A stretch of DNA of 64,000 bases from an uncultured Porphyromonadaceae bacterium (lineage in GTDB: Bacteria > Bacteroidota > Bacteroidia > Bacteroidales > Muribaculaceae): assembly GCA_947575235.1 (NCBI GenBank), contig CANPMT010000005.1:1-64000 (forward strand), in the 5' to 3' direction. The notes beneath the pieces are model-generated. The model searched no databases, was not told the origin of the DNA, and worked only from the letters and a program-made list of their open reading frames with translations. Of this stretch, positions 1 through 64,000 are shown piece by piece. The position numbers were made by a program, and so were the translations under genes. How positions within the stretch are numbered: the stretch's first letter is position 1; every line of letters begins with the position of its first letter.

Positions 1-50
1 CACACCGGATTCTGGTTCCGTTTGTGAGAGTTCGAGTCTTTCCAAGGCAA
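1..50 (+). tRNA. tRNA-Gln (CTG), 3' part only
   Basis: The window opens inside a tRNA. The anticodon arm is CCGGA / TTCTGGT / TCCGT at 5-21 (outermost pair mismatched), giving anticodon CTG at 12-14. The T arm is GAGAG / TTCGAGT / CTTTC at 26-42, followed by the 3' acceptor strand at 43-49 and discriminator A50. The CACCGGATTCTG context resembles bacterial glutamine tRNAs. CCA is not encoded. The D arm and 5' acceptor lie outside the window. Confidence 0.8.
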
Positions 51-51
51 C

Positions 52-81
52 AAAAAAGCTGAGCTTAAGCTCAGCTTTTTT
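52..81. terminator. bidirectional terminator after tRNA-Gln
   Basis: A perfect palindrome, AAAAAAGCTGAGCTT followed by its reverse complement, starts two bases after the tRNA. It has an A-run on one side and a T-run on the other, so it can terminate the tRNA (+) and the leftward gene ending at 118. Confidence 0.85.
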
Positions 82-93
82 GTTTTACTTAAC

Positions 94-115
94 CTGTGGC
101 TTTGGGTGTCAGGCT
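94..115. repeat. 22-bp direct repeat, copy 1
   Basis: This 22-base segment, core GCTTTGGGTGTCAGGCT, recurs at 836-857 with one mismatch (G to A at its fifth base). The two copies bracket a single gene and its promoter, directly beside a tRNA gene. Copy 2 runs over the stop codon of the lipoprotein gene ending at 851, so that gene is the likely source of the sequence. Confidence 0.8.
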
Positions 116-117
116 AA

Positions 118-600
118 TTATTTATCCATTATGATATTGCCTAATAATTTGACTGCGGGTAAATATTTATCAGGAGTTATAAAATGGGCAAATCGGGGAT
201 TGTCTCCATCCTCAATTTTGATACCATAATTTACCATATCTGTAATATGGTTTGTCTGAACATACATATCAAACATTCGCGAGAACAGACGGCTTCTATA
301 TTCTTGAGGAGTTAATTCCTTATGATGTCTGTTAACATCAGTCAGGTCATCGCAATAGAAACATAAAATGGCTGACTCATTTTCATTCATGAACCGATAT
401 AATACATCGCAAACAGTTTTCAGGGTCTTTACGCCTATTGTGTTTTCTCCTGAAATGCGGACCAGTGTAACATCATAGAATATCAATGTAAGTGTAAATG
501 GATCGTCGGTAAATGCTTGTAAGCTTTCTATATCGTAATATGAAAGGGCGACCCTTATCTGATCGCCCTGGTCATTTTGTATGTCAAAAGATATGTCCAT
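118..600 (-). CDS. hypothetical protein in a repeat-flanked cassette
   Basis: About 160 residues with no signal peptide and no membrane segment, so probably cytoplasmic. I do not recognise a catalytic motif; composition and size recall small DUF proteins of Bacteroidales (DUF6169-like is a guess). The ATG at 600 is chosen; a GTG eight codons upstream (624) is in frame and possible. A good Bacteroidetes promoter lies about 170 bases upstream. The gene is visibly more AT-rich than its neighbours and is the only gene between two 22-base direct repeats, suggesting recent insertion next to the tRNA. Function unknown. Confidence 0.7.
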   Translation of the reverse strand: MDISFDIQNDQGDQIRVALSYYDIESLQAFTDDPFTLTLIFYDVTLVRISGENTIGVKTLKTVCDVLYRFMNENESAILCFYCDDLTDVNRHHKELTPQEYRSRLFSRMFDMYVQTNHITDMVNYGIKIEDGDNPRFAHFITPDKYLPAVKLLGNIIMDK

Positions 601-767
601 ATTATACTTTAATTGTAAAGACACATTCCTTTTTGTTAGTTAACTTGTCTATTTGTTGATATTTCTTCTCTCTCAAAGAATCAAAGACTTGAATCATACT
701 TCGAGAGGGTTGGTTGATGGTGATGTTCTGAGTCATAACTCTTATTTTTTGAGTTGATTGTTCATTG

Positions 768-799
768 CAAAGGTACAGCTTTTTTGATAAATATCCAAA
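768..799 (-). promoter_or_regulatory. Bacteroidetes promoter for the cassette gene
   Basis: On the minus strand a -7 box TACCTTTG (768-775) is preceded by a -33 TTTG (796-799) with a 20-base spacer. It lies inside the cassette and points at the gene starting at 600, leaving a 5' leader of roughly 160 bases. Confidence 0.7.
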
Positions 800-835
800 T
801 TTTCAATCAGATAAAATTATTCTTTATGATTTTAT

Positions 836-857
836 CTGTAGCTTTGGGTGTCAGGCT
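836..857. repeat. 22-bp direct repeat, copy 2
   Basis: Second copy of the repeat at 94-115, 21 of 22 bases identical and in the same orientation. It includes the last codons and TGA stop (851-853) of the leftward lipoprotein gene. The cassette was therefore probably inserted just beyond that gene's 3' end with duplication of its terminal sequence. Confidence 0.8.
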
Positions 858-1324
858 TGGTCTCCTTCGGCGATGAAGTAGCCTCCGAAGTCAAAACGCA
901 GTATTACGCCTGATTCGAGGGTGAGCTGATAGCCATAGTCTGTCAGAATGGCACTCCTGACACCATAATCCGAATAATTCAGACTGAGATACTCTCTCGT
1001 CTGCTCAGGCAGGATGTCAAGAGGTATGGATTTTCCGGCCGGTGCTGTGACCTGTGTCCAGTTACCCTCTGTGTTGAACATTAGGGTATCGCCATTCTCA
1101 AGTCCAACCTGATAGAGTGTAATTCCTCCGGCAGTGACCCGCTCAATTGAAGTGGCGGAGATATCGGGATAGTAGCGTGAGATAAACTCCTTCGCTTTCG
1201 CCGGCAAAGAATCATAAGTCACGGTTGTCTCCACGCCCTCGGGATCATTTGACGAACAAGCGGAGAAACCCACGGGAAACAACATAAGGATAAGAATAAT
1301 TGAGGTCTTGATTGTATTCTTCAT
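851..1324 (-). CDS. PepSY-like domain lipoprotein
   Basis: Secreted lipoprotein of about 157 residues. The ATG at 1324 is preferred over an in-frame codon nine residues upstream because it begins a classic signal peptide (MKNTIKTS, then a hydrophobic stretch) ending in lipobox FSAC. The mature part has two similar halves: LPAKAKEFISRYYPD, later LPEQTREYLSLNY, each followed by beta-rich sequence with an aromatic YQV or YQL strand. This is the pattern of the Bacteroidetes PepSY-like (beta-lactamase-inhibitor-like) fold. Such proteins are periplasmic or outer-membrane anchored and generally of unknown role, so no substrate is proposed. Confidence 0.8.
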   Translation of the reverse strand: MKNTIKTSIILILMLFPVGFSACSSNDPEGVETTVTYDSLPAKAKEFISRYYPDISATSIERVTAGGITLYQVGLENGDTLMFNTEGNWTQVTAPAGKSIPLDILPEQTREYLSLNYSDYGVRSAILTDYGYQLTLESGVILRFDFGGYFIAEGDQA

Positions 1325-1355
1325 AGCAATAATGTATTTGTTGTTTAACAAATAG

Positions 1356-1387
1356 TTTGGGAGATTGGTTTTATTTAATTAAATTTG
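1356..1387 (+). promoter_or_regulatory. promoter of the Pif1/RecD-like helicase gene
   Basis: -33 TTTG at 1356-1359 and -7 TAAATTTG at 1380-1387, spacer 20, about 50 bases before the ATG at 1437. Confidence 0.75.
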
Positions 1388-1436
1388 CATCTCTGCCCGA
1401 ACCGGTTATACGTAACCTATCATCAAAACATCAAGC

Positions 1437-3410
1437 ATGGCTGAACTTCCACAAAACATTGACCTTGACAATCCTGAGTTTCAACAGGCATTCTCCCTTC
1501 TGCAGTCAACCGATGCCAATGTCTTTCTCACAGGAAAGGCCGGCACCGGCAAATCTACCTTTCTGAAATATATTTGCAAGCATATCCGTAAGAAGTTTGT
1601 CATTCTCGCCCCTACGGGTGTGGCGGCTGTCAATGCCGGAGGTGTCACCATTCATTCCTTCTTCCAGATGCCTTTGCGTCCGGTGCCACCCGACGATCCG
1701 GAGTATTCGGTGAAAGGGTTCCGTAATTCAAAGAAATATAGCCGTCAGCGTCTCAGGTTGATTCGGGAGGTGGAGCTGATTGTGATTGACGAGGTGTCGA
1801 TGGTGAGGGCCGATATGATAGATTTCATCGACAGGGCTTTGCGTGGAATACGTAACAACCGTGGTGTGCCTTTCGGAGGGGTGCAGCTCCTCCTTGTGGG
1901 CGACATATTCCAGCTTGAACCTGTGGTGACTCCCGATGCACGTCAGATTTTAGGCCGATATTACGAGAATTTCTTCTTTTTCAATGCTATAGCTTATCAG
2001 CGCACCGACTTGGTGGCCATTGAGCTGAGAAAGATCTACCGTCAGACCGACCCCGGATTCATCTCACTGCTCGACAGGGTGAGAACCGACACTGTATCGG
2101 GCGATGACATGAGGTTGCTGAACTCGCACGTGGGTGAAGAGAAGGAGGCGGATGATGATGACAATTTCGGAATTGTGTTGACAGCCCGGCGTGACACGGC
2201 CAACCGTATCAATCAGGAGCGGATGAATGCCATTGAGGGTGAGGAGAGGGTGTTTGAGGGTGAGATAAGGGATGACTTCCCCGAGAAACTGCTTCCGACC
2301 GACATGAATCTTATTCTGAAAGTGGGAGCACAGGTGATGCTGATTCGGAATGACAAGGATCGTCGTTGGGTTAACGGCACATTGGCCAAGGTGAAGGAGT
2401 TTCATGCCGAAAATATCCTGATTGAGCTTGAGAATGGTTCGACGGAGAGCGTGGAGAGGGAGACCTGGAGCAATATATCGTATACATTCGATGAGAAGGA
2501 GAATAAGGTCAAGGAGGAGATTTTAGGTGAGTTCACACAATATCCTCTTCGGGCTGCCTGGGCTTTGACCATCCATAAGAGCCAGGGGCTCACCTTCAGC
2601 AATGTCACAATCGATATGGAGGGGGGAGCTTTCTCAGCAGGACAGACCTACGTGGCGTTGAGCCGTTGCCGTAGTATCGAGGGACTTAAATTCATATCCC
2701 CTCTGCGAAGATATGACGTGATAGTGAGCAAGGGTGCAAGCAGGTTCAGCTCAAGTTTCAATGATATGGCGCAGACTGAGCGCATAATGGCCGATGCCAG
2801 GACCCGTAGGCTTTCAGAGAGGGGTGCCACCTGCTTTCGTAATGAGGATTTCGAGGAGTGTGCTGAAGCCATATGGGAGGCGCATACCGTTACAGGAATT
2901 CTCGCCAAGAGAAGTGTGCGCCGGTTGATAGCCCGCTATCTGAGGGTGGTGTCGGCATTAAGAAAAGAGCTGTCGGGAGAGAGAAGAAAACGGGTGCGCC
3001 TTTCAAAAGAGATGACCGAGATGGGGGAGAGATGGATTGAGAATGCGGATGCGATCAGCCATGCCGAGTTTTATTTCACCAAGGCGGCCGAGATTGATCC
3101 TGAGAATCGTAAAGCGGAATTGGGGAAGGCGTGTGTTAAGATAAAACTGGAAAAGATTGATGAAGCCAAGAGGATCCTCGACCGTATTATAAAACATAAC
3201 AAGGATTGTGTGTATGAGGCGAGCATGCTGAAAGGTGACCTTCTTGCCGACGAGGGTGATCTGGAGGGGGCCGTGCTCAATTACCAGCGGGCCTCAAACA
3301 AACGACCTAAAGAGAAAACTCCATTCCTGCAACTCATAGCCGTGTATGAGAATGCTGGAATGGAGGAAACTGCCGAATACTGGCGAAGCTGGATGGAACT
3401 CAGCTTATGA
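1437..3410 (+). CDS. Pif1/RecD-like superfamily 1 helicase with C-terminal TPR region
   Basis: 657-residue cytoplasmic ATPase. Walker A GKAGTGKS (residues 33-40), motif II LIVIDEVSMV (about 113-122), then conserved SF1B motifs TIHKSQGLTF (about 377) and YVALSRCRS (about 403), typical of Pif1 and RecD2 helicases that unwind DNA 5' to 3'. From about residue 545 the sequence turns into helical TPR-like repeats (AEFYFTKAAEIDPENRKAELG, later GAVLNYQRASNKRPKEKTP), suggesting a protein-binding tail. This combination is common in Bacteroidetes. The stop codon overlaps the convergent SPFH gene by six bases. Helicase activity is inferred from motifs; the partner is unknown. Confidence 0.9.
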   Translation: MAELPQNIDLDNPEFQQAFSLLQSTDANVFLTGKAGTGKSTFLKYICKHIRKKFVILAPTGVAAVNAGGVTIHSFFQMPLRPVPPDDPEYSVKGFRNSKKYSRQRLRLIREVELIVIDEVSMVRADMIDFIDRALRGIRNNRGVPFGGVQLLLVGDIFQLEPVVTPDARQILGRYYENFFFFNAIAYQRTDLVAIELRKIYRQTDPGFISLLDRVRTDTVSGDDMRLLNSHVGEEKEADDDDNFGIVLTARRDTANRINQERMNAIEGEERVFEGEIRDDFPEKLLPTDMNLILKVGAQVMLIRNDKDRRWVNGTLAKVKEFHAENILIELENGSTESVERETWSNISYTFDEKENKVKEEILGEFTQYPLRAAWALTIHKSQGLTFSNVTIDMEGGAFSAGQTYVALSRCRSIEGLKFISPLRRYDVIVSKGASRFSSSFNDMAQTERIMADARTRRLSERGATCFRNEDFEECAEAIWEAHTVTGILAKRSVRRLIARYLRVVSALRKELSGERRKRVRLSKEMTEMGERWIENADAISHAEFYFTKAAEIDPENRKAELGKACVKIKLEKIDEAKRILDRIIKHNKDCVYEASMLKGDLLADEGDLEGAVLNYQRASNKRPKEKTPFLQLIAVYENAGMEETAEYWRSWMELSL

Positions 3411-4340
3411 TTGTCCGGAGGCGGTGTTGAGGGTAGGTGTTACGGGTTCATCCGTGCAGAGCACCACGAGCAGGTTGCTGACCATGGCGGCTTTCTTCTC
3501 ATTGTCGAGTTTGACGATATCCTTCTTCTCGATTCTGTCAAGAGCCATCTCCACCATTGATACGGCACCCTCCACAATCTTCTCGCGGGCGGTGATTATG
3601 GCGGAGGCCTGCTGGCGGCGCAGCATCACGGCAGCAATCTCCGGGGCATAGGCCAGATAGTTCAGGCGGGCCTCAATTACCTCAAGTCCGGCCATTGCGA
3701 GGCGCTCGTTGATTTTACGTTCGAGAAGCTCGTTTATGGTGGTGCCACCGTCGCGCAGGGTTATCTCGTCAGGGTCGGAGGCGTCGGTCTGGTCATAGGC
3801 GAAGTGGCCTGTCACCTCGCGCAAGGCAGCGTCACTCTGAATCCTTACAAACTTCTCGAGCGCGCCCTGATTTATGCCACCTGTGGCTCCGAGCGACTTC
3901 GAATCAAGATCGAACACCACCTTATAGGTATCCTTGATTTTCCATACGAGCACCATACCGATAAGCACCGGGTTGCCGATCTTGTCGTTTACCTTTATCG
4001 GCTCGATGTCCATGTTGCGGATACGCAGCGAGAGCTTGCGACGGCTCAGGAAGGGGTTGACCCAGAAATAGCCAACCTTACGGCATGTCCCGGCATATTT
4101 ACCGAAGAAGATCATCACACGGGCTTCGTTGGGTTCCTGCACGAAATATCCCACGCATCCGAGGATAAAGATGAGGAAGAGCACCGCGCTCGCAATGATC
4201 GAGGGGACCGGCGCGCTCTCGGCCCAGAGTGAGAGGATGGTGATAATCAGGGCCGGAATCAGGATAAAAGTGAAGAAAATCATGGCGAAACCGTTCATGC
4301 AGAGTCCGCCATATTCATACTCATGCGTTCTATTCTCCAT
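3405..4340 (-). CDS. SPFH (stomatin/prohibitin-like) domain membrane protein
   Basis: 311 residues. Two hydrophobic segments (about 16-40 and 47-68) anchor the protein; the SPFH/band 7 region follows (EARVMIFFGKYAGTCRKVG onward), including the usual segment where the junction is rewritten as NERLAMAGLEVIEARLNYLA, and then a helical tail with EKIVEGAVSMVEMALDRI. SPFH proteins oligomerise into membrane scaffolds, often with proteases or in lipid microdomains. No NfeD or protease partner is adjacent. Monocistronic, with its own promoter in the divergent gap and a convergent six-base overlap with the helicase gene. Confidence 0.9.
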   Translation of the reverse strand: MENRTHEYEYGGLCMNGFAMIFFTFILIPALIITILSLWAESAPVPSIIASAVLFLIFILGCVGYFVQEPNEARVMIFFGKYAGTCRKVGYFWVNPFLSRRKLSLRIRNMDIEPIKVNDKIGNPVLIGMVLVWKIKDTYKVVFDLDSKSLGATGGINQGALEKFVRIQSDAALREVTGHFAYDQTDASDPDEITLRDGGTTINELLERKINERLAMAGLEVIEARLNYLAYAPEIAAVMLRRQQASAIITAREKIVEGAVSMVEMALDRIEKKDIVKLDNEKKAAMVSNLLVVLCTDEPVTPTLNTASGQS

Positions 4341-4369
4341 ATTGTAGATTTTATTGAATTATATTTTTA

Positions 4370-4401
4370 CAAATATATTAAAAATTTTTAAAATTCACAA
4401 G
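4370..4401 (-). promoter_or_regulatory. promoter of the SPFH gene
   Basis: Minus-strand -7 TATATTTG (4370-4377) and a -33-like CTTG (4398-4401), spacer 20, about 30 bases before the start at 4340. Confidence 0.6.
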
Positions 4402-4450
4402 AAATTCCACTTAAAACAGAGGCCGATATGGCCGATTAAATTAAAAGGGC

Positions 4451-4458
4451 TAACTTTG
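4451..4458 (+). promoter_or_regulatory. -7 box for the DUF4491 gene
   Basis: TAACTTTG sits 33 bases before the ATG at 4492. No good TTTG -33 box is present at the usual distance. Confidence 0.5.
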
Positions 4459-4491
4459 CAGCTCATTTACACTTAACATTTCATTGCGTAT

Positions 4492-4815
4492 ATGGCAGAA
4501 CTACTCGCTCAATACAGACTTGACGGATTGCTGATAGGTATGTGCACATTCCTTATAATAGGATGTTTCCATCCATTGGTGATAAAAGGAGAGTATTATT
4601 TCGGAGAGAAGATAAAATGGTGGTTTTTGGCCGCCGGAATCATATTCCTGATAGCCTCGGTGCTTGTGGAGGGGATAATGTTGTCATCGCTTCTCGGAGT
4701 GACGGCCTTCAGCAGTTTCTGGAGCATTAAGGAGGTCAAGGAACAGGTGGAGCGTGTGAGGAAGGGATGGTTCCCGGCCAATCCGAAGCGGGTGAAGAGA
4801 ACATCTGAAGAATGA
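4492..4815 (+). CDS. DUF4491 family small membrane protein
   Basis: 107 residues with three hydrophobic segments (about 12-32, 43-60, 60-75) and a basic C-terminal tail (RVRKGWFPANPKRVKR). The motif pattern LLIGMCTFLIIGCFHPLVIKGEYYFG and FSSFWSIKEVKEQ matches the Bacteroidales DUF4491 family, whose function is unknown. Inner-membrane location is inferred. Single gene, followed by a strong terminator shared with aguB. Confidence 0.85.
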   Translation: MAELLAQYRLDGLLIGMCTFLIIGCFHPLVIKGEYYFGEKIKWWFLAAGIIFLIASVLVEGIMLSSLLGVTAFSSFWSIKEVKEQVERVRKGWFPANPKRVKRTSEE

Positions 4816-4819
4816 GAAA

Positions 4820-4848
4820 GGGTGGTATGAGGAATCGTCATACCACCC
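4820..4848. terminator. terminator between DUF4491 gene and aguB
   Basis: Stem GGGTGGTATGA (4820-4830) pairs with its complement at 4838-4848 around a 7-base loop, between two convergent genes. A short T-rich stretch follows on the plus strand. Confidence 0.7.
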
Positions 4849-4875
4849 TGATATTTATGAGTGAGGGAGTGCGGG

Positions 4876-5775
4876 TCAGTCAAGGAAACGGGAAGTGAGT
4901 CCACCGTAGGCGTCAATGCGTCGGTCGCGCAGGAAAGGCCACCAATTGCGCACATTCTCCGTGCGCTGACGGTCAACCTCCACTACAAACTCTTCCGGAC
5001 CGTTATCAGGGGCCATGGCGAGAATCTCACCCTGAGGGCCGGCCACAAAGCTTGAGCCCCAGAAGTCTATTCCGGAAGTTGCGCCTGAGGGGTCCTCCTC
5101 GAATCCGCAACGGTTCACGCTGATCACAGGTATGCCATTTGCCACGGCATGTGAGCGCTGAATGGTGATCCAGGCTTCACGCTGGCGGTCTTTCTCCTCC
5201 TGCGGGTCGTCAGGATTCCAGCCTATGGCTGTGGGGTATATAAGCATCTCCGCCCCCTTCATGGCCATGATACGGGCAGCCTCCGGATACCATTGGTCCC
5301 AGCAAACCAATACGCCGAGTTTCCCCAATGATGTGCTGATGGGTTCAAAACCGAGGTCTCCCGGAGTGAAATAGAATTTCTCATAGAATCCGGGGTCGTC
5401 AGGGATGTGCATCTTACGGTATCTTCCGGCAATCGAGCCGTCAGAATCAAACACCATTGCAGTGTTGTGGTAGAGTCCGGGGGCGCGGCGCTCAAACGCG
5501 CTCGTCACGAGCACAACGTTATTATCGGCAGCCGCCTGGGCGTAGAACTTCGCAAACTCCTCCAGGCTCACGGCATATCTGAAATTATCCACATCCTCGC
5601 ACTGGCAGAAATAGAGCGAATCATGCAATTCCGACAATACGATAAGCTGTGCGCCATCCTCGGCGAGGCTCTCGATAGCCGCCAGGTTACGCAGACGGTT
5701 GCAGTTGACATCAGAGGAGAAGGCATGCTGCACAACTCCCACTTTTATCTCAGGGGTGCCAAAATCATTGTTCAT
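4876..5775 (-). CDS. aguB: N-carbamoylputrescine amidase
   Basis: 299-residue nitrilase-superfamily enzyme that hydrolyses N-carbamoylputrescine to putrescine, CO2 and ammonia in the cytoplasm. The catalytic triad is visible: Glu49 in LSELHDSLYF, Lys121 in YRKMHIPDDPG, Cys158 in LVCWDQWYPEAAR. The length and the HIPDDPGFYEKFYFTPGD block match AguB rather than general nitrilases. The gene overlaps the 3' end of aguA by 11 bases, so the two are translated together. Its product putrescine feeds spermidine synthesis, where NspC, encoded at 59942, acts. Confidence 0.95.
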   Translation of the reverse strand: MNNDFGTPEIKVGVVQHAFSSDVNCNRLRNLAAIESLAEDGAQLIVLSELHDSLYFCQCEDVDNFRYAVSLEEFAKFYAQAAADNNVVLVTSAFERRAPGLYHNTAMVFDSDGSIAGRYRKMHIPDDPGFYEKFYFTPGDLGFEPISTSLGKLGVLVCWDQWYPEAARIMAMKGAEMLIYPTAIGWNPDDPQEEKDRQREAWITIQRSHAVANGIPVISVNRCGFEEDPSGATSGIDFWGSSFVAGPQGEILAMAPDNGPEEFVVEVDRQRTENVRNWWPFLRDRRIDAYGGLTSRFLD

Positions 5776-6808
5776 ATACAGCGGGGTTTAAAAGGTTGAC
5801 GGGAATCTGCATGGTGGCGCAATGCAGCGAGCCATGCTGTTTGATAAGAGTAGAGCAGTCAATCCCCACCACCTTATGGTCGGGGAAGGCGATACGGACG
5901 GTCTGCAACGCCAGCATGTCATTGGCCGGCTGTGCATAAGTAGGCATGAAAATCACATTGTCGGTCACCAGGTAATTGGCATAAGTGGCCGGAAGGCGGT
6001 CGCCATTCTCATCAAAGATAGGGTCGGGCATAGGGAGTTCAACGAGGTTGAACGCCTCACCCTCGGCGTTGCGGAAGAGCGATAGCTGGGCCCTCATCTT
6101 GAGCAGCTCCTCGAAATGTGAATCATCGACGTTGCGGCAACCTGTGAAGAGGATGGTGTTGCCCGGGGCGAGACGCGCCAGGGTGTCGATATGCGAGTCA
6201 GTGTCGTCACCCTCCAGGGCGCCGTAGTCAAGAAACAGCACATGGCTTGCTCCGAGAAGTTCCTGCAGACGTATCTCCGCCTCGCGCTTGTTTAGACCGC
6301 CGTTGCGGTTGGGTGAGCAGAGACAGCGCGTGGTCGTGAGGATAGTCCCGTGTCCGTCGGTCTCGACCGATCCCCCCTCGAGTACGAAAGCGCGTTCGTT
6401 GCGGTAGGTTTCAGGAAGAATCATATACTTCTCCGAGAGACGCAGGTTGACCAGATTATCCTTGTCAGATGCGAATTTGAGCCCCCAGCCGTTGAATCCG
6501 AAATCGAGCGCGCGCAGACGGTCATCCTTAGCCACAGTGAGCGGGCCGTAATCGCGGGTCCAGGTGTCGTTGTAATCAGTGGTGACATATATGATACGCT
6601 CCTGCGGGCAGTCAGAGAGGCATTGTGCTGCCTCCTCACGGTCGTGACACAACAATATCACATTGATGCCTTCGGCAGTGAAAGCCTCAATGATGCGTCT
6701 ATACTGAAGCTGCGCCTCCTCAAGGATATAGTTCCAATCGGTGGCGGCTGTAGGGAAAGCCATAAGCACTCCCTCCTGGGGAGCCCACTCGGGCAAAAAT
6801 ACTCTCAT
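5765..6808 (-). CDS. aguA: agmatine deiminase
   Basis: 347-residue peptidyl-arginine-deiminase-fold enzyme converting agmatine to N-carbamoylputrescine and ammonia. Family signatures are present: start block LPEWAPQEGVLMAFP, the LEGGSVETDGHGT strand, DDTDSHIDTLARL with the catalytic His, and the nucleophile Cys330 in GSLHCATMQ. First gene of the aguA-aguB operon with a good Bacteroidetes promoter. Agmatine would come from arginine decarboxylase, which is not in the window. Confidence 0.95.
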   Translation of the reverse strand: MRVFLPEWAPQEGVLMAFPTAATDWNYILEEAQLQYRRIIEAFTAEGINVILLCHDREEAAQCLSDCPQERIIYVTTDYNDTWTRDYGPLTVAKDDRLRALDFGFNGWGLKFASDKDNLVNLRLSEKYMILPETYRNERAFVLEGGSVETDGHGTILTTTRCLCSPNRNGGLNKREAEIRLQELLGASHVLFLDYGALEGDDTDSHIDTLARLAPGNTILFTGCRNVDDSHFEELLKMRAQLSLFRNAEGEAFNLVELPMPDPIFDENGDRLPATYANYLVTDNVIFMPTYAQPANDMLALQTVRIAFPDHKVVGIDCSTLIKQHGSLHCATMQIPVNLLNPAVYEQ

Positions 6809-6837
6809 GCTTAAGATGGATGAAATGTTTGTTTACG

Positions 6838-6868
6838 CAAATTTACTCAATTAGCGGATAAAGCCAAA
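6838..6868 (-). promoter_or_regulatory. promoter of aguA-aguB
   Basis: Minus-strand -7 TAAATTTG (6838-6845) with -33 TTTG (6865-6868), spacer 19, 30 bases before the aguA start. Confidence 0.75.
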
Positions 6869-6897
6869 AGAATAACCGATAAAATATATAAAATTAT

Positions 6898-6905
6898 TAA
6901 TTTTG
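6898..6905 (+). promoter_or_regulatory. -7 box for the DUF1599-DoxX pair
   Basis: TAATTTTG, 26 bases before the ATG at 6932; the -33 region has no TTTG. Confidence 0.5.
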
Positions 6906-6931
6906 CAGAGCGAAAAAAGTAACTTCACCAT

Positions 6932-7504
6932 ATGACAACCAAGAATCATCAACCAGACACAGAGAGAGAGTTTGCCGCCATGACGGCAAAGTGCCGTGAT
7001 ATTTTTGAGAAGAAATTATCAGACTACGGCACCTCCTGGCGGATAATGCGTCCGTCGTCGCTGACCGACCAGATCTATATCAAGGCACGCCGCATACGCT
7101 CACTTGAGGAGAAGGGCTGCGCCGCCGTTGACGAGGGTATCGAGCCGGAATTCATCGGCATAGTCAATTATTGCGCCATAGCGCTCATCCAGCTGAAACT
7201 CGGTCCGGGGAGCCAGATTCCGGCCGACAAGGCACTGGCGGAATATGACAATGCTATAACCACCTCAACCGCGCTCATGCTCAACAAGAATCATGACTAT
7301 GATGAGGCGTGGCGCCATATGAGAGTGTCGAGCTTCACCGACATAATTCTCCAGAAACTGCTCCGCACAAAGGAGATAGAGGATCACAACGGCCACACCC
7401 TGATAAGCGAGGGGGTGGACGCCAATTACATGGATATGATCAACTACGCCCTCTTCGCGCTAATAAAACTGAATTATGAAGAGGGGGAAAGGTCTGTGGA
7501 TTGA
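6932..7504 (+). CDS. DUF1599 protein (tandem nucleotide-modification-associated domain)
   Basis: 190 residues made of two copies of one domain: the first contains KLSDYGTSWRIMRPSSLTDQI (about 24-44), the second NKNHDYDEAWRHMRVSSFTDII (about 114-135). Each is followed by a KxxRxxxLE/EIE helix and a conserved YxxxINYxxxALIxL segment. This is the DUF1599 (Nmad1-like) arrangement; biochemical role not established. No signal peptide. The 3' end overlaps the start of the DoxX-type gene by 29 bases, a pairing often seen in Bacteroidales, suggesting coupled expression. Confidence 0.85.
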   Translation: MTTKNHQPDTEREFAAMTAKCRDIFEKKLSDYGTSWRIMRPSSLTDQIYIKARRIRSLEEKGCAAVDEGIEPEFIGIVNYCAIALIQLKLGPGSQIPADKALAEYDNAITTSTALMLNKNHDYDEAWRHMRVSSFTDIILQKLLRTKEIEDHNGHTLISEGVDANYMDMINYALFALIKLNYEEGERSVD

Positions 7505-8816
7505 GGCTGTCACCTGGCTCATACGTCTTGCCGTGGGGGGTGTGTTCACCTTCTCCGGTTTTGTGAAGGCCGTTGACCCGTGGGGTACGCTCTATAAGTT
7601 TGACGACTATCTGGGGGCCATGCACATATCGGTTTGGCCCAATCTTGAGCTTGCGGGGGTTTTCATTCTCTGCGCTGCTGAATTCCTCATAGGAGTTTTC
7701 CTCCTTATGGGGTGTTTCCGTCGGTCAGTGTCGATTCTTGCTGCCATCTTCATGGCCGTGATGCTGCCGCTGACCCTCTGGATTGCCGTAAGCGACCCCG
7801 TGGCCGATTGCGGCTGCTTCGGCGATGCGGTTAAGATTTCTAACTGGGCTACTTTCTGTAAGAATGTGGCGCTTACCGCCGGCATTGTATGGCTCGTGGT
7901 GTATAACAAGCGGTGCAGCTGGCTTATTACACCGGCTCTTCAATGGCTCTCGTTTGTGGCAACCGCCATATTTGTGTTAGGAGTTGAGACCTACGGATAT
8001 ATGGCTCAGCCGTTGCTCGATTTCCGTCCTTACAAAAGGGGTGAGAAATTGGAGGTGGCTGCCGCCGATGAGAGCGACACCCCTGAATTCACCTTCATCT
8101 ATGAGAAGGATGGCGTGAAGAGGGAGTTCTCGCAAGATGACGTTCTCCCCGAAGAGGAGGAGGGCTGGGTATTTGTTGACCGTGTCGAGAAGAGCCCCGC
8201 GGTAAAGAGTGATACCGGGGAGTCTGACAGAAACTTCCGCATCTGGAGCAAGGATGGCGAGGAGGATGTGACAGAAGAGGTGCTGGAGGATGGAGGGAAG
8301 GCATTGCTTGTGATGATGCCCGACCTCAGCGACGTGTCGCCCGCCACAACCTGGAAACTGAACTCACTGTATGAATGGTCGTTGAAAAACGATGTGAGTA
8401 TGGTGGCCGTTGTGTCAGGTTCAATCCCAGAGATAGAGGAATGGGAGGATCTGTCGATGGCCAGTTATCCGATCTACACAGCCGACGACACACAGATAAA
8501 GGAGATGGTGAGGGGTAACCCTGGTGTGGTGTATCTCATAGAGAACCGCATAGAGTGGAAGAGCACACTCTACGCCATGAATGTCGACGACTTCATGTCG
8601 CCCGAGATATCGGCCGACGGCATGAGTTTCGCCACCGACAACATAAGGTTGCTCCGCAACGGCTTCTATCTCTATCTTACGGTAATGGTGGTGCTTGTGC
8701 TCCTATCCTTCACTCCCAAGATGAAGGATGCCTACCAGCGGCACTACGGCATGAGACGCTCCACCCGGCGCAAGGAGGAGGGGGAGGTTACTCATGATGA
8801 TAAGGCTCCCCTTTGA
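7476..8816 (+). CDS. DoxX-family membrane protein with long periplasmic insert
   Basis: 446 residues. The N-terminal half has four hydrophobic segments (about 8-28, 45-73, 82-101, 124-142) in DoxX/MauE style, including GVFTFSGFVKAVDPWGT and a Cys pair in DCGCFGD after the third segment. A fifth helix (about 147-170) precedes a large acidic region (about 180-395) with a weak thioredoxin-like flavour (KALLVMMPDLSDVS) but no CxxC, then a last helix (about 397-415) and a basic tail. Probably an inner-membrane redox-associated protein; the partner is unknown. In many Bacteroidales triosephosphate isomerase follows this gene; here rlmH follows convergently, overlapping by 29 bases. Confidence 0.8.
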   Translation: MKRGKGLWIEAVTWLIRLAVGGVFTFSGFVKAVDPWGTLYKFDDYLGAMHISVWPNLELAGVFILCAAEFLIGVFLLMGCFRRSVSILAAIFMAVMLPLTLWIAVSDPVADCGCFGDAVKISNWATFCKNVALTAGIVWLVVYNKRCSWLITPALQWLSFVATAIFVLGVETYGYMAQPLLDFRPYKRGEKLEVAAADESDTPEFTFIYEKDGVKREFSQDDVLPEEEEGWVFVDRVEKSPAVKSDTGESDRNFRIWSKDGEEDVTEEVLEDGGKALLVMMPDLSDVSPATTWKLNSLYEWSLKNDVSMVAVVSGSIPEIEEWEDLSMASYPIYTADDTQIKEMVRGNPGVVYLIENRIEWKSTLYAMNVDDFMSPEISADGMSFATDNIRLLRNGFYLYLTVMVVLVLLSFTPKMKDAYQRHYGMRRSTRRKEEGEVTHDDKAPL

Positions 8817-9261
8817 GAATTGTCATGGCCCTGTAGACCTGTTCGGTGAAGAAGAGCCGTATCATCTCATGGGTGAAAGTCATTTTGGAGAGCGAGAGCA
8901 TGGCGTCGGCACGGTCATAGACAGGCTTGGAGAAGCCATAGGGACCCCCCACAACGAAGACCGCCTTCTTACGTCCGGAGGCCATGATCTTCTGGAGGTA
9001 AGATGAGAATTCAACCGACGTGTACTGACGCCCGCGTTCATCAAGAAGCACGCAGAAATCGGAAGGAGAGAGGAACTGAAGAATGGTTTCTCCCTCCTTC
9101 TCCTTTTGGAGGTCGGGGGTGATGGTGCGTGTCTGGCGTATGTCAGGGAGCGGCACAATCTTGTAACTCACATAGCGTTTAAGGCGTCGGAGATACTCCT
9201 CGATACCCTCTTTCACAAAATCCACAGTAGTTTTCCCTACCGTTAAAAGTATTATCTCCAT
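8788..9261 (-). CDS. rlmH: 23S rRNA (pseudouridine1915-N3)-methyltransferase RlmH
   Basis: 157-residue SPOUT methyltransferase that modifies pseudouridine 1915 in helix 69 of 23S rRNA using SAM. The knot and SAM-binding signature FVVGGPYGFS (about 103-112) is present, followed by LSLSKMTFTHEMIRLFFTEQ and the characteristic C-terminus ending KGEPYHHE. Full length. It is divergent from nadC with a 58-base gap, a typical Bacteroidales arrangement. Its 3' end overlaps the convergent DoxX-type gene by 29 bases. Confidence 0.95.
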   Translation of the reverse strand: MEIILLTVGKTTVDFVKEGIEEYLRRLKRYVSYKIVPLPDIRQTRTITPDLQKEKEGETILQFLSPSDFCVLLDERGRQYTSVEFSSYLQKIMASGRKKAVFVVGGPYGFSKPVYDRADAMLSLSKMTFTHEMIRLFFTEQVYRAMTILKGEPYHHE

Positions 9262-9319
9262 ATTTTTTTGTAAATTCGCGTAAAATTACAAAAAATACTC
9301 AAAACACCGAAATTAAACA

Positions 9320-10168
9320 ATGGATACAAAAGAACAGCTGATAGATAAACTTCTGGAGCTCGCGTTTGCCGAGGATATAGGCGACGGCGACCACACAACC
9401 TTGTCGACAATCCCGGCCGATGCCATGGGCAGGTCAAGACTCATAGTAAAGGAGAAGGGCATACTGGCAGGTGTGGAGATAGCTGAGAAGGTGCTCCATA
9501 AACTCGACCCCTCGATCAAGATGGATGTCATGATTCAGGATGGCGCCGAGGTCAATCCGGGCGATATTGCCTTCACAGCCGAAGGCCCCGTAAGGTCGTT
9601 GCTCATTGCCGAGCGCACAATGCTCAACATCATGCAGCGCATGAGCGGCGTAGCCACGATGACACGCCGTTATCAGGATGAACTTGCCGGACTCAAGACA
9701 AGGGTTCTCGACACGCGCAAGACAACTCCCGGAATGCGAATCCTTGAGAAGGAGGGCGTGAGAATAGGCGGGGGCACCAATCACAGAATCGGTCTGTTTG
9801 ACATGATTCTCATCAAGGATAACCATATCGACTTTGCCGGCGGTATAGAGAAGGCGATAGAGAGAGCCCGCCAGTACTGCAAGGATAACGGGAAGGACCT
9901 CAAGATAGAGGTAGAGGTGAGATCGCTCGACGATATCAGACGTGTCATGGCCATAGGAGGTGTTGACCGTATCATGTTCGACAACTTCACCCCCGAACTC
10001 ACACGCGAGGCCGTGGCACTTGTGGGGGGCACTATGGAGACAGAATCATCGGGTGGCATAACGATAGAGAATCTCCGCAAATATGGCGAGACCGGTGTTG
10101 ACTTCATCTCCGTGGGTGCGCTTACCCACAGTGTCAAGGGTCTTGACATGTCGTTCAAGGCATTCTGA
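9320..10168 (+). CDS. nadC: nicotinate-nucleotide diphosphorylase (carboxylating)
   Basis: 282-residue quinolinate phosphoribosyltransferase making nicotinate mononucleotide from quinolinate and PRPP, a step of de novo NAD synthesis. Signatures: ERTMLNIMQRMSGVAT, VLDTRKTTPGMRILEK, GGGTNHRIGLFDMILIKDNHI, and IEVEVRSLDD with IMFDNFTPE in the barrel. Full length. yraN begins three bases after its stop, so the two form an operon. Confidence 0.95.
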   Translation: MDTKEQLIDKLLELAFAEDIGDGDHTTLSTIPADAMGRSRLIVKEKGILAGVEIAEKVLHKLDPSIKMDVMIQDGAEVNPGDIAFTAEGPVRSLLIAERTMLNIMQRMSGVATMTRRYQDELAGLKTRVLDTRKTTPGMRILEKEGVRIGGGTNHRIGLFDMILIKDNHIDFAGGIEKAIERARQYCKDNGKDLKIEVEVRSLDDIRRVMAIGGVDRIMFDNFTPELTREAVALVGGTMETESSGGITIENLRKYGETGVDFISVGALTHSVKGLDMSFKAF

Positions 10169-10170
10169 GG

Positions 10171-10548
10171 ATGAGTCTGGAGAGGAAACTGAGGGATCTT
10201 GACTTCGGCAGATTCGCCGAGGATCTCGCCGCTGAGCATTACATATCGGAAGGATATGCCATACGCGAGCGTAACTGGCGCTTCCATCACATAGAGATAG
10301 ACATAATAGCGCAGATGGGGAACACCATCGTGTTTGTGGAGGTCAAGGCCCGCAGCGGTCGCGACCAGAATCCGGTAGAGGCGGTAAACATGCGGAAAAT
10401 GCGAAGCATAGCCCGTGGAGCCGATGTCTATCTGAAGTGCATGCGGGGTGATTATGAATACCGGTATGATATATTCGCGCTCACCGGCGACAAGGAGAAT
10501 TACACCTATGAGGTGATAGAGGATGCCTATCTCTCGCCGCTTTCCTGA
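10171..10548 (+). CDS. YraN family (UPF0102) endonuclease-fold protein
   Basis: 125 residues with the UPF0102 pattern: GRFAEDLAAEHYISEGYAIRERNWR, then HIEIDIIAQ and IVFVEVKARSG. The last two give the D and ExK of a PD-(D/E)XK nuclease fold. Cellular role not established. Co-transcribed with nadC and ended by a strong terminator. Confidence 0.9.
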   Translation: MSLERKLRDLDFGRFAEDLAAEHYISEGYAIRERNWRFHHIEIDIIAQMGNTIVFVEVKARSGRDQNPVEAVNMRKMRSIARGADVYLKCMRGDYEYRYDIFALTGDKENYTYEVIEDAYLSPLS

Positions 10549-10565
10549 CCGCCACAGGCACTTGT

Positions 10566-10624
10566 AAATAAAGAAGCGTCCCGACAATCAGTGATGACTG
10601 AGATGTCGGGACGCTTCTTTATTT
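10566..10624. terminator. long bidirectional terminator between yraN and nitroreductase
   Basis: A 21-base perfect stem (10566-10586 with 10604-10624) centred on GAAGCGTCCCGACA, with an A-run on one side and a T-run on the other, between convergent genes. Confidence 0.9.
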
Positions 10625-10636
10625 CATGTGTATCTG

Positions 10637-11389
10637 TTATCGCTGCACGTCGTAGCCCTGGGCTTTCAGATAGTCAAGGATACGGTATTCCATCGCATGG
10701 CGGTAGTAATCGAGAATATGGCCGCACCAGTCATTGTCGGATGTTGTGCCCGAACGTGTGGTGTTGTAGGCAGAGATTTCCTCGTCATACTTCAGGAGGT
10801 CATCCACGAGACGCTCCTCATCGGCGCAATAGCGGTTTTTGAAGAAAACGGTGTCGCGGTGCTGTTTCGGTTTGAGGTCGGGATGTTCGCGGGGGATACC
10901 CAAAGCGAGTCCGCACACCACGAACACACCCTTCGGGAGGTGAAGGAGTTCAGCCACTTTGGCAGGGTCGACAGTGCGGAGATAGCCCACGCAGTTGCAG
11001 CCGAGTCCTTCGGCTTCGGCCGCCACCACAGCGCTCATCATGGCGAGAGAGGCGTCGATAATTCCAATCACCACACCATCCATAGTATTTGTGAAAGGAG
11101 GCATATCCAGACCCTTCTTCTCAGCGAGCCGAGCGATCTTGTTATAGTCTGAGCAGAATATGAGAAGACGGTTGCAGGTCTTGAGCTGTTTCTGATTGGT
11201 CAGGGCGTAGAGTTCCTCCTTAAGCTGCTGGTCAGAGATATCGATAACAGAGAACTGCTGACCGTTATAGCTTGTGGGGGTGTTGCGGATTGCATCATAG
11301 ATGAAATCCATTGTTTCCTCAGGGATAGCCTCGCGCTCATAACGGCGGATGCTTGTACGGTTTAGGAGAGAATCCTTGACTGATTTCAT
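10637..11389 (-). CDS. nitroreductase family flavoprotein
   Basis: 250-residue FMN-dependent nitroreductase-fold protein. The N-terminal NRTSIRRYEREAIPEE supplies the FMN-phosphate-binding Arg residues, TPTSYNGQQFSVI the isoalloxazine contact, and AAEAEGLGCNCVGYLR with VVCGLALGIPREHPDLKPKQ the later signature typical of NfsA/NfrA-like NAD(P)H oxidoreductases. Substrate cannot be told; nitroaromatics, quinones or flavin are usual. Its 5' side carries a tandem 19-base repeat and, beyond, the terminator of a 6S-like RNA transcribed in the same direction, so read-through from that RNA is possible. Confidence 0.9.
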   Translation of the reverse strand: MKSVKDSLLNRTSIRRYEREAIPEETMDFIYDAIRNTPTSYNGQQFSVIDISDQQLKEELYALTNQKQLKTCNRLLIFCSDYNKIARLAEKKGLDMPPFTNTMDGVVIGIIDASLAMMSAVVAAEAEGLGCNCVGYLRTVDPAKVAELLHLPKGVFVVCGLALGIPREHPDLKPKQHRDTVFFKNRYCADEERLVDDLLKYDEEISAYNTTRSGTTSDNDWCGHILDYYRHAMEYRILDYLKAQGYDVQR

Positions 11390-11429
11390 AATATTTAAAT
11401 TTAAGAATTAATATCAGGAGAGTGTTGAG

Positions 11430-11467
11430 AGAGAACACGCTCTAAAAAAGAGAACACGCTCTAAAAA
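11430..11467. repeat. tandem 19-bp repeat upstream of nitroreductase
   Basis: Two adjacent copies (11430-11448 and 11449-11467) of AGAGAACACGCTCTAAAAA. Each contains a small palindromic AGAG...CTCT. They lie 40-80 bases before the nitroreductase start and just after the RNA terminator, so they could be paired operator sites. Confidence 0.6.
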
Positions 11468-11741
11468 GGAAGCCGATGAAACGGCTTCAATGCCAGATCA
11501 TCGGCTTCTGTAAGCCACACCAAAGAATTTTGTGATGAAACTCCGAAAGACAGGATTTGAGGTCCACCGCTTCTTTGTAATCCGCCTGTGCTCTGAAGAG
11601 AGCAACTCCCGGAGGAGTGGGGCCCGCCATCAAAACGGCGGTTGGTCTCGGTATTTCATAAATATTTGATGAGTTCCCCAAGATAACTTTGATGTGGTAT
11701 GGGGTAAAAGCACTCTTGCTTTATTTGTTTCTCTATTTTTA
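11465..11741 (-). ncRNA. ssrS: 6S-like structured RNA (possible Bacteroidales 6S RNA)
   Basis: A roughly 275-base transcript is predicted from a strong minus-strand promoter (11747-11778) to a terminator (11469-11508). The arms fold as a rod. Outer stem 11687-11697 with 11515-11525 is CCACATCAAAG / CTTTGGTGTGG (11 pairs, one G-U). The next stem is 11671-11677 with 11537-11543. Then comes an AT-rich open region, and an apical part with hairpins CCGCC/GGCGG (11624-11641), ACTCC/GGAGT (11605-11618) and GCTCT/AGAGC (11590-11603). A long rod with a central bubble is the plan of 6S RNA, the RNA polymerase decoy. A 64-codon reading frame across it is judged spurious. Identity is inferred from architecture only. 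Confidence 0.6.
11469..11508 (-). terminator. terminator of the 6S-like RNA
   Basis: On the minus strand GAAGCCGATGA (11498-11508) pairs with TCATCGGCTTC (11469-11479), 11 bases, followed by CTTTTT. A second GAAGCCG-type arm within the loop (11482-11488) can pair with the same CGGCTTC, giving a competing shorter hairpin. Confidence 0.8.
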
Positions 11742-11746
11742 CAACG

Positions 11747-11778
11747 CAAAGTTAATGTAAATAGTTTGAATATGCAAT
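11747..11778 (-). promoter_or_regulatory. promoter of the 6S-like RNA
   Basis: -7 TAACTTTG (11747-11754) with a -33-like ATTG (11775-11778), spacer 20. Transcription would start near 11740, matching the 5' end needed for the rod-like fold. Confidence 0.65.
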
Positions 11779-11850
11779 AGCTGCCTGTTAAAACTTATCA
11801 ACATCTTCTTTGGGGAGGAAGGCACCGGCCTCATACACTGTATGAAATGA

Positions 11851-11886
11851 AAAACGGAGCAAAGGCCTCGACCCTCACTCCGTTTT
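11851..11886 (-). terminator. terminator of the holin-like/YtxH gene cluster
   Basis: Stem AAAACGGAG / CTCCGTTTT (11851-11859 with 11878-11886). Read leftward it ends in CTCCGTTTTTC, a suitable terminator for the minus-strand gene ending at 12024. The rest of 11780-12023 shows no gene. Confidence 0.65.
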
Positions 11887-12023
11887 GTCGCGATAGCATT
11901 GTTTTATTATTTCTGGCAATGTCGGCGACAATTACCTTATATCTTAAAGACAATCCAGTTGCGAAAAAGTTTAACCGGCACCATTAAAAATATGTTAAAA
12001 AGAACTGTGGACCGGAGCCGGCA

Positions 12024-12365
12024 TCATTTCTTCTTCTTATGGAAGAATGAATAGATTTTTCGGGCAGAGCCGAAGGCTGAGAATCCGAGCATTATATAGT
12101 CGAGATAATTCAGGCCGGTGAAGAGTTTCTGCGCCACGAAGCCCACCTTTCCGGGGAGTGACGACGCTTTGGAGGCTGATGGGGAAAGAGGGTTGCTCTT
12201 CTGGAGGGCATTGAGATTGCGATGAATCTTTGAGCGGCAGAATTCCTTCTGCAGCATCACCAGGGCTCTCTGATAACGTAATTCCTCAAGAGTGTAACCC
12301 TTGAACAAAGATTGCGGCTCAGTGACGGAGGAGACAATATTATTGGAGTTGGCTGTATCTTTCAT
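12024..12365 (-). CDS. hypothetical protein downstream of holin-like gene
   Basis: 113 residues. I do not recognise a family. The N-terminal half is polar and helical (GYTLEELRYQRALVMLQKEFCRSKIHRNLNAL); the C-terminal half has a moderately hydrophobic helix (about 80-100, LFTGLNYLDYIMLGFSAFGSA) and ends in a lysine run. It follows the holin-X-like gene by five bases in the same orientation, so it is probably expressed with it and membrane-associated. Confidence 0.7.
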   Translation of the reverse strand: MKDTANSNNIVSSVTEPQSLFKGYTLEELRYQRALVMLQKEFCRSKIHRNLNALQKSNPLSPSASKASSLPGKVGFVAQKLFTGLNYLDYIMLGFSAFGSARKIYSFFHKKKK

Positions 12366-12370
12366 AGGGC

Positions 12371-12733
12371 TCAGGAAGGATTATGTGTGTTTTTATCAAG
12401 GAAAAGCTTGGTCATGAAGCGTGCCACGGGTGTAATGATAAGGGGCTTTCTGAGAAGATAGATCACCAGAATCATCAACAGCACGATTCCCCCCACAGTG
12501 AGGTAGGCGAGAGGTGGAGCCATGATAAGCTTGAACACACCCACCAGCGCGAAGAGAAACATTATGAACACCGGCAACATGAGAATCACAATAATAGCAC
12601 CGACAATCATAGTGCTGAGCAGGATAATCAGTTTCTCCGCGGCGGTGAGTTTAACGTATTCCACCTCAAGTTTGAGCCAATTGATGCTTTGGGTGAAAAC
12701 TTCCTTTATTTCGTCAGTAAATTTAGACTTCAT
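12371..12733 (-). CDS. phage holin superfamily (holin-X / YqjE-like) membrane protein
   Basis: About 120 residues from the ATG at 12733 (MKSKFTDEIKEV); a longer reading frame upstream runs through a terminator hairpin and is rejected. An amphipathic N-terminal helix (IKEVFTQSINWLKLEVEYVKLTAAEK) precedes two hydrophobic helices (about 36-68 and 75-95), the layout of the Actinobacterial holin-X/YqjE group. In bacteria these usually accompany YtxH-type and CsbD-type stress proteins rather than prophages, and no phage gene is nearby. An envelope-stress role is inferred from context. Confidence 0.75.
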   Translation of the reverse strand: MKSKFTDEIKEVFTQSINWLKLEVEYVKLTAAEKLIILLSTMIVGAIIVILMLPVFIMFLFALVGVFKLIMAPPLAYLTVGGIVLLMILVIYLLRKPLIITPVARFMTKLFLDKNTHNPS

Positions 12734-12761
12734 TAAGCAGATGTTGAGGGTTATTAGAAAA

Positions 12762-12786
12762 AGAGGGAGTGGACTCCACTCCCTCT
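12762..12786 (-). terminator. terminator after the first YtxH gene
   Basis: Perfect 11-base stem AGAGGGAGTGG / CCACTCCCTCT around three bases. Read leftward it is followed by CTTTTTCT. Confidence 0.8.
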
Positions 12787-12839
12787 CGTTCATATATCTT
12801 TACAAGCCGCCATCAGGCGGTTATTATTAAAGCCTGCGA

Positions 12840-13034
12840 TCAGTCCTCGGCGTTGGCGAGTTCAGCCACGAGAGCGTCAACTTCGCTGTCGCTGATCTTG
12901 ATGCCCTTCTTTTTGAGCATGTCAACAAGTCTGGCACGTACATCCGAACCTTTCTCGGGAGCGAAAAGGAGAGCGGCGCCGCAGCCTACGATTGCACCAC
13001 CAAGGAATGCGTAGAGTATATTAAGAGCTTTCAT
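12840..13034 (-). CDS. YtxH domain protein, copy 1
   Basis: About 64 residues from the ATG at 13034. One N-terminal membrane helix with glycines (LNILYAFLGGAIVGCGAALLF) leads directly into APEKGSDVRARLVDMLKKKGI, the YtxH signature (LxAPxxGxxxR), then an acidic tail. Small inner-membrane protein; YtxH proteins are general-stress associated, function not settled. Paralogous to the gene at 13111, apparently by tandem duplication; its own terminator follows. Confidence 0.85.
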   Translation of the reverse strand: MKALNILYAFLGGAIVGCGAALLFAPEKGSDVRARLVDMLKKKGIKISDSEVDALVAELANAED

Positions 13035-13110
13035 CACTATATAAAGTTAAAGAGTTCTTTTTTATCAGTTATCTGGGAATATGTGAGCTATGGGTTTGTC
13101 GTCGGTGATA

Positions 13111-13311
13111 TCAGATCTTCTCAATCTGATCCTCGATCTCGTCAACGAGTTCCTCCATCTTATCTTTCTTGAGGCAGATGCCCTTGTCTTTGAGAGCCTG
13201 CATGATACGCTTGCGGGTATCATTTCCCTTCTCGGGCGCAAGAAGAAGACCTACTGCCGCACCGGCAATTGCTCCGCCGATAACGGCGCTTATTACGTGG
13301 ATTGCTTTCAT
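13111..13311 (-). CDS. YtxH domain protein, copy 2
   Basis: 66 residues. Membrane helix HVISAVIGGAIAGAAVGLLL followed by APEKGNDTRKRIMQALKDKGI and an acidic end (KMEELVDEIEDQIEKI). Aligns along its whole length with copy 1: the glycine-rich helix, the APEKG turn and the KDKGI/KKKGI segment are shared. Start ATG at 13311, consistent with the paralogue. No clear -7 box of the usual type upstream, so control may use another sigma factor. Confidence 0.85.
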   Translation of the reverse strand: MKAIHVISAVIGGAIAGAAVGLLLAPEKGNDTRKRIMQALKDKGICLKKDKMEELVDEIEDQIEKI

Positions 13312-13464
13312 TTTGATTTTGATTTTATGTTTAATTATTTTTGTTCTTTGTGAATGTTGGAATCGGAAAACCTTTTCTGTTCCATGGAGGGGAGTCTGCT
13401 ACGTTATCCCCCTCATCCATATTAACACCGTTAATTAAAAAATGTTTTAAGAGCGGTGAAAGAT

Positions 13465-14007
13465 TTAACAGATTTTGTGAAGGGCCACGGCGGTTTCCTG
13501 ATATGCCTGCAGACCCTGCTCCGACAGCTCAACCATACGGAAGTCACCCTCCGGAGTGATCATCTTCACATGTGAGTCGTCTACCATAGTCATGAAGGGG
13601 AATGCCTCACCCTCGGGAGTCACTACGGCCCAAGTGTCGGTGTCATCCTCGAATTCAAGGCGCACCTCCTCACCGGTGGGGGTTGTGATGGTGTAGCCAC
13701 TCTGGTCGGAGGCTATGAAATATCGGCCCTGGTCGGTGTCGACAGTCTTTACAGACGCCTCGACGGGATTGTTGCCGCTCCAGAACTCGATTGAATTGAG
13801 CACTAACAGGTCGGCCACAGAGGTCACCTCATAAACCGGAAGCACCCAGAACGCGAAGAATACGAGTTCGTTGACAAACTTAGAACCTACCTGATTGTTC
13901 CAGCTCAGCACTTTGTTGGTAAGGGCGAAGCTGCCGATGCAAGATTGGAGCGGAAGCATTCCCGCTAATGCGATGACTGAGGCCACCAGGATGGAATTCT
14001 TTTTCAT
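13465..14007 (-). CDS. DUF3332 family lipoprotein
   Basis: 180 residues. Signal peptide with lipobox LQSC (Cys at about 23), then CIGSFALTNKVLSWNNQVGSKFVNELVFFAFWVLPVYEV, a hydrophobic hallmark of DUF3332. The remainder is beta-rich and acidic, with repeats of the type ITTPTGEEVRLEF, VVTPEGEAFPF, MITPEGDFRMVEL (three ThrPro-(E/T)Gly turns). Location is the outer envelope; role unknown. Next to the YtxH/holin-like group, in the same orientation. Confidence 0.85.
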   Translation of the reverse strand: MKKNSILVASVIALAGMLPLQSCIGSFALTNKVLSWNNQVGSKFVNELVFFAFWVLPVYEVTSVADLLVLNSIEFWSGNNPVEASVKTVDTDQGRYFIASDQSGYTITTPTGEEVRLEFEDDTDTWAVVTPEGEAFPFMTMVDDSHVKMITPEGDFRMVELSEQGLQAYQETAVALHKIC

Positions 14008-14094
14008 AATAATATGGAAAGTTAAGTATCAGTTTATAGTCTATACATAAGAACGCAAAGATGCGCCAAATGTTTAATTAAAGTTAAATATTTT

Positions 14095-15504
14095 TCAGTT
14101 GCGATGGTTCAGCTTCTTGAAATAGGCATAGACGTTCATCACACGGTCGACAAACTCAACTGTCTCTCGGCCACGGAAATAACCGTTCTTCACCACGGGG
14201 TCGTTATAATACTGGGGCTTGGTCTTGAGAAGGGCTGCCTCGCTGACGTTGCCGAGCCATACCTGCGGATTCAGGCCATTCTTCGCGGCCAGGGCAATTG
14301 CATCATATACGTGACCCAGGCCGCAATTGTAGGCGGCTGCCACAAACCGCAGACGTTCCTCCTTGTCGGGCACTTTCTCCTCAAGGGCCTTGTCGAGCTT
14401 ACGCAGCAGTTTGGCTGCCGCGTGTATGTTGCCGTCCGGGGTGTCGACACCATCAACTCCCATTGCCTTGGCAGTGGCCGGCATGATCTGCATCAGACCG
14501 CGGGCACCGGCCCATGACACCACATCATGGTCGAAACGCGACTCATTGAAACCGATGGCTGCGAGAAACTCCCAGTCATAGCCCGGTATTGAACTGTATT
14601 TCCTGAATGAAGCGTCATAAGGGGAGATACGCCCGTCATGACGCTTGCGCAATTCCTGCAACTGGGCGTGATCCCCCTCATGCGAACCCCCCTTGCTGAT
14701 TTCGAAATATTTCTTGTAGATGCTTCTCACCATGTCGGTCGTCTCGCGGCGCTTCTCCCAGCGGTCGAGTTTAGCCGCCAGACTGTCCATGCCGTTGCCG
14801 ACAGCCCAGGATGAATACTGGTCGAGGCTCACCTTCATGCTGATGTCGAGATTCGGGAAATAAGACTTGTTCAACTCGGCAATGTCGGAATCCACGACAG
14901 TCATGGGAATCTCCTTGCGGTCGACCATCTCAATGAGGTCTTCGGCCACAAGGGTGTCGCGGCTTATCGGCACAATCTCTATACCCCCGCCGAGTTCATT
15001 ATCGAGGTTGCGCAGACGGTATTCATATTTTGAATCCTTCTCCACATAGACAGTCTTACCCACCAGCTCAGTCACATCGGAGACCCTCTCCTTACCCTGA
15101 GGTTGCACGAGTACCTGCCATGTCACCTCCTTATGTCCGGCATGTTTCACGAGTTTGCTGTATTCCTCAATCTTAGGCACAGGATAAGCGGCCAGCTGCA
15201 CCTCGCCCGAATTGACCATCTTGACAAGAGCCGGAAGCGATGGGGCCACCGAGAGTTTCAGCACCATACCCTCATCTTCGGCAAACTGGCGGAGGTTTTC
15301 ATAATCGAATCCCATCTCCTGGCCTCGATAGATGAAATAACTCGTAGGGCCATACAGGGTGGCCGCATACAGCGTGTCAGGAGCCGCGGGTTGCTGAGCC
15401 ACCTCCGAGGAGTCGGCCGTCGATTTCCCGGTGTGACCGCAAGCGGCGGCTATCGGGATAATAAGGAGAAACATCCGTGATTTCAATCTTGGGAGCATAT
15501 ACAT
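14095..15504 (-). CDS. mltF: MltF-like membrane-bound lytic transglycosylase lipoprotein
   Basis: 469 residues. Lipoprotein signal ends in AAAC (residues about 19-22). Residues about 45-265 form a periplasmic solute-binding (SBP_bac_3-type) domain, for example YRGQEMGFDYENLRQFAEDEG. Residues about 300-455 are an SLT transglycosylase domain with catalytic Glu in GFNESRFDHD, the GLMQIMPATAKAMG motif and AAAYNCGLGHV. Such enzymes cleave peptidoglycan glycan strands to 1,6-anhydro products, with the N-terminal domain regulating activity by binding cell-wall fragments. It lies in the same direction as recJ-recQ, 56 bases after recQ, possibly by read-through. Confidence 0.9.
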   Translation of the reverse strand: MYMLPRLKSRMFLLIIPIAAACGHTGKSTADSSEVAQQPAAPDTLYAATLYGPTSYFIYRGQEMGFDYENLRQFAEDEGMVLKLSVAPSLPALVKMVNSGEVQLAAYPVPKIEEYSKLVKHAGHKEVTWQVLVQPQGKERVSDVTELVGKTVYVEKDSKYEYRLRNLDNELGGGIEIVPISRDTLVAEDLIEMVDRKEIPMTVVDSDIAELNKSYFPNLDISMKVSLDQYSSWAVGNGMDSLAAKLDRWEKRRETTDMVRSIYKKYFEISKGGSHEGDHAQLQELRKRHDGRISPYDASFRKYSSIPGYDWEFLAAIGFNESRFDHDVVSWAGARGLMQIMPATAKAMGVDGVDTPDGNIHAAAKLLRKLDKALEEKVPDKEERLRFVAAAYNCGLGHVYDAIALAAKNGLNPQVWLGNVSEAALLKTKPQYYNDPVVKNGYFRGRETVEFVDRVMNVYAYFKKLNHRN

Positions 15505-15560
15505 GGGGATACTGATTGATTTGGGTTATTTAAGTGAATTCAGGTTGATGCCTCGGTTAA

Positions 15561-17471
15561 TCACCGGGCAATCTGATAGAGCTCGTTCTCAAAAGAGAGG
15601 TATCCTTCATTGCAAAGGAAAGTAAGCACCTCAGCCGTGATCCTCGACTCCCCGCAATGATGCTCAATCATTCTGAGCGTGGCGCCGGAGGGGGTGGCCT
15701 TGAGATAATCGAGCACGAGCGACATCCGTTTCTCGGGGCTCTCATTCCCGGTTCGCCCGGCTGCCGATCTGCGAGCGCGGCAGATATCGCATTTACGGCA
15801 GTCGGCTGATTCCGTCTCTCCGAAATAGGCGAGCATTCGTCTCACCCCGCAGCTTCCGTTGGTAAAGGCATACTCAATCATGGCCTCCGTACGCTCGGAG
15901 AGTGTCTGGCGACGCTCCTCATAGATAGTCTTCCCGATCAAAATGCAATCAGTCTCCTCGCGGGCTGTGGGGAAATATATCATCGGGAGGTCGGAGAAGG
16001 GTATATAGCTTATGATTTTCCGGCGTGAGAGTTCAAGCAGAGCGTCATAGACAGTATGTTCCGACTCCTTGATGGAAGTGGCAATCTCCACTTCGCGGAT
16101 ATAGACGTAATCCATGAAAAGTCCGGTGTAAAGCCGGAGCATCTTGTTGAGCACCTTCTCGGCATTCTCCGAAATGTCGTGAAGGTAATAGAGTTCCTCA
16201 CGCGTACACTCCATCCTTACCCTGGAACGGCTGTCAGGATTCTCCAGAAAGTGGAGATAATTGGCCTGTGAGAGGAGTTTGAGGGAATACCGGCACTGGC
16301 GTTCCTGGATATCGAACGTGCGGCAGAATTTGATTATGTCGAATTGCCTCACAGAGTCATACCCCTCACCGATGCTTACGTGCAGGAAATTGCACACACG
16401 CTCATACGTCTTGCGGATAATCTTGCGGTCGGGGAAAGCCTCCGTCACCCTCCTGCGCATCGTGGCCACATCAGAGCGGGTTGTAAGCAGCACGGCAAAC
16501 GACTCCAGGCCATCTCTTCCGGCACGTCCCGCCTCCTGGTAATACTCCTCGAGCGACGGGGGCATATCGAAATGGATCACGAGCCTCACATCCGGTTTGT
16601 CGATACCCATTCCGAAAGCGTTCGTGGCCACCATCACGCGCACTTCGCTGCGTTGCCAGATGTTCTGACGTTCCTCCTTGACGCTATAGTCGAGTCCGGC
16701 ATGATAGAAGGTCGAGGGGATACCCGCCGAGTTGAGATAATCGGAAATCTCGCGGCATCGTTTACGGCTTCTGACATACACGATCGACGAGCCGGAGGTA
16801 GAGTCGAGAATATGGAGAGTCTCGGCAATCTTGGTGTCGGCCGGGCGTACGATATAACTGATATTATCGCGCACGAAACTTTTACGGAAAGTCCGGCCGT
16901 CGCGAAATCCCAACTGGCGCTTTATATCCTCAGCCACCTGCGGTGTGGCCGTGGCCGTGAGGGCCAGGACCGGAGCGTCAGGTTTGACGCGGCGCAGGGC
17001 ATTGATATTGAGATATGATGGGCGGAAATCGTAGCCCCACTGCGAAATGCAATGCGCCTCATCCACTACGATAAGGCGCACCTCGAGATTGCGCAGTTCA
17101 AGCATGAAACGTTCGTTCCCCAGACGTTCCGGGGCGATATATAGGAAACGGGCACGGCCGTTCACGAGTTTCTCCCAGTTGGCACGGGTCTCCCGCTGCG
17201 ACATGCCGGAATGGAAACAGACGGCGCGGATATTCCTTGCCGCAAGATTGTCCACCTGGTCCTTCATCAGCGAGATCAGCGGGGTGACCACCACGGTAAC
17301 CCCCGATTCGTAAAACATGCCCGGCACCTGGAAAGTGATAGACTTTCCGCCACCTGTGGGCATAAGTCCGAGAGTGTCATGACCGTCGAGCACCGACTGT
17401 ATGATATCCTCCTGCAAAGAGCGGAAACTGTCGTAGCCCCAGAATTTTTTAAGAATCTGCTGTATGGTCAT
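15561..17471 (-). CDS. recQ: RecQ-family ATP-dependent DNA helicase
   Basis: 636-residue 3'-5' SF2 helicase. Walker A PTGGGKS (38-44), DEAH box with aromatic loop VVDEAHCISQWGYDFR (134-149), ATNAFGMGIDKPDVR and QEAGRAGRDG motifs, then the RecQ zinc site with cysteines in GSCGVRRML and DCRKCDICRARR (about 535-560). The C-terminus is a short winged-helix-like end rather than a clear HRDC domain. It follows recJ by 16 bases; RecQ unwinding with RecJ 5'-3' ssDNA digestion is the classic RecF-pathway pair for gap and break repair. Confidence 0.95.
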   Translation of the reverse strand: MTIQQILKKFWGYDSFRSLQEDIIQSVLDGHDTLGLMPTGGGKSITFQVPGMFYESGVTVVVTPLISLMKDQVDNLAARNIRAVCFHSGMSQRETRANWEKLVNGRARFLYIAPERLGNERFMLELRNLEVRLIVVDEAHCISQWGYDFRPSYLNINALRRVKPDAPVLALTATATPQVAEDIKRQLGFRDGRTFRKSFVRDNISYIVRPADTKIAETLHILDSTSGSSIVYVRSRKRCREISDYLNSAGIPSTFYHAGLDYSVKEERQNIWQRSEVRVMVATNAFGMGIDKPDVRLVIHFDMPPSLEEYYQEAGRAGRDGLESFAVLLTTRSDVATMRRRVTEAFPDRKIIRKTYERVCNFLHVSIGEGYDSVRQFDIIKFCRTFDIQERQCRYSLKLLSQANYLHFLENPDSRSRVRMECTREELYYLHDISENAEKVLNKMLRLYTGLFMDYVYIREVEIATSIKESEHTVYDALLELSRRKIISYIPFSDLPMIYFPTAREETDCILIGKTIYEERRQTLSERTEAMIEYAFTNGSCGVRRMLAYFGETESADCRKCDICRARRSAAGRTGNESPEKRMSLVLDYLKATPSGATLRMIEHHCGESRITAEVLTFLCNEGYLSFENELYQIAR

Positions 17472-17487
17472 GAAAAGTTGATATTAA

Positions 17488-19227
17488 TCAGCTGTTACCC
17501 TCGGAGGGGCGGATGTCGCGGATCATCAGCTGAACCGAGTCAAGATTGTTGGAATGCTTTGTCTGCTCGATGGTGTAACAGATGTCGATAGGCTTATGGG
17601 CATGAATATGCTCGAAATATCTCGACATATTGAAAGCGATGGCATTGATGACACGGCTTGTGCTGTTATCCTCAAGTTCAAGCTTTATATGCTCGAGATT
17701 CTTACCGACGAGCTTGCTGGTGCCGAAGTCGAAGACATTGCGAGTGCAGAACACCGGGTTCTGGTTGCCGGGTCCGAAGGGATTGAACTTCTTGAGATAG
17801 GCCACCAACTCCGGGGTGATATCGGCAAATTCGATTACCGCGTCGATATCAATCATGGGGGTGAGCTGGTTGGGCTGGATATTAGCTGCCACATACTCCT
17901 CGAAACGTCGTGAGAACTCCTTGATGTTCTCCTCCTTCAGCGAGAGACCCACGGCATAGGTGTGGCCGCCGAAATTCTCGAGCAGGTCGCGGGTTGAATC
18001 CACGGCCGAATAGATGTCGAATCCCTGGACTGAGCGCGACGAACCAGTGGCCATGCCGTTTGAATAGGTGAGCACAACCGAAGGCTTGTAATAGAGCTCG
18101 GTGAGGCGTGATGCCACAATTCCGATTATACCCTTATGCCAGTTCTTGTTATACACCACGATGCTACGTTTGCCGTGGATGATATTGACGTTATTCTCGA
18201 TGAGAGTATTGGCCTCCTCGGTAATCTTCTTGTCGAGTTCCTTGCGGTCTTTGTTATACTGGTCGATATCCTTACCCTTCTCGTAAGCGTCATGGAGATC
18301 GCGGCATACAAGGAGGTCGACGGCCTCGATTCCGCTCTGCATACGTCCCGAGGCATTTATGCGCGGGCCAATCTTGAAGATGACGTCACTGATGGTGATA
18401 TCCTTGTTGGTAAGCTTGCAGAGGCGGATTATGCTTCTGAGGCCGAGATTCGGGTTGGAATTGAGACGGCGAAGGCCATGATAGGCCATCACACGGTTCT
18501 CGCCGGTGATAGGCACGATATCGGCGGCGATGCTCACAGCCACGAGGTCGAGCAGAGAATCCAGTTCATTATGGTTAGAGAGACCGTTGCTCAGGGCAAA
18601 CGCTTGCATGAACTTGAACCCCACGCCGCACCCCGAGAGATGATTGCAGGGATATGGTGAGCCCGGCATCTTCGGGTTGAGGATAGCCACAGCCGGGGGT
18701 AGCACAGGGTCGGGCACGTGATGGTCGCAGATAATGAAATCGATCCCTTTCTCCTTGGCGTAGGCGATTTCATCGATAGCCTTGATGCCGCAGTCGAGCA
18801 CGATAACGAGTTTGATATCATTTTCGGCGGCATACTCTATGCTTTTGAGCGAAATGCCATAACCCTCCTCATATCGGGTGGGGATATAATACTCGATGTT
18901 GCTGTAATAATTCTGGAGATACTTGTAGACGAGCGCCACCGCGGTGGTGCCGTCAACATCATAGTCGCCGTAAATCATGATTCTCTCCTTGGCTCCCATG
19001 GCCTTGTTCAGGCGGTTCACAGCCTTATCCATACCCGGAAGGAGGAAAGGGTCATGCAGGTCGGCGATTGCCGGAGAGAAGAAAGCCTGCGCCTCCTTCG
19101 GGGAGGAGACACCTCTGCGGATGAGGAGTTCGGATATGGGCGAGGCCCCCCCGCAATGAGGGAGAAGTTGATCAGCGAGAGCTTTCTGCTGAAGCGTGAG
19201 GGGTTGGTAATTCCATTTAGTTATCAT
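17488..19227 (-). CDS. recJ: single-stranded-DNA-specific exonuclease RecJ
   Basis: 579 residues. DHH-superfamily motifs: IYGDYDVDGTTA (85-96), VLDCG (143-147), IICDHHVPD (165-173), then SGCGVGFKF, the DHHA1 motif GSSRS with FGGHTYAVGLSL, and an OB-fold tail ending QLMIRDIRPS. Mn-dependent 5'-3' ssDNA exonuclease of recombinational repair. First gene of recJ-recQ, with a well-matched promoter in the divergent gap. Confidence 0.95.
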   Translation of the reverse strand: MITKWNYQPLTLQQKALADQLLPHCGGASPISELLIRRGVSSPKEAQAFFSPAIADLHDPFLLPGMDKAVNRLNKAMGAKERIMIYGDYDVDGTTAVALVYKYLQNYYSNIEYYIPTRYEEGYGISLKSIEYAAENDIKLVIVLDCGIKAIDEIAYAKEKGIDFIICDHHVPDPVLPPAVAILNPKMPGSPYPCNHLSGCGVGFKFMQAFALSNGLSNHNELDSLLDLVAVSIAADIVPITGENRVMAYHGLRRLNSNPNLGLRSIIRLCKLTNKDITISDVIFKIGPRINASGRMQSGIEAVDLLVCRDLHDAYEKGKDIDQYNKDRKELDKKITEEANTLIENNVNIIHGKRSIVVYNKNWHKGIIGIVASRLTELYYKPSVVLTYSNGMATGSSRSVQGFDIYSAVDSTRDLLENFGGHTYAVGLSLKEENIKEFSRRFEEYVAANIQPNQLTPMIDIDAVIEFADITPELVAYLKKFNPFGPGNQNPVFCTRNVFDFGTSKLVGKNLEHIKLELEDNSTSRVINAIAFNMSRYFEHIHAHKPIDICYTIEQTKHSNNLDSVQLMIRDIRPSEGNS

Positions 19228-19343
19228 CTCTGACTATCTAATCTTATGGTCTGACTCCTCCGGTTGAAGGGGGGAGCAAGGGGCGTTGTTTTAATCTAAG
19301 GTTAACGCTTTGGGCGTCGCCACGAGGATGTGAGTTGTGAGTG

Positions 19344-19375
19344 CAAATATACAAAATAAATGCGGAGTCTGCAAA
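19344..19375 (-). promoter_or_regulatory. promoter of recJ-recQ
   Basis: Minus-strand -7 TATATTTG (19344-19351) and -33 TTTG (19372-19375), spacer 20; leader of about 110 bases to recJ. Confidence 0.75.
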
Positions 19376-19414
19376 TATAACCGCGATAGAGAGATATAAT
19401 TAAACCTTTTTAAG

Positions 19415-19422
19415 TAATTTTG
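19415..19422 (+). promoter_or_regulatory. -7 box for the hydrolase-Mur ligase pair
   Basis: TAATTTTG, about 70 bases before the ATG at 19491; no TTTG at -33. Confidence 0.5.
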
Positions 19423-19490
19423 CAGTTGAAATAAGAGGGGGCCTCCATTCGGCACAGAGGGGCTCCGCCATATTAAATCAAGTATAAATA

Positions 19491-20282
19491 ATGGAAAAAG
19501 ATATAGTTATCGACGGATTGAAAATCCGTTACGACGAGACAGGCCCGGAGGGGGCTCCGGCGGTGGTGCTCATGCACGGCTGGGGATGCGACCACACCAC
19601 GGTGCGCAGCATCGCTGCCACACTCGAGCAAGGGATGCACGTCTACAGTATCGACCTCCCCGGCCACGGCCGGAGCGATGAGCCTGACGGTGTCTGGGGT
19701 ATAGAGGACTTCACCCGTCTGGTCGAGAAATTCATCTCCACCCTGGGGATAGTGCAGCCCGTATTGGTGGGGCATTCATTCGGCGGACGTATCTCGATAC
19801 TCCTATCCTCGCGCAACGACATACCCAAAGTTGTGCTTGTGGATTCAGCCGGCGTAAAGCCTAAGCGCGGCTTCACCTATTACCGCAAGGTTTACACCTT
19901 CAAGCTTATCAAGAATCTGATAATGCTCATCTACGGCAAGGAGAAGGGTAAACTGAAGGTCGAGGCATGGCGTGGCAGGAAAGGCTCGGCCGACTATCGC
20001 AACTCCTCGCCCGTGATGCGCGCCGTAATGAGCAAATGCGTCAACGAAGACCTTTGCCATGTCATGCCGCGGATAAAGGCTTCGACCCTCCTGATATGGG
20101 GGGAGGATGACACGGCCACTCCGCTTGCCGATGCCAAGACCATGGAGAGACTCATACCCGATGCCGGGCTTGTGAGTTTCGCGGGGTGCGGGCATTACAG
20201 TTTCCTCGACAATCCCGGCGGGTTCAGGGCAGTGCTGAGGGAATTCCTCAAGAACGAGATGAAATCAAAAACAAATCAATAA
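19491..20282 (+). CDS. alpha/beta hydrolase
   Basis: 263 residues, no signal peptide. Oxyanion motif HGWGCD (29-34), nucleophile Ser96 in GHSFGG, Asp in WGEDDTATP and His in GCGHYSFLDNP complete the catalytic triad. The substrate cannot be told from the sequence. It precedes a membrane Mur ligase gene by six bases in an apparent operon, so a cell-envelope substrate is conceivable but unproven. Confidence 0.9.
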   Translation: MEKDIVIDGLKIRYDETGPEGAPAVVLMHGWGCDHTTVRSIAATLEQGMHVYSIDLPGHGRSDEPDGVWGIEDFTRLVEKFISTLGIVQPVLVGHSFGGRISILLSSRNDIPKVVLVDSAGVKPKRGFTYYRKVYTFKLIKNLIMLIYGKEKGKLKVEAWRGRKGSADYRNSSPVMRAVMSKCVNEDLCHVMPRIKASTLLIWGEDDTATPLADAKTMERLIPDAGLVSFAGCGHYSFLDNPGGFRAVLREFLKNEMKSKTNQ

Positions 20283-20288
20283 AAATAG

Positions 20289-21893
20289 ATGATGCTGTAT
20301 TTAATAGTAGTGTATGTGATATGCGGTGTCTACATGCTTTATAATTTCAAGCATGACATCCACATGTTGCAGCAGAACAGTTACCGGCTCGACCGTTACT
20401 GGAGGTATCTTAAAAACGACATGGGAAGTGCCTGGCGTCTCACGGATGTGGCCCTTCTTTTCCTTCTCTTCTCGACATTGCTTGATGTGCGGATGTCGCT
20501 CTTCATCATAGCAGTGGTGGCCTTGACCAAGATCTGGCTTCTTATCCGCATGAAGTTCAAGAAGCCGCTTGTATTCACACGCAGGGTGTGGCGCATATAT
20601 GGTGTCACGGCGGCTCTCGCGGCCGGGGGCTATCTTGCGGTGATTCTCTCCACATGGCGTATGCCGGATGTGTGTGGTCTCTATAGTCCGGCGGCAGTGT
20701 CGGTGGGTACGTTGCTCCTTATCACCATCTTCTCATGGGCTGTGGTGATGTTGGCTGTGGTGATATTGAAGCCAGTGGAGAGTGCCATCAACCGTAAATA
20801 TTGGAACGAGGCAGCCTCGATACTGCGGTCGATGCCCGACTTGACAGTAATCGGTATAACGGGATCGTATGGCAAGACAAGTACCAAGCATTACCTTCAC
20901 CGTATCCTCTCGGAGGAGTTTGAGGTGTTGATGACCCCGGGGTCGTATAACACCCCGATGGGAGTGATACGCACCGTGCGCGAGATGATGAAACCTTACG
21001 ACACCATCTTCATCTGCGAGATGGGCGCCAAGCAGGTTGGCGACATCAAGGAGATATGCGACCTTGTGCATCCGCAGATAGGTATAATCACCGCCGTGGG
21101 GCCGATGCATCTGGAATCGTTCAAGACCATAGAGAATGTGCAGGCCACCAAATTCGAACTTGTGGACGCACTTCCGGCCGACGGCTTCGCCGTAATCAAC
21201 AATGACTTTGAATACTGCGCCAACAGGATAGTGAGCAATGTGGAGCATCGCCGTTACGCCCTCTCCGGTGGCAATGAGAAGGGGAGCGACTACATAGCCG
21301 AGAACATAAGATACACCCCCTTCGGCACCAACTTCACAGTGAGAGGTCCGGAGGGATTCGAGCTTGAGTTATTCACCCGTCTGGTTGGGGCCTGCAATAT
21401 CTCCAATCTGTTGGGTGCAGTGATTGTGGCGTTGAAACTGGGTATGAAACCCGCCAAGATCAAGAACGCCGTCGCCCAGATAGAACAGGTGGAGCATCGT
21501 CTCAGCATAAAGCAGACACCCGGAGGGGTGACGATAATCGACGATGCCTTCAACTCCAATCCTGCAGGTTCGAAGATGGCTCTTGAGGTGCTCTCAGATT
21601 TCAAGGATGGCAAGAGGATAGTAGTGACACCCGGCATGATAGAACTTGGCGAGAAGCAATATGAACTCAACGAGGCTTTGGGGGAGGAGATAGCAAAGTC
21701 GGTTGACATGGCAATCATAGTTGGCGAGTACAATCGCGAGGCACTTGTGGCCGGAATCCGCAAGGGTAAATTCGACGAGAAAAATCTCCACACAGTTGAC
21801 AGTTTCAAGGAGGCACAGGCGCTCCTTACCCCTCAGTTGAGGAGCGGTGACACCGTGCTCTACGAGAATGACCTTCCCGACACGTTCAAGTGA
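20289..21893 (+). CDS. Mur ligase family protein with N-terminal membrane region (MurF-like)
   Basis: 534 residues. Residues 1-165 hold about four hydrophobic segments; the ATPase domain starts near 187 with VIGITGSYGKTSTKHYL (P-loop GSYGKTS) and continues with GVIRTVREMMKPYDTIFICEMGAKQVGDIKE, HLESFKTIENV, and the ligase C-terminal domain (IIDDAFNSNPAGSKMAL, VVTPGMIELG). It belongs to the MurF-like ligases but carries a membrane anchor and is a second type beside canonical MurF. An amide-bond-forming role in envelope or peptidoglycan-related synthesis is inferred. Followed by a strong terminator. Confidence 0.85.
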   Translation: MMLYLIVVYVICGVYMLYNFKHDIHMLQQNSYRLDRYWRYLKNDMGSAWRLTDVALLFLLFSTLLDVRMSLFIIAVVALTKIWLLIRMKFKKPLVFTRRVWRIYGVTAALAAGGYLAVILSTWRMPDVCGLYSPAAVSVGTLLLITIFSWAVVMLAVVILKPVESAINRKYWNEAASILRSMPDLTVIGITGSYGKTSTKHYLHRILSEEFEVLMTPGSYNTPMGVIRTVREMMKPYDTIFICEMGAKQVGDIKEICDLVHPQIGIITAVGPMHLESFKTIENVQATKFELVDALPADGFAVINNDFEYCANRIVSNVEHRRYALSGGNEKGSDYIAENIRYTPFGTNFTVRGPEGFELELFTRLVGACNISNLLGAVIVALKLGMKPAKIKNAVAQIEQVEHRLSIKQTPGGVTIIDDAFNSNPAGSKMALEVLSDFKDGKRIVVTPGMIELGEKQYELNEALGEEIAKSVDMAIIVGEYNREALVAGIRKGKFDEKNLHTVDSFKEAQALLTPQLRSGDTVLYENDLPDTFK

Positions 21894-21910
21894 CGGGAGA
21901 GAGTAGAATA

Positions 21911-21968
21911 AAAAATATCGCCCTCGCGATGTGTTTTTGACCACACATTTTGCGAGGGCGATATTTTT
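21911..21968 (+). terminator. terminator after the Mur ligase, overlapping the next promoter
   Basis: 17-base perfect stem AAAAATATCGCCCTCGC (21911-21927) with 21952-21968, then TT. The downstream arm contains the last base of the -33 box at 21949-21952 of the next promoter. Confidence 0.85.
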
Positions 21969-21979
21969 TTGTAAATTTG
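21949..21979 (+). promoter_or_regulatory. promoter of the first beta-propeller gene
   Basis: -33 TTTG (21949-21952), -7 TAAATTTG (21972-21979), spacer 19, about 25 bases before the ATG at 22005. Confidence 0.75.
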
Positions 21980-22004
21980 CCGTCATAACCCGAACTTACA
22001 ACAT

Positions 22005-23153
22005 ATGAAACAGTGTAAATCCTTTTTGAATGAACAACCGGTAACCGGTAGACGAAATTGCGGCGCGAGATGGCTTGTAGCGCTCCTGGCAGTGGCAATG
22101 TTGATGCAATCCTGTGGAGGGGTTGCGGAGAAGAGTGTGAATCTTGATTTATCGGTAGAGACTGGAGATGTGTATGAGAAAGATCTTGTGCATGTAGCCC
22201 GATGGGTGGAACTTGATAAAGCCGAACCAGCCATGATAACCAAGGCGAAGAAAGTAGTCAAATCAGGCGGTGAATACTATATACTTGACAACATCGGGAA
22301 AAAGAGGGTCATTGTTTTTGGCAAGGACGGAAAGTATTCACGTAGCATAGGTAATACAGGAGGGGGACCCGGTGAATATCCGGATATAGTAGACTTCTGT
22401 GTAAATGAGGAGAACGGAAATATAGGCATACTCTCAACGGCATCCGAGTTCTATCTTTATAACAGAGAAGGGGCCTTCATAGAGAGCCGTAAAATGACAG
22501 AGTCGCTTCTTTGGGAATGTGCATGTGTAGGGAATCATTATGTGTTCACTACCGATCATTCCACCTTTACAGAGGGGGAGAATGCCAAGCTCATCTATGT
22601 GTATGATGGCTCCTTGCAGGAGGTCGGGAGATATGTAAGCGTGTTGCCGGTGCAGATGCCACAACTTGATATTTTCAATGGACAGTTGGTGTCGACAGGT
22701 AAGGAGGGCTATTACATGGATGTATTCACAAATACACTATACGGGATAGGAGCGCCGACGTTTGGGGCAGACACAATCTGTAACATCAGTTTACCAAATC
22801 CCATGCCGACGGAGATATATGCCGGAGGCATGACATTTTTTGAGAACCAGATCAACTATGACTGGATAATGGGTTTTGTTCCTACCGCCACCAATTATAT
22901 CCTGAACTATATAAAGGGAGGGGAGATGAAGATAGCAATCTTCAACCACGATATGAAGGTTGTCAAGAATGGGAACTTTCTCGGACTGTTTCCGAGGTCA
23001 TTCCCTACATCGACAGATACAATTGTATCGACAGTGACATTGGATGAATACTTCGGCTTCTGGTCAACTTCGGAAAACTATAAAGAGTGTGGTATGCCAA
23101 AAATGACAGATGAGAGCAACATGTTGCTCATGGAGTGGACAATCGGTTCGTGA
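22005..23153 (+). CDS. 6-bladed beta-propeller lipoprotein, divergent paralogue A
   Basis: 382 residues. Long N-terminal region, hydrophobic segment and lipobox MQSC (Cys37). The mature part begins with paired strands (VHVARWVELDKAEPAMITKAKKVV), then YYILDN, VIVFGKDGKYSRSIG and the family hallmark NTGGGPGEYPDIVDF (about 113-127), followed by repeats such as FYLYNREGAFIES. This matches the Bacteroidetes 6-bladed beta-propeller family (PF17170 type), surface or periplasmic lipoproteins of unknown ligand. It ends MLLMEWTIGS rather than the MYEMK-type end of its neighbours, so it is the most distant of the five paralogues. Monocistronic by promoter and terminator. Confidence 0.85.
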   Translation: MKQCKSFLNEQPVTGRRNCGARWLVALLAVAMLMQSCGGVAEKSVNLDLSVETGDVYEKDLVHVARWVELDKAEPAMITKAKKVVKSGGEYYILDNIGKKRVIVFGKDGKYSRSIGNTGGGPGEYPDIVDFCVNEENGNIGILSTASEFYLYNREGAFIESRKMTESLLWECACVGNHYVFTTDHSTFTEGENAKLIYVYDGSLQEVGRYVSVLPVQMPQLDIFNGQLVSTGKEGYYMDVFTNTLYGIGAPTFGADTICNISLPNPMPTEIYAGGMTFFENQINYDWIMGFVPTATNYILNYIKGGEMKIAIFNHDMKVVKNGNFLGLFPRSFPTSTDTIVSTVTLDEYFGFWSTSENYKECGMPKMTDESNMLLMEWTIGS

Positions 23154-23167
23154 TGAGAATGTCTCGG

Positions 23168-23205
23168 GGTAAATCGGAATAGTTGCCGATTTACCTACCT
23201 TTTTT
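23168..23205 (+). terminator. terminator after beta-propeller A
   Basis: 10-base stem GGTAAATCGG / CCGATTTACC (23168-23177 with 23186-23195), then TACC and a run of T. Confidence 0.85.
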
Positions 23206-23240
23206 ATGAGAAAAAATGAGATATAATCATGAAAAAATTG

Positions 23241-23248
23241 TAATTTTG
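23241..23248 (+). promoter_or_regulatory. -7 box for beta-propeller B
   Basis: TAATTTTG, 38 bases before the ATG at 23287; the -33 region carries only ATG-like and TTG-like sequence. Confidence 0.5.
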
Positions 23249-23286
23249 CGGTGAACATATAATTTTCATAAACTAACAATCTTTAT

Positions 23287-24441
23287 ATGGGACGAAATTT
23301 GTATTTGAATGCGGCAATTTTTATGTTTGCAGAGTTGATGTTAGCCTCTTGTGCCGAAAAACGTGAAGAGGTTAGAGTTGATGGTGCATTGATGACAGAG
23401 ACGCTTGATTTTACGTTGCCGATGGATACTGTTTCAGATGCCCAGATAAAGAATGTCAGGTATCTTCCTTTGAAAGGTAGCGAGAAATATTTATTATATC
23501 GACCTACCAAACTTGATGTCAAGGATGGGAAGTATTTCATCGGAGGCAGATTTGACAATAAGGTGGTTTGTTACAATGAAAAGGGGGAATTTGAGTATGC
23601 TATTGAGGCGTCGGGTGGAGAACCGAAGGATATGAGCGAAGATTCCGAGGCATTGAGGGAAGCAGTTTCATATACTGTTACCTCAACGTCAATCTACGTT
23701 CTTGACAACTATAACCACAAGGTGAACCGATACTCTATAAAGGACGGAAAGTTTATTTCCAAAACAGATATTAATTTCGTCGCTAATGCGATTGAGGCTT
23801 TTGATGATAACAACTTCCTTTTCTCATTTATAAAATGCAATGATGATCCGAATGGAGGACCGAATATACCGGCAAAGGATTTTGCTGTATGGAGAACAGA
23901 CAGCAAAATGATTGCACAGGAATATTATCTGCCCTTGCCTGAGAACTACTGTCAGTTGGGTAAGTGGAGATGGTTTACCAAACATGGCGATTCAATATAC
24001 TTCAGTTATCTAAAACATGACGGTTACTTCACTTTTAAACCGGACGGGGAACCCACATTTACAGAGATTAAGTTCGGAAATCCTGTAATACGTGATTATA
24101 ACAATCCGAAAACACTATTTGAAATAGATGGATTTGACAGGATGACGGCCATACCGTTCATAACAGATAAGTATGCCCTGATGGATATTGACAAAAAAGA
24201 TGGAGAAAGCGGTTATTATCTTTACGATTTTGATACTAAAAGATTTTTAGATAACTCAAGAACATCAAAAAGATTCTTTCAAATAAGCGGCACAGACGGC
24301 AATAATTTCATTACAGCTTTCCATAATAAATATGAATTATATGATATAATTCAACATTGCGGTTTTCCAAGAGCGGATGAAGAGACAGAAAGGCTGCTTG
24401 CTAATGACGGAATGGCTCTACTCATATATGAAATGAAATGA
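23287..24441 (+). CDS. 6-bladed beta-propeller lipoprotein, paralogue B
   Basis: 384 residues. Signal peptide with lipobox LASC (Cys22). Shares with the three downstream paralogues the block DTVSDAQIKNVRYLPLKGSEK, then VVCYNEKGEFEYAIEASGGEPKDM, SIYVLDNYNHKVNRYSIKDGKF, IEAFDDNNFLFSF, RWFTKHGD and the terminal FPRADEETERLLANDGMALLIYEMK-type end. The hallmark GGGPEEY is altered to SGGEPKD here, and 14 extra residues follow it, so ligand binding at that loop may differ. Own promoter; the stop is only 13 bases from the stop of the convergent TPR regulator. Confidence 0.85.
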   Translation: MGRNLYLNAAIFMFAELMLASCAEKREEVRVDGALMTETLDFTLPMDTVSDAQIKNVRYLPLKGSEKYLLYRPTKLDVKDGKYFIGGRFDNKVVCYNEKGEFEYAIEASGGEPKDMSEDSEALREAVSYTVTSTSIYVLDNYNHKVNRYSIKDGKFISKTDINFVANAIEAFDDNNFLFSFIKCNDDPNGGPNIPAKDFAVWRTDSKMIAQEYYLPLPENYCQLGKWRWFTKHGDSIYFSYLKHDGYFTFKPDGEPTFTEIKFGNPVIRDYNNPKTLFEIDGFDRMTAIPFITDKYALMDIDKKDGESGYYLYDFDTKRFLDNSRTSKRFFQISGTDGNNFITAFHNKYELYDIIQHCGFPRADEETERLLANDGMALLIYEMK

Positions 24442-24454
24442 TTTGGAGATAAGA

Positions 24455-26188
24455 TTAATAAATGTATTTGCGATAGAGGTCGCGATGCTCACTTTCCGAA
24501 TCATAGATCAATTTCTTCTGACGTGAGATACGCGACGCAACGGCTGATGGTGAATCATTTGACAGCACAGCGATTGCTTTGTAGTTTACACCGCATAAGC
24601 TTAGCAGGATTACCTTCTTGTTCTTGAAATCCGGGTTAAACTCCTCAATTATATAAGATGCGATATTTTCTTTTGCTTCATCAATATCTGAAATTAATGT
24701 ATTCAGAGATTTCGGGTTCATGTATGAATTGATTAATTTAGTACCCTTTTTTATATCCTCCGGAGAAAGATTGGTTTTCCATTCCGAGCCAGTACTGAAT
24801 AGTCTGTTAAGTTCCTGATACTTCTCATGTAGATTGTTGATTGAAGAAACCAGATCGGCAGGTTCAGATGATTTGTCACTATCTGTCTCTATGTGACTAT
24901 TGATTTCAGCTGCTTCAACAACGGACAACTCAGTTGATTTTTGATTATCTACATTCAAAGAATGATGTGAATGTTCAATATATGGATGTTTCCTCTTAAA
25001 CCGCAGAACTACCAACACAATACTTGCTATAAAAACACAAATTGCAATAACGGCAATTAATATTTTTGATCGGTTACTTTCAGTGGTTGGATTTTGGTTA
25101 TATTGGTTGGGCTTTGTCGAGTTATAATCTATAGAGGGGGTGCTATAGATACGTGACAATAATTCCTGGTCCTGAATACGGATTATTGAATCGGTATACT
25201 GGATATATTTTTCAAAATTGTTTTCATGGTGTGCGAATGTTTTCTCCATTGAAAGCTTCAATAATTTCTCTTCAGTTGAATTAGTACTTAGAGTTCTGAT
25301 GCTGTCACGTAATTGTATGCCTTTTGGGTTGTCAGATAGGAGAGCGGATATAGCCCAGTATGTATAAGACATGTAACTCAAAGGATGGTTATATGAGTTA
25401 GATTTTTCGTACCATTCATTGGCCTTTGCAAAATTATTTGCATAAAAATATGTAGCGGCCATTTCTTCAGATAGCTCCGGCAAATATATGGTCAGTCTAT
25501 TAACCTCTAAAATCTGGAGTGCTTCATTGATATACTTCTGAGATTTCTCAAAAGAGTCAATAGAATTGAACGATTTTGCTAACTCAAGAAGTATACCCGC
25601 TCTAATCTCGTCCTTGCCATTATTTTGGTCAAGGTAACTTATAGCTTCAAAAAATTTCTCTTCACCTTGCTGATAGTGTTTTTCTCTACAAAGGGCAATA
25701 CCCTCCGCACGCATGGCTAAGGCCGGGTAGTCGGGATCATGTAATTGGATGCCTAAATCAATCACTTGGTCGAACATACTAAAAGCAACAGAGTCAGCAT
25801 GCGTATGGAGGTAATAATTACCGTAAAGGAAATATGTAAGCATTCTTTCCCTCAGACAGGCAGTTTCGTCAGAAGGAGTCAAGAAAAATTCGACAGCTGG
25901 TCTTATTATACTGTCAGAAGTTATGACTCCATCTTTTCTGAATTTAGCAAGACTAATATAGAGGGAATATCGGGCTTTAGCCTCCTGATTACGCATATAT
26001 TTGAGGTCGGAATTATCAAGCAATGAGAAAGCGGAATCAAGATCAAAAGATATGAGCATTTCGACATCACTAAGTGAAATATCCACATAATGGTACTCCT
26101 GTGATTTGCCACAGCAAATAAATGATGCGACTGCTATCAGGCATGAAGCCATCAGGAATAAGCTATTTATAGCTCTAAATCTCTTCAT
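24455..26188 (-). CDS. membrane-spanning TPR regulator with C-terminal HTH
   Basis: 577 residues. An N-terminal hydrophobic segment (about 9-26) acts as signal or anchor and ends in ICCGKS, which could also be a lipobox. Residues about 50-345 are helical TPR-like repeats (for example YGNYYLHTHADSVAFSMFDQVIDLG), predicted periplasmic. One membrane helix (374-396) leads to a polar linker, a helical region (445-515) and a LuxR/sigma-4-like HTH (about 524-562; LLSLCGVNYKAIAVLSNDSPSAVASRISRQKK). This layout is a one-component sensor that reads a periplasmic signal and binds DNA inside. It is divergent from the NVEALA operon and the likely regulator of this locus, by inference from position. Confidence 0.75.
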   Translation of the reverse strand: MKRFRAINSLFLMASCLIAVASFICCGKSQEYHYVDISLSDVEMLISFDLDSAFSLLDNSDLKYMRNQEAKARYSLYISLAKFRKDGVITSDSIIRPAVEFFLTPSDETACLRERMLTYFLYGNYYLHTHADSVAFSMFDQVIDLGIQLHDPDYPALAMRAEGIALCREKHYQQGEEKFFEAISYLDQNNGKDEIRAGILLELAKSFNSIDSFEKSQKYINEALQILEVNRLTIYLPELSEEMAATYFYANNFAKANEWYEKSNSYNHPLSYMSYTYWAISALLSDNPKGIQLRDSIRTLSTNSTEEKLLKLSMEKTFAHHENNFEKYIQYTDSIIRIQDQELLSRIYSTPSIDYNSTKPNQYNQNPTTESNRSKILIAVIAICVFIASIVLVVLRFKRKHPYIEHSHHSLNVDNQKSTELSVVEAAEINSHIETDSDKSSEPADLVSSINNLHEKYQELNRLFSTGSEWKTNLSPEDIKKGTKLINSYMNPKSLNTLISDIDEAKENIASYIIEEFNPDFKNKKVILLSLCGVNYKAIAVLSNDSPSAVASRISRQKKLIYDSESEHRDLYRKYIY

Positions 26189-26259
26189 GATGTTGCGAGT
26201 GGTTAATGTTTTATAGTGTTGAAAATACCAGTCGTTAATCGTTACTTAATGATGTAGTG

Positions 26260-26290
26260 CAAAATTAATAAAATAAAAGCATACTTCAAA
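26260..26290 (-). promoter_or_regulatory. promoter of the TPR regulator
   Basis: Minus-strand -7 TAATTTTG (26260-26267) with -33 TTTG (26287-26290), spacer 19. Confidence 0.75.
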
Positions 26291-26426
26291 TAATTCGCTA
26301 TTATTTTTTGAGGAAAAGGGTATTATAAGGACTTCGGTTTATTAATGTAATGACATCATGAATCTCTAAGCATAAGAAATGGATTAGACATAATGAAGTT
26401 GTTATTAGAATCAGATGAAGAGAGAG

Positions 26427-26500
26427 TCCCAAAAGCGGATAAGGAGAAAGAGGTTCATCTTGAAGAGGGAGGGATATGTCTTAAGTTATAAGAGATGTAA
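26427..26500 (+). pseudogene. relic of a sixth beta-propeller gene (3' end only)
   Basis: This stretch aligns with the last 75 bases of the intact paralogues: TCCCAAAAGCGGATAAGGAG here, against TCCCAAAAGCCGACAAGGAA at the end of paralogue D, then GAGGGAGGGATATGTCTT against GAGGGAGGTATGTGTCTT, and finally GAGATG plus a stop. Small deletions destroy the frame. Upstream to about 26385 similarity fades. It is a fossil of an earlier copy in the array. Confidence 0.75.
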
Positions 26501-26688
26501 TAGTCTATAAGGTATGGGATTTTGAATATGTCACGTTGATTAAATATTGGGATTTGTGTTTGCATTGATTTGTGTTAAAATGAAGATATACAATAAGAAA
26601 TGTATGTAATTGCAAATGCAAATATGCAAAAAATAATGATGTAGACATATTTGGCAACCATGAGGATATTTATATTAGGATCACCTAC

Positions 26689-26696
26689 TAATTTTG
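26689..26696 (+). promoter_or_regulatory. -7 box of the NVEALA-propeller-RND operon
   Basis: TAATTTTG about 90 bases before the NVEALA start; no TTTG at the usual -33 distance, so an activator may be needed. Confidence 0.5.
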
Positions 26697-26754
26697 CGTC
26701 AGCATGTTGAAAGACCTGAGTTCTATATTGAGATTTCAGGTGAGATTATACAAC

Positions 26755-26780
26755 CATAATATTAACACATAATATTAACA
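26755..26780 (+). repeat. tandem 13-bp repeat in the NVEALA leader
   Basis: CATAATATTAACA twice in a row, ending six bases before the NVEALA start codon at 26787. It lies in the 5' leader and could affect translation initiation. Confidence 0.7.
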
Positions 26781-26786
26781 CAAACT

Positions 26787-27074
26787 ATGAGGAAAAAGAA
26801 GTTCTTCTACGTACTGTCAATTGCAGTCCTCGCAGCGGTGGGTTATATGGTTGTTGGCTACAGCGGCCCGAATGCCGAAGTGTCATCAACCTTGACCCTC
26901 TCAAATCTGGATGCCTTGAGTAATCCGGAGAATTCAGAAACATCCGGTTCAGAAACCGGTACAGGTTCAGAATCAGGTTCCAATATCGGGTCAAGTTCTC
27001 CATATGAATTTCCAAATGGTAGAACAGTCAGTACTACATGTAATACTCAAACAATAAATCATGAAAACGTATAA
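26787..27074 (+). CDS. NVEALA-type small secreted peptide
   Basis: 95 residues. N-terminal MRKKKFFYVLSIAVLAAVG signal sequence followed by MVVGYSGPNA, then LTLSNLDALSN (residues 36-46), a variant of the LxLxNVEALA signature of this Bacteroidetes family. The rest is a Ser/Gly/Glu/Thr linker (about 47-70) and a tail with one Cys. NVEALA peptides are small exported proteins that commonly sit beside beta-propeller lipoproteins and transporters; their activity is not known. Its last 14 bases overlap the start of the next beta-propeller gene, so the two are translationally coupled. Confidence 0.75.
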   Translation: MRKKKFFYVLSIAVLAAVGYMVVGYSGPNAEVSSTLTLSNLDALSNPENSETSGSETGTGSESGSNIGSSSPYEFPNGRTVSTTCNTQTINHENV

Positions 27075-28188
27075 TTTGATAATTGGAATATTCTTTGTCG
27101 TAATAATTAGTTCTTGTTCACATAAAAGGACTATTGTCGAAGTAAAGGATGCCGAGATTTTGAAATCATTAGATTTCACTGAGGAGATTGATACAATGTC
27201 AGGAGAACAGATTGCAGACATTCATTATCTGCCTTTAAAAGGTAGTGAGGAGCATTGCTTGGGAGATGTGACAAAACTATGTGTGCAGGATAGCCTCTTT
27301 GTAATAGCAAATAAGGACCAGGATAAGATTGTTTGCTATAATGATAAGGGTGAATTCCTATATGAGATAGATTCTAAGGGTGGAGGCCCGGAAGAATATC
27401 TTGATATGGCCTCTTTTACAGTAACCTCCACTGCCATATATACAATAGATAATTGTCTACATAAAATTTGTAAATATTCCATTGCAGATGGGAAATTCAT
27501 CACGAAGTATGATGTTGATTTTATCGCATGGGATATTGAAGCTTTTGATGACGATAACTTCTTATTCACATGTTTGCCGATTGCTCCCGGTAGAGACATA
27601 TATGAGAAGGAAGGAGAGGGGTATGCCGTGTGGAAAACTAATGGGAAATGGGAGACTCAAGATTCTTATATTCCTTATTCCAAAGACTATATTGAGCCTT
27701 TGGGAAAGAGAAGATGGTTTACAAGGAATGGTGATGAAATACAGTTTGATTTCATCAATAATGATGGCTTCTACTCAATTTCAAAATCCGGAAATGTGTG
27801 CTATACGCCAGTTCTCTTTTCGCATCCCTGGCCAAGAGAGAATGACATGGTAACTATTGAGAGGAATGTCGAGAAAACCGAATTTATTTCAGAGACACCT
27901 TTGATCACGTCAAAGTATGGAGTAGTGGAAATAACTGAGCGCGTTGGGGGAAATCTTTATTTCTTTGAAAGAGAGAATGGGAAATTCTTCCGGAATTCCA
28001 ACACAAGCACAGAGTACTTTCTATATAATATTCAAGGAGTGAAAGGTAATACATTTATAGGAATATTAAATGATAACTATGAAATGTATCTCTCAATGGT
28101 TGAATATGGCTTCCCGAAAGCTGATAAGGAGACCGAAGCTCTGCTCGGACAGGGAGGGATGTGCCTTATAATGTATGATATGAAGTAA
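27061..28188 (+). CDS. 6-bladed beta-propeller lipoprotein, paralogue C
   Basis: 375 residues. Lipobox ISSC (Cys19). Conserved blocks: IADIHYLPLKGSEEHCLGDVTKLCVQD, IVCYNDKGEFLYEIDSKGGGPEEYLDMASF (hallmark GGGPEEY), AIYTIDNCLHKICKYSIADGKF, IEAFDDDNFLFTC, KRRWFTRNGDEIQFDF, and a C-terminus of FPKADKETEALLGQGGMC then LIMYDMK. It overlaps the NVEALA gene by 14 bases. Likely surface-facing lipoprotein; ligand unknown. Its last 87 bases are almost identical to those of paralogue E while the bodies have diverged. Confidence 0.85.
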   Translation: MKTYNLIIGIFFVVIISSCSHKRTIVEVKDAEILKSLDFTEEIDTMSGEQIADIHYLPLKGSEEHCLGDVTKLCVQDSLFVIANKDQDKIVCYNDKGEFLYEIDSKGGGPEEYLDMASFTVTSTAIYTIDNCLHKICKYSIADGKFITKYDVDFIAWDIEAFDDDNFLFTCLPIAPGRDIYEKEGEGYAVWKTNGKWETQDSYIPYSKDYIEPLGKRRWFTRNGDEIQFDFINNDGFYSISKSGNVCYTPVLFSHPWPRENDMVTIERNVEKTEFISETPLITSKYGVVEITERVGGNLYFFERENGKFFRNSNTSTEYFLYNIQGVKGNTFIGILNDNYEMYLSMVEYGFPKADKETEALLGQGGMCLIMYDMK

Positions 28189-28260
28189 ACTGACCCATGA
28201 TACTAATCTAAAATAGGAGTATTATCCTATGGCATTGTCATAGGAAAACGGAATGACAAC

Positions 28261-29394
28261 ATGAAAAGAATAAACACAATTTTTATGACAGGAATAATCT
28301 TTTCAGGATTTTTCCTCGCCTGCTCTAATCAAAGAGTGGCAGTGATTGTGGAGGGTGTGGAAACAACGGATTCGTTGGATTTCACAACTCCGGTTGACAC
28401 AGTAACAAGTGCCGAGTTGAATAGTATCCATTACTTCCCTTTGAAAGGGAGTGAGGAGCATTTCCTCGGAAGTGTAACAAAACTATGTGTGCAGGATAAC
28501 TTATATGTCTTAGGCAACAAGGGACAGGATAAGATTGTATGCTACAACAACAAGGGTGAATTCTTGTATGAAATTGACGCAAAAGGAGCGGGGCCGGAAG
28601 AATATCTTGAGATTGCCAACTTTGCAACCACTCCAACATCGATATATGCGATTGACAATTTTTCTCATAAAATAAGCCAATATTCTATTGCAGACGGTAA
28701 GTTTATGTCTAAAAAAGATATAAATTTCGTAGCATTGGATATTGAGGCTTTCGATGATGATAATTTCCTGTTTACAGGCTTGGCGATGTATCCGAATAGC
28801 AGACCGAGTATGGATAACGGCAATTACGCCGTATGGCGTACTGACGGGGAATGGAACAGAACTGGTGATTACATTCCTCTTCCAGATGATTACATGGAGC
28901 CTTTCGGTAAACGCAGATGGTTTACAAAGAATGGTGACAAAATCTACTTCCATTTCATCAATTATGATGGATACTTCACATTTGATAAGGAGGGCGGTGT
29001 GCAATATTCTCCTGTCATCTTCAAAAATCCTTGGCCAAGAGTGGAGGAGAAAGCTGTAGGCGATTGGCAGGAAGCGGAGGGTGCGGATTATTTGACAAAG
29101 ACACCCTATATTGCGAAAACATGTGGATTGTTCGAAATAAAATCGGATAATAAGCTCCTCCCATATCTTTACGAGTTTGAGAAATCTCAATTCTATCAAA
29201 CTCCAATGTCGACCGCAAAATATACCTTCTTTGATATTCAGGGTGTAAAGGATAATACCTTTATAGGTGTTATGAATGACAACTTCGATTTGTATCAGAT
29301 GTTCGTTGATTATGGTTTCCCAAAAGCCGACAAGGAATCTGAAGAGCTCCTGAAAGAGGGAGGTATGTGTCTTCTCATGTATGAGATGAAGTAA
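28261..29394 (+). CDS. 6-bladed beta-propeller lipoprotein, paralogue D
   Basis: 377 residues. Lipobox FLAC (Cys21). Blocks shared with C and E: HYFPLKGSEEHFLGSVTKLCVQD, KIVCYNNKGEFLYEIDAKGAGPEEYLEIANF (GAGPEEY in place of GGGPEEY), IDNFSHKISQYSIADGKF, KRRWFTKNGDKIYFHFINYDGYFTF and a FPKADKESEELLKEGGMC end. It follows C by 72 bases, which contain a small hairpin (28225-28245) without a T-run, so co-transcription is likely. This paralogue most resembles the decayed relic at 26427. Confidence 0.85.
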   Translation: MKRINTIFMTGIIFSGFFLACSNQRVAVIVEGVETTDSLDFTTPVDTVTSAELNSIHYFPLKGSEEHFLGSVTKLCVQDNLYVLGNKGQDKIVCYNNKGEFLYEIDAKGAGPEEYLEIANFATTPTSIYAIDNFSHKISQYSIADGKFMSKKDINFVALDIEAFDDDNFLFTGLAMYPNSRPSMDNGNYAVWRTDGEWNRTGDYIPLPDDYMEPFGKRRWFTKNGDKIYFHFINYDGYFTFDKEGGVQYSPVIFKNPWPRVEEKAVGDWQEAEGADYLTKTPYIAKTCGLFEIKSDNKLLPYLYEFEKSQFYQTPMSTAKYTFFDIQGVKDNTFIGVMNDNFDLYQMFVDYGFPKADKESEELLKEGGMCLLMYEMK

Positions 29395-29412
29395 AATGTC
29401 GAACACTGTAAA

Positions 29413-29451
29413 AAGTAATCTCCCGGAATAGAGATATTCGGGAGATTACTT
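29413..29451 (+). other. strong hairpin without T-run between propellers D and E
   Basis: 13-base perfect stem AAGTAATCTCCCG (29413-29425) with 29439-29451. It is not followed by a T-run and ends 10 bases before the ATG of paralogue E. It looks like an mRNA processing, stability or translation-control element rather than a full terminator. Confidence 0.6.
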
Positions 29452-29461
29452 GAAATTACTT

Positions 29462-30586
29462 ATGAAGAGAGGAAAATTAATAATTCTAACCATGATAGGG
29501 AGCTTACTGGCTTCCTGTGAGAATGGTAGGCGGGATATTGATATAGATGGCGTTCATGTTGAGAAATCATATGATTTTTCACAACCAATAGATACAATTT
29601 CAAGTTCTGAAATTAATCAGATACGTTATCTGCCTTTGAGAGGTAGTGAAGATCATAATCTGAGTGATATCACCAAATTATGTGTTCAAGACAGCATATA
29701 TGTTATGGGTAACCGTTATGATGATAAGTTGATATGCTTTAGTGATAAGGGGGAGTTCCTATATGAGATTGCTTCACAAGGTGAGGGCCCTGAGGAGTAT
29801 ATTGAGATTGCGTCATTCACCACAACAAAATCAGCAATCTATATAATGGATAACCATGCCCATAAAATGATAAAGTACTCCTTGAGGGATGGCAAATTTA
29901 TCTCCAAGAGTGATATTAAATTTGTTGCCTGGGATTTTGAGGCATTTGATGATGATGCTTTCCTATTTACTTGTATGCCTGTTAGTCCGGGTGGTGAGGT
30001 GAATATGAAAGCCGGTGATTATGCTGTATGGAGAACAAATGGTAAATGGGAGATTGAAGATTTCTATATCCCGTTTAAGCCAGAATATTGTGAGCCATTT
30101 GGCAAACGGAGATGGTTTACCAGAAATATGGATGAGATACAGATTGCATTCTTAAATTATGACGGTTTCTTCACTTTTACAAAATCCGGCGATGTGAATT
30201 TTACTCCGTTGTTGTTTTCACATACTTGGCCAAGAAAGAATGGCGTGGTAACAGAAGATCCGGATGACGAGAATGTAGAATATCTTTCAGAAACGCCCTT
30301 TGTTAGTACGAGATGGGGATTGTTGGAAATAACGATGGGATTATATGATTATACATATATAATTGATAGAAGGAATGATAATATTTTTTGTAACTCACGG
30401 ACTTCTGCAAAGTGTTTCATGTATAAAATCAAAGGGGTAAAGGATAATACATTTATTGGAGTCATAAACGATAACTACGACAACTATCTGGAGTTAGTGG
30501 AATATGGCTTCCCGAAAGCTGACAAGGAGACCGAAGCTCTGCTCGCACAGGGAGGTATGTGTCTTCTCATGTATGAGATGAAGTGA
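29462..30586 (+). CDS. 6-bladed beta-propeller lipoprotein, paralogue E
   Basis: About 374 residues from ATG 29462 (MKRGKLIIL); an in-frame TTG four codons upstream lies inside a hairpin and is less likely. Lipobox LASC (Cys19). Contains IRYLPLRGSEDHNLSDITKLCVQD, LICFSDKGEFLYEIASQGEGPEEYIEIASF (GEGPEEY hallmark), IMDNHAHKMIKYSLRDGKF, FEAFDDDAFLFTC, KRRWFTRNMDEIQIAF and a FPKADKETEALLAQGGMC end. Last of the propeller array, 94 bases ahead of the RND adaptor, with no terminator between. Confidence 0.85.
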   Translation: MKRGKLIILTMIGSLLASCENGRRDIDIDGVHVEKSYDFSQPIDTISSSEINQIRYLPLRGSEDHNLSDITKLCVQDSIYVMGNRYDDKLICFSDKGEFLYEIASQGEGPEEYIEIASFTTTKSAIYIMDNHAHKMIKYSLRDGKFISKSDIKFVAWDFEAFDDDAFLFTCMPVSPGGEVNMKAGDYAVWRTNGKWEIEDFYIPFKPEYCEPFGKRRWFTRNMDEIQIAFLNYDGFFTFTKSGDVNFTPLLFSHTWPRKNGVVTEDPDDENVEYLSETPFVSTRWGLLEITMGLYDYTYIIDRRNDNIFCNSRTSAKCFMYKIKGVKDNTFIGVINDNYDNYLELVEYGFPKADKETEALLAQGGMCLLMYEMK

Positions 30587-30680
30587 TGGTGATATGTGTA
30601 GGTAGTAAACTCGACGACATAAGGTATTTGACGGTAAGCCGATTCTAAAGGCATATTCAGATAACAACAATTAACAGAGC

Positions 30681-31769
30681 ATGAGATATTCAGTTTTATT
30701 TTTAGCGTCGGCTCTTTTGGCAGGATGTGGAGGAAACGTCTCCATGAATGGGAATAATGATTCTGATGATAACCAGAAGAGGGATTCAATTGCCGAGGCA
30801 CGCAAGATTACGGAGGTGAACGTTGAGAAGTTGCAGGTGGTTGACTTCAATCATGAGATTGTGAGCAACGGCCGTGTGACGGGACATACGGTGGCGCAGC
30901 TTTATTTTCCGGCTTCCGACAGAGTCATTACACAGGTGAATGTGAAGAACGGCAGCAGGGTAAGGAGGGGGGATAAACTCGCCTCACTTGACACGTATAC
31001 GCTCGAATTTGAACTTGAACAGGCTATGACGGCACTCCAGAAATCGGAACTGGATTACAAGGATGCGCTGATCGGCCAGGGATTTGACCCGGATCATCAG
31101 GAGACAATTCCGGAGGATGTGAGGAAATTGGCTAAACTCAGAAGCGGTTATACCGATGCTGAGGCGAATGTGGCCAAGATTAAGTTTCATATTTCGGAGT
31201 CTACGGTCACAGCTCCTGTGGATGGAACTGTGGCTAACCTCTCGGGGAAAATCTTCAATCGTCCTGACGCTTCCAAACCATTCTGTTCGATTATTGCACA
31301 GGGTATGGATGTGGAATTTAAAATAATGGAGGGTGAACTGGCTCTTCTCGACATCAATGACAAGGTGAAGGTGGTGCCATTCTCCTCGTCAGAGCAGTAT
31401 CCGGGTCGTGTGACCGAGATTAACCCGGTGGTGGATGGGAACGGACTTGTGTCGGTTGTGGCTACGGTTGACGGCTCCAAGGGGCTGTATGACGGAATGA
31501 ATGTCAAGGTGAGTCTGTATAAATCGCTCGGCAAACAGATGGTGGTGCCGAAGAGCGCGGTGGTAATACGCAATGGCCGTGAGGTGGTGTTCACCCTCTC
31601 TGACGATAAGGGGAGAGCCATGTGGAATTATGTGGCAACCGGATTGGAGAACATGACCCAATATACAATTACCGAAGGCCTTGAGCCGGGGATGGATGTT
31701 ATTGTGAGCGGGAATGTGAACCTTGCCCATGAGGCCCCTGTGACTGTGATTGAGGATGTCGTAATGTAA
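30681..31769 (+). CDS. RND efflux periplasmic adaptor (membrane fusion) lipoprotein
   Basis: 362 residues. Lipobox LLAGC (Cys16). Two biotinyl-lipoyl half-motifs (VITQVNVKNGSRVRRGDKLASLD about 93-115; ESTVTAPVDGTVANLSGK about 173-190) flank a short coiled-coil hairpin (about 115-165). Beta-barrel and membrane-proximal domains follow (KVKVVPFSSSEQYPGRVTEINPV, MNVKVSLYKSLGKQMVVPKSAVV). It bridges the inner-membrane pump and outer-membrane channel. The only adaptor in an operon with two pumps. Confidence 0.9.
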   Translation: MRYSVLFLASALLAGCGGNVSMNGNNDSDDNQKRDSIAEARKITEVNVEKLQVVDFNHEIVSNGRVTGHTVAQLYFPASDRVITQVNVKNGSRVRRGDKLASLDTYTLEFELEQAMTALQKSELDYKDALIGQGFDPDHQETIPEDVRKLAKLRSGYTDAEANVAKIKFHISESTVTAPVDGTVANLSGKIFNRPDASKPFCSIIAQGMDVEFKIMEGELALLDINDKVKVVPFSSSEQYPGRVTEINPVVDGNGLVSVVATVDGSKGLYDGMNVKVSLYKSLGKQMVVPKSAVVIRNGREVVFTLSDDKGRAMWNYVATGLENMTQYTITEGLEPGMDVIVSGNVNLAHEAPVTVIEDVVM

Positions 31770-31788
31770 TTGCAGAGTGTGAGCTGAT

Positions 31789-34700
31789 ATGGTGAAATTT
31801 CTATTGGAACGGCCCATAGCTGTCATAATGGCTTTCTTAGCGGCGGTGATTGTTGGACTCGCCTCATATTTCTCTATACCCGTGTCGTTATTGCCCGCAA
31901 TCGACATACCTGAAATAACGGTGAGGATTACAGGGGATAATATGTCGGCCCGTCAGCTTGAGAATGCTGTCACGGGTCCGATCCGACGCTGGGTGCAACA
32001 GGTGGAGGGAGTGGATGAGATCTCAAGTGAAACCCGCGACGGGTCGGCCGTGATCAGAATGGGATTTGAATATGGCGTGGATATTGACTTGGCTTTCATT
32101 GCGGTGAATGAGAAAATTGATGCCGCTATGAATATGCTGCCGCGTGATATGCAACGCCCCAAGGTGGTCAAGGCGAGTGCCACAGATATACCTGTGCTGT
32201 ATCTCACCATGACTCTGAAGGATTCGGTATATGATGCCCGTGGATTCAGGGATTTGGGTAAAGTGGCCGAGAGTATTGTGAGAAGGCGACTGGAACTGCT
32301 CCCGGAGGTGGCGATGGTGGACGTTACCGGTGTGCCGGAACTTATGGTGTGCGTGCAGCCTGACCGTCATATGACCGAGGCTGCCGGTATAACTGACGGC
32401 ATGATTGCCGATGCCTTGCGCTCAGCCAACAGTTCGCCGGGTGCCATGACCGTCAGGGAGGGGTATTATGAATACAATGTCGGAATATCTAATAATCTCC
32501 GCACCCCGGAGGATGTGGCCGACATCTATATAAATCATGCCGGAAAACTGATCAGACTCGGTGACGTGGCCACGGTGACAACTGCAGAACGTGAACCTGA
32601 CGGCATATCATCTTACAACGGCAAACGGGCTGTCACTCTCGCTGTTATCAAGAATAATGAGGAGGGGATAGATGGTATGAAGGATGTGTTGGGAAAGGTG
32701 ATTTCGGAGATGGAGGAGCTGTATCCCATGATTGAGTTCTCTATCAGCCGCAACCAGACTGACCTGCTCGATTTCACTATCTCGAACCTGGTGCAGAATC
32801 TTCTGCTCGGTTTGCTCCTTGTGTTTCTCATCACTGTGATATTCATGGGGGATCTGCGCTCACCGTTTGTGATAGGAATCACTATCGTGGTGGCGCTGGT
32901 GCTTACTTTCCTGATGTTCTATCTGTGTCATGTGTCGCTGAATGTGGTCTCTCTTTCGGGTTTGATTCTCGCTGTGGGGATGATGATTGACAATTCAACA
33001 ATCGTAACTGAAAATATTACCCAATGGAGGCAGAGGGGGCTCTCACTGACCAAGGCCTGCGACAGGGGAACAACTGAGATGATAACGCCTCTGCTGAGTT
33101 CTTCGCTCACGACTGTGGCGGTGTTCGTGCCGTTGGTGTTCATGAGTGGAATCGCGGGTGCCATTTTCACGGATCAGGCATTCTCAATAACGGTGGGTCT
33201 GGCAATGTCGTATCTGAGCGGGATTCTGCTCTTGCCTGTGCTGTATAGACTCTTTTTCAGAAAAAGAGGTGACTTTCACAAGTCATGGAGAATGGCCGGT
33301 TCTATCGAGAGGGTTATGGAGAGAGGTTATGACCGTGGGATTGCCTCTGTGTTCCGCCATAAGGTGATATGGCTCCTCATCACTGCCTTGACTTTCCCGG
33401 TGTGCTATCTGATGTTCCGTACGTTGCGCGTGGAGAGAATGCCGGCGCTCGACCATGTGGAGACTATCGCCCGTGTGGAATGGAATGAGAATATCAATGC
33501 GGTGGAGAATGACCGCCGAGTTGGGGAATTGCTGGGTGAATTCTCTAATTCGATTGCCGAGAGTGCGGCTGCGGCAGGTGTGCAGGATTATCTGCTTGAG
33601 GCGGGGAATGACCTCACATCAAATGATGCCGAAGTCTATATCAGATGTGAATCGGTGGAGAGACTTAACGAGGTGATGCGCCGGATCAAGGAATGGACCG
33701 GTAGTAATTACCCGACAGCCCAGATTACATTCTCTCCACCTGACAATATTTTCGAGAAGATATTTACCTCGTCAGAACCTGAACTTATGGTGAGACTAAC
33801 CCCGGGTCTGAGTAATGTGGAGATGACACCTGAGAGCTATTCTAAAATCGTAAGCAAGATAGCCACCGGATGTGGAGCGCCTGATGAGGTGACGGCTATA
33901 AGGAAGCAATCGGATATAAGAATTGATAACCGTAAACTGGCTCTTTATAAGATAGACCGTGGCACAGTGGAGGGGGCATTGCGCGACGCTTTCAAGCAGG
34001 AGAGTGTCACGACGCTGCGTTCGTTCAGTGAGTATCTCCCTTTGACAATCGGTGGGAAGAACAGGAATCTTGAGACAATTCTGTCGGAAACTATGGTGCG
34101 TACCCGTGGCAGCAATGAACTGATACCGCTGCGTGAGGTGGTGAGTGTGCGCAATGCTTATGATTTCAGTGAACTGACGGCCGGAAAGAACGGTGAGTAT
34201 CTCCCTGTGACGTATGCCTCGACATCCGGCACCGGGCAACTGATAAGCCATGTTGACGAGACATTGCGCGAGGAACCTGCATGGGATTATGAACTAACGG
34301 GAGCCTTCTTCTCGAATTCAAAGATGATGGGGGAGATGGTGGTGATTCTGCTCGTGTCGGTGGCATTGATGTATTTTATATTGTGTGCGCAGTTCGAGAG
34401 TTTTGTGCAGCCGCTCATTGTATTGCTTGAGATTCCGCTTGACACGGCTTTCGCCCTAATCATGTTGTGGCTTACAGGAAATTCCCTTAATATCATGTCG
34501 GCAATCGGTATAGTGGTGACGTGCGGCATTGTTGTTAATGACTCCATCCTTAAACTGGATGCCATCAATACCTTACGGAAGGAAGGTATGCCGCTGCAGG
34601 AGGCCATACATACCGCCGGATTGAGGCGGTTGCGCCCTATTGTGATGACCTCGCTCACCACAATGCTCGCGATGGTGCCATTGCTTTTCACCAATGATAT

Positions 34701-34830
34701 AGGGAGCCAGTTGCAGCGTCCGCTTGCGATAGCCATGATAGGGTCGATGGCCATAGGCACTCTTGTGAGCATTTTCATCATACCGTTGGTGTATTCTCTT
34801 GTTGTGGCCAAGGGTTCACTCCGTAAATAA
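31789..34830 (+). CDS. RND efflux permease, pump 1
   Basis: 1013 residues of the HAE1-type RND family. N-terminal helix IAVIMAFLAAVIVGLASYF, SLLPAIDIPEITV, porter region with EGVDEISSETRDGSAVI, and twelve membrane helices in two groups of six. The helix-4 proton-relay motif reads GMMIDNSTIVTEN (Asp401, Asn402), one acid rather than the DD of AcrB; the helix-10 region VVTCGIVVNDSILK has no Lys. These changes are usual in many Bacteroidetes pumps. Its start is 19 bases after the adaptor. Substrate cannot be deduced; a peptide is suggested only by context. Confidence 0.92.
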   Translation: MVKFLLERPIAVIMAFLAAVIVGLASYFSIPVSLLPAIDIPEITVRITGDNMSARQLENAVTGPIRRWVQQVEGVDEISSETRDGSAVIRMGFEYGVDIDLAFIAVNEKIDAAMNMLPRDMQRPKVVKASATDIPVLYLTMTLKDSVYDARGFRDLGKVAESIVRRRLELLPEVAMVDVTGVPELMVCVQPDRHMTEAAGITDGMIADALRSANSSPGAMTVREGYYEYNVGISNNLRTPEDVADIYINHAGKLIRLGDVATVTTAEREPDGISSYNGKRAVTLAVIKNNEEGIDGMKDVLGKVISEMEELYPMIEFSISRNQTDLLDFTISNLVQNLLLGLLLVFLITVIFMGDLRSPFVIGITIVVALVLTFLMFYLCHVSLNVVSLSGLILAVGMMIDNSTIVTENITQWRQRGLSLTKACDRGTTEMITPLLSSSLTTVAVFVPLVFMSGIAGAIFTDQAFSITVGLAMSYLSGILLLPVLYRLFFRKRGDFHKSWRMAGSIERVMERGYDRGIASVFRHKVIWLLITALTFPVCYLMFRTLRVERMPALDHVETIARVEWNENINAVENDRRVGELLGEFSNSIAESAAAAGVQDYLLEAGNDLTSNDAEVYIRCESVERLNEVMRRIKEWTGSNYPTAQITFSPPDNIFEKIFTSSEPELMVRLTPGLSNVEMTPESYSKIVSKIATGCGAPDEVTAIRKQSDIRIDNRKLALYKIDRGTVEGALRDAFKQESVTTLRSFSEYLPLTIGGKNRNLETILSETMVRTRGSNELIPLREVVSVRNAYDFSELTAGKNGEYLPVTYASTSGTGQLISHVDETLREEPAWDYELTGAFFSNSKMMGEMVVILLVSVALMYFILCAQFESFVQPLIVLLEIPLDTAFALIMLWLTGNSLNIMSAIGIVVTCGIVVNDSILKLDAINTLRKEGMPLQEAIHTAGLRRLRPIVMTSLTTMLAMVPLLFTNDIGSQLQRPLAIAMIGSMAIGTLVSIFIIPLVYSLVVAKGSLRK

Positions 34831-34845
34831 AACATCGGCAAAATC

Positions 34846-36348
34846 ATGAAACGTATCATCAGCAATTTAATATCAGGAATAGCAGTATTGACAGGTCTGT
34901 CGTCGGGAGTGTCGGCTCAAAATGCGGATGTTGTGAGACTCGGTCTCAGACAGACGATTAATCTCGCGGCTGACAGTTCATTGTCGGCTTTCCGTTACCG
35001 CAATCTTTATGAGTCGGGTTACTGGGCTTACCGTTCGTTCAAGGCGAACCGGTTGCCGAGCATGTCGATCAATATGACTCCGGCCCGTTATTACCGTGAT
35101 ATCGTATCGAGGTATGACTATGATAACAATATCGACGTGTATCGCTCCCAACAGTCGTATTTCGCCTCCTTAGGACTTAACCTTACCCAGAATTTCGACT
35201 GGTTGGGAGGAACGTTCTTTGTGGAATCGGATATCGACTATATCCATAATATGGGAGCCAATAAATTCAGCCAGTTCTCAAGTGTGCCTGTGAGGATAGG
35301 ATATTCCCAGCAGTTGCTCGGCTATAACAGCTTCAAGTGGGAGAAGAGGATTGAGCCTGTGAAGTATGAGAAAGTGAAACGTGAGTATCTTTACAATATG
35401 GAGAGCGTTTCGGAGAATGCCGTGTCGCTCTTTTTCAATCTCGCCCTTGCTCAGGCCGAGGATAAACTCGCACATGAGAATCTCGCTTCTGCCGACACCC
35501 TGTATGCGATGGGGGAGCGTAAGTTCAAGATCGCCTCAATATCACAGGCCGAACTTCTGACCCTTAAGCTGGATCTTGTCAACGCAAAGAATTCTGTTGA
35601 GAATTCCCGGATTTCGCTCAACCGTGCCAATGCCGCCCTTGCCTCTTTCTTAGGGATGGACCGCGACACGCATCTTGAGGTTGAACTCCCTTCTTTGCCC
35701 GTGTACAGGGAGATTCCGGTTGTGGAGGCTCTGGCACTGGCCCGTGAGAACAGTGCGGCGTTGCTGGCCGACAAGCAGGGGATTCTGGAGGCTGAAAGCG
35801 AAGTGAGCAGGCGAAAGGTTGAGAATATGTTTTCAGCCTCATTCAGCGCGAGCGTGGGCTTTAACCAGATAGGTGATAATTTTGGGGCAGCCTACAGGCA
35901 TCTCATGCGTCAGGATATGGTGTCGGTGTCGCTGACCATCCCTCTGCTTGACTGGGGAGTGAGGAAAGGACGGTATAAGATGGCTGTGAGCAGCCTGAAT
36001 GAGAAAAGAATATCGGCCCGGCAGAATGAGGAGTCGCTGAATGAGGAGGTGGCCATGACCGTGGATGATTTCAATATCCGTCTTGATATGATAAAGTCGG
36101 CTCAGGAGGCTATGGATCTGGCCGATATGGCGTATGACAGAACCCGCCAGAGATTTATGATAGGGAAGAGTGACCTCAGCAGCATGACGCTCGCCTCCGC
36201 CCGCAGGCAGGAAGCTACCCGAAACTATATCGAGGCTCTTAAGAATTATTGGCTGAGCTATTACACGCTGCGCAAGCTCACACTCTATGATTTTGAATTA
36301 GGTATACCCTTGTCGAGAAAGTTTGACATTGAGAACCATGTGAAATGA
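34846..36348 (+). CDS. TolC-family outer-membrane factor
   Basis: 500 residues. Signal peptide ending in GVSAQ. Long helical repeats typical of OMF alpha-barrels (MESVSENAVSLFFNLALAQAEDKLAHENL, later ARQNEESLNEEVAMTVDDFNIRLDM) and paired beta segments. Forms the trimeric outer-membrane exit duct. It is placed between the two pump genes and overlaps pump 2's start by four bases (ATGA), so both pumps probably share this channel. Confidence 0.9.
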   Translation: MKRIISNLISGIAVLTGLSSGVSAQNADVVRLGLRQTINLAADSSLSAFRYRNLYESGYWAYRSFKANRLPSMSINMTPARYYRDIVSRYDYDNNIDVYRSQQSYFASLGLNLTQNFDWLGGTFFVESDIDYIHNMGANKFSQFSSVPVRIGYSQQLLGYNSFKWEKRIEPVKYEKVKREYLYNMESVSENAVSLFFNLALAQAEDKLAHENLASADTLYAMGERKFKIASISQAELLTLKLDLVNAKNSVENSRISLNRANAALASFLGMDRDTHLEVELPSLPVYREIPVVEALALARENSAALLADKQGILEAESEVSRRKVENMFSASFSASVGFNQIGDNFGAAYRHLMRQDMVSVSLTIPLLDWGVRKGRYKMAVSSLNEKRISARQNEESLNEEVAMTVDDFNIRLDMIKSAQEAMDLADMAYDRTRQRFMIGKSDLSSMTLASARRQEATRNYIEALKNYWLSYYTLRKLTLYDFELGIPLSRKFDIENHVK

Positions 36349-39300
36349 TGAAGAGGTCAGGATTTCCAATTATCATAATATCGGTTGCCCTTACGTTATT
36401 GGGCGCCCTCCTTGTTACCTCTTTGCCAGTGAAGCTCTTCCCGTCAAGAGAACTTCCATCAATCACTGTAAATTTCTCCATGCCGGATAATTCATCTCTG
36501 GTGATTGAACAGGAGGTGACGTCAAAGCTTGAGGGGGTGCTGGGACGTATCAAGGGGGTGACCCGGATTGACTCCCGGTCAGGAAACGGCTCAGGGCACG
36601 TAACCATCGGTCTGGATAAGCATACCGATATTGATGTGGCGCGGCTCGAAGCTGCCACTCTTGTGAGGCAGATGTGGAGCAGTCTCCCTCCCGGTGTGAG
36701 TTACCCCTCCATATCGACACGGAAAGCCTCTGATGAGGCTTCTTTCCCATTCATGACATACACAGTTACGGCTCCCTTGAGCTCAAGGGATATCGGTCGA
36801 TATGCGGAGGAGCATGTGAAAACGGCGCTGGCAGATCTGCCTGGGGTAGCAAACATTGATATCCACGGCGTGCTCCCTATGGAGTATCGTCTCGAGTATG
36901 ATGCCGACCATCTATATTCTTTGGGAATTTCACCGGGTGATATAGCTTCGGCAATCGGCCGGCATTATGGATTTGAATTCCTTGGATTGGCAGATACCGA
37001 CGAGGGGAGTATCCGTGTTGTGCGTACAGGTGAAGGAGAGAAGGGTGAGCTGAATATTCACGATATAGCGGTGAATCTGCCTGACGGCACTCCTGTGGGG
37101 ATTGACCGCCTTGTGAAGATGACGCACCGTGAGGCCGTGCCGTCGGGTTATTTCCGTATCAACGGTAAAAATTCAATTTATCTCAATGTCACTGCCGAAG
37201 AGGAGGCCAACCGTATCGAACTTTCAAAGCTTGTGCGCCGCGCTGTGAAGGATATGGAGAAGAGCGCTCCCAAGGGGATGGAGTTCAATCTGGTGTCGGA
37301 TTCTTCTGACAATATCACGAAGGAACTGGATAAGATTTGGGTGCGGACATCCCTTACTGTGCTTCTATTGCTCCTTTTTATCGTGGTGGCTACGCTGGAT
37401 ATCAGATATTCCCTGCTGATTGTGGTGAGTCTGGTTATCAATCTTGGAGTAGCCGTGATTTTCTACCGGCTGTCTGGCACGGAGATTCATCTATATTCTC
37501 TTGCCGGAATCACTATCTCCCTCAATCTGGTTATCGACAATACTATTGTGATGTGCGACCATTATATGCGGAGACGTGACCTCAAGGTTTTTCCGGCTAT
37601 TTTGGCTGCCACACTCACAACTATCGGGGCATTGACTGTGATATTCTTTCTGGATGATGAGGTAAAGGCGAATCTGATTGATTTTGTAGTGGTAGTGGTG
37701 GTGAATTTAGTGGTGTCGTTAGGGGTTGCGCTCTTTCTCGTGCCTGCTTTGGCCGAGTATTCCGGCATTAAAGCCGGGAGAAGGAAGAGAAGCCGTTTCG
37801 CGGCGGCTCCCTCGAGGATTGCGATGAAATGCTACCGGGGTTATATCGGGTTTGCCCTCCGCTTCAGATGGATTTTCTTTCTTCTTATGGCAGGGGGAAT
37901 TGGTGTGACAGGCGGGCTTTTCTTTACAAAAGTAAGTGAGGGTGTGTATTTCACCCGTCATGAGGAGGAGAAGACTCTGATAATTGCTGCATCGCTTCCC
38001 AACGGATCAACTCTTCCGCAGATGAATGCCCTGATGCAAGAGATGGAGTTGTTTCTTATGGGAGAATCAGGCATCAGGCAGTTCCAGACCAATGTCTTCA
38101 GTGGACGTAACGGCGCCATATATGTGAGATTCACTGATAAAGCCTTGAAAACAAGCTATCCCTATAAACTCAAATCGGAGGTGATATCAAAGGCTTTGAC
38201 GCTTGGCGGAGGAAGCTGGAGTGTGAGCGGTGTTGATGACATGGGATTTAACAATGAACTGAGGGAAGAGTCGGGTGGCACCCATATAATATTGCGCGGG
38301 TTCAATTATGATGAACTCTATTCGCAGGCTGAAAGGGTAAGGGATTCTCTTTTGGCTCACCGCAGGATAAATGATGTGGAGATAAGATCTGATTTCTCGC
38401 TCTGGAAGGATGACTATTCGGAGTATAAGCTCACGATTGACAAAATGGCTCTTGCCGAAGCCGGGATATCGGTTTATGATTTTTACAATGCCATCACACC
38501 TGTGTTCGGCAGAAATATATATTGCGGCAGTGTGGCCTCAGATTTCGGGGATGAGGGGGTTAGGCTATCGGCCCTGCAAGGAGGTGAGTATGATGTATGG
38601 GGATTGAAGAATATGCCTATCCGTATCGGCGACAGGTATTTCAGGATATCCGATCTCGCCACTTTTGAGAAGGGGAGTTCACCAAAGGAGATTGTGAAGG
38701 AGAGTCAGGCCTATAGACTGTGTATACAGTATGCGTATGTAGGGTCATGGCAACAGGGTAACAATTTCGCAGAGAAGATAATCTCCTCGTTCCGACAGAG
38801 TATGCCGGCCGGATACAGTATAGAGAGGGATCTTTCGGTGAGAGGATGGGACACAAAAGATTATTCAATCTATCTGCTTTTAGGGATTGTGGTGCTTGTG
38901 ATTTTCTTGCTCTCTGCCATTCTGTTCAATTCATTGCTGCGTCCGTTGGCCATCATTGCGGTCATACCGATGTCGTATGTAGGTATTTTTCTTACCTTCT
39001 GGTTGTTTGACCTGAAATTTGACCAGGGTGGCTTCGCCTCGTTTATCCTGTTGAGCGGTATAACGGTAAACGCCGCCATTTATCTTATTTATGAGTTTGA
39101 CAGAATAAGGGGGTGTATAGGTGGAAGAGGAATACAGCCCTTGAGAATATATCTGAAGGCTTTCGGTGTGAAGATAATGCCTATCCTGATGACGGTGATA
39201 TCTACTGTGTTGGGTTTTATCCCCTTCATCGTTGGCACTTCGAAAGAGGGGTTCTGGTTCCCCTTGGCGGCGGGCACAATAGGGGGCTTGTTATTCTCGC

Positions 39301-39353
39301 TTATAGCCGTGGTGTTTTATCTCCCACTTATGATTCTGCCCCGTAGAAGGTGA
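36345..39353 (+). CDS. RND efflux permease, pump 2
   Basis: 1002 residues, RND superfamily but clearly different from pump 1. Start MMKRSGFPIIIISVALTLLGALLVTSLPVKLFPSRELPSITVNF; porter segments RIKGVTRIDSRSGNGSGHVTIGLD; helix 4 with SLNLVIDNTIVMCDHY (Asp398, Asn399); second half begins near FRWIFFLLMAGGIGVTGGLFF. Translationally coupled to the OMF gene. With pump 1 it may form a mixed trimer, as MdtB and MdtC do, or two alternative pumps on one adaptor. Terminator follows. Confidence 0.9.
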   Translation: MMKRSGFPIIIISVALTLLGALLVTSLPVKLFPSRELPSITVNFSMPDNSSLVIEQEVTSKLEGVLGRIKGVTRIDSRSGNGSGHVTIGLDKHTDIDVARLEAATLVRQMWSSLPPGVSYPSISTRKASDEASFPFMTYTVTAPLSSRDIGRYAEEHVKTALADLPGVANIDIHGVLPMEYRLEYDADHLYSLGISPGDIASAIGRHYGFEFLGLADTDEGSIRVVRTGEGEKGELNIHDIAVNLPDGTPVGIDRLVKMTHREAVPSGYFRINGKNSIYLNVTAEEEANRIELSKLVRRAVKDMEKSAPKGMEFNLVSDSSDNITKELDKIWVRTSLTVLLLLLFIVVATLDIRYSLLIVVSLVINLGVAVIFYRLSGTEIHLYSLAGITISLNLVIDNTIVMCDHYMRRRDLKVFPAILAATLTTIGALTVIFFLDDEVKANLIDFVVVVVVNLVVSLGVALFLVPALAEYSGIKAGRRKRSRFAAAPSRIAMKCYRGYIGFALRFRWIFFLLMAGGIGVTGGLFFTKVSEGVYFTRHEEEKTLIIAASLPNGSTLPQMNALMQEMELFLMGESGIRQFQTNVFSGRNGAIYVRFTDKALKTSYPYKLKSEVISKALTLGGGSWSVSGVDDMGFNNELREESGGTHIILRGFNYDELYSQAERVRDSLLAHRRINDVEIRSDFSLWKDDYSEYKLTIDKMALAEAGISVYDFYNAITPVFGRNIYCGSVASDFGDEGVRLSALQGGEYDVWGLKNMPIRIGDRYFRISDLATFEKGSSPKEIVKESQAYRLCIQYAYVGSWQQGNNFAEKIISSFRQSMPAGYSIERDLSVRGWDTKDYSIYLLLGIVVLVIFLLSAILFNSLLRPLAIIAVIPMSYVGIFLTFWLFDLKFDQGGFASFILLSGITVNAAIYLIYEFDRIRGCIGGRGIQPLRIYLKAFGVKIMPILMTVISTVLGFIPFIVGTSKEGFWFPLAAGTIGGLLFSLIAVVFYLPLMILPRRR

Positions 39354-39376
39354 TACGTATGGATAATGGCAAGAAA

Positions 39377-39411
39377 GCCGGACAGAGGTGATTCTGTCCG
39401 GCCTCCTTTTT
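39377..39411 (+). terminator. terminator of the RND operon
   Basis: 10-base stem GCCGGACAGA / TCTGTCCGGC (39377-39386 with 39393-39402) followed by CTCC and a T-run. Confidence 0.85.
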
Positions 39412-39426
39412 GTTGATGTGCGTGGT

Positions 39427-42400
39427 TTATTCAGTAGGGAGGAGAGGGTTGAGGAGAGCGTCGATACGCTCCTGCTCGGAGAGGGTGCCGTCGCCGACAG
39501 GGACGGGGACACCGAAGAATTTGCGCTCTTTGTCGACGGCATCCAGGTCAAAGAAGCCCAGTCGTTCGCCGGTGACAATCTCTTGTGCGAGGATGCGGTG
39601 CTGCATGTTGCAGAGCGATTCCCCCTCACTTGTGAGAGACGGGAGCGTGGGCATATTCGACAGGCGGTCAAGACGATAGAAGAGTGCGCCGTAGGGGGCT
39701 TTCACCACACTCAGAAGATAGTCGTCGTCGTTGGCTATGTTCACCAGACGGAGGTCGGACGTGGTGCGCACCTCACGGGTTTCGTTCTGATTCAGATCCT
39801 GAAGAAGAGAGAGCGGATGCTTGGCTACCTTGCCATCGGCATATGTGAGTATGATGCGGCCATCTTTCTCGCGGTCTTTTATGGCGAGGGCGAGAAGACA
39901 ATCAGGTTCGTAGTCGAGATATGTGTCGTCGCTTGATACCCTTACCTTTGAATCGCGCATGAAATATGCGTAGAAATTGGGTGTGGAGAAGTTGGGCTCA
40001 AAATAGTGGAGCACATTGAATCTGTGACGCCCTGTGGTGACTTTCTGCTCAGTGTCCTGAACCTCCTCCTCTTCGGGAAGCTCCTCCTCGATTTTGGGAG
40101 GTTCGGGCTTGGGTGCTATCTTCGGAATGTTGTTGAGAACGGGTTTCTCCTCAGGCTGAGGTTCCGAAGGAGTGGAATTATCCTCTTCTCCGACTCCCCA
40201 GAGTTTCATGAGGAGACGGTAGTTGTGGCTTCTGTTCTTTATGAATTCGTCGCGCTCGCTTTCAAGACGCGGTTTTGTGGTTGAGCTGGAGCGTACGAAT
40301 ATCACGCCGTCAAGCTCCACAGGAATCTCCACAGGGAGCACTTTCACAACGATTACCCCCTTCTTTGATTCGGGATCGGATTCTATCTCCCAGTGGTCTT
40401 TCGCATGCACAGGGAGTGTGCGGTCAAGATGGTTCTGGAGGTCTACAATCATAGCGTCGATGGTGGGTTTGTGACCATGGCTCTGACGGTAAGCGAGGTC
40501 GTCGTCAAGGCCATTCTCATAACCGGCATCATTCACACCTATATATAAGGTGCCACCACGGGCGTTCATGAAGCCGCATATTATGTGGGTGATCTCGCGA
40601 AGCTGTTCGCGCACATCCGGACGGCTGCCGCCATGGGTGGAATAGATCAGGCTGCTCTTGAACTCGACTGTCTGCGACTCGTCGCCGTAATATTTAGAGG
40701 TGGGCACGGTGCTGTTGACGTTGAGCAATGTCGATATCTCTTTCATGATCTCCTTGCGCGATTTCTCAAGGTCGCGCGGGAGCATGTTGTATGACAGCAC
40801 AAGCGACGCGAGGTGACCTTCGGTCTCATTGCGTGGATTGTGCCAGAGATTCCAGAGCCAGTCGGAATTCTCGTTTATCCCTAAGTCGGCCACTATCTTG
40901 AGGCGTGTGTGCAGGCGTTCGAGCATCGGTGAGCGGCTCACACGTTTCTCGCAATGCTCAAGCCATTCCAGGTTGACACGCTGGTTACGTCCGAAATCCT
41001 GGAGGAGTTTAAGAAGTTCCATATGTGTGGCGACGTCCTCAAGCAGTGTGGGTTCCTCAATTATTTTGCAGAGAATTGTGGCAAGACCGAGATAATTGAA
41101 TGCCTTGATATATTCCGTCTGGAGATAGGCGCAGCGCTGCAGCATGTAGATGAGCTCCATCATCTCCTCGCGCGACATAACCTCCTCAACCTCAACCACG
41201 GTGGAGTTCTCGAGATCGGTTATGCCTGATACCTCACCGAAGTTCTGCATGAGATTATAGAGGCATTCTGATTTCTTTATTCCGCCGGGGACAAGGTCCT
41301 GGTTCTCGGCAAGTTCACCGATAAAGAACTGTATCATGGATCCGGAATGGTCAGGCTCGACATAGCGTACCCTTACAATCATACCCTCGCGGAGATTGGC
41401 GGTTGACTCGTCGTAGTTGACCTTAAAAGTGCAGCCTAACTCAGAAAGACAGAGCCAAACGTTGTTGGCACGGTCAAAGTGGGTTACAATCGCGTTCGAT
41501 TCCATGTAGGAGCTGATGTTCTCAAGCATGAAGTCATCGAGATGCGATTTCATGGAGAATTCGAACTGGTCGTTTCTGCGGATAACTGTGGCCGGGAATA
41601 GGAGAGGGGTGCCGTTGTCGGTCTGGGCAAATGAGAGCGAGCCGTCGTAATTGTTGGGAATGTCACGGTAAGAGAGCCATCCCAAGAGGTGGATTGTATC
41701 GCATGGCATCCACCCCTCACCCTGCACTTCATCGTCGTGGATGGTACAATGAAACTGGAGACGCTGCCGCTCGTTGCCACTGTTGACGATGCGCACATCG
41801 TCCATGATAACTTTCACATCCTCACCCTCATAAGGGGGACGTTTGCGCGTCTTTATGCCGGCTGTCTGGTCTTCACCGAAAATCGACCATGCAATCTCCT
41901 CCCACATCTTGCCGTAGGTGGCGAGATCTTTTGTTTTGCGCAGGTTCTGCACATGAATGTCATCGGCCAGGGATACTTTCGGGTTAAGCCAGTCGAATAT
42001 GTTGTTCGGGATTATTGTGGAATCAGGATTCGCGTTGCGCGCCACGATATGAAGAGAGTCTGAACGCAGCTGCACCTCCGCTTTTGAGGTGGTGTAGGTT
42101 TTTACGATATCCGAACGTTCCTCGGTTGCTCCGGTTGGACTGGAGGATTTCATAATGAGGAGAGTAGGGTGCTCCGTATCATTCCAGGTGAATTCATTCT
42201 GCCCCTCCATGCCAAGCAGGGCATCGATTCCCTTATTAAGGAGAGTCTCGAATGAGCTTGTATTAAGATAGGAGATATATCGGTAAAGCATGGCGCGGTT
42301 GATGCGCAGGTCCACAAGGTCGGTGTCGGTGGCAAGGAGACTTTGCACGGCGATGGCCAGAATCATACGTATCACAGTCTTGTTCTCCTCGCTTGAGTCG

Positions 42401-43503
42401 AAAGCCGGGAGCAGATTAATCTGCCGGCAATTACCCTCGATAAATATCTGGAGCTGCTCCACAAGTGCTGAACGGAAGGGTTCGGACTGCCAGTTTGAGA
42501 GTTCCCAATTATGCAGGGCCTCGAAGAGCTCACCCATTCTGGAGTTGATCATCTCAGGGCGCAGTTTCAGGATTGTCATCATGATTCTGAACTGTCGGTT
42601 GGGACGGTAAAGGTAGCCGGCCTCCTTGAGGCGGTGGAACATCTTGTCGATAAATCCGCTGTAAGTCTTGTCGAGAATCATCGAGGCCGCCACACTGTAT
42701 TGAGTGAATAGCTCGACGTAATTAGAGAGGCGAGACTGCAGCATTGTACGCTGCTCAGGATTGCAATTGCGGAGATAATCAGATTCTTCCAGGATAAAGA
42801 GAGCGAGATTTTGTGCCAGCGACATTCTCCGGACAATCTTTGAAAGGAGTTTCAGGTCGTCTTTGCAATCTATAAGCCAGTCAGTTATATGGTTAGAAAC
42901 AGCCTGTAAAATCTCAAGAATCCATGTAGGGTCTTCATCATCGTATTTATTGAGAGCCGGTTCAAACTCCTGAAAAGATTCAAGGAAGTTAAGATAGTAT
43001 TCATGAAATCTGTTTATACCTAAAAGATTCAGCCACTGGGCCATGTCGAGAAATTCGAGCGGGAGCCTTGTGGATAGGGTGCCGACATATTTTAAAGTTA
43101 CATTAACACCGATGATTTTGATAATCTTGCATTTTATGCGGCTACCTTTGGTAAGAGATTCAGGAGCGTTGTAAAGCTTGAAACAGAGATCATGTTTATC
43201 TTGCAGCTCATATACCTGGTTAGTGTCGGTGCGTATAGCCTTAACCTTGAAATCATATTCTTTACCTTCCTCATAGAAGTTTCTTATGAACACTGAAATG
43301 TCTTGCCCTAAGGTAATGGGGAAAATAGATTTCACATAACAGTCGATCTGGTCGGGGAGCGGCGCGTTCTGCTGGAATTTAAATTTCTGAAGCGAGAACT
43401 CCATACCGTCGTCTGTTCTGACTTTGAAAAATTTTCTGGTCGATTCCTCTTTGATAACATCAAATTTGTAAGCTCGGCCTTGTTTTAATTCTGACGAAAA
43501 CAT
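39427..43503 (-). CDS. giant AlbA_2/Schlafen-domain protein with OB-like segments
   Basis: 1358 residues, no signal peptide. Residues 1-130 contain two OB/S1-like beta segments (GRAYKFDVIKEESTRKFFKV; EGKEYDFKVKAIRTDTNQVYELQD). Residues about 140-560 are helical. A further beta segment with OB character lies near 675-735. The AlbA_2 (Schlafen-type) domain starts near 941 with ESQTVEFKSSLIYST and continues ITHIICGFMNARGGTLYIGVND, the nucleotide or nucleic-acid-binding core. A Pro/Glu-rich linker (about 1110-1160) precedes a C-terminal domain. A DNA/RNA-binding regulatory role is inferred; many Bacteroidales carry large relatives annotated only as ATP-binding. Single gene with its own promoter. 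Confidence 0.75.
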   Translation of the reverse strand: MFSSELKQGRAYKFDVIKEESTRKFFKVRTDDGMEFSLQKFKFQQNAPLPDQIDCYVKSIFPITLGQDISVFIRNFYEEGKEYDFKVKAIRTDTNQVYELQDKHDLCFKLYNAPESLTKGSRIKCKIIKIIGVNVTLKYVGTLSTRLPLEFLDMAQWLNLLGINRFHEYYLNFLESFQEFEPALNKYDDEDPTWILEILQAVSNHITDWLIDCKDDLKLLSKIVRRMSLAQNLALFILEESDYLRNCNPEQRTMLQSRLSNYVELFTQYSVAASMILDKTYSGFIDKMFHRLKEAGYLYRPNRQFRIMMTILKLRPEMINSRMGELFEALHNWELSNWQSEPFRSALVEQLQIFIEGNCRQINLLPAFDSSEENKTVIRMILAIAVQSLLATDTDLVDLRINRAMLYRYISYLNTSSFETLLNKGIDALLGMEGQNEFTWNDTEHPTLLIMKSSSPTGATEERSDIVKTYTTSKAEVQLRSDSLHIVARNANPDSTIIPNNIFDWLNPKVSLADDIHVQNLRKTKDLATYGKMWEEIAWSIFGEDQTAGIKTRKRPPYEGEDVKVIMDDVRIVNSGNERQRLQFHCTIHDDEVQGEGWMPCDTIHLLGWLSYRDIPNNYDGSLSFAQTDNGTPLLFPATVIRRNDQFEFSMKSHLDDFMLENISSYMESNAIVTHFDRANNVWLCLSELGCTFKVNYDESTANLREGMIVRVRYVEPDHSGSMIQFFIGELAENQDLVPGGIKKSECLYNLMQNFGEVSGITDLENSTVVEVEEVMSREEMMELIYMLQRCAYLQTEYIKAFNYLGLATILCKIIEEPTLLEDVATHMELLKLLQDFGRNQRVNLEWLEHCEKRVSRSPMLERLHTRLKIVADLGINENSDWLWNLWHNPRNETEGHLASLVLSYNMLPRDLEKSRKEIMKEISTLLNVNSTVPTSKYYGDESQTVEFKSSLIYSTHGGSRPDVREQLREITHIICGFMNARGGTLYIGVNDAGYENGLDDDLAYRQSHGHKPTIDAMIVDLQNHLDRTLPVHAKDHWEIESDPESKKGVIVVKVLPVEIPVELDGVIFVRSSSTTKPRLESERDEFIKNRSHNYRLLMKLWGVGEEDNSTPSEPQPEEKPVLNNIPKIAPKPEPPKIEEELPEEEEVQDTEQKVTTGRHRFNVLHYFEPNFSTPNFYAYFMRDSKVRVSSDDTYLDYEPDCLLALAIKDREKDGRIILTYADGKVAKHPLSLLQDLNQNETREVRTTSDLRLVNIANDDDYLLSVVKAPYGALFYRLDRLSNMPTLPSLTSEGESLCNMQHRILAQEIVTGERLGFFDLDAVDKERKFFGVPVPVGDGTLSEQERIDALLNPLLPTE

Positions 43504-43553
43504 AGAATTATTAGATTAGTTAACAAAAATTGAAGAGAGAATAAAATGTATGA

Positions 43554-43561
43554 CAAAGATA
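43554..43561 (-). promoter_or_regulatory. -7 box for the AlbA_2 gene
   Basis: Minus-strand TATCTTTG about 50 bases before the start at 43503; a GTTG lies 19 bases further upstream (43581-43584). Confidence 0.55.
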
Positions 43562-43859
43562 CACATTTTTTGTAAGATTACAACACAAAGTATAAAAAAT
43601 TAACAAAAAATATCAGAATCCCGGGAGAAGTGGAACCGTCGGAGTGTATTGGAATTTCCTATTTAACATAATATAGATTATGACGAAACGGAACTGTCCG
43701 ATTTTCTCAGACAATCCGCAGCCTTTTTCTCTACTGCAAATTTAACTGTTCCTGACCCGGCTCTGACCGTATTCTGATATTTTAATATTTTCGAGCAACT
43801 ACTCATTCGTTTTCAAATATTCGATTCTCGTGAAACTCTCGACTCAGTTATTTTTTACA

Positions 43860-43903
43860 GCTCAGGCCGGCTCTGAATGCTATTTTTCAGAACCGGCCTG
43901 AGC
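43860..43903. terminator. GC-rich hairpin after uvrA
   Basis: Stem GCTCAGGCCGG (43860-43870) with CCGGCCTGAGC (43893-43903), 14 bases beyond the uvrA stop. A T-run is weak on the minus strand, so termination is probable rather than certain. Confidence 0.6.
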
Positions 43904-43917
43904 CGCTATGATTATTT

Positions 43918-46794
43918 TCAATTTTTTTGTGGCTTTGAATTATTCAGAGCGCCCGGATTTTTTGTGACTTCAAGTTCCTTCTTTAGATACCTTGCAGTTT
44001 CGGTGTCGGCTTGCGAAATCTCTTCCGGCGTGCCCTCGGCCATAATCCGGCCTCCTCCGCGACCTCCCTCCGGCCCGAGGTCTATAATGTAATCGGCCGA
44101 CTTGATTATGTCAAGGTTATGCTCTATCACCACAATGCTGTTCCCTTTATCGGCAAGTCGGTTGATGACGCCAAGCAGAACACGGATATCCTCGAAATGA
44201 AGACCTGTGGTGGGCTCGTCAAGCAGGAAGAGGGTTTTGCCGGTGTCTTTCTTTGCCAACTCGGTGGCTAACTTAACTCGCTGATTTTCACCGCCACTCA
44301 AGGTGCTCGACGGCTGTCCGAGCTTGATATAGCCTAAACCGATATCTTGTAATACTTTGATTTTCTTTAAGATAACCGGTACATTCTCAAAGAATTCAAC
44401 TGCTTGGTTCACAGTCATTTCAAGAACATCAGCTATCGATTTCCCTTTGAACCTCACCTCAAGGGTCTCGCGGTTGTAGCGTTTGCCGTGACAAGTCTCG
44501 CATGGCACAAGCACATCAGGCAGGAAGTTCATCTCGATTGTGCGATAACCGTTCCCTTTGCATGTCTCACATCTGCCACCGGCGACATTAAAGGAGAATC
44601 GGCCCGGCTTATAGCCACGGATTTTTGAGTCAGGAAGTTCTACAAACAGTTTGCGGATGTCGGAGAAGACTCCTGTATATGTGGCCGGATTTGAACGTGG
44701 CGATCGGCCCAGTGGTGATTGGTCAACTGTGACAACCTTGTCGATATTCTCCAGACCCTTCGCCTCTCTGTATGGGAGCGGATTCTGTAGCGAACGATAG
44801 AATTTCTGGCTGAGCAACGGCTGTAAGGTTCCGTTGATTAGAGATGACTTACCACTTCCGCTGACACCCGTCACACATACAAATTTCCCTAACGGTAACT
44901 TCAAGTCAACATTCTTCAGATTATGGCCGGTGGCTCCGAGAATCTCGATAAATTTGCCGTTGCCCTTTCTTCTCTTTTCAGGAAGGGCGATACACTTCTC
45001 CCCATTAAGATATGAGGCTGTCAGGGTATGACTGTTTTTGAGGTCGCGTACGTTCCCTTGAAATACAACCTCTCCCCCATGTCGTCCGGCTCCCGGACCT
45101 ATGTCAACTATATAGTCAGCCTCCTCCATAATATCTTTGTCGTGCTCAACGACGATTATGGAATTGCCGGTGTCTCTGAGTTGTTTCAGACTGTTGATGA
45201 GACGCACATTATCGCGTTGATGCAAACCGATGGAGGGCTCGTCTAATATATAGAGCACGTTGACAAGTTTTGAACCTATCTGTGTGGCCAGACGTATGCG
45301 CTGACTCTCTCCGCCACTTAATGAAGCACTGCTCCGATTAAGTGAAAGATAGTCAAGACCGACGTCAAGAAGGAATCTCAAACGGCTGATAATCTCTTTC
45401 AGTATCTCGCGGGCAACAACCCTGCGCGAAGGTTCGATCTTATCCTCAAGTGTCAATGACCATTCGTATAGTTCCGATATGTCCATTGTGGCGACATCAG
45501 CAATGCTTTTATCGTCGATAAAGTAATTCAACGCGATGCGGTTAAGACGTTTCCCCTCACACACAGGGCAACAGCTTTTTGTAAAAAACTGGCTGCTCCA
45601 TTTGTTGGCGGCAGGATCGGAATCATCTGAATGTTGCATCTCAAGATACTTTACCAGGCCATCGTAGCTCGACGCATAATGTGTTGTCGACATCGTCGCA
45701 TTTTTCAATTCAAGACGCTGGTCAGTACCGTTCAGGATATCGTCAAGAGCTTCCTGCGGCAATTGCTCGATTGGTGTCTTCAGTGTGGCACCGTAAAGTT
45801 TGCAGATAGCCTCAATCTGCCAGAAGATAAGTGAGTTCTTATACTTGCCCAACGGGAGTATACCACCATCGTAAATGGAGACTGTTTTATCAGGCATCAC
45901 TTTCTGTTCATCCACGACATTCACGACTCCAAGACCTTTACATTTCTGGCAATAACCCTGAGGTGAATTAAATGAGAAATTGTGAGGCGCAGGTTCAGGA
46001 TATGACAGACCATTCTCGGAATCCATCAGCAACTGACTGTAATGACGAATCTGTCCTGAATCCATATCGAGCACCATCATCTGTTTGCCACCCTGCTTCA
46101 ACGCTTCTTCAACTGTTGACCGTAACCGCTGCACATCATTAGGCTTCACACGCAATCTGTCAACAACCAATTCCACCGAGTGATTACGGTAGCGGTCAAG
46201 CTTCATGCCATATACAAGTTCGCGCATCTCACCGTCGACGCGTACATTCAGATAACCTTTCTTACGGAGGTTCTCGAACAGTTCCTTATAATGTCCTTTT
46301 CTGTTCTTTACAAGTGGTGCAAGAATCTGTATCTTACGGTCGTCATATTGGTCGAGCAACAAGGATATAATCTTATCCTTTGAGTATTTCACCATAGGTT
46401 TGCCGGAGATGTAACTCCGGGCCTCTCCAAGACGGGCATACAGCAGACGAAAGAAGTCGTATACCTCGGTGGTGGTGCCGATGGTACTTCGAGGATTTTT
46501 ATTTACAGTTTTCTGTTCGATACTGATGACCGGACTAAGTCCTGTGATTTTGTCTACATCAGGTCGTTCAAGCGATCCGAGCATATTACGTGCGTATGCA
46601 GAGAACGTCTCTATATAACGTCGCTGACCTTCGGCAAATATGGTGTCGAAAGCCAAAGATGATTTTCCGCAACCGCTCAGTCCGGTAATTACTGTCAGAG
46701 AATTGTGCGGAATAGTAACGTCAATATTCTTAAGATTATGTACACGCGCACCGTATACTTCCACAGCATCTGTGGCATTATAATTGTTTTCCAT
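43918..46794 (-). CDS. uvrA: excinuclease ABC subunit A
   Basis: About 958 residues from ATG 46794 (MENNYNATD); an in-frame TTG four codons upstream is less likely. DNA-damage recognition ATPase of nucleotide excision repair. Two ABC modules: Walker [10 protein letters not shown] and GVSGSGKSS, signatures [14 protein letters not shown] and [14 protein letters not shown], and zinc-finger cysteines in [16 protein letters not shown] and [16 protein letters not shown]. Full length. The 45-base gap to the T9SS-sorted gene upstream shows no good promoter. Confidence 0.95.
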
Positions 46795-46839
46795 AATTAA
46801 CTTCAATATCCTTTCTGTTTATTCATGACAGGTGAAAAG

Positions 46840-48207
46840 TCAGTCATCAGATGATGATGACTTCCCGCCTTTATATCGGATGATATTTATATCGCCGCTC
46901 TTCTTATAACGTTTGCCATCTGATCCGGTTGCCGTGATTACGTAATAATATACACCCGGGGAAACAACTTTTCCGTTATGCTTACCATCCCAGCCTTGCG
47001 AGGGATCAGTGAACTCATACAAACGGTGACCATGACGGTCGAATATCCAGCAATGGAAATCGAGAAGCGAACGATAGCTTACTTTCCATTCATCGTTGAT
47101 GCCATCGTCATTAGGTGAGAAGGCATTCGGAATCTGCAATTCTGACGCTCCTACATTCACTGTATATGTCTCACCTATTGACTCACATGATCCGTCGGAA
47201 TTACTTCCGATGTAACGGATATAGGTTGTGCCTTCATCATTGAATGTATAATCGAAATCCTGTTCATTGATTCGGTAAGTTATGTTGTCGAACTGTTCAT
47301 CAGTTGACATCTGCCATTCATGATGTATTACGGCATCCGACGGATAAGATCTGAAAGATATCTCAACAGGAGCTGAACCCCCCATGCCATCATTGTCCGA
47401 AGGTATCATGTTGGATGAATCATTGTCGTCATTATTATCTGATGACTGAATTGCCTCCGTCTCCGCAGTTACAGCAATCGGGGTGAATACAGAACTTTCT
47501 ACACTCTGTGTCTGTTTCCACTCTTCAAGAAAACGGTCGCCTGTAAGAGTGAAGGTTGTGGCTGAATATACAGGCGGCGTAAGAATAACAGAAGAAGAGA
47601 TGTAAGGGAGTATTTTGTCAGTTTTTATCTGCATAAAATTTGTGGCATCGGCATCCCATTCAAGATTCAGATATGAGAGTCTTAAATCTCTTGACAAGGT
47701 CTCCTGCCGTCCATTGATTGTATAGTAATGAATGGCTTCTCCGGAACCAGATATGTCGATATTTGTTGAATTGCAATCCTGTTCCTCAGAGGGTGAAATT
47801 GACAACAGATTAAGAGGATATTTTGAATAATCTATTATCCAGAAATAATATGTTTTTTCGCCATCTTCGACGAAGAATCCGGTGTCATTTTTTTGCAACT
47901 GTATTGATGACTTGTTACCTTCATATATCACATTATTGACAGGCTCATTAAAGGCTGCCCCCATATTGCTGAAACGATACCAATTGACCTTGTTGTTACC
48001 CTCAGATGTATATAAGATTGTGACACCATTTATGTCATTACAAACATACAGACAATCTATACCTGTTGACTTCTCAGGTATGACAGGTATGACAGGAAGT
48101 GTGTTATTATCAAACTTCAGTTCAGCTGCAATAATATCAGCATCTCCTGACCCGGAGAACAGACAAAGACAGAATGGAAGAATTGTCTTGTAATTCAGTT
48201 TACTCAT
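46840..48207 (-). CDS. secreted protein with gliding-motility/T9SS type B C-terminal domain
   Basis: 455 residues. N-terminal signal-like segment (TILPFCLCLFSGSGDADIIAAE). The body has low similarity to anything I recognise but contains Ig/PKD-like beta segments (about 270-350, EISFRSYPSDAVIHHEWQMS). The last 100 residues are a CHU_C domain: PNAFSPNDDGINDEWKV (about 356-372), IFDRHGHRLYEF, WDGKHNGKVVSPGVYYYVI and a short end. That domain is recognised by the type IX secretion system for export to the surface. Predicted surface protein, ligand unknown. A GGTGGC/GCCACC hairpin sits just before its start. Confidence 0.8.
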   Translation of the reverse strand: MSKLNYKTILPFCLCLFSGSGDADIIAAELKFDNNTLPVIPVIPEKSTGIDCLYVCNDINGVTILYTSEGNNKVNWYRFSNMGAAFNEPVNNVIYEGNKSSIQLQKNDTGFFVEDGEKTYYFWIIDYSKYPLNLLSISPSEEQDCNSTNIDISGSGEAIHYYTINGRQETLSRDLRLSYLNLEWDADATNFMQIKTDKILPYISSSVILTPPVYSATTFTLTGDRFLEEWKQTQSVESSVFTPIAVTAETEAIQSSDNNDDNDSSNMIPSDNDGMGGSAPVEISFRSYPSDAVIHHEWQMSTDEQFDNITYRINEQDFDYTFNDEGTTYIRYIGSNSDGSCESIGETYTVNVGASELQIPNAFSPNDDGINDEWKVSYRSLLDFHCWIFDRHGHRLYEFTDPSQGWDGKHNGKVVSPGVYYYVITATGSDGKRYKKSGDINIIRYKGGKSSSSDD

Positions 48208-48333
48208 AATCTTTCAAGCGTTGGTGGCAAAGCCACCGGTTTATCCTATAATAACGTTTTGGAGAATCATCTTATTGCCTGAAATTATAATGTGTAGAGA
48301 GGTGCTGCTGAAGATGCCCTTGATTTGCTGTGT

Positions 48334-48945
48334 CTAATGCTTCTTTGAGTCTGGATAGAAGGATTCGAAGGTGTTATCATCGTAATATATCGTAATCTGG
48401 ATGATTTTCCTCGGTTTTGGCCTTAAATTTTCTATTTCGTTAAGTAATTCAAGATTGTTTATTAGGGGCGTATTCTGCTTATTCTCAGTTGTTAAAGGGG
48501 TGTTTTGCCCGGATTTAAGGCCGTTTTCCTTGGCTTCTGGAGAATTTGATGGGTGAGTGGTCGCATTTTCTAAATTCTGAGAGCCTGAAAATACGGTTTT
48601 CCCGGCAGCTTCAGTTATAGAGCAGCCATCAGGAGACTCAGTTATCTCTTCTGCCTCCCATTCTGAGTTCTCAGAGGAATCCGCATTGGCTTCCTGGAAA
48701 GTTTTCCCTTCCGGCTGCCCAATCCACATATCACCTTCATTAAATAAGAGCCACATGATGGAGAGAGAGGGATAGGCAGTGTGAATCTGCCCGATTATGA
48801 CGTCGCTGATCTTCTTGTTACGTCCTGTCAGCAACTGGGAGAGGGTTGCACGAGAGATTCCGCATCTTTCAGCGAACTCAGAACTCGTTATTCCCAACTT
48901 TTGAATCAGGAATTTTAGACGAAAAGCTATATTATCCTCCGACAT
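48334..48945 (-). CDS. XRE-type helix-turn-helix regulator
   Basis: About 203 residues from ATG 48945 (MSEDNIAFRLKFL); an upstream in-frame TTG overlaps the promoter. Residues about 5-62 are a Cro/C1-type HTH: LIQKLGITSSEFAERCGISRATLSQLL then NKKISDVIIGQI, followed by the common LSIMWLLFNEGDMWIG segment. Residues about 75-170 are polar, disordered and rich in Ser, Glu, Asn; a short beta end follows. No effector domain is recognised. An inverted repeat covers its own promoter, suggesting autorepression. Confidence 0.85.
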   Translation of the reverse strand: MSEDNIAFRLKFLIQKLGITSSEFAERCGISRATLSQLLTGRNKKISDVIIGQIHTAYPSLSIMWLLFNEGDMWIGQPEGKTFQEANADSSENSEWEAEEITESPDGCSITEAAGKTVFSGSQNLENATTHPSNSPEAKENGLKSGQNTPLTTENKQNTPLINNLELLNEIENLRPKPRKIIQITIYYDDNTFESFYPDSKKH

Positions 48946-48971
48946 GGGTGTATACAATATTGAATTTTGAA

Positions 48972-49009
48972 TATGCAAATTTAAATAAAAATATTTGAAT
49001 TTGCAAATA
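48972..49009 (-). promoter_or_regulatory. promoter and inverted-repeat operator of the HTH gene
   Basis: Minus-strand -7 TAAATTTG (48976-48983) and -33 TTTG (49004-49007), spacer 20. The two boxes lie in the two arms of an imperfect inverted repeat (48972-48987 against 48994-49009; 14 of 16 bases match) with core TTGCAAATT. A dimeric repressor bound here would block transcription. Confidence 0.65.
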
Positions 49010-49494
49010 TGGAAACGTAAATATGTGTAACATATTTAACGTAACATTTGTAGCATGCAGCCTCTCTATATTGATGTCGGGAATGTAAATTACTTCATTT
49101 AAATTATTGATATGTATAATATAACCATTGTTGATTAGGTAAATATAATTGATTTAACGCTGGATTTTCATTAAAACCTATAGTAGTTAGTACTATTCCG
49201 ACTATGTAAACTATAATACTATGCTAAAATATTGATACATAGTGTAATTATTTAAAGCAAAATAAATGTTAAAAGGCTATTTACATTATAGGTTTGCAAA
49301 TGCGAAATATAGATTTGCAAAAGTAATGGGTTTACATACATAGACGATATAGATATTAAAACGTAAATAATAGGAACTAATATTTACAAATAAACATTTC
49401 TAAATTGTAAAATTATGGATTTGTAATATGTAAATGTTACATTACCCCTCCCCTACCCTATCGTTAAATTTGCGTACCTGAAATATTGACCAAT
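49010..49494. other. AT-rich non-coding stretch with repeated GTAAAT and TTTGCAAA words
   Basis: About 480 bases of extremely AT-rich DNA with no gene. GTAAA or its complement TTTAC recurs at least ten times, and TTTGCAAA or close variants occur around 49292-49322, echoing the operator of the adjacent HTH gene. It ends in a short C-rich patch (about 49444-49460). Confidence 0.6.
49465..49472 (+). promoter_or_regulatory. -7 box for a possible small ORF
   Basis: TAAATTTG followed by CG, 23 bases before the ATG at 49495. No TTTG at -33. Confidence 0.45.
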
Positions 49495-49620
49495 ATGGAT
49501 GATTTCAGTTTTGTTACATTTAGATTCGTATTTGCGATGACGGTTTTGACGTTTGAGAATTCTGAATTTTACGGGGAGTTAATTAATCTTTCCACAAGAA
49601 TCGATTCTCAAGCGGCTTAA
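49495..49620 (+). CDS. possible small protein (41 residues)
   Basis: A 41-codon frame, starting MDDFSFVTFRFVFAMTV and ending RIDSQAA. It follows a -7 box by 23 bases and is followed after 30 bases by a long perfect inverted repeat. The first half is hydrophobic and aromatic. No recognised family; no ribosome-binding site is obvious, which is normal in this phylum. Could be non-coding. Confidence 0.3.
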   Translation: MDDFSFVTFRFVFAMTVLTFENSEFYGELINLSTRIDSQAA

Positions 49621-49650
49621 ATTAGACCATCAATATGGTAACTTGTTGAA

Positions 49651-49698
49651 AATCATAACCCGGGCTGATATTTCAAAATATCAGCCCGGGTTATGATT
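49651..49698. terminator. 23-bp perfect inverted repeat, probable bidirectional terminator
   Basis: AATCATAACCCGGGCTGATA continues to 49673 and pairs with 49676-49698 around two bases. It lies just beyond the stop of the GNAT gene (49726, minus) and after the small ORF (plus). The T-runs are poor. Confidence 0.7.
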
Positions 49699-49725
49699 TA
49701 AGTTCTGCAATCGCTTTAAGGCATC

Positions 49726-51012
49726 TCAATCGAGCAAGAGGCACATATTTATAGCCATTCGTGGTATGCCAAGGGCATCCATGATCAATGTGTTGCTATC
49801 TTTCTTTCTGAAGAGGATCTCAGATAGGTCTCGCTCAGTCAGTGATGTGACCTCCTTGTCTCTTATCACATCCTTGATACGTTCCGGTTCAACACTCTCA
49901 ACACGCACCTTCCCGGACTCTACGTCATATTTTGTGCCTGTCTGCGCCTCCGGAGAGGCTTTCACGAGAATCGAAAATTTTAAATCTTTCCTCTGTGTGG
50001 CCACGAATTTCAGAATCTCGTGAAGATTCAAAATCTTGGCCATTCCATATGGTGTGGTGTGAAGATTGACATTATAGACACGTTCAGCTACTCCATAGCT
50101 ACCCCCTAACATTCCACCATCAGGATTGACAGCTCCATACACCGGACTCCACAATGCTTTGCGGTCAGTCTCCTCCGGATAGCAATATATACTTATACCT
50201 GATTCAGGATACTGCTGTTTTACCTTATCGAGCAACTTATAATATGAATACTTGTCAGAGCAATATAGCTTAGGAATTATGACACGTTTACGATCATCAA
50301 AAGTCACGAACATTGCGCCTGTAATCACACCTTCAGTGTTCTGTGAAATGTAGCATTTCCCGCCCGAAATAATATTCTCCTCAATGACTGCGATAAGATC
50401 GGTCTTGCTATGGAATAATGACACATAATTTGACACCTTATGTTCGCTTGTCTGAATATAATCAACAAGCGCTTCCAGCACATCTTTGCCAGTGGATTTG
50501 TCGATAATATTCACCTGGATCTTATCGTAATATTTTCTTTTAACCTCACGGAGACGCTCCTCCTCTTTGTCAAGTAATGCAGAGCAATCATTGGCGAAGT
50601 TATGCACATCGGTATAACGGTCTTCAACACGATACATGGCATTGCAGTATCCCTTATCCTGATAATAAATTCTCAGAGTGTCAGAGGCCGGAATAAGGAA
50701 AGAAATTGCATATCCTTCAGCTGTGGCTTTGTCATTAATCTTGGCCATGAGATTGTTCATGATTCCTCTGTGTCGGTAATCTTCAGCGGTAGCCAGTCCA
50801 CAAAGATACATACCCTTTATTGAGGCTCTGCTATTGCCAAGTTCATATGGTATGGCTATTAGAGCGGAGATAAGTTTGCCGTTCTCCTCGTAATATTCTA
50901 CAAACTCCGGATCGAAGTAATTGTCGAATATCAGCTGGATGTAGGCATCAGAATCATGGAAAGTGTCTTTCCATAATTTCTGCATCTTTCTCCTGAGTTC
51001 TACTGTCTCCAT
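49726..51012 (-). CDS. GNAT family N-acetyltransferase
   Basis: 428 residues. N-terminal GNAT domain with acetyl-CoA loop GLATAEDYRHRGIMNNLM (about 72-89), preceded by LISALIAIPYEL and followed by FLIPASDTLRIYYQDKGY. The remaining 270 residues fit the two-domain Eis-like/GNAT plus SCP2-like layout, with a C-terminal half of mixed strands ending ALGIPRMAINMCLLL. Acceptor substrate unknown. It has its own promoter overlapping the terminator of the upstream operon, so it can be expressed separately. Confidence 0.85.
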   Translation of the reverse strand: METVELRRKMQKLWKDTFHDSDAYIQLIFDNYFDPEFVEYYEENGKLISALIAIPYELGNSRASIKGMYLCGLATAEDYRHRGIMNNLMAKINDKATAEGYAISFLIPASDTLRIYYQDKGYCNAMYRVEDRYTDVHNFANDCSALLDKEEERLREVKRKYYDKIQVNIIDKSTGKDVLEALVDYIQTSEHKVSNYVSLFHSKTDLIAVIEENIISGGKCYISQNTEGVITGAMFVTFDDRKRVIIPKLYCSDKYSYYKLLDKVKQQYPESGISIYCYPEETDRKALWSPVYGAVNPDGGMLGGSYGVAERVYNVNLHTTPYGMAKILNLHEILKFVATQRKDLKFSILVKASPEAQTGTKYDVESGKVRVESVEPERIKDVIRDKEVTSLTERDLSEILFRKKDSNTLIMDALGIPRMAINMCLLLD

Positions 51013-51064
51013 TTCTTTATTCAGTTTATATGGTTTGTTGAGTCTGCGCTCACATATCTAATAA

Positions 51065-51072
51065 CAAAGGTA
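51065..51072 (-). promoter_or_regulatory. -7 box for the GNAT gene
   Basis: Minus-strand TACCTTTG, about 55 bases before the start at 51012. Its upstream half lies inside the terminator stem at 51069-51115. Confidence 0.5.
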
Positions 51073-51115
51073 CGGATAAATTTTCATATCTTCAACGTGA
51101 AAATTTATCCGTACC
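51069..51115 (-). terminator. terminator of the ior operon
   Basis: 18-base perfect stem GGTACGGATAAATTTTCA (51069-51086) with 51098-51115, directly after the CoA-transferase stop. Confidence 0.8.
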
Positions 51116-51137
51116 CTTAAAATTTAATCAGCATCCC

Positions 51138-52436
51138 TTATTTAAGGCGGCTGAAGCTATATCCGAACCTTTCGAAGGCTGCTCTCTCCAACTCTTCCCT
51201 GAACTGTGGCGCCGCAATGGATATCAGCAAACGCGCCCTCTCAGGCAATGATTTTCCTCTCAGATTAACCACACCATATTCAGTGGCCACATAGTGTGTC
51301 TGGAAGCGTGTGGTGACCACGCCTGCGCCCGGAGTCAACACGGGTTTGATCTTATTCTCCCCCTTGTTGGTGGTGGCAAGCATAGCAAGGAATGACTTGC
51401 CACCCTCGCTGCGGGATGAACCGTATACGAAGTCATGCTGTCCACCGATGCCGGAATAGATTCTCGTGCCGATAGAATCGGCGCAAATCTGTCCTGTAAG
51501 GTCAATCTCCAGACAAGAGTTTATTGACATCACCTTAGGATTCTGTCCAATTATGAACGGGTCGTTTGTCCACGCCACATCCTTCATGACAATATCCTTG
51601 TTGCCGTCCATAAACCTGTATAATTCCTTCGATCCAAGTGCGAGTGATGCGACAGACTTACCCGGCATTATAACCTTCTCTGAATTGTCGATTATACCTT
51701 TCTCTATAAGCGGGAGCACACCGTCAGTCATAGCTTCGGTATGCAGACCTAAATGTCGATGATCTGACAATGCGCGGATAATCGCGTTAGGTATGCCACC
51801 GACACCAATCTGGAGCGTGGCTCCGTCAGGAATCAATTCGGCGATATGGTTGCCTATCTGAATCTCCTTCTCAGTGGGTGCTGATGTCGGCACTTCTACA
51901 AGAGGTTCGTCAACTCTGACAGCGGCTGCCAATCTGTCGACGTGTATCATGGCATCACCATAAGAGAATGGCACGTTCGGGTTGATTTGGGCAATGACAA
52001 TATCAGCACATTCCACAGCTGATGTGGCTACATCGGCTGATACACCGAAACTGACAAATCCATCTTCATTCGGCTCCGAACAGTTTATGAGAGCGACGTC
52101 AACTTTCCATATGCCACTTCTGAAAAGAGCAGGCACTTCGCCAAGGAAACAGGGTGTTGTCTCACCATATCCCGCATTGATCCATTTCCTTACAGAATTG
52201 CTGACAAAGAAACTGTCAACTATGAAACTCTCCTTATACTCCTCCTTGCAATAAGGAGCCTCACCCTTGGCCACGGCAAACCCTGAATAGAGTGTCACAT
52301 CACGAAGTTCATTGCCCCGTTCAGTCATTGCCTCCACCAGTTTCTCGGGTATTGATGTGCTACCCTGGATATAGACGTGCTGGCCGCTTCTGATAAGCTT
52401 GACAGCCTCAGATGCGCTTACATAATTAATGCTCAT
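51138..52436 (-). CDS. acetyl-CoA hydrolase/CoA-transferase family protein
   Basis: 432 residues, 4-hydroxybutyrate CoA-transferase-like class I family. N-terminal EAVKLIRSGQHVYIQGSTSIPE, the glycine-rich GATLQIGVGGIPNAII, and LHTEAMTDGVLPLIEKG, where the Glu is the expected CoA-thioester-forming residue; C-terminal GIGGQHDFVYGSSRSEGGKS. It moves CoA between acyl-CoA and a free acid. As the last gene of the ior operon, overlapping the aminotransferase by 11 bases, it could take CoA from aryl-acetyl-CoA onto acetate or another short acid, saving the thioester energy. Exact acids are inferred. Confidence 0.85.
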   Translation of the reverse strand: MSINYVSASEAVKLIRSGQHVYIQGSTSIPEKLVEAMTERGNELRDVTLYSGFAVAKGEAPYCKEEYKESFIVDSFFVSNSVRKWINAGYGETTPCFLGEVPALFRSGIWKVDVALINCSEPNEDGFVSFGVSADVATSAVECADIVIAQINPNVPFSYGDAMIHVDRLAAAVRVDEPLVEVPTSAPTEKEIQIGNHIAELIPDGATLQIGVGGIPNAIIRALSDHRHLGLHTEAMTDGVLPLIEKGIIDNSEKVIMPGKSVASLALGSKELYRFMDGNKDIVMKDVAWTNDPFIIGQNPKVMSINSCLEIDLTGQICADSIGTRIYSGIGGQHDFVYGSSRSEGGKSFLAMLATTNKGENKIKPVLTPGAGVVTTRFQTHYVATEYGVVNLRGKSLPERARLLISIAAPQFREELERAAFERFGYSFSRLK

Positions 52437-53730
52437 TGTGGAATAATTTTAGACGCTCGGAGAGCTGTGAGAATACCTCGTCAGAGTCAACTTTCGATAC
52501 GCAGATTCTCACACCATCCTGCACACTCCCCGTACATGGAAGCGCGATAGTGGCGATGCCGAATCTGAGCAGTTCCTTCTGGAGTTGCTCGCTGTCCATA
52601 CCGGGATATGCGGCTGTGAAGAAGAATCCGTCAGAGATGTCTCTGCCATCGTCGTCAGAGTAGACAATATGGAATCCGTTCTTCTTGAACAATTCTTTGA
52701 GAATATGTGCCCGTCGACCGTATTCTGAACAGTTGCCCACAAAGTCAAGTTTCCCCTCACAGGCTGCATCAAGCATCGACGCGAGTGCATACTGTGCGGA
52801 GTGAGACGTGCCTGACGATGCGGTGTATAATACACCGTAAACATAGCAATCGCCGAAATTGGCCATCTCATAGAATTTCTCAAGGAAGGGATACTTACGC
52901 TCATATACCTCCTTGCTCATGCAAACCAGGGCGATTCTCTGGCCTGCATAGCTGAATATTTTGGAGGCAGAAATGAAGAGAATATAGTTGTCGGTATACT
53001 TACCTATGCTCGACACAAATGGGGCCTTTCCCGGGCTTCCAACATACTCTCTGAAGTCCATCCCGAGGTATGCAAGATCCTCCATTACAATCACGTCATA
53101 TTTGGTGGCCAGTTCACCGATAATTTTAAGTTCCTCATCGGTGAAATTAGTCCATGCCGGATTATTGGGATTGCTGTAGATCATACCCGTCACACGACCG
53201 CTCTTCAGGATGCTTTCAAGCTTCTCCGCGAGTTTCTCGCCACGATAGTCATATATGTCGAAATCCTCCGTGCGGAAGCCGAGCAATTTGGCCTGGTTTC
53301 TCTGAGCCGGGAAACCGGGATTAATGAAAAGCATGGTGTCTTTCTCCGGGATTCTCTGCTTAAGCAGGAGCATCATGGTGAATGTCCCCTGCATGGATCC
53401 TACAGTAGGTATGATACAGAAAGGGGGTATGTCAAGATCGAGGAAAGCCTTGACAAACTTGCTGCCATTCTCCTTCAGCGGTTTGATACCTGCGATATCA
53501 GGATATACCCCTGCCACTCCTGCTTTGAGAGCGTCCATCTCCGCGTCAATTCCTACCGCTTCAGGGGGGAGACCCGGGTTGCCCAACTCAAGATGTACGA
53601 AATTCTCTTCAGATATATTTTCAAGTGCCTTGGAGAGTGTGCATATCTGTCGGATTGTCGCCGACAGGAGGTTGGTTATCCCAACCTCCCCGATGCTCTT
53701 CTCAAGCACATCACGTTCTATCGGTAACAT
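52426..53730 (-). CDS. pyridoxal-phosphate aminotransferase, probably aromatic
   Basis: About 434 residues from ATG 53730 (MLPIERDVLEK), which sits four bases after iorB; a longer frame would overlap iorB. Fold type I aminotransferase: GNPGLPPEAV, Asn-Pro motif SNPNNPAWTNF, EDLAYLGMDF, PLP Lys257 in SASKIFSYAGQRIAL and a C-terminal Arg-rich strand. Class I/II enzymes of this type transaminate aromatic or branched amino acids to 2-oxoacids. Position between iorB and a CoA-transferase points to feeding aryl-pyruvates to IorAB. Confidence 0.85.
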   Translation of the reverse strand: MLPIERDVLEKSIGEVGITNLLSATIRQICTLSKALENISEENFVHLELGNPGLPPEAVGIDAEMDALKAGVAGVYPDIAGIKPLKENGSKFVKAFLDLDIPPFCIIPTVGSMQGTFTMMLLLKQRIPEKDTMLFINPGFPAQRNQAKLLGFRTEDFDIYDYRGEKLAEKLESILKSGRVTGMIYSNPNNPAWTNFTDEELKIIGELATKYDVIVMEDLAYLGMDFREYVGSPGKAPFVSSIGKYTDNYILFISASKIFSYAGQRIALVCMSKEVYERKYPFLEKFYEMANFGDCYVYGVLYTASSGTSHSAQYALASMLDAACEGKLDFVGNCSEYGRRAHILKELFKKNGFHIVYSDDDGRDISDGFFFTAAYPGMDSEQLQKELLRFGIATIALPCTGSVQDGVRICVSKVDSDEVFSQLSERLKLFHNEH

Positions 53731-53734
53731 ATGT

Positions 53735-54322
53735 TCAAGATTTGGAATTATCAGTTGCTGTCTCCCTGCCGGCACGGAATGCGGCAAGGTTCATCTCCAC
53801 CATTTTCTCACCCTTTCTGGCGAACACCTCTTCAAGGGCCTTTTCAAGCTTCTCAGGCTCCAGTTTGAGGAAGGGTGAGGCTGCACCCAAAAGCACCATA
53901 TTGGATGCGCGTGGTGAGGCCACTTTCTGAGCGAGCTCCTCCATATCGAAGGCCACTACATTCCCCAGTCCGTTTATCTCCTTCATCACCTCCTCGATGT
54001 CGGGATAGTTGGGTATATTCACAACAGGGCGGCTGTTGGTTACAATCCAGCCATCCTTTTTGAGGAAGGGGAGATAGCGGAGCGCCTCCATAGGCTCAAG
54101 CGAGATAATGATATCGGCTGAGGCAAGAGGGATTATATCAGAGGCCACGGGGGTATCCGATATTCTAAGGTTTGACTGCACGTCGCCACCTCGCTGGCTC
54201 ATGCCATGCACTTCGGCCTGCTTTACATAAAGGTTCTCGTTCAAGGCAGCTTTGCCTATGATTGTGGCAATGGAAAGTATCCCCTGACCACCTACTCCGG
54301 CCAGGATTATGTCTGTTTTCAT
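53735..54322 (-). CDS. iorB: indolepyruvate oxidoreductase subunit beta
   Basis: 195 residues; gamma-type domain of 2-oxoacid:acceptor oxidoreductases: ILAGVGGQGILSIATIIGKAA (6-26), KQAEVHGMSQRGGDVQSNLRISD, and SPRASNMVLLGAASPFL. With IorA it oxidatively decarboxylates aryl-pyruvates (indole-, phenyl-, hydroxyphenylpyruvate) to aryl-acetyl-CoA, passing electrons to ferredoxin. Lies 19 bases after iorA. Confidence 0.92.
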   Translation of the reverse strand: MKTDIILAGVGGQGILSIATIIGKAALNENLYVKQAEVHGMSQRGGDVQSNLRISDTPVASDIIPLASADIIISLEPMEALRYLPFLKKDGWIVTNSRPVVNIPNYPDIEEVMKEINGLGNVVAFDMEELAQKVASPRASNMVLLGAASPFLKLEPEKLEKALEEVFARKGEKMVEMNLAAFRAGRETATDNSKS

Positions 54323-54341
54323 GATAGTTCAGATATTTGTT

Positions 54342-55967
54342 TCAAGATTTTTTCTGGGTCGCGTGTCTTCTTGCAACCTGGATGCACTCTCTGCGTGACA
54401 CGATTACCGACAGACCGGGATAATCGATCTCGCTCTTGAACAGAGCCTTCATCTCCCCGAGGTTTTTCGGTAGCGACGTGATGGTGCGCACATGGTCAGG
54501 ATCGGCTCCCAGCCCAAGACAGATGCTCTCGAGTTTACCGGTGCCAGCTGAATCCTGGCCTCCGGTCATGCCTGTTGTGAGATTGTCGGAGATAATCACA
54601 GTGATATTACTGTTCTCGTTTATGGCGTCGAGCAATCCGGTCATTCCTGAGTGTGTGAAGGTGGAGTCGCCAATTATGGCCACGGCCGGATGCTGGCCTG
54701 CGTCGGCGGCACCTTTCGCCATAGTTATCGAGGCTCCCATATCCACGCATGTGTCGATTGCATTGAAGGGTGAGAGGAAGCCGAGGGTATAGCAACCGAT
54801 ATCACCGAACACTCTCGGATTCTCATACTCTGCGAGAACCTCGTTAAGCGCATGGTAGACATCCTGGTGGCCGCAGCCCTGGCAGAGAGCGGGCGGACGG
54901 GCAACAACCTTATCAGATACACCTTTCGACTCCTTCTTTGTGAGGTGGGCGTAGCCGGGGGCTGATTTCGCCACAGCTGCCGCCACAATATCGGGTGTGA
55001 GCTCACCGGTGCGTTCAACCTCGCCTGAGAGTCGGCCGTAGATCTTTGCATTATCCATCAGACCGCGCAATTTTGTCTCAATGAAGGGCTGGCCCTCCTC
55101 AAGCACAAGCACTCTGGCGCATTCATCCATAAGGCGGCGGATCATATGCTTGGGAAGAGGATACTGTGATATTTTTACAGTGGGGAAAGGTATTCCGTCA
55201 GGGAAGAGTTCGCTGAGATAATTGAAGGCGATTCCGTTGACGATTATGCCAAGCGACTTGTCAGCAGCGTCGATATAGCGGTTGAAGGGTGAGTTCTCCG
55301 AGGCGGCCTGGATTGATTTATAGTCCTCAAGGAGACGTTTATATCTCTGTCTTGAGATTGCTGGCATCAGAACCCACTGACGGGGATTTGCGGGATAATG
55401 TATCTCATTCTGCGGGGCTGCCTCCTCAGGCACCTCTACCACTGCTCTTGAATGGCTGAGACGGGTCACCATTCTCAGAAGAACCGGAAGCCCGTATTTC
55501 TCCGACATAGAGAAGGCGTGGCCCATCATATCGAAGGCCTCCTGCTGGTCGGAGGGTTCCAATATGGGAAGATATGCGAAGTCGCCGTAGAATCTTGAGT
55601 CCTGCTCATTCTGGGAACTGTGCATCGAGGGATCGTCGGCCGCTATCACAACCAGGCCACCGTTGGCACCGGTCATAGAGGAATTTACAAACGGGTCGGC
55701 TGCCACGTTCATGCCGACATGTTTCATGGTAACAATGGCACGTTTGCCACAGAAAGACATTCCAAGAGCCTCCTCCATGGCTGTCTTCTCGTTGGCTGAC
55801 CAGGATGAGTGTATGTTGCGTTCCTTGGTCAATCCTGCCTGCTGAATGAATTCCAGAATCTCGGTTGAAGGTGTGCCGGGATAACCGTATGCACCTGAAA
55901 GTCCGGAATAGAGCGCGCCCATTGCAAGCGCCTCGTCCCCTAATAATAGGCATTTGTTCTTTTTCAT
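54342..55967 (-). CDS. iorA: indolepyruvate oxidoreductase subunit alpha, no ferredoxin tail
   Basis: 541 residues. Pyrimidine-binding half with GALYSGLSGAYGYPGTPSTEI and HVGMNVAADPFVNS; TPP-binding half with CQGCGHQDVYHALNE, FGDIGCYTLGF and IIGDSTFTHSGMTGLLDAINENSN, the GDS...N site. It ends ECIQVARRHATQKKS, so the cysteine-rich 2[4Fe-4S] ferredoxin domain found at the C-terminus of archaeal IorA is absent. Electron exit must use another iron-sulfur protein. First gene of the four-gene operon. Confidence 0.9.
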   Translation of the reverse strand: MKKNKCLLLGDEALAMGALYSGLSGAYGYPGTPSTEILEFIQQAGLTKERNIHSSWSANEKTAMEEALGMSFCGKRAIVTMKHVGMNVAADPFVNSSMTGANGGLVVIAADDPSMHSSQNEQDSRFYGDFAYLPILEPSDQQEAFDMMGHAFSMSEKYGLPVLLRMVTRLSHSRAVVEVPEEAAPQNEIHYPANPRQWVLMPAISRQRYKRLLEDYKSIQAASENSPFNRYIDAADKSLGIIVNGIAFNYLSELFPDGIPFPTVKISQYPLPKHMIRRLMDECARVLVLEEGQPFIETKLRGLMDNAKIYGRLSGEVERTGELTPDIVAAAVAKSAPGYAHLTKKESKGVSDKVVARPPALCQGCGHQDVYHALNEVLAEYENPRVFGDIGCYTLGFLSPFNAIDTCVDMGASITMAKGAADAGQHPAVAIIGDSTFTHSGMTGLLDAINENSNITVIISDNLTTGMTGGQDSAGTGKLESICLGLGADPDHVRTITSLPKNLGEMKALFKSEIDYPGLSVIVSRRECIQVARRHATQKKS

Positions 55968-56064
55968 GACATTGATATTAATTTATAATCCAATTTGACG
56001 ATGTGGGTTTACAATTGTCAAGAGGGATATTTGGTTGGTATGGTATTGTCAGGTTTTCTACTTG

Positions 56065-56096
56065 CAAATATATGAAAGTTAATCGTAAAAAACAAG
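56065..56096 (-). promoter_or_regulatory. promoter of the ior operon
   Basis: Minus-strand -7 TATATTTG (56065-56072) and a -33-like CTTG (56093-56096), spacer 20, about 95 bases before iorA. Confidence 0.65.
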
Positions 56097-56131
56097 TGGT
56101 TGAATAAAAATAGTATAAAAAATTTAAGGGT

Positions 56132-56163
56132 CTTGCTTTTTCAACTCTTTATGGCTAATTTTG
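56132..56163 (+). promoter_or_regulatory. promoter of the S1/P1 nuclease gene
   Basis: -33-like CTTG (56132-56135), -7 TAATTTTG (56156-56163), spacer 20; leader about 75 bases. Confidence 0.65.
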
Positions 56164-56242
56164 TAAGTTGATTGGTTTCGGCTCAGCCGTAGGCCTCACT
56201 GACAATTTTAAGAAATAGCAAAACAGACTCTAAGACAACATA

Positions 56243-57064
56243 ATGTTATCTATCAACAGAAACTTATTGACCGCATCTCTCCTTCTCTCATCTCTGGCAT
56301 CTTTCGGCTGGGGGCAGAAGGGGCACGATGTCACGGCCTATATAGCGGAATGCAATCTCACTCCCGCCACTCTTGACTCCGTATCCTCTCTGCTTGACGG
56401 GAAGTCAATGGTCTATTATGCCAACTGGATGGACAATGCCTCATATACCGAACCATACGCCTATACCAAGACCTGGCATTACAAGAATATCGATGCTCAT
56501 GAGAGGTATGAGGATGCACATATGAATGAGAAAGGTGATATTGTGAAGGCTCTGGAAAACCAGATCTCGATTCTCCGTGACAGGAATGTGCCGAAAGCTG
56601 AGAAAGCCCTTGCCCTGAAGATGGTGATGCATTTCCTCGGCGACATCCATCAGCCCATGCATATGGGGCACGCTTCGGATCTCGGCGGCAATCTTTGTAA
56701 GGTAAACTTCTTCGGGGAGGATTCCGACCTGCATACCGTATGGGACACCATGTTGCCTGAAGCAGCTCACAAGTGGAGCTATACCGAATGGCGCGAGCAG
56801 CTTGACCGCCCCGGCAATGAGGATGCAAAAGCGCTTGTGAAGGATGGAACTCCGGCCTCCTGGGGTAAGGAGACCTTCGGAATATGCTCGGAGGTATATG
56901 ACGCTACTCCTGAAGGAACCGGGATAAGCTACGATTATGTGGCACAGTGGACTCCAGTGGTGGAGAACCAGTTGCTCAAAGGTGGATTGCGTCTCGCCGA
57001 CATACTCAATTCAGTGTTCGACCCTTCTTATCAACCATTGAATTCATTCGTAAATCATAGATAA
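56243..57064 (+). CDS. S1/P1-type zinc nuclease, secreted
   Basis: 273 residues. Signal peptide 1-22, so the mature protein starts with Trp23 in WGQKGHDV, the N-terminal Trp that ligates zinc in this family. Other ligands: MDNASY and HYKNIDAH segments, HFLGDIHQPMHMGHASDLGGN and DLHTVWDTML. Cleaves single-stranded DNA and RNA, usually with 3'-nucleotidase activity, in the periplasm or outside the cell, giving nucleotides or phosphate. The HsdR_N-type gene follows after one base. Confidence 0.9.
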   Translation: MLSINRNLLTASLLLSSLASFGWGQKGHDVTAYIAECNLTPATLDSVSSLLDGKSMVYYANWMDNASYTEPYAYTKTWHYKNIDAHERYEDAHMNEKGDIVKALENQISILRDRNVPKAEKALALKMVMHFLGDIHQPMHMGHASDLGGNLCKVNFFGEDSDLHTVWDTMLPEAAHKWSYTEWREQLDRPGNEDAKALVKDGTPASWGKETFGICSEVYDATPEGTGISYDYVAQWTPVVENQLLKGGLRLADILNSVFDPSYQPLNSFVNHR

Positions 57065-57065
57065 A

Positions 57066-57569
57066 TTGGATATAAACGGTTCTTGTTCTCTCCCGATTCT
57101 GAATCTTCCCTACGCGCAGATGAAGCTACAGCAGACGGATGACGGCGCAGTGAAAGTATTTGACGCCATGCGGCAGAAATATCTCATTCTCACCCCCGAG
57201 GAGTATGTGCGCCAGCAGTTCACGGCATGGATGCGTGAGTGTCTCGGGTATCCGCAGAGCCTTATGGGAAATGAGGTGAGCATTAATCTGAATGGCACAA
57301 GGAAACGCTGCGATACGGTTGTTTTTCGCCCTGATGGCTCTCCGCTCATGATTGTGGAGTATAAGGCGCCTGAAATCAAGATCAGTCAGGCTGTCTTTGA
57401 CCAGATAGCAAGATACAGCATAGTTCTGCGGGCTCCCTTCCTTACAGTCTCGAATGGACTGAGTCATTTCTGCTGTGAGTTCGACTACTCCTCGTCAAGC
57501 TACCGTTTTTTCAAAACAATCCCCCATTACACACAGATAAAAGATTATGGAAACATCCAACCCGTATAA
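57066..57569 (+). CDS. HsdR_N-type PD-(D/E)XK protein
   Basis: 167 residues starting with TTG; an internal ATG at 57120 is possible but would cut the conserved LPILNLPYAQMKL block. Nuclease-fold motif: RCDTVVF (Asp) then LMIVEYKAPE (ExK), with a following QIARYSIVLRAPFLTVSNG. This HsdR_N-like domain is stand-alone here, without methylase or specificity subunits, and is a common single gene in Bacteroidetes. Its 3' end overlaps the UvrD-type helicase gene by 23 bases, suggesting joint DNA processing; function unproven. Confidence 0.8.
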   Translation: MDINGSCSLPILNLPYAQMKLQQTDDGAVKVFDAMRQKYLILTPEEYVRQQFTAWMRECLGYPQSLMGNEVSINLNGTRKRCDTVVFRPDGSPLMIVEYKAPEIKISQAVFDQIARYSIVLRAPFLTVSNGLSHFCCEFDYSSSSYRFFKTIPHYTQIKDYGNIQPV

Positions 57570-59895
57570 TTATCTTGATTTGCTCAACGAGCAGCAACGT
57601 GAGGCTGTGGTATATAAGGATGGTCCCTCACTGGTGATTGCCGGTGCCGGCTCGGGCAAGACAAGGGTCCTGACATATAAGATTGTGGATCTTCTCCGCA
57701 ACGGATTCGAGCCTTACCGGATTATGGCGCTCACATTCACCAACAAGGCTGCCCGTGAGATGAAGGAACGTATCACGGCGATAGTCGGCGAGAAGATATC
57801 ATCGCGGCTGTGGATGGGCACGTTTCACTCCGTGTTTCTGCGCATACTGAGAAGCCATGCTGAAGTCTTGGGTTACAAGCCGGGTTTCACCATCTATGAT
57901 GCCGCTGATTCAAAATCGCTTGTCAAGCTGATTGTAAAGGATCTTGACCTGGATGAGAAGGTATATAAACCGGCGGCTTTAGCTTCGGCCATATCGAATG
58001 CCAAGAATGCCATGGTAACCCCTGACCAGTATATACTTGACCGCGACAATTATGAGAACGACCGACGTGCTAAACGCCCCTTGACAGGACAGATCTACAA
58101 AATGTATTGCGAACGCTGCAAGGTGGCCAATGCCATGGACTTCGATGATATCCTCGTCAACATCAACCTGCTGTTGCGTGATTACCCCGACATCTGCCGG
58201 CATTACCAGGAGTTCTTCAGATACATCCTTGTCGATGAGTATCAGGACACGAATTTCGCACAGCATCTCATTGTGAGCCAGCTGGCCGGTACCGCCAACA
58301 GAATCTGCGCTGTGGGCGACGATGCCCAGAGCATCTATTCATTCCGTGGCGCGGATATCGGTAATATACTGAACCTGGAGAAGAGATATCCCGGTCTTAG
58401 GGTGTTCAAGCTTGAACGTAACTACCGATCCACCCAGAATATCATCAATGCCGCAGGGAGTCTCATTGAGAAGAATACCCGGCAGATGAGAAAGAATGTT
58501 TTCAGTAAGAATGAACCGGGGGAGCAGATCAACGTAGTGAAGACATACAGTGATATGGAGGAGGCCTTCATGGTTGCCAACCTTATCAGCAAGTCAAAAC
58601 TCACCCATCATGACAGTCTTGAGGATTATGCCATACTATACCGCACGAATGCCCAGTCGCGAGTGCTTGAGGAGTCGTTGAGGAAGCGCAACATAGCCTA
58701 CCGTATCTATGGCGGCCTCTCCTTCTATCAGCGCAAGGAGGTAAAGGATATGGTGGCCTATTTCCGTCTCAGCGTGAATCCGTCGGACGACGAGGCATTG
58801 CGCCGCATCATCAACTATCCGGCACGCGGGATTGGCGAGACCACTCTCAAGAAACTGCAGACTGTCGCCGTGGCTGAGAGAAAGAGCCTGTGGGATGTGA
58901 TAACAAACTCAGATCTCAAGGCTGCCGGACTCAACGCAGGCACAATCTCCAAACTGGCAAAATTCGCAGAACTTATCCAGCTCTTTATTGATGATAACCT
59001 ACGCGGAGCCACGGCATATGAGCTCGGACAGCTGATATTCAACCGTACCGGTATTCTGACGCTCCTTGCCCATGATTCCACTCCTGAAAGCATAAGCCGC
59101 CAGGAGAACCTTCAGGAGATTCTGGCCGGATTGAAAGATTTCGTAGACCTCCGTGAGCAGACCGGTGTGGAGGAACGCGACATGAAGGCATTCCTTTCGG
59201 AAGTAATGCTTGCAACCGACCAGGACACTACCGACGACGATGACCAGCCAAAGGTGACGCTGATGACTGTGCATGCCTCAAAGGGACTTGAATTCAAGCA
59301 TGTCTTCATCGTGGGCGTGGAGGAGGATCTCTTCCCTTCGTCGATGAGCCAGGAAACACTCGCCCAGATCGAGGAGGAGCGCAGGCTTCTTTATGTGGCC
59401 ATAACAAGAGCCAAGAGCACTTGTACGCTCACATATGCCGGAAGCCGGTTCAGGAACGGGCAGACCGTAATGACAAGCCCCTCGCGCTTCCTCAGCGATA
59501 TCGACACACGTTTCCTGCACTTCCAGATGTCGAAGAATATGATTGGCGAGGAGACATCTTTCACCAATCCTCTGGCCAATTACGGGGCCGACCGCTTTGG
59601 TGGCTATTCCCGTGGCGCATCGGGTTTCACCCAGAGAAAGAGCCAGACAGCTTCCTGTCCGTCAGAGATGAAGAGCCTGCGGCAGACTGTCAGTGCCGGA
59701 AGTGGAATTACCCCCCAGCATACCGCTGACGAGGTCAGGGAGGGTTCGGTAATCAGCCATGAACGCTTTGGGAAGGGGCGTGTTATAAAGAAGGCACAGA
59801 TTTCAGGTGAGGATATGATAACCGTTGATTTCGGAGTGGTGGGAATAAAGAAGCTGTTACTCAAGTTCGCCAAATTCTCGATCATCAGTTATTAA
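57547..59895 (+). CDS. UvrD/PcrA-family 3'-5' DNA helicase
   Basis: 782 residues. SF1A motifs: AGAGSGKTRVLTYKI (32-46), ALTFTNKAAREMKERI, DFDDILVN, ILVDEYQDTNFAQ, VGDDAQSIYSFRGAD, LERNYRSTQNI, VTLMTVHASKGLEFKHVFIVG and RRLLYVAITRAK. A C-terminal tail (about 700-782) ends with a PcrA-like Tudor-type segment, SVISHERFGKGRVIKK then MITVDFGVVGIKKL. Mismatch and excision repair or replication-conflict helicase. Overlaps the preceding gene by 23 bases. Confidence 0.93.
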   Translation: METSNPYNYLDLLNEQQREAVVYKDGPSLVIAGAGSGKTRVLTYKIVDLLRNGFEPYRIMALTFTNKAAREMKERITAIVGEKISSRLWMGTFHSVFLRILRSHAEVLGYKPGFTIYDAADSKSLVKLIVKDLDLDEKVYKPAALASAISNAKNAMVTPDQYILDRDNYENDRRAKRPLTGQIYKMYCERCKVANAMDFDDILVNINLLLRDYPDICRHYQEFFRYILVDEYQDTNFAQHLIVSQLAGTANRICAVGDDAQSIYSFRGADIGNILNLEKRYPGLRVFKLERNYRSTQNIINAAGSLIEKNTRQMRKNVFSKNEPGEQINVVKTYSDMEEAFMVANLISKSKLTHHDSLEDYAILYRTNAQSRVLEESLRKRNIAYRIYGGLSFYQRKEVKDMVAYFRLSVNPSDDEALRRIINYPARGIGETTLKKLQTVAVAERKSLWDVITNSDLKAAGLNAGTISKLAKFAELIQLFIDDNLRGATAYELGQLIFNRTGILTLLAHDSTPESISRQENLQEILAGLKDFVDLREQTGVEERDMKAFLSEVMLATDQDTTDDDDQPKVTLMTVHASKGLEFKHVFIVGVEEDLFPSSMSQETLAQIEEERRLLYVAITRAKSTCTLTYAGSRFRNGQTVMTSPSRFLSDIDTRFLHFQMSKNMIGEETSFTNPLANYGADRFGGYSRGASGFTQRKSQTASCPSEMKSLRQTVSAGSGITPQHTADEVREGSVISHERFGKGRVIKKAQISGEDMITVDFGVVGIKKLLLKFAKFSIISY

Positions 59896-59941
59896 GTTTG
59901 AAACTGTTTCGTATGACAAAGAAAAAATTAAAACAAGAGAT

Positions 59942-61084
59942 ATGAATATTAAGACACCATATTACATTGTCTATGAAGATAAACTCCGCGCCAATCTCTC
60001 GCTTATTAAAAGGGTGAGCGAGGAGGCGGATGTGAAGATAATAATGGCATTCAAGGCAAACGCATTGTGGAAGACCTTCCCGATAATAGCCGAATACGTC
60101 AAGGCCTCGACTGCAAGTTCAATCAATGAGATGCGCCTATCGCTCGATTACTTAGGTAATGAGGTGCACGCCTATTGTCCGGTATATACGGATGAGAGTT
60201 TCGGGGAGTTCCTTAAAGGGAGCACTCATATCACGTTCAATTCGCTCGCGCAGTTTGAGAAATTCTATCCCCGAGTGGCTGAGCATAATTCGCAGCCCGG
60301 TGCCCGGCAGGTGTCATGCGGACTGCGCGTCAATCCGCAGTGCAGCGTCATTGAGACCGATATCTACAATCCCTGCATACCCGGCAGCCGTTTCGGCGTA
60401 AATGCCTCTCAGATGCCCGTAAATCTTCCTGAAGGCCTCGATGGATTCCACTTCCACGCCTTGTGCGAATCTTCGAGCTACGACCTTGAGAAAGTGCTCC
60501 AGGCCCTTGAGGCGCAGTTCGGCCAATGGCTTCCTAAATTGAAATGGCTCAACATGGGTGGTGGCCACCTCATGACGCGTAAGGATTACGACACGGAGCA
60601 TCTCGTGCGCCTTCTCAAGGATTTCCATTCAAGCTATCCTGACCTTCAGCTCATAATGGAGCCCGGAAGAGCCTACACGTGGCAGACCGGAGATCTCGTG
60701 ACAGAGGTTCTCGATGTGGTGGAGGATGCAGGTATCAAGACCGCCATAATCGACGCGTCGTTCGCATGCCATATGCCTGATTGCCTTGAGATGCCCTATA
60801 AACCGGCCATCAAGGAGGCGCTGGAGGATGGCATGGATGGTTATAAATACAGATTAGGGGGCAATTCATGCCTAAGCGGAGATTTCGTCGGTGACTGGAC
60901 TTTCAGTGAACCTCTCACACCCGGCAGACGTCTTACGTTGCTCGACATGAACCACTACACTACCGTCAAGACCAATATGTTTAACGGCATACAGCATCCA
61001 TCCATATGGTTGCAACCCACCTCCGGTGATCCGGTGCTTTTGCGTCAATTTACCTACGAGGATTATAAAGAGAGGATGGACTGA
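59942..61084 (+). CDS. nspC: carboxynorspermidine/carboxyspermidine decarboxylase
   Basis: 380-residue fold-III PLP enzyme. PLP Lys38 in IMAFKANALWKTFP; SASSINEMRLSLDYLG-type strand, SRFGVNASQMP, FHFHALCES, LNMGGGHLMT, IMEPGRAY and GNSCLSGDFVGDW are NspC signatures. It decarboxylates carboxyspermidine to spermidine (or the nor- form), the last step after carboxyspermidine dehydrogenase, starting from putrescine made by AguA/AguB (4876-6808). The dehydrogenase is not in this window. Confidence 0.95.
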   Translation: MNIKTPYYIVYEDKLRANLSLIKRVSEEADVKIIMAFKANALWKTFPIIAEYVKASTASSINEMRLSLDYLGNEVHAYCPVYTDESFGEFLKGSTHITFNSLAQFEKFYPRVAEHNSQPGARQVSCGLRVNPQCSVIETDIYNPCIPGSRFGVNASQMPVNLPEGLDGFHFHALCESSSYDLEKVLQALEAQFGQWLPKLKWLNMGGGHLMTRKDYDTEHLVRLLKDFHSSYPDLQLIMEPGRAYTWQTGDLVTEVLDVVEDAGIKTAIIDASFACHMPDCLEMPYKPAIKEALEDGMDGYKYRLGGNSCLSGDFVGDWTFSEPLTPGRRLTLLDMNHYTTVKTNMFNGIQHPSIWLQPTSGDPVLLRQFTYEDYKERMD

Positions 61085-61122
61085 CAGAAGTCAATCCATC
61101 CTCGGTAAGGTATATATGTTGA

Positions 61123-61164
61123 GGGAGGGGTATCCGGTGTCAGAAGGATATCCTTCCCTTTTTT
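61123..61164 (+). terminator. terminator after nspC
   Basis: Stem 61123-61135 with 61146-61158 (GGGAGGGGTATCC / GGATATCCTTCCC, allowing G-U) followed by six T. It overlaps the last codons of the convergent OmpA gene. Confidence 0.75.
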
Positions 61165-61814
61165 GCCTGTTCCACCATCTTCTCGCCCGGCACAAGGTAT
61201 ATCTCCAACCTGCGGTTGCGGTCGCGGTTGTCCATTGTGTCGTTGGGACGCAAGGGCATATCGTCGCCCAATGCGTAAGAGAAGAGATAACGTGTGTCAG
61301 ACCCCGATTTCTCAAACCATTCGAAGACAGAATCCACCCGGTCGGCGGTAAGCTGTTCGCGATAGGCTTCGGAGCCGGTGTTGTCGGTGTGCATTACAAG
61401 CACCACACGATACATGTCAGGCTCTTTCAGATAACGCCTCACAGGCGCGAGATAATCGGCTGCCCCCTGCTTCAGTTCGGTCATATTCGGTGCGAAAAGC
61501 AGATGCGCAGGGATGGTGATAAGGAGCACCTCCTTATTCCGGTAGGCCTCGACAGTGCACTCCCCCTTGGGGTTATACTTGCCGTTGAGAAGGCGTGTCT
61601 TACCCTCTTTTGTCTGGAATTTCTGGATCAGCTCAGATGTCTTCCCGACATCCACAGAGTTGATCATCTCAATGAAATCCATCTCATCAAGGGCCTCTAT
61701 ACGTTGCGGGGCAGCCTCTGTCTGGGCCATGCAGAGAGCAGGCATGCCGGCGCCACCTATCAGAAGCCCCAAGGCCATCATCGGGTCACACAAAATCTTC
61801 AAGAGATTCCTCAT
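61140..61814 (-). CDS. OmpA-family protein
   Basis: About 224 residues from ATG 61814 (MRNLLKILCDP). Signal peptide ending near ALCMAQ. Residues about 95-224 are an OmpA_C peptidoglycan-binding domain: LLITIPAHLLFAPNMTELKQGA, VVLVMHTDNTGSEAYREQLTADRVDSVFEWF, and DNRDRNRRLEIYLVPG with the conserved NRR. No beta-barrel precedes it, so it is a soluble periplasmic wall-binding protein. Its start overlaps the small acidic gene by 29 bases. Confidence 0.85.
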   Translation of the reverse strand: MRNLLKILCDPMMALGLLIGGAGMPALCMAQTEAAPQRIEALDEMDFIEMINSVDVGKTSELIQKFQTKEGKTRLLNGKYNPKGECTVEAYRNKEVLLITIPAHLLFAPNMTELKQGAADYLAPVRRYLKEPDMYRVVLVMHTDNTGSEAYREQLTADRVDSVFEWFEKSGSDTRYLFSYALGDDMPLRPNDTMDNRDRNRRLEIYLVPGEKMVEQAKKGRISF

Positions 61815-62106
61815 AATCAAGTTCTGCCTTTACAATCTGTTCAACATCCTTGGGATCCATCAGGAGCTCATCGTCATTCTTGACCTCCTTCTTTACATAT
61901 TTCACAAGGTCGTCAATATCAAGCACCTCATCCTCCGTCTCATCTATATTCAACGAGAGGAAACCTTTGCGCTCATAGTAATCCCATATGATGTCGACGA
62001 TACAGAGAATATCATCATCGTCATACTTCTCGCTCACTTCCTGAGGGATAGCCGCCCTGATGAATTTGATGGCGTCATCCTCATCGAATTTATATTGGTT
62101 ATCCAT
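61786..62106 (-). CDS. small acidic hypothetical protein
   Basis: 106 residues, very rich in Asp and Glu, predicted helical, no signal or membrane segment: KFDEDDAIKFIRAAIPQEVSEKYDDDDILCIVDIIWDYYERKGFL, then alternating acidic helices. I recognise it only as a conserved-looking Bacteroidales hypothetical. It lies between rimM (45 bases) and the OmpA gene (29-base overlap), all same strand, so it belongs to the murA-rimM transcription unit. Function unknown. Confidence 0.75.
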   Translation of the reverse strand: MDNQYKFDEDDAIKFIRAAIPQEVSEKYDDDDILCIVDIIWDYYERKGFLSLNIDETEDEVLDIDDLVKYVKKEVKNDDELLMDPKDVEQIVKAELDYEESLEDFV

Positions 62107-62151
62107 AGTCTTTCCTTTATTTAAAAGTAATACTCTTGTGATATGCTGTCA

Positions 62152-62703
62152 TCAGCTCTCTTTGCTGTTGAGCGACACGAGTCCCTCGGGAAGAGTGACA
62201 CGCATAATCTTTTCGGCATCGTCCACCTCGTTGATAAATTCATCAACGGCAGGCACGAATATCTCATCGCCGTTGGGGGTCTCCACAATGAAGAGAACAT
62301 TGTCGGTGGCTGTGTCAATATGCACGACGGTGCCTATGGGAATGCCGCTTTCATTGTCGATCAGACGGTAGCCGATCATATCATCGTCGTCAAGAATCTC
62401 GTCAGGTTCCATCTCGAAGAATTCACCCAACTCCTCCTTCTTTGCGAAAAGAGTCTTGTTGACAAATCCGCGCGCCTCCTCTTCCGAATCGATGCCGTCA
62501 AGCTTTATGAGGTAGGATGTGCTCCCCTTAGGGCGTATGCCTGAAGTGAAGAATGGCACGTAAATGCCATCGATATCAACAATCACGGCGTTACCCTCCT
62601 CAAAGAAAACCGGATCAATCTCAAGGATAGCATTAAGCTCTCCTTTCAAAGCATGGGTTTTCTGAAATTTCCCAACAGCTGTTATATCCTTGGATTCTAT
62701 CAT
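62152..62703 (-). CDS. rimM: ribosome maturation factor RimM
   Basis: 183 residues. RimM N-terminal beta-barrel (AVGKFQKTHALKGELNAILEIDP; FFTSGIRPKGSTSYLIKLDGIDS, EEARGFVNKTLF) and PRC-barrel domain (DMIGYRLIDNESGIPIGTVVHID, NGDEIFVPAVDEFINEVD). Assists 30S head assembly and 16S rRNA processing together with ribosomal protein S19. Starts 11 bases after murA. Confidence 0.93.
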   Translation of the reverse strand: MIESKDITAVGKFQKTHALKGELNAILEIDPVFFEEGNAVIVDIDGIYVPFFTSGIRPKGSTSYLIKLDGIDSEEEARGFVNKTLFAKKEELGEFFEMEPDEILDDDDMIGYRLIDNESGIPIGTVVHIDTATDNVLFIVETPNGDEIFVPAVDEFINEVDDAEKIMRVTLPEGLVSLNSKES

Positions 62704-62714
62704 TGCAATAAGGT

Positions 62715-64000
62715 TTATTCCGTTCTAATGATTTTTGCGCCAAGTCTGTTCAGACGTTCGTCAATTTTCTCATAGCCACGGTCAATCTGGTTTATATTCT
62801 GAATCTTGCTCGTGCCCTCGGCTCCAAGTGCTGCGATCAGCATGGCTATGCCTGCGCGTATGTCGGGCGAGACCATGTTGGCAGCATGAAGCGAATGGAA
62901 CTTCCCTGAGCCTATCACCACAGCTCTGTGCGGGTCGCAAAGAATAATGCGCGCGCCCATGTCGATGAGTTTGTCCACAAAGAAGAGGCGGCTCTCAAAC
63001 ATCTTCTGATGTATCAGCACACTACCCTTTGCCTGTGTGGCCACCACAAGGAAGATACTGAGCAGGTCGGGCGACAGACCGGGCCACGGGGCATCGGCGA
63101 AGGTCATGATTGAACCGTCCATAAACTGGTCGATCTCATATATCTCGTCCTGCCTTATCCTGATATCATCCCCCTCGATCTGAAGGTTTATGCCGAGACG
63201 GGCGAATGCGTCGGGCATGATTCCGAGGTCGCGTACACCCACATTTTTCAGAGTGATGTCAGAACCGGTCATGGCTGCCATGCCGATGAAACTCCCCACC
63301 TCAATCATGTCGGGAAGCATTCTGTGGGTTGCGCCCCCTAAACTTTCGACTCCCGTAATGGTGAGCAGATTCGATCCCACACCCTCTATCCTGGCGCCCA
63401 TCTTGCGCAGCATCTTGCAAAGCTGCTGGATATAGGGCTCACATGCCGCGTTATAGATTACGGTCTCACCCTTCGCCAGCACTGCTGCCATGATGACGTT
63501 GGCCGTTCCGGTGACTGATGCCTCGTCAAGAAGCATGTAAGTACCCTTCAGACCATCTTCGGGACGGGTTATATGATAGCATGAGAGCTCGCTGTCATAA
63601 TCGAAGCAGGCGCCCAACCGGCAGAGTCCGATGAAATGGGTGTCGAGACGGCGGCGTCCGATTTTGTCGCCTCCCGGTTTGGGAAGCACCGCTTTGCCGA
63701 AGCGCGACAGCAATGGGCCAAGAATCATTACCGACCCTCTCAGAGACTGGGCTTTCTTTCTGAAACTCTCGGTGTCGAGATAATCGATATTGACATTGTC
63801 GGCCTGGAAAGATACAGTGCCATGACCCTCATTCTCCACCTTCACACCTAATTCCTCAATCAAAGAGATGAGGTTACGGATGTCAGCGATATCAGGTATA
63901 TTGGATATTGTTACCTTCTCAGGGGTGAGCAAAGTAGCGCAGATTACCTGCAAAGCCTCGTTCTTGGCGCCTTGAGGAGAGATTGAACCTGTCAACCGAT
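62715..64000 (-). CDS. murA: UDP-N-acetylglucosamine 1-carboxyvinyltransferase (5' end outside window)
   Basis: At least 428 residues visible; the first dozen or so codons lie beyond position 64000, since the frame reads back through RLTGSISPQGAKNEAL to the edge. First committed step of peptidoglycan synthesis: transfers enolpyruvyl from PEP to UDP-GlcNAc. Motifs: SISPQGAKNEAL (Lys near 22), LGPLLSRFGKAVLPKPGG, RPEDGLKGTYMLLDEASVTGTANVIMAA. The active-site loop reads PGGDKIGRRRLDTH where most enzymes have PGGC; the Asp codon is 63666-63668. This Cys-to-Asp change is known to confer fosfomycin insensitivity in other MurA enzymes. Confidence 0.93.
   Translation of the reverse strand, partial: RLTGSISPQGAKNEALQVICATLLTPEKVTISNIPDIADIRNLISLIEELGVKVENEGHGTVSFQADNVNIDYLDTESFRKKAQSLRGSVMILGPLLSRFGKAVLPKPGGDKIGRRRLDTHFIGLCRLGACFDYDSELSCYHITRPEDGLKGTYMLLDEASVTGTANVIMAAVLAKGETVIYNAACEPYIQQLCKMLRKMGARIEGVGSNLLTITGVESLGGATHRMLPDMIEVGSFIGMAAMTGSDITLKNVGVRDLGIMPDAFARLGINLQIEGDDIRIRQDEIYEIDQFMDGSIMTFADAPWPGLSPDLLSIFLVVATQAKGSVLIHQKMFESRLFFVDKLIDMGARIILCDPHRAVVIGSGKFHSLHAANMVSPDIRAGIAMLIAALGAEGTSKIQNINQIDRGYEKIDERLNRLGAKIIRTE

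Follow-up and report, generated by a model that had tools for sequence, protein, structure and literature searches.

Organisation of the locus

The window, by which we mean the whole stretch of 64,000 nucleotides analysed, carries a group of genes which an earlier note had read as a single peptide export and sensing system. They comprise a regulator, an NVEALA-type peptide precursor, beta-propeller proteins and an RND quartet of periplasmic adaptor, two pumps and an outer-membrane factor (Table 1). Re-derivation from the sequence returned the gene order and coordinates as first described, including the overlaps between the NVEALA gene and propC (14 nt, 27061-27074) and between OMF and pump 2 (4 nt, 36345-36348). 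The remaining intergenic gaps within 26787-39353 measure 15-94 nt. The three propellers named at the outset (propC, propD, propE) stand, yet their count was incomplete. The genes propA and propB (22005-24441), located beyond the regulator, also belong to the locus and bring the total to five. All five score above the PF17170 cut-off of 22.9 bits (51.9-92.1 bits), and propB shares 39-43% identity with propC, propD and propE.

Table 1. Features of the locus, numbered as in the window
Feature	Coordinates	Strand	Evidence and remarks
propA, 6-bladed beta-propeller protein	22005-23153	+	PF17170, 75.5 bits
propB, 6-bladed beta-propeller lipoprotein	23287-24441	+	PF17170, 51.9 bits; lipobox LASC
REG, TPR - TM - C-terminal HTH-like regulator	24455-26188	-	divergent from NVEALA gene
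Decayed propeller gene, 3' end	26426-26497	+	77% DNA identity to propC 3' end, E 1e-7
NVEALA-type peptide precursor, 95 aa	26787-27074	+	PF14055, 25.1 bits; motif NLDALS
propC, propeller lipoprotein	27061-28188	+	PF17170, 87.9 bits; lipobox ISSC
propD, propeller lipoprotein	28261-29394	+	PF17170, 81.7 bits; lipobox FLAC
propE, propeller lipoprotein	29462-30586	+	PF17170, 92.1 bits; lipobox LASC
RND periplasmic adaptor	30681-31769	+	TIGR01730, 129.4 bits (cut-off 94.9); HlyD_3 match
RND pump 1	31789-34830	+	PF00873 (ACR_tran), 549 bits
Outer-membrane factor (OMF), TolC-like	34846-36348	+	OEP, 112.3 bits
RND pump 2	36345-39353	+	NCBIfam NF033617, 298 bits, under its cut-off of 1250
Intrinsic terminator 3' of pump 2	39377-39402	+	11-pair stem, 7 GC, T tail

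The absence of a convincing terminator between 26787 and 39353 was confirmed: on the plus strand we find two weak terminator-like sites, both inside pump 2, and the strong terminator expected after pump 2 is present. The terminator scan found 13 sites as compared to 12.6 expected by chance. A promoter and terminator splitting propE from the adaptor had been set as a refuting result, and consensus scans found none. The propE-adaptor gap contains zero matches to TTTG-N-TAnnTTTG, the Bacteroides-type promoter consensus, in a scan run without chance control. Scanning of the same kind, likewise without chance control, gave Bacteroides-type matches for propA (21949-21979) and for the regulator (26290-26260, minus strand) and a -7-like element at 26689, ahead of the NVEALA gene. 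A terminator is located 3' of propA (23167-23196). The Bacteroides-type scan also matches at 23298, inside propB. An E. coli-type promoter scan was set aside (69 sites found versus 39.6 expected).

Conservation of the neighbourhood

We compared the neighbourhoods of the 80 nearest relatives of the adaptor, 50 of which have at least 6 kb of upstream sequence (long loci). The quartet order adaptor, pump 1, OMF, pump 2 is kept in 67 of the 80. More complete relatives also encode a dedicated signal peptidase of the S26 family, together with Wzy_C, transglutaminase-like (TGL) and CxxC-DUF1573 proteins. At least one partner gene is found at 46 of the 50 long loci, and strictly upstream of the adaptor at 42; four long loci have none of the partners and eight have none strictly upstream. 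One of the first relatives examined (G076) showed no partner gene. By family, the long loci contain propellers in 43 cases (39 strictly upstream), NVEALA in 32 (31), Wzy_C in 32 (32), S26 in 30 (30), TGL in 27 (27) and DUF1573 in 23 (22). The partner HMMs derive from the very loci, 80 in number, that they annotate, and PF14055 and PF17170 searches serve as the independent check.

Linkage was also assessed in seven whole genomes, picked for long contigs after the locus maps were known. An NVEALA match lies within 15 kb of 8/8 loci of this RND family versus 1/66 other RND operons (p 6e-10, kinship ignored). Of the 54 NVEALA rows, 53 entered this comparison, a weak overlapping fragment having been dropped; the RND side comprised 100 rows out of 114, the 14 omitted being short fragments or below the cut-off. 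Co-occurrence was surveyed in 391 Bacteroidales genomes, the window's own left out, again with kinship ignored. Pump 2 is present in 25 of 28 NVEALA-positive genomes versus 50 of 363 others (both/NVEALA only/pump 2 only/neither: 25/3/50/313, p 6e-17). In the same form, system-type S26 and NVEALA gave 18/2/10/361 (p 5e-22), and system-type S26 and pump 2 gave 19/1/56/315 (p 5e-14). A PF14055 match is absent from 50 of the 75 pump-2 genomes, and a system-type S26 match from 10 of the 28 NVEALA-positive genomes. The order survey partly overlaps the first 101 genomes examined and supersedes same-genus co-presence p-values, for which 61 same-genus genomes had been assumed.

NVEALA and pump 2 lie within 20 kb of each other in 11 of 14 double-positive genomes and 23 kb apart in another (G319), while in G421 and G167 they are far apart; in the remaining 11 of the 25 double-positive genomes they share no contig among the rows listed. 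In G421, a one-contig genome, the nearest PF14055 match is 959 kb from pump 2. NVEALA-like peptides are present at two pump-2 loci, and Pfam missed the one tested. At distant loci, a motif search for such peptides returned one match, which was false, and a looser composition search gave NVEALA-like candidates. In one set of 16 pump-2 genomes, G094 was left out, and G005, G042, G052 and G053 (short contigs) and G089 (masked) are little informative; L039, L071, L085 and L091 are the same contigs as G021, G005, G050 and G012.

Neighbourhood, proximity and genome co-occurrence together rule out a chance neighbourhood. The genome survey that the earlier note had called for places the quartet beside NVEALA and propeller genes in relatives, and neither of the two results named as refuting was found. 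Judged from sequence comparison, NVEALA, propellers, S26, Wzy_C, TGL, CxxC-DUF1573, the TPR-TM regulator and the quartet recur together, and NVEALA, S26 and pump 2 co-occur by genome. There is good support for a single system made up of these genes.

Two-pump RND quartet

Genes for an adaptor, an ACR_tran pump and an OEP channel stand together, as is typical of an HAE-type RND tripartite machine. For pump 2 the search covered NCBIfam alone, and RND permease models match it there. E. coli MdtB (9lyq_B) is the best solved chain for pump 1 and the second best for pump 2. Residues were counted in pieces of at least 900 aa plus the window protein (74 for pump 1, 66 for pump 2). In pump 1, D401 of TM4 and D918, K922 and D924 of TM10 are invariant (74/74). 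In pump 2, D398 of TM4 is found in 66/66, and the TM10 acid/lysine set of pump 1 is absent. The second TM4 relay position is occupied by Asn (46) or Ser (28) in pump 1 and by Asn (59), Ala (4) or Ser (3) in pump 2. At the position of K940, for which we assumed the corresponding MdtB lysine, pump 1 has Asn (71) or Thr (3) according to the MdtB alignment and pump 2 has Asn (66) as mapped by eye. Neither pump retains the canonical proton relay of D407/D408 (TM4) and K940 (TM10), except for its first Asp.

These features bear on the view of the quartet as an ordinary efflux system for drugs or bile, next to which NVEALA and propeller genes hitchhike in a variable region. Both pumps are clearly RND proteins, and the mean GC in the 80 loci is 0.38-0.40 for NVEALA, propeller and DUF1573 genes versus 0.50-0.52 for adaptor, RND and OMF genes, the AT-richness expected of a variable segment. 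However, the close linkage of NVEALA to this RND family, the co-occurrence of the genes across genomes and the altered relay in both pumps make this explanation highly improbable.

NVEALA-type peptide and its putative processing partners

The identification of the small gene as NVEALA holds with regard to its hydrophobic N-terminus and NVEALA-like motif, but its Pfam score is below the PF14055 cut-off of 27 bits. It is divergent among NVEALA precursors, with a core containing one Cys. A paralogue in the same genome (C21:32689) passes the cut-off with 28.6 bits. NVEALA precursors consist of a hydrophobic N-terminus, a conserved segment ending in N[VI]EAL[A/S/T] and a variable, Cys-rich core. 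At least three of the six motif letters are found near residue 40 in 60 of 64 proteins examined. These 60 motif-bearing precursors have Ala at -3 of the motif end in 59 cases and Ala, Ser or Thr at -1 in 57, and their Cys count is even in 47. The A-x-A form occurs in 36/44 precursors with S26 in the locus versus 9/15 without, a difference that falls short of significance (p 0.16).

The relatives' S26 carries the Ser/Lys dyad and box E of type I signal peptidases, with Ser48 in 35/36, Lys122 in 36/36, and G-D and S-x-D-S-R-Y in 36/36 (36 of 40 pieces, at least 200 aa). Signal peptidase I usually cuts far closer to the hydrophobic core than the approximately 24 residues that separate the core from A-x-A in NVEALA precursors; S26 may therefore have a different cleavage site or follow an earlier cleavage. 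TGL retains Cys252 and His285 in 26/26 (26 of 36 pieces, at least 400 aa) and DUF1573 its CxxC in 21/21 (21 of 34 pieces, at least 200 aa).

In the window, zero matches to a dedicated S26 or Wzy_C were found, so that the full NVEALA-S26-RND system is not present there. Contig C21 of the same genome contains S26, TGL, DUF1573, two NVEALA genes, a REG-like gene and the only Wzy_C match of the genome. The S26 on C21 has a mean identity of 41% to the system S26s, and a LepB-like S26 on contig C12 one of 27%. A second RND quartet, on contig C93, also begins with an NVEALA gene. As S26, Wzy_C, TGL and DUF1573 are encoded on C21, the window copy would depend on their supply in trans. The window probably carries a second, reduced copy of an envelope system of Bacteroidales which would make and export small NVEALA-type peptides. 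The putative export of the peptide by the RND machine fits the gene content and co-occurrence, and is made more plausible by the processing module of S26, Wzy_C, TGL and CxxC-DUF1573.

The presence of Wzy_C raises the question whether the cargo of the machine is a glycan or lipid that Wzy_C makes or transfers, with NVEALA proteins as acceptors, anchors or regulators. Besides its frequency at the long loci, Wzy_C is the gene immediately preceding the adaptor at 17 of the 80 loci, many of its residues are strongly conserved, and in G421 it adjoins the adaptor without a PF14055 match nearby. Wzy_C aside, however, no recognised glycan-synthesis gene is among the 12 gene clusters present in at least five of the 80 loci, and a peptide substrate accords with the dedicated S26 and the CxxC protein. 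We regard a glycan or lipid cargo as improbable.

Propellers

The description of the propellers as lipoproteins applies to propC, propD and propE, each of which has a lipobox, but is not general, since propA does not match the lipobox pattern. Nor does the label extend to all propellers of the family: among the 119 with a length of 300 aa or more, the pattern is matched in 77. A role as PAL-like metal enzymes was rejected: an alignment of 24 proteins conserves Cys, Met, Leu, Gly, Pro, Glu and Tyr, and no His.

In the 80 loci, the next gene on the same strand is a propeller for 41 of 63 NVEALA genes, and this adjacency suggests that propellers may bind the peptide. It would also suit an antibacterial system in which NVEALA cores are exported bacteriocins and the adjoining propellers provide cognate immunity, serving killing rather than signalling. 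The short, variable and Cys-rich cores with mostly even Cys counts agree with bacteriocins, as do two genomes with 17 and 16 PF14055 matches, in which NVEALA-propeller cassettes lie off the RND hub and RND-free islands are seen. Against cognate pairs speak the excess of propellers over peptides (141 versus 63 in the 80 loci; five versus one in the window) and the propellers lacking a detected peptide at several relative loci. A bacteriocin-immunity system is fairly unlikely in our view.

Regulator

The earlier note had described the regulator as carrying periplasmic TPRs and an HTH domain. Structure modelling agrees with TPR helices (residues 29-265, pLDDT mostly 80-95) and a TM helix (368-398) followed by a C-terminal helical domain, but Pfam gives no HTH match and sub-threshold TPR matches. 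Modelled alone, the C-terminal domain reaches a pLDDT of 78. Among its best PDB matches in Foldseek, HTH domains predominate and sigma-factor region 4 leads (E at least 1), and none of its matches reaches E<=0.001. REG matches a TPR protein family (E 3e-18) present at 13 of the 80 related RND loci. The predicted topology and the recurrence of this family suggest that REG may act as a sensor.

In Foldseek, the full REG model finds its top matches in RapH and a phage Rap protein (E 5e-4). We treat the resemblance to Rap peptide receptors as a lead only, because other TPR proteins score alike: the TM-score is about 0.3, and eukaryotic LGN/Pins score similarly. RRNPP receptors are cytosolic and combine an N-terminal HTH or phosphatase domain with TPRs. 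REG differs from them by its predicted membrane-spanning helix and its C-terminal, HTH-like helical domain.

Proposed pathway and its significance

In the pathway that we propose, the NVEALA precursor would be translocated, and its hydrophobic segment would hold it in place. Disulfide formation would be aided by the CxxC protein, and S26 would cleave after the A-x-A that ends NVEALA. The two-pump RND machine would take the core from the periplasm and pass it through the OMF to the outside. Propellers would be envelope partners of the peptide, as carrier, receptor or immunity protein, and the TPR regulator would switch the cluster on sensing a periplasmic ligand. A wider reading is possible, though somewhat doubtful: gut Bacteroidales may use RND-powered secretion for diversified disulfide-bearing peptides. 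The NVEALA-type leaders would be cleaved by a type I signal peptidase of their own, and an asymmetric two-pump RND machine would export the peptides. Propellers and a membrane TPR-HTH receptor would form the receiving side of a peptide communication or competition system common to commensals such as Bacteroides, Phocaeicola and Muribaculaceae.

NVEALA peptides and such propellers are found in many gut Bacteroidales. Their link with one specific RND machine and with a dedicated signal peptidase offers a concrete hypothesis and a genetic handle for both families. One set of 'multidrug efflux' annotations would shift to peptide traffic, and uncharacterised secreted peptides would be indicated in the gut. 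Judged by annotations given in PMC10434189, the laboratory strain B. thetaiotaomicron VPI-5482 seems to have this locus as well, with genes listed as O-antigen ligase (BT0662), propeller (BT0664), lepB (BT0667) and adaptor (BT0669). The iron-response rows for this locus in that paper list second-column values of 0.113-0.437, on which we build no conclusion.

Comparison with known systems

Some parts of the system belong to named Pfam families, NVEALA (PF14055), DUF5128/PF17170 and DUF4221/PF13970, whose names give no function. Our literature search retrieved no description linking the PF14055, PF17170 and PF13970 families to S26, Wzy_C and the RND quartet. The genes look like a peptide maturation and export pathway that is seemingly undescribed.

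Double-glycine C39-ABC peptides of Bacteroidales RiPP clusters, for which PCAT, MFP and OMP are named in PMC10352776, likewise derive from short precursors, in which a variable core accompanies a conserved leader, and their processing and export genes are clustered with them. In contrast, no GG was found at the NVEALA motif end, no C39-ABC was recognised in the 12 recurrent clusters of the 80 loci, and a hydrophobic N-terminal segment precedes the NVEALA leader motif; the system thus lacks the GG leader and C39-ABC transporter of that export route. One C39 domain lies beside a distant adaptor. The terms 'propeller', 'RND' and 'signal peptidase' are absent from the main text of PMC10352776.

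MacAB-TolC is also a tripartite machine which moves a periplasmic peptide outside, and a passage of PMC8277102 names the polypeptide enterotoxin II as its periplasmic substrate. MacAB-TolC is an ABC transporter, whereas here the pump is of RND type and the relatives' clusters have their own S26 peptidase and CxxC protein.

Closest in build are the HAE-1 RND systems of MdtABC/MuxABC type, in which an adaptor and an OMF likewise accompany a pair of distinct RND pumps encoded in one operon; MdtBC is characterised in a passage of PMC8277102 as a rare RND heterotrimer. The window pumps are far below the MdtB/MdtC equivalog cut-offs of 1584/1774 bits (pump 1 294/302, pump 2 151/159). They differ further in TM4, with Asp followed by Asn, Ser or Ala instead of D-D, and in TM10, where pump 1 has the invariant D-x3-K-x-D set and pump 2 does not. 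Moreover, the quartet described here stands among peptide, protease and propeller genes.

Conservation of the gene neighbourhood

Linkage between the genes for NVEALA peptide precursors (PF14055 type), six-bladed beta-propellers (PF17170) and an RND quartet of adaptor, pump 1 (RND1), outer-membrane factor (OMF) and pump 2 (RND2) is established by several tests. The earlier note had read these genes, with a regulator (REG), as one putative peptide export and sensing system, and had named relatives in which the quartet never lies near NVEALA or propeller genes as evidence against it; the opposite was found. When every RND and PF14055 match in seven genomes was listed, all eight loci of this RND family lay within 15 kb of an NVEALA match, as compared to 1 of 66 other RND operons.

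In a first survey of 101 relatives including the own genome (G000), pump 2 was present in 16, PF17170 in 17 and PF14055 in 6. Propellers or NVEALA lay beside RND genes in fetched stretches of contig C93 of the own genome and of genomes G021, G012, G050, G083, G082 and G088. Neither was seen near the RND genes in the stretch fetched from G076, a contig of G097 gave a propeller match below cut-off and nothing else, and several contigs of this survey were too short or masked for a verdict on partners. Searching contigs with an alignment of adaptors gave 480 confirmed relatives. Genes of the best 80 of these 480 loci, whose taxa include Bacteroides, Phocaeicola, Muribaculaceae, Parabacteroides and Proteiniphilum, were clustered without prior labels, Pfam names being taken from related members. 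Twelve clusters occurred in at least five of the 80 loci, RND1/RND2, adaptor and OMF among them; the others included propellers (58 loci), Wzy_C membrane proteins (36), S26 signal peptidases (36), transglutaminase-like proteins (30), NVEALA (28) and the CxxC protein DUF1573 (22). HMMs built from the clusters then annotated the loci. Fifty of the loci extend 6 kb or more 5' of the adaptor; in these the HMMs found propellers in 43, NVEALA and Wzy_C in 32 each, S26 in 30, transglutaminase-like genes in 27 and DUF1573 in 23. At least one partner gene was present in 46 of these 50 loci, and strictly upstream of the adaptor in 42; four (L041, L045, L060, L084) had none by these HMMs.

Three loci titled Staphylococcus, Lachnospiraceae and Clostridium (L044, L063, L068) bear a Bacteroidales-type locus; these bins look mislabelled. 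Bacteroides mediterraneensis (NZ_LT635783.1) carries two loci on one chromosome, L046 and L048, the latter with RND matches broken over several short frames.

The survey was then widened to 392 Bacteroidales genomes, some of them shared with the first 101; 76 had pump 2, 29 had NVEALA and 26 had both. Excluding the own genome, the counts for both, NVEALA only, pump 2 only and neither are 25/3/50/313 (Fisher 6e-17), and of the 20 genomes with a system-type S26 (E<=1e-45; 21/392 with the own genome) 18 carry NVEALA (p 5e-22) and 19 pump 2 (p 5e-14), all p-values being descriptive, as they ignore shared ancestry. Ten of the 28 NVEALA genomes have no system-type S26 match at this threshold. Among the three genomes with NVEALA and no pump 2, the match in G118 is weak, lies within a 568-aa frame and looks spurious, and G252 carries a system-type S26. 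NVEALA lies within 20 kb of pump 2 in at least 11 of the 25 double-positive genomes (chance 0.01-0.10 each).

At L137 (14584, genome G421) a Wzy_C-type gene directly adjoins the adaptor though no PF14055 match is near pump 2, which suggests that Wzy_C and the RND pair form a tight functional core. Some relatives have NVEALA-propeller islands apart from RND genes; this would fit one processing and export hub for several peptide cassettes.

Organisation of the window locus

The window is C5 of the own genome, which comprises 3.3 Mb on 135 contigs. The three propellers of the earlier note correspond to propC, propD and propE, but its list was incomplete, since propA and propB also lie at the locus.

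Features of the window locus and NVEALA-like small proteins of related loci
Feature	Position	Strand	Annotation
propA	22005-23153	+	Pfam/NCBIfam
propB	23287-24441	+	Pfam/NCBIfam
REG (opposite to rest of locus)	24455-26188	-	
NVEALA gene	26787-27074	+	Pfam/NCBIfam
propC, propD, propE (in this order, between NVEALA and adaptor)		+	Pfam/NCBIfam
adaptor	30681-31769	+	Pfam/NCBIfam
RND1, then OMF (between adaptor and RND2)		+	Pfam/NCBIfam
RND2	36345-39353	+	Pfam/NCBIfam
NVEALA-like, L034	2655-2894		
NVEALA-like, L034	5105-5359		
NVEALA-like, L035	17108-17344		

From NVEALA to RND2 the intergenic distances are -14, 72, 67, 94, 19, 15 and -4 nt, in agreement with the 14-base and four-base overlaps described before for NVEALA/first propeller and OMF/pump 2. 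The two strongest plus-strand terminators lie 3' of propA and 3' of RND2, the second matching the terminator previously noted there. A scan for Bacteroides-type promoters, with no chance control, gave matches 5' of propA, within propB and 5' of REG, and -7-like elements 5' of propB and NVEALA; it gave none in the propE-adaptor gap, where a strong promoter together with a terminator had been considered evidence against the proposal. NVEALA through RND2 could plausibly be transcribed as one unit.

Between REG and NVEALA lies a decayed propeller gene 3' remnant (26426-26497; 77% DNA identity to propC), which reveals turnover of propeller genes at this locus by duplication and decay. Over 22000-30999, the propeller, REG and NVEALA region, GC falls from 0.52 to 0.35-0.45, and it is 0.50 again at the RND genes. 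This step matches the split by gene family in the 80 loci (mean 0.38-0.40 for NVEALA, propellers and DUF1573 versus 0.50-0.52 for adaptor, pumps and OMF).

No S26, Wzy_C, transglutaminase-like or DUF1573 gene was found at the window locus. Contig C21 carries the sole Wzy_C match of the own genome and the genome's second S26. Also on C21 are two NVEALA genes, propellers, a gene resembling REG, a pair of DUF1573 genes and two transglutaminase-like genes (one short); the contig ends 116 bases past Wzy_C. At the start of C93 lie NVEALA, a DUF4221 protein and a small CxxC protein; next comes a second quartet, which shares 57-71% identity with that of the window. C21 and C93 may be adjacent. Because the processing genes are on C21 and a second quartet is on C93, the window locus appears to be a reduced second copy.

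Precursors and processing proteins

Sixty of 64 NVEALA proteins examined have the motif, 59 of them with a hydrophobic stretch. A conserved segment comes after this stretch and ends N-[VI]-E-A-L-A; position -3 is A in 59/60 and position -1 is A/S/T in 57/60, and Glu follows three residues past the motif in 49/60. Deeper in the core all columns shown are below 0.7 bit. The core measures 27-71 residues (median 41); Cys makes up 8.8% of it and is even in number in 47/60. Signal peptidase I prefers A-x-A. The A-x-A of the precursors lies about 24 residues past the hydrophobic core, a position that counts against a simple cut by S26. System S26s share 41% mean identity with the dedicated S26 of the own genome and 27% with its LepB-like S26. 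In long pieces, the dedicated S26 retains its catalytic dyad, CxxC is kept in 21/21 DUF1573 proteins, and Cys and His are kept in 26/26 transglutaminase-like proteins.

Small proteins of NVEALA-like layout lie beside distant members of the RND set, at two pump-2 loci of other families, and could represent additional peptide families of this system; a Pfam scan of one (L034 5105-5356) gave no family. In L033 a Peptidase_C39 domain protein (11194-11643), a possible alternative leader peptidase, lies directly 5' of the adaptor gene in a related RND set from another family. A 158-aa membrane protein in L121 (8937-9413), MauE/DoxX-like by eye and near a TPR regulator and a transglutaminase-like gene, is possibly a further redox partner.

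Pumps and regulator

The nearest solved structure is E. coli MdtB for pump 1 and another efflux pump, 8f3e, for pump 2, with MdtB second. In TM4 of both pumps the first Asp is kept and the second replaced by N, S or A. D918, K922 and D924 of pump 1 are invariant in 74/74 and lacking in pump 2. The AcrB relay consists of D407, D408 and K940, and MdtBC is described as a rare heterotrimer (PMC8277102). We infer an asymmetric pair in which pump 1 would be energised.

REG belongs to a TPR family present at 13/80 loci (E 3e-18). Its full-length model (mean pLDDT 66.8) combines TPR helices with a TM helix and a helical domain at the C-terminus. Foldseek ranks Rap peptide receptors first (E 5e-4, TM-score ~0.3), with LGN/Pins close behind; the predicted Rap resemblance is a lead. 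When the C-terminal domain is modelled by itself (pLDDT 78), its top-ranked hits are sigma-factor region 4 followed by other HTH domains, and this weak match (E >=1) suggests an HTH-like fold.

Relation to known systems

The name NVEALA was absent from the literature searched, Pfam family names yielded no paper on the subject, judged by title, among the matches listed, and combinations of Bacteroides, RND, propeller and signal peptidase as well as BT locus tags gave no account of the system in the literature searched. In Bacteroides thetaiotaomicron, BT0662 is listed as O-antigen ligase, BT0664 as propeller, BT0667 as lepB and BT0669 as adaptor (PMC10434189). The main text of a paper on Bacteroidales RiPP clusters (PMC10352776) contains no reference to propellers, to RND or to a signal peptidase. 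The mechanism of peptide maturation and export is one that we infer. In contrast to C39-ABC leader-peptide secretion, the clusters described here appear to be leader-peptide secretion clusters that use S26 and RND instead.
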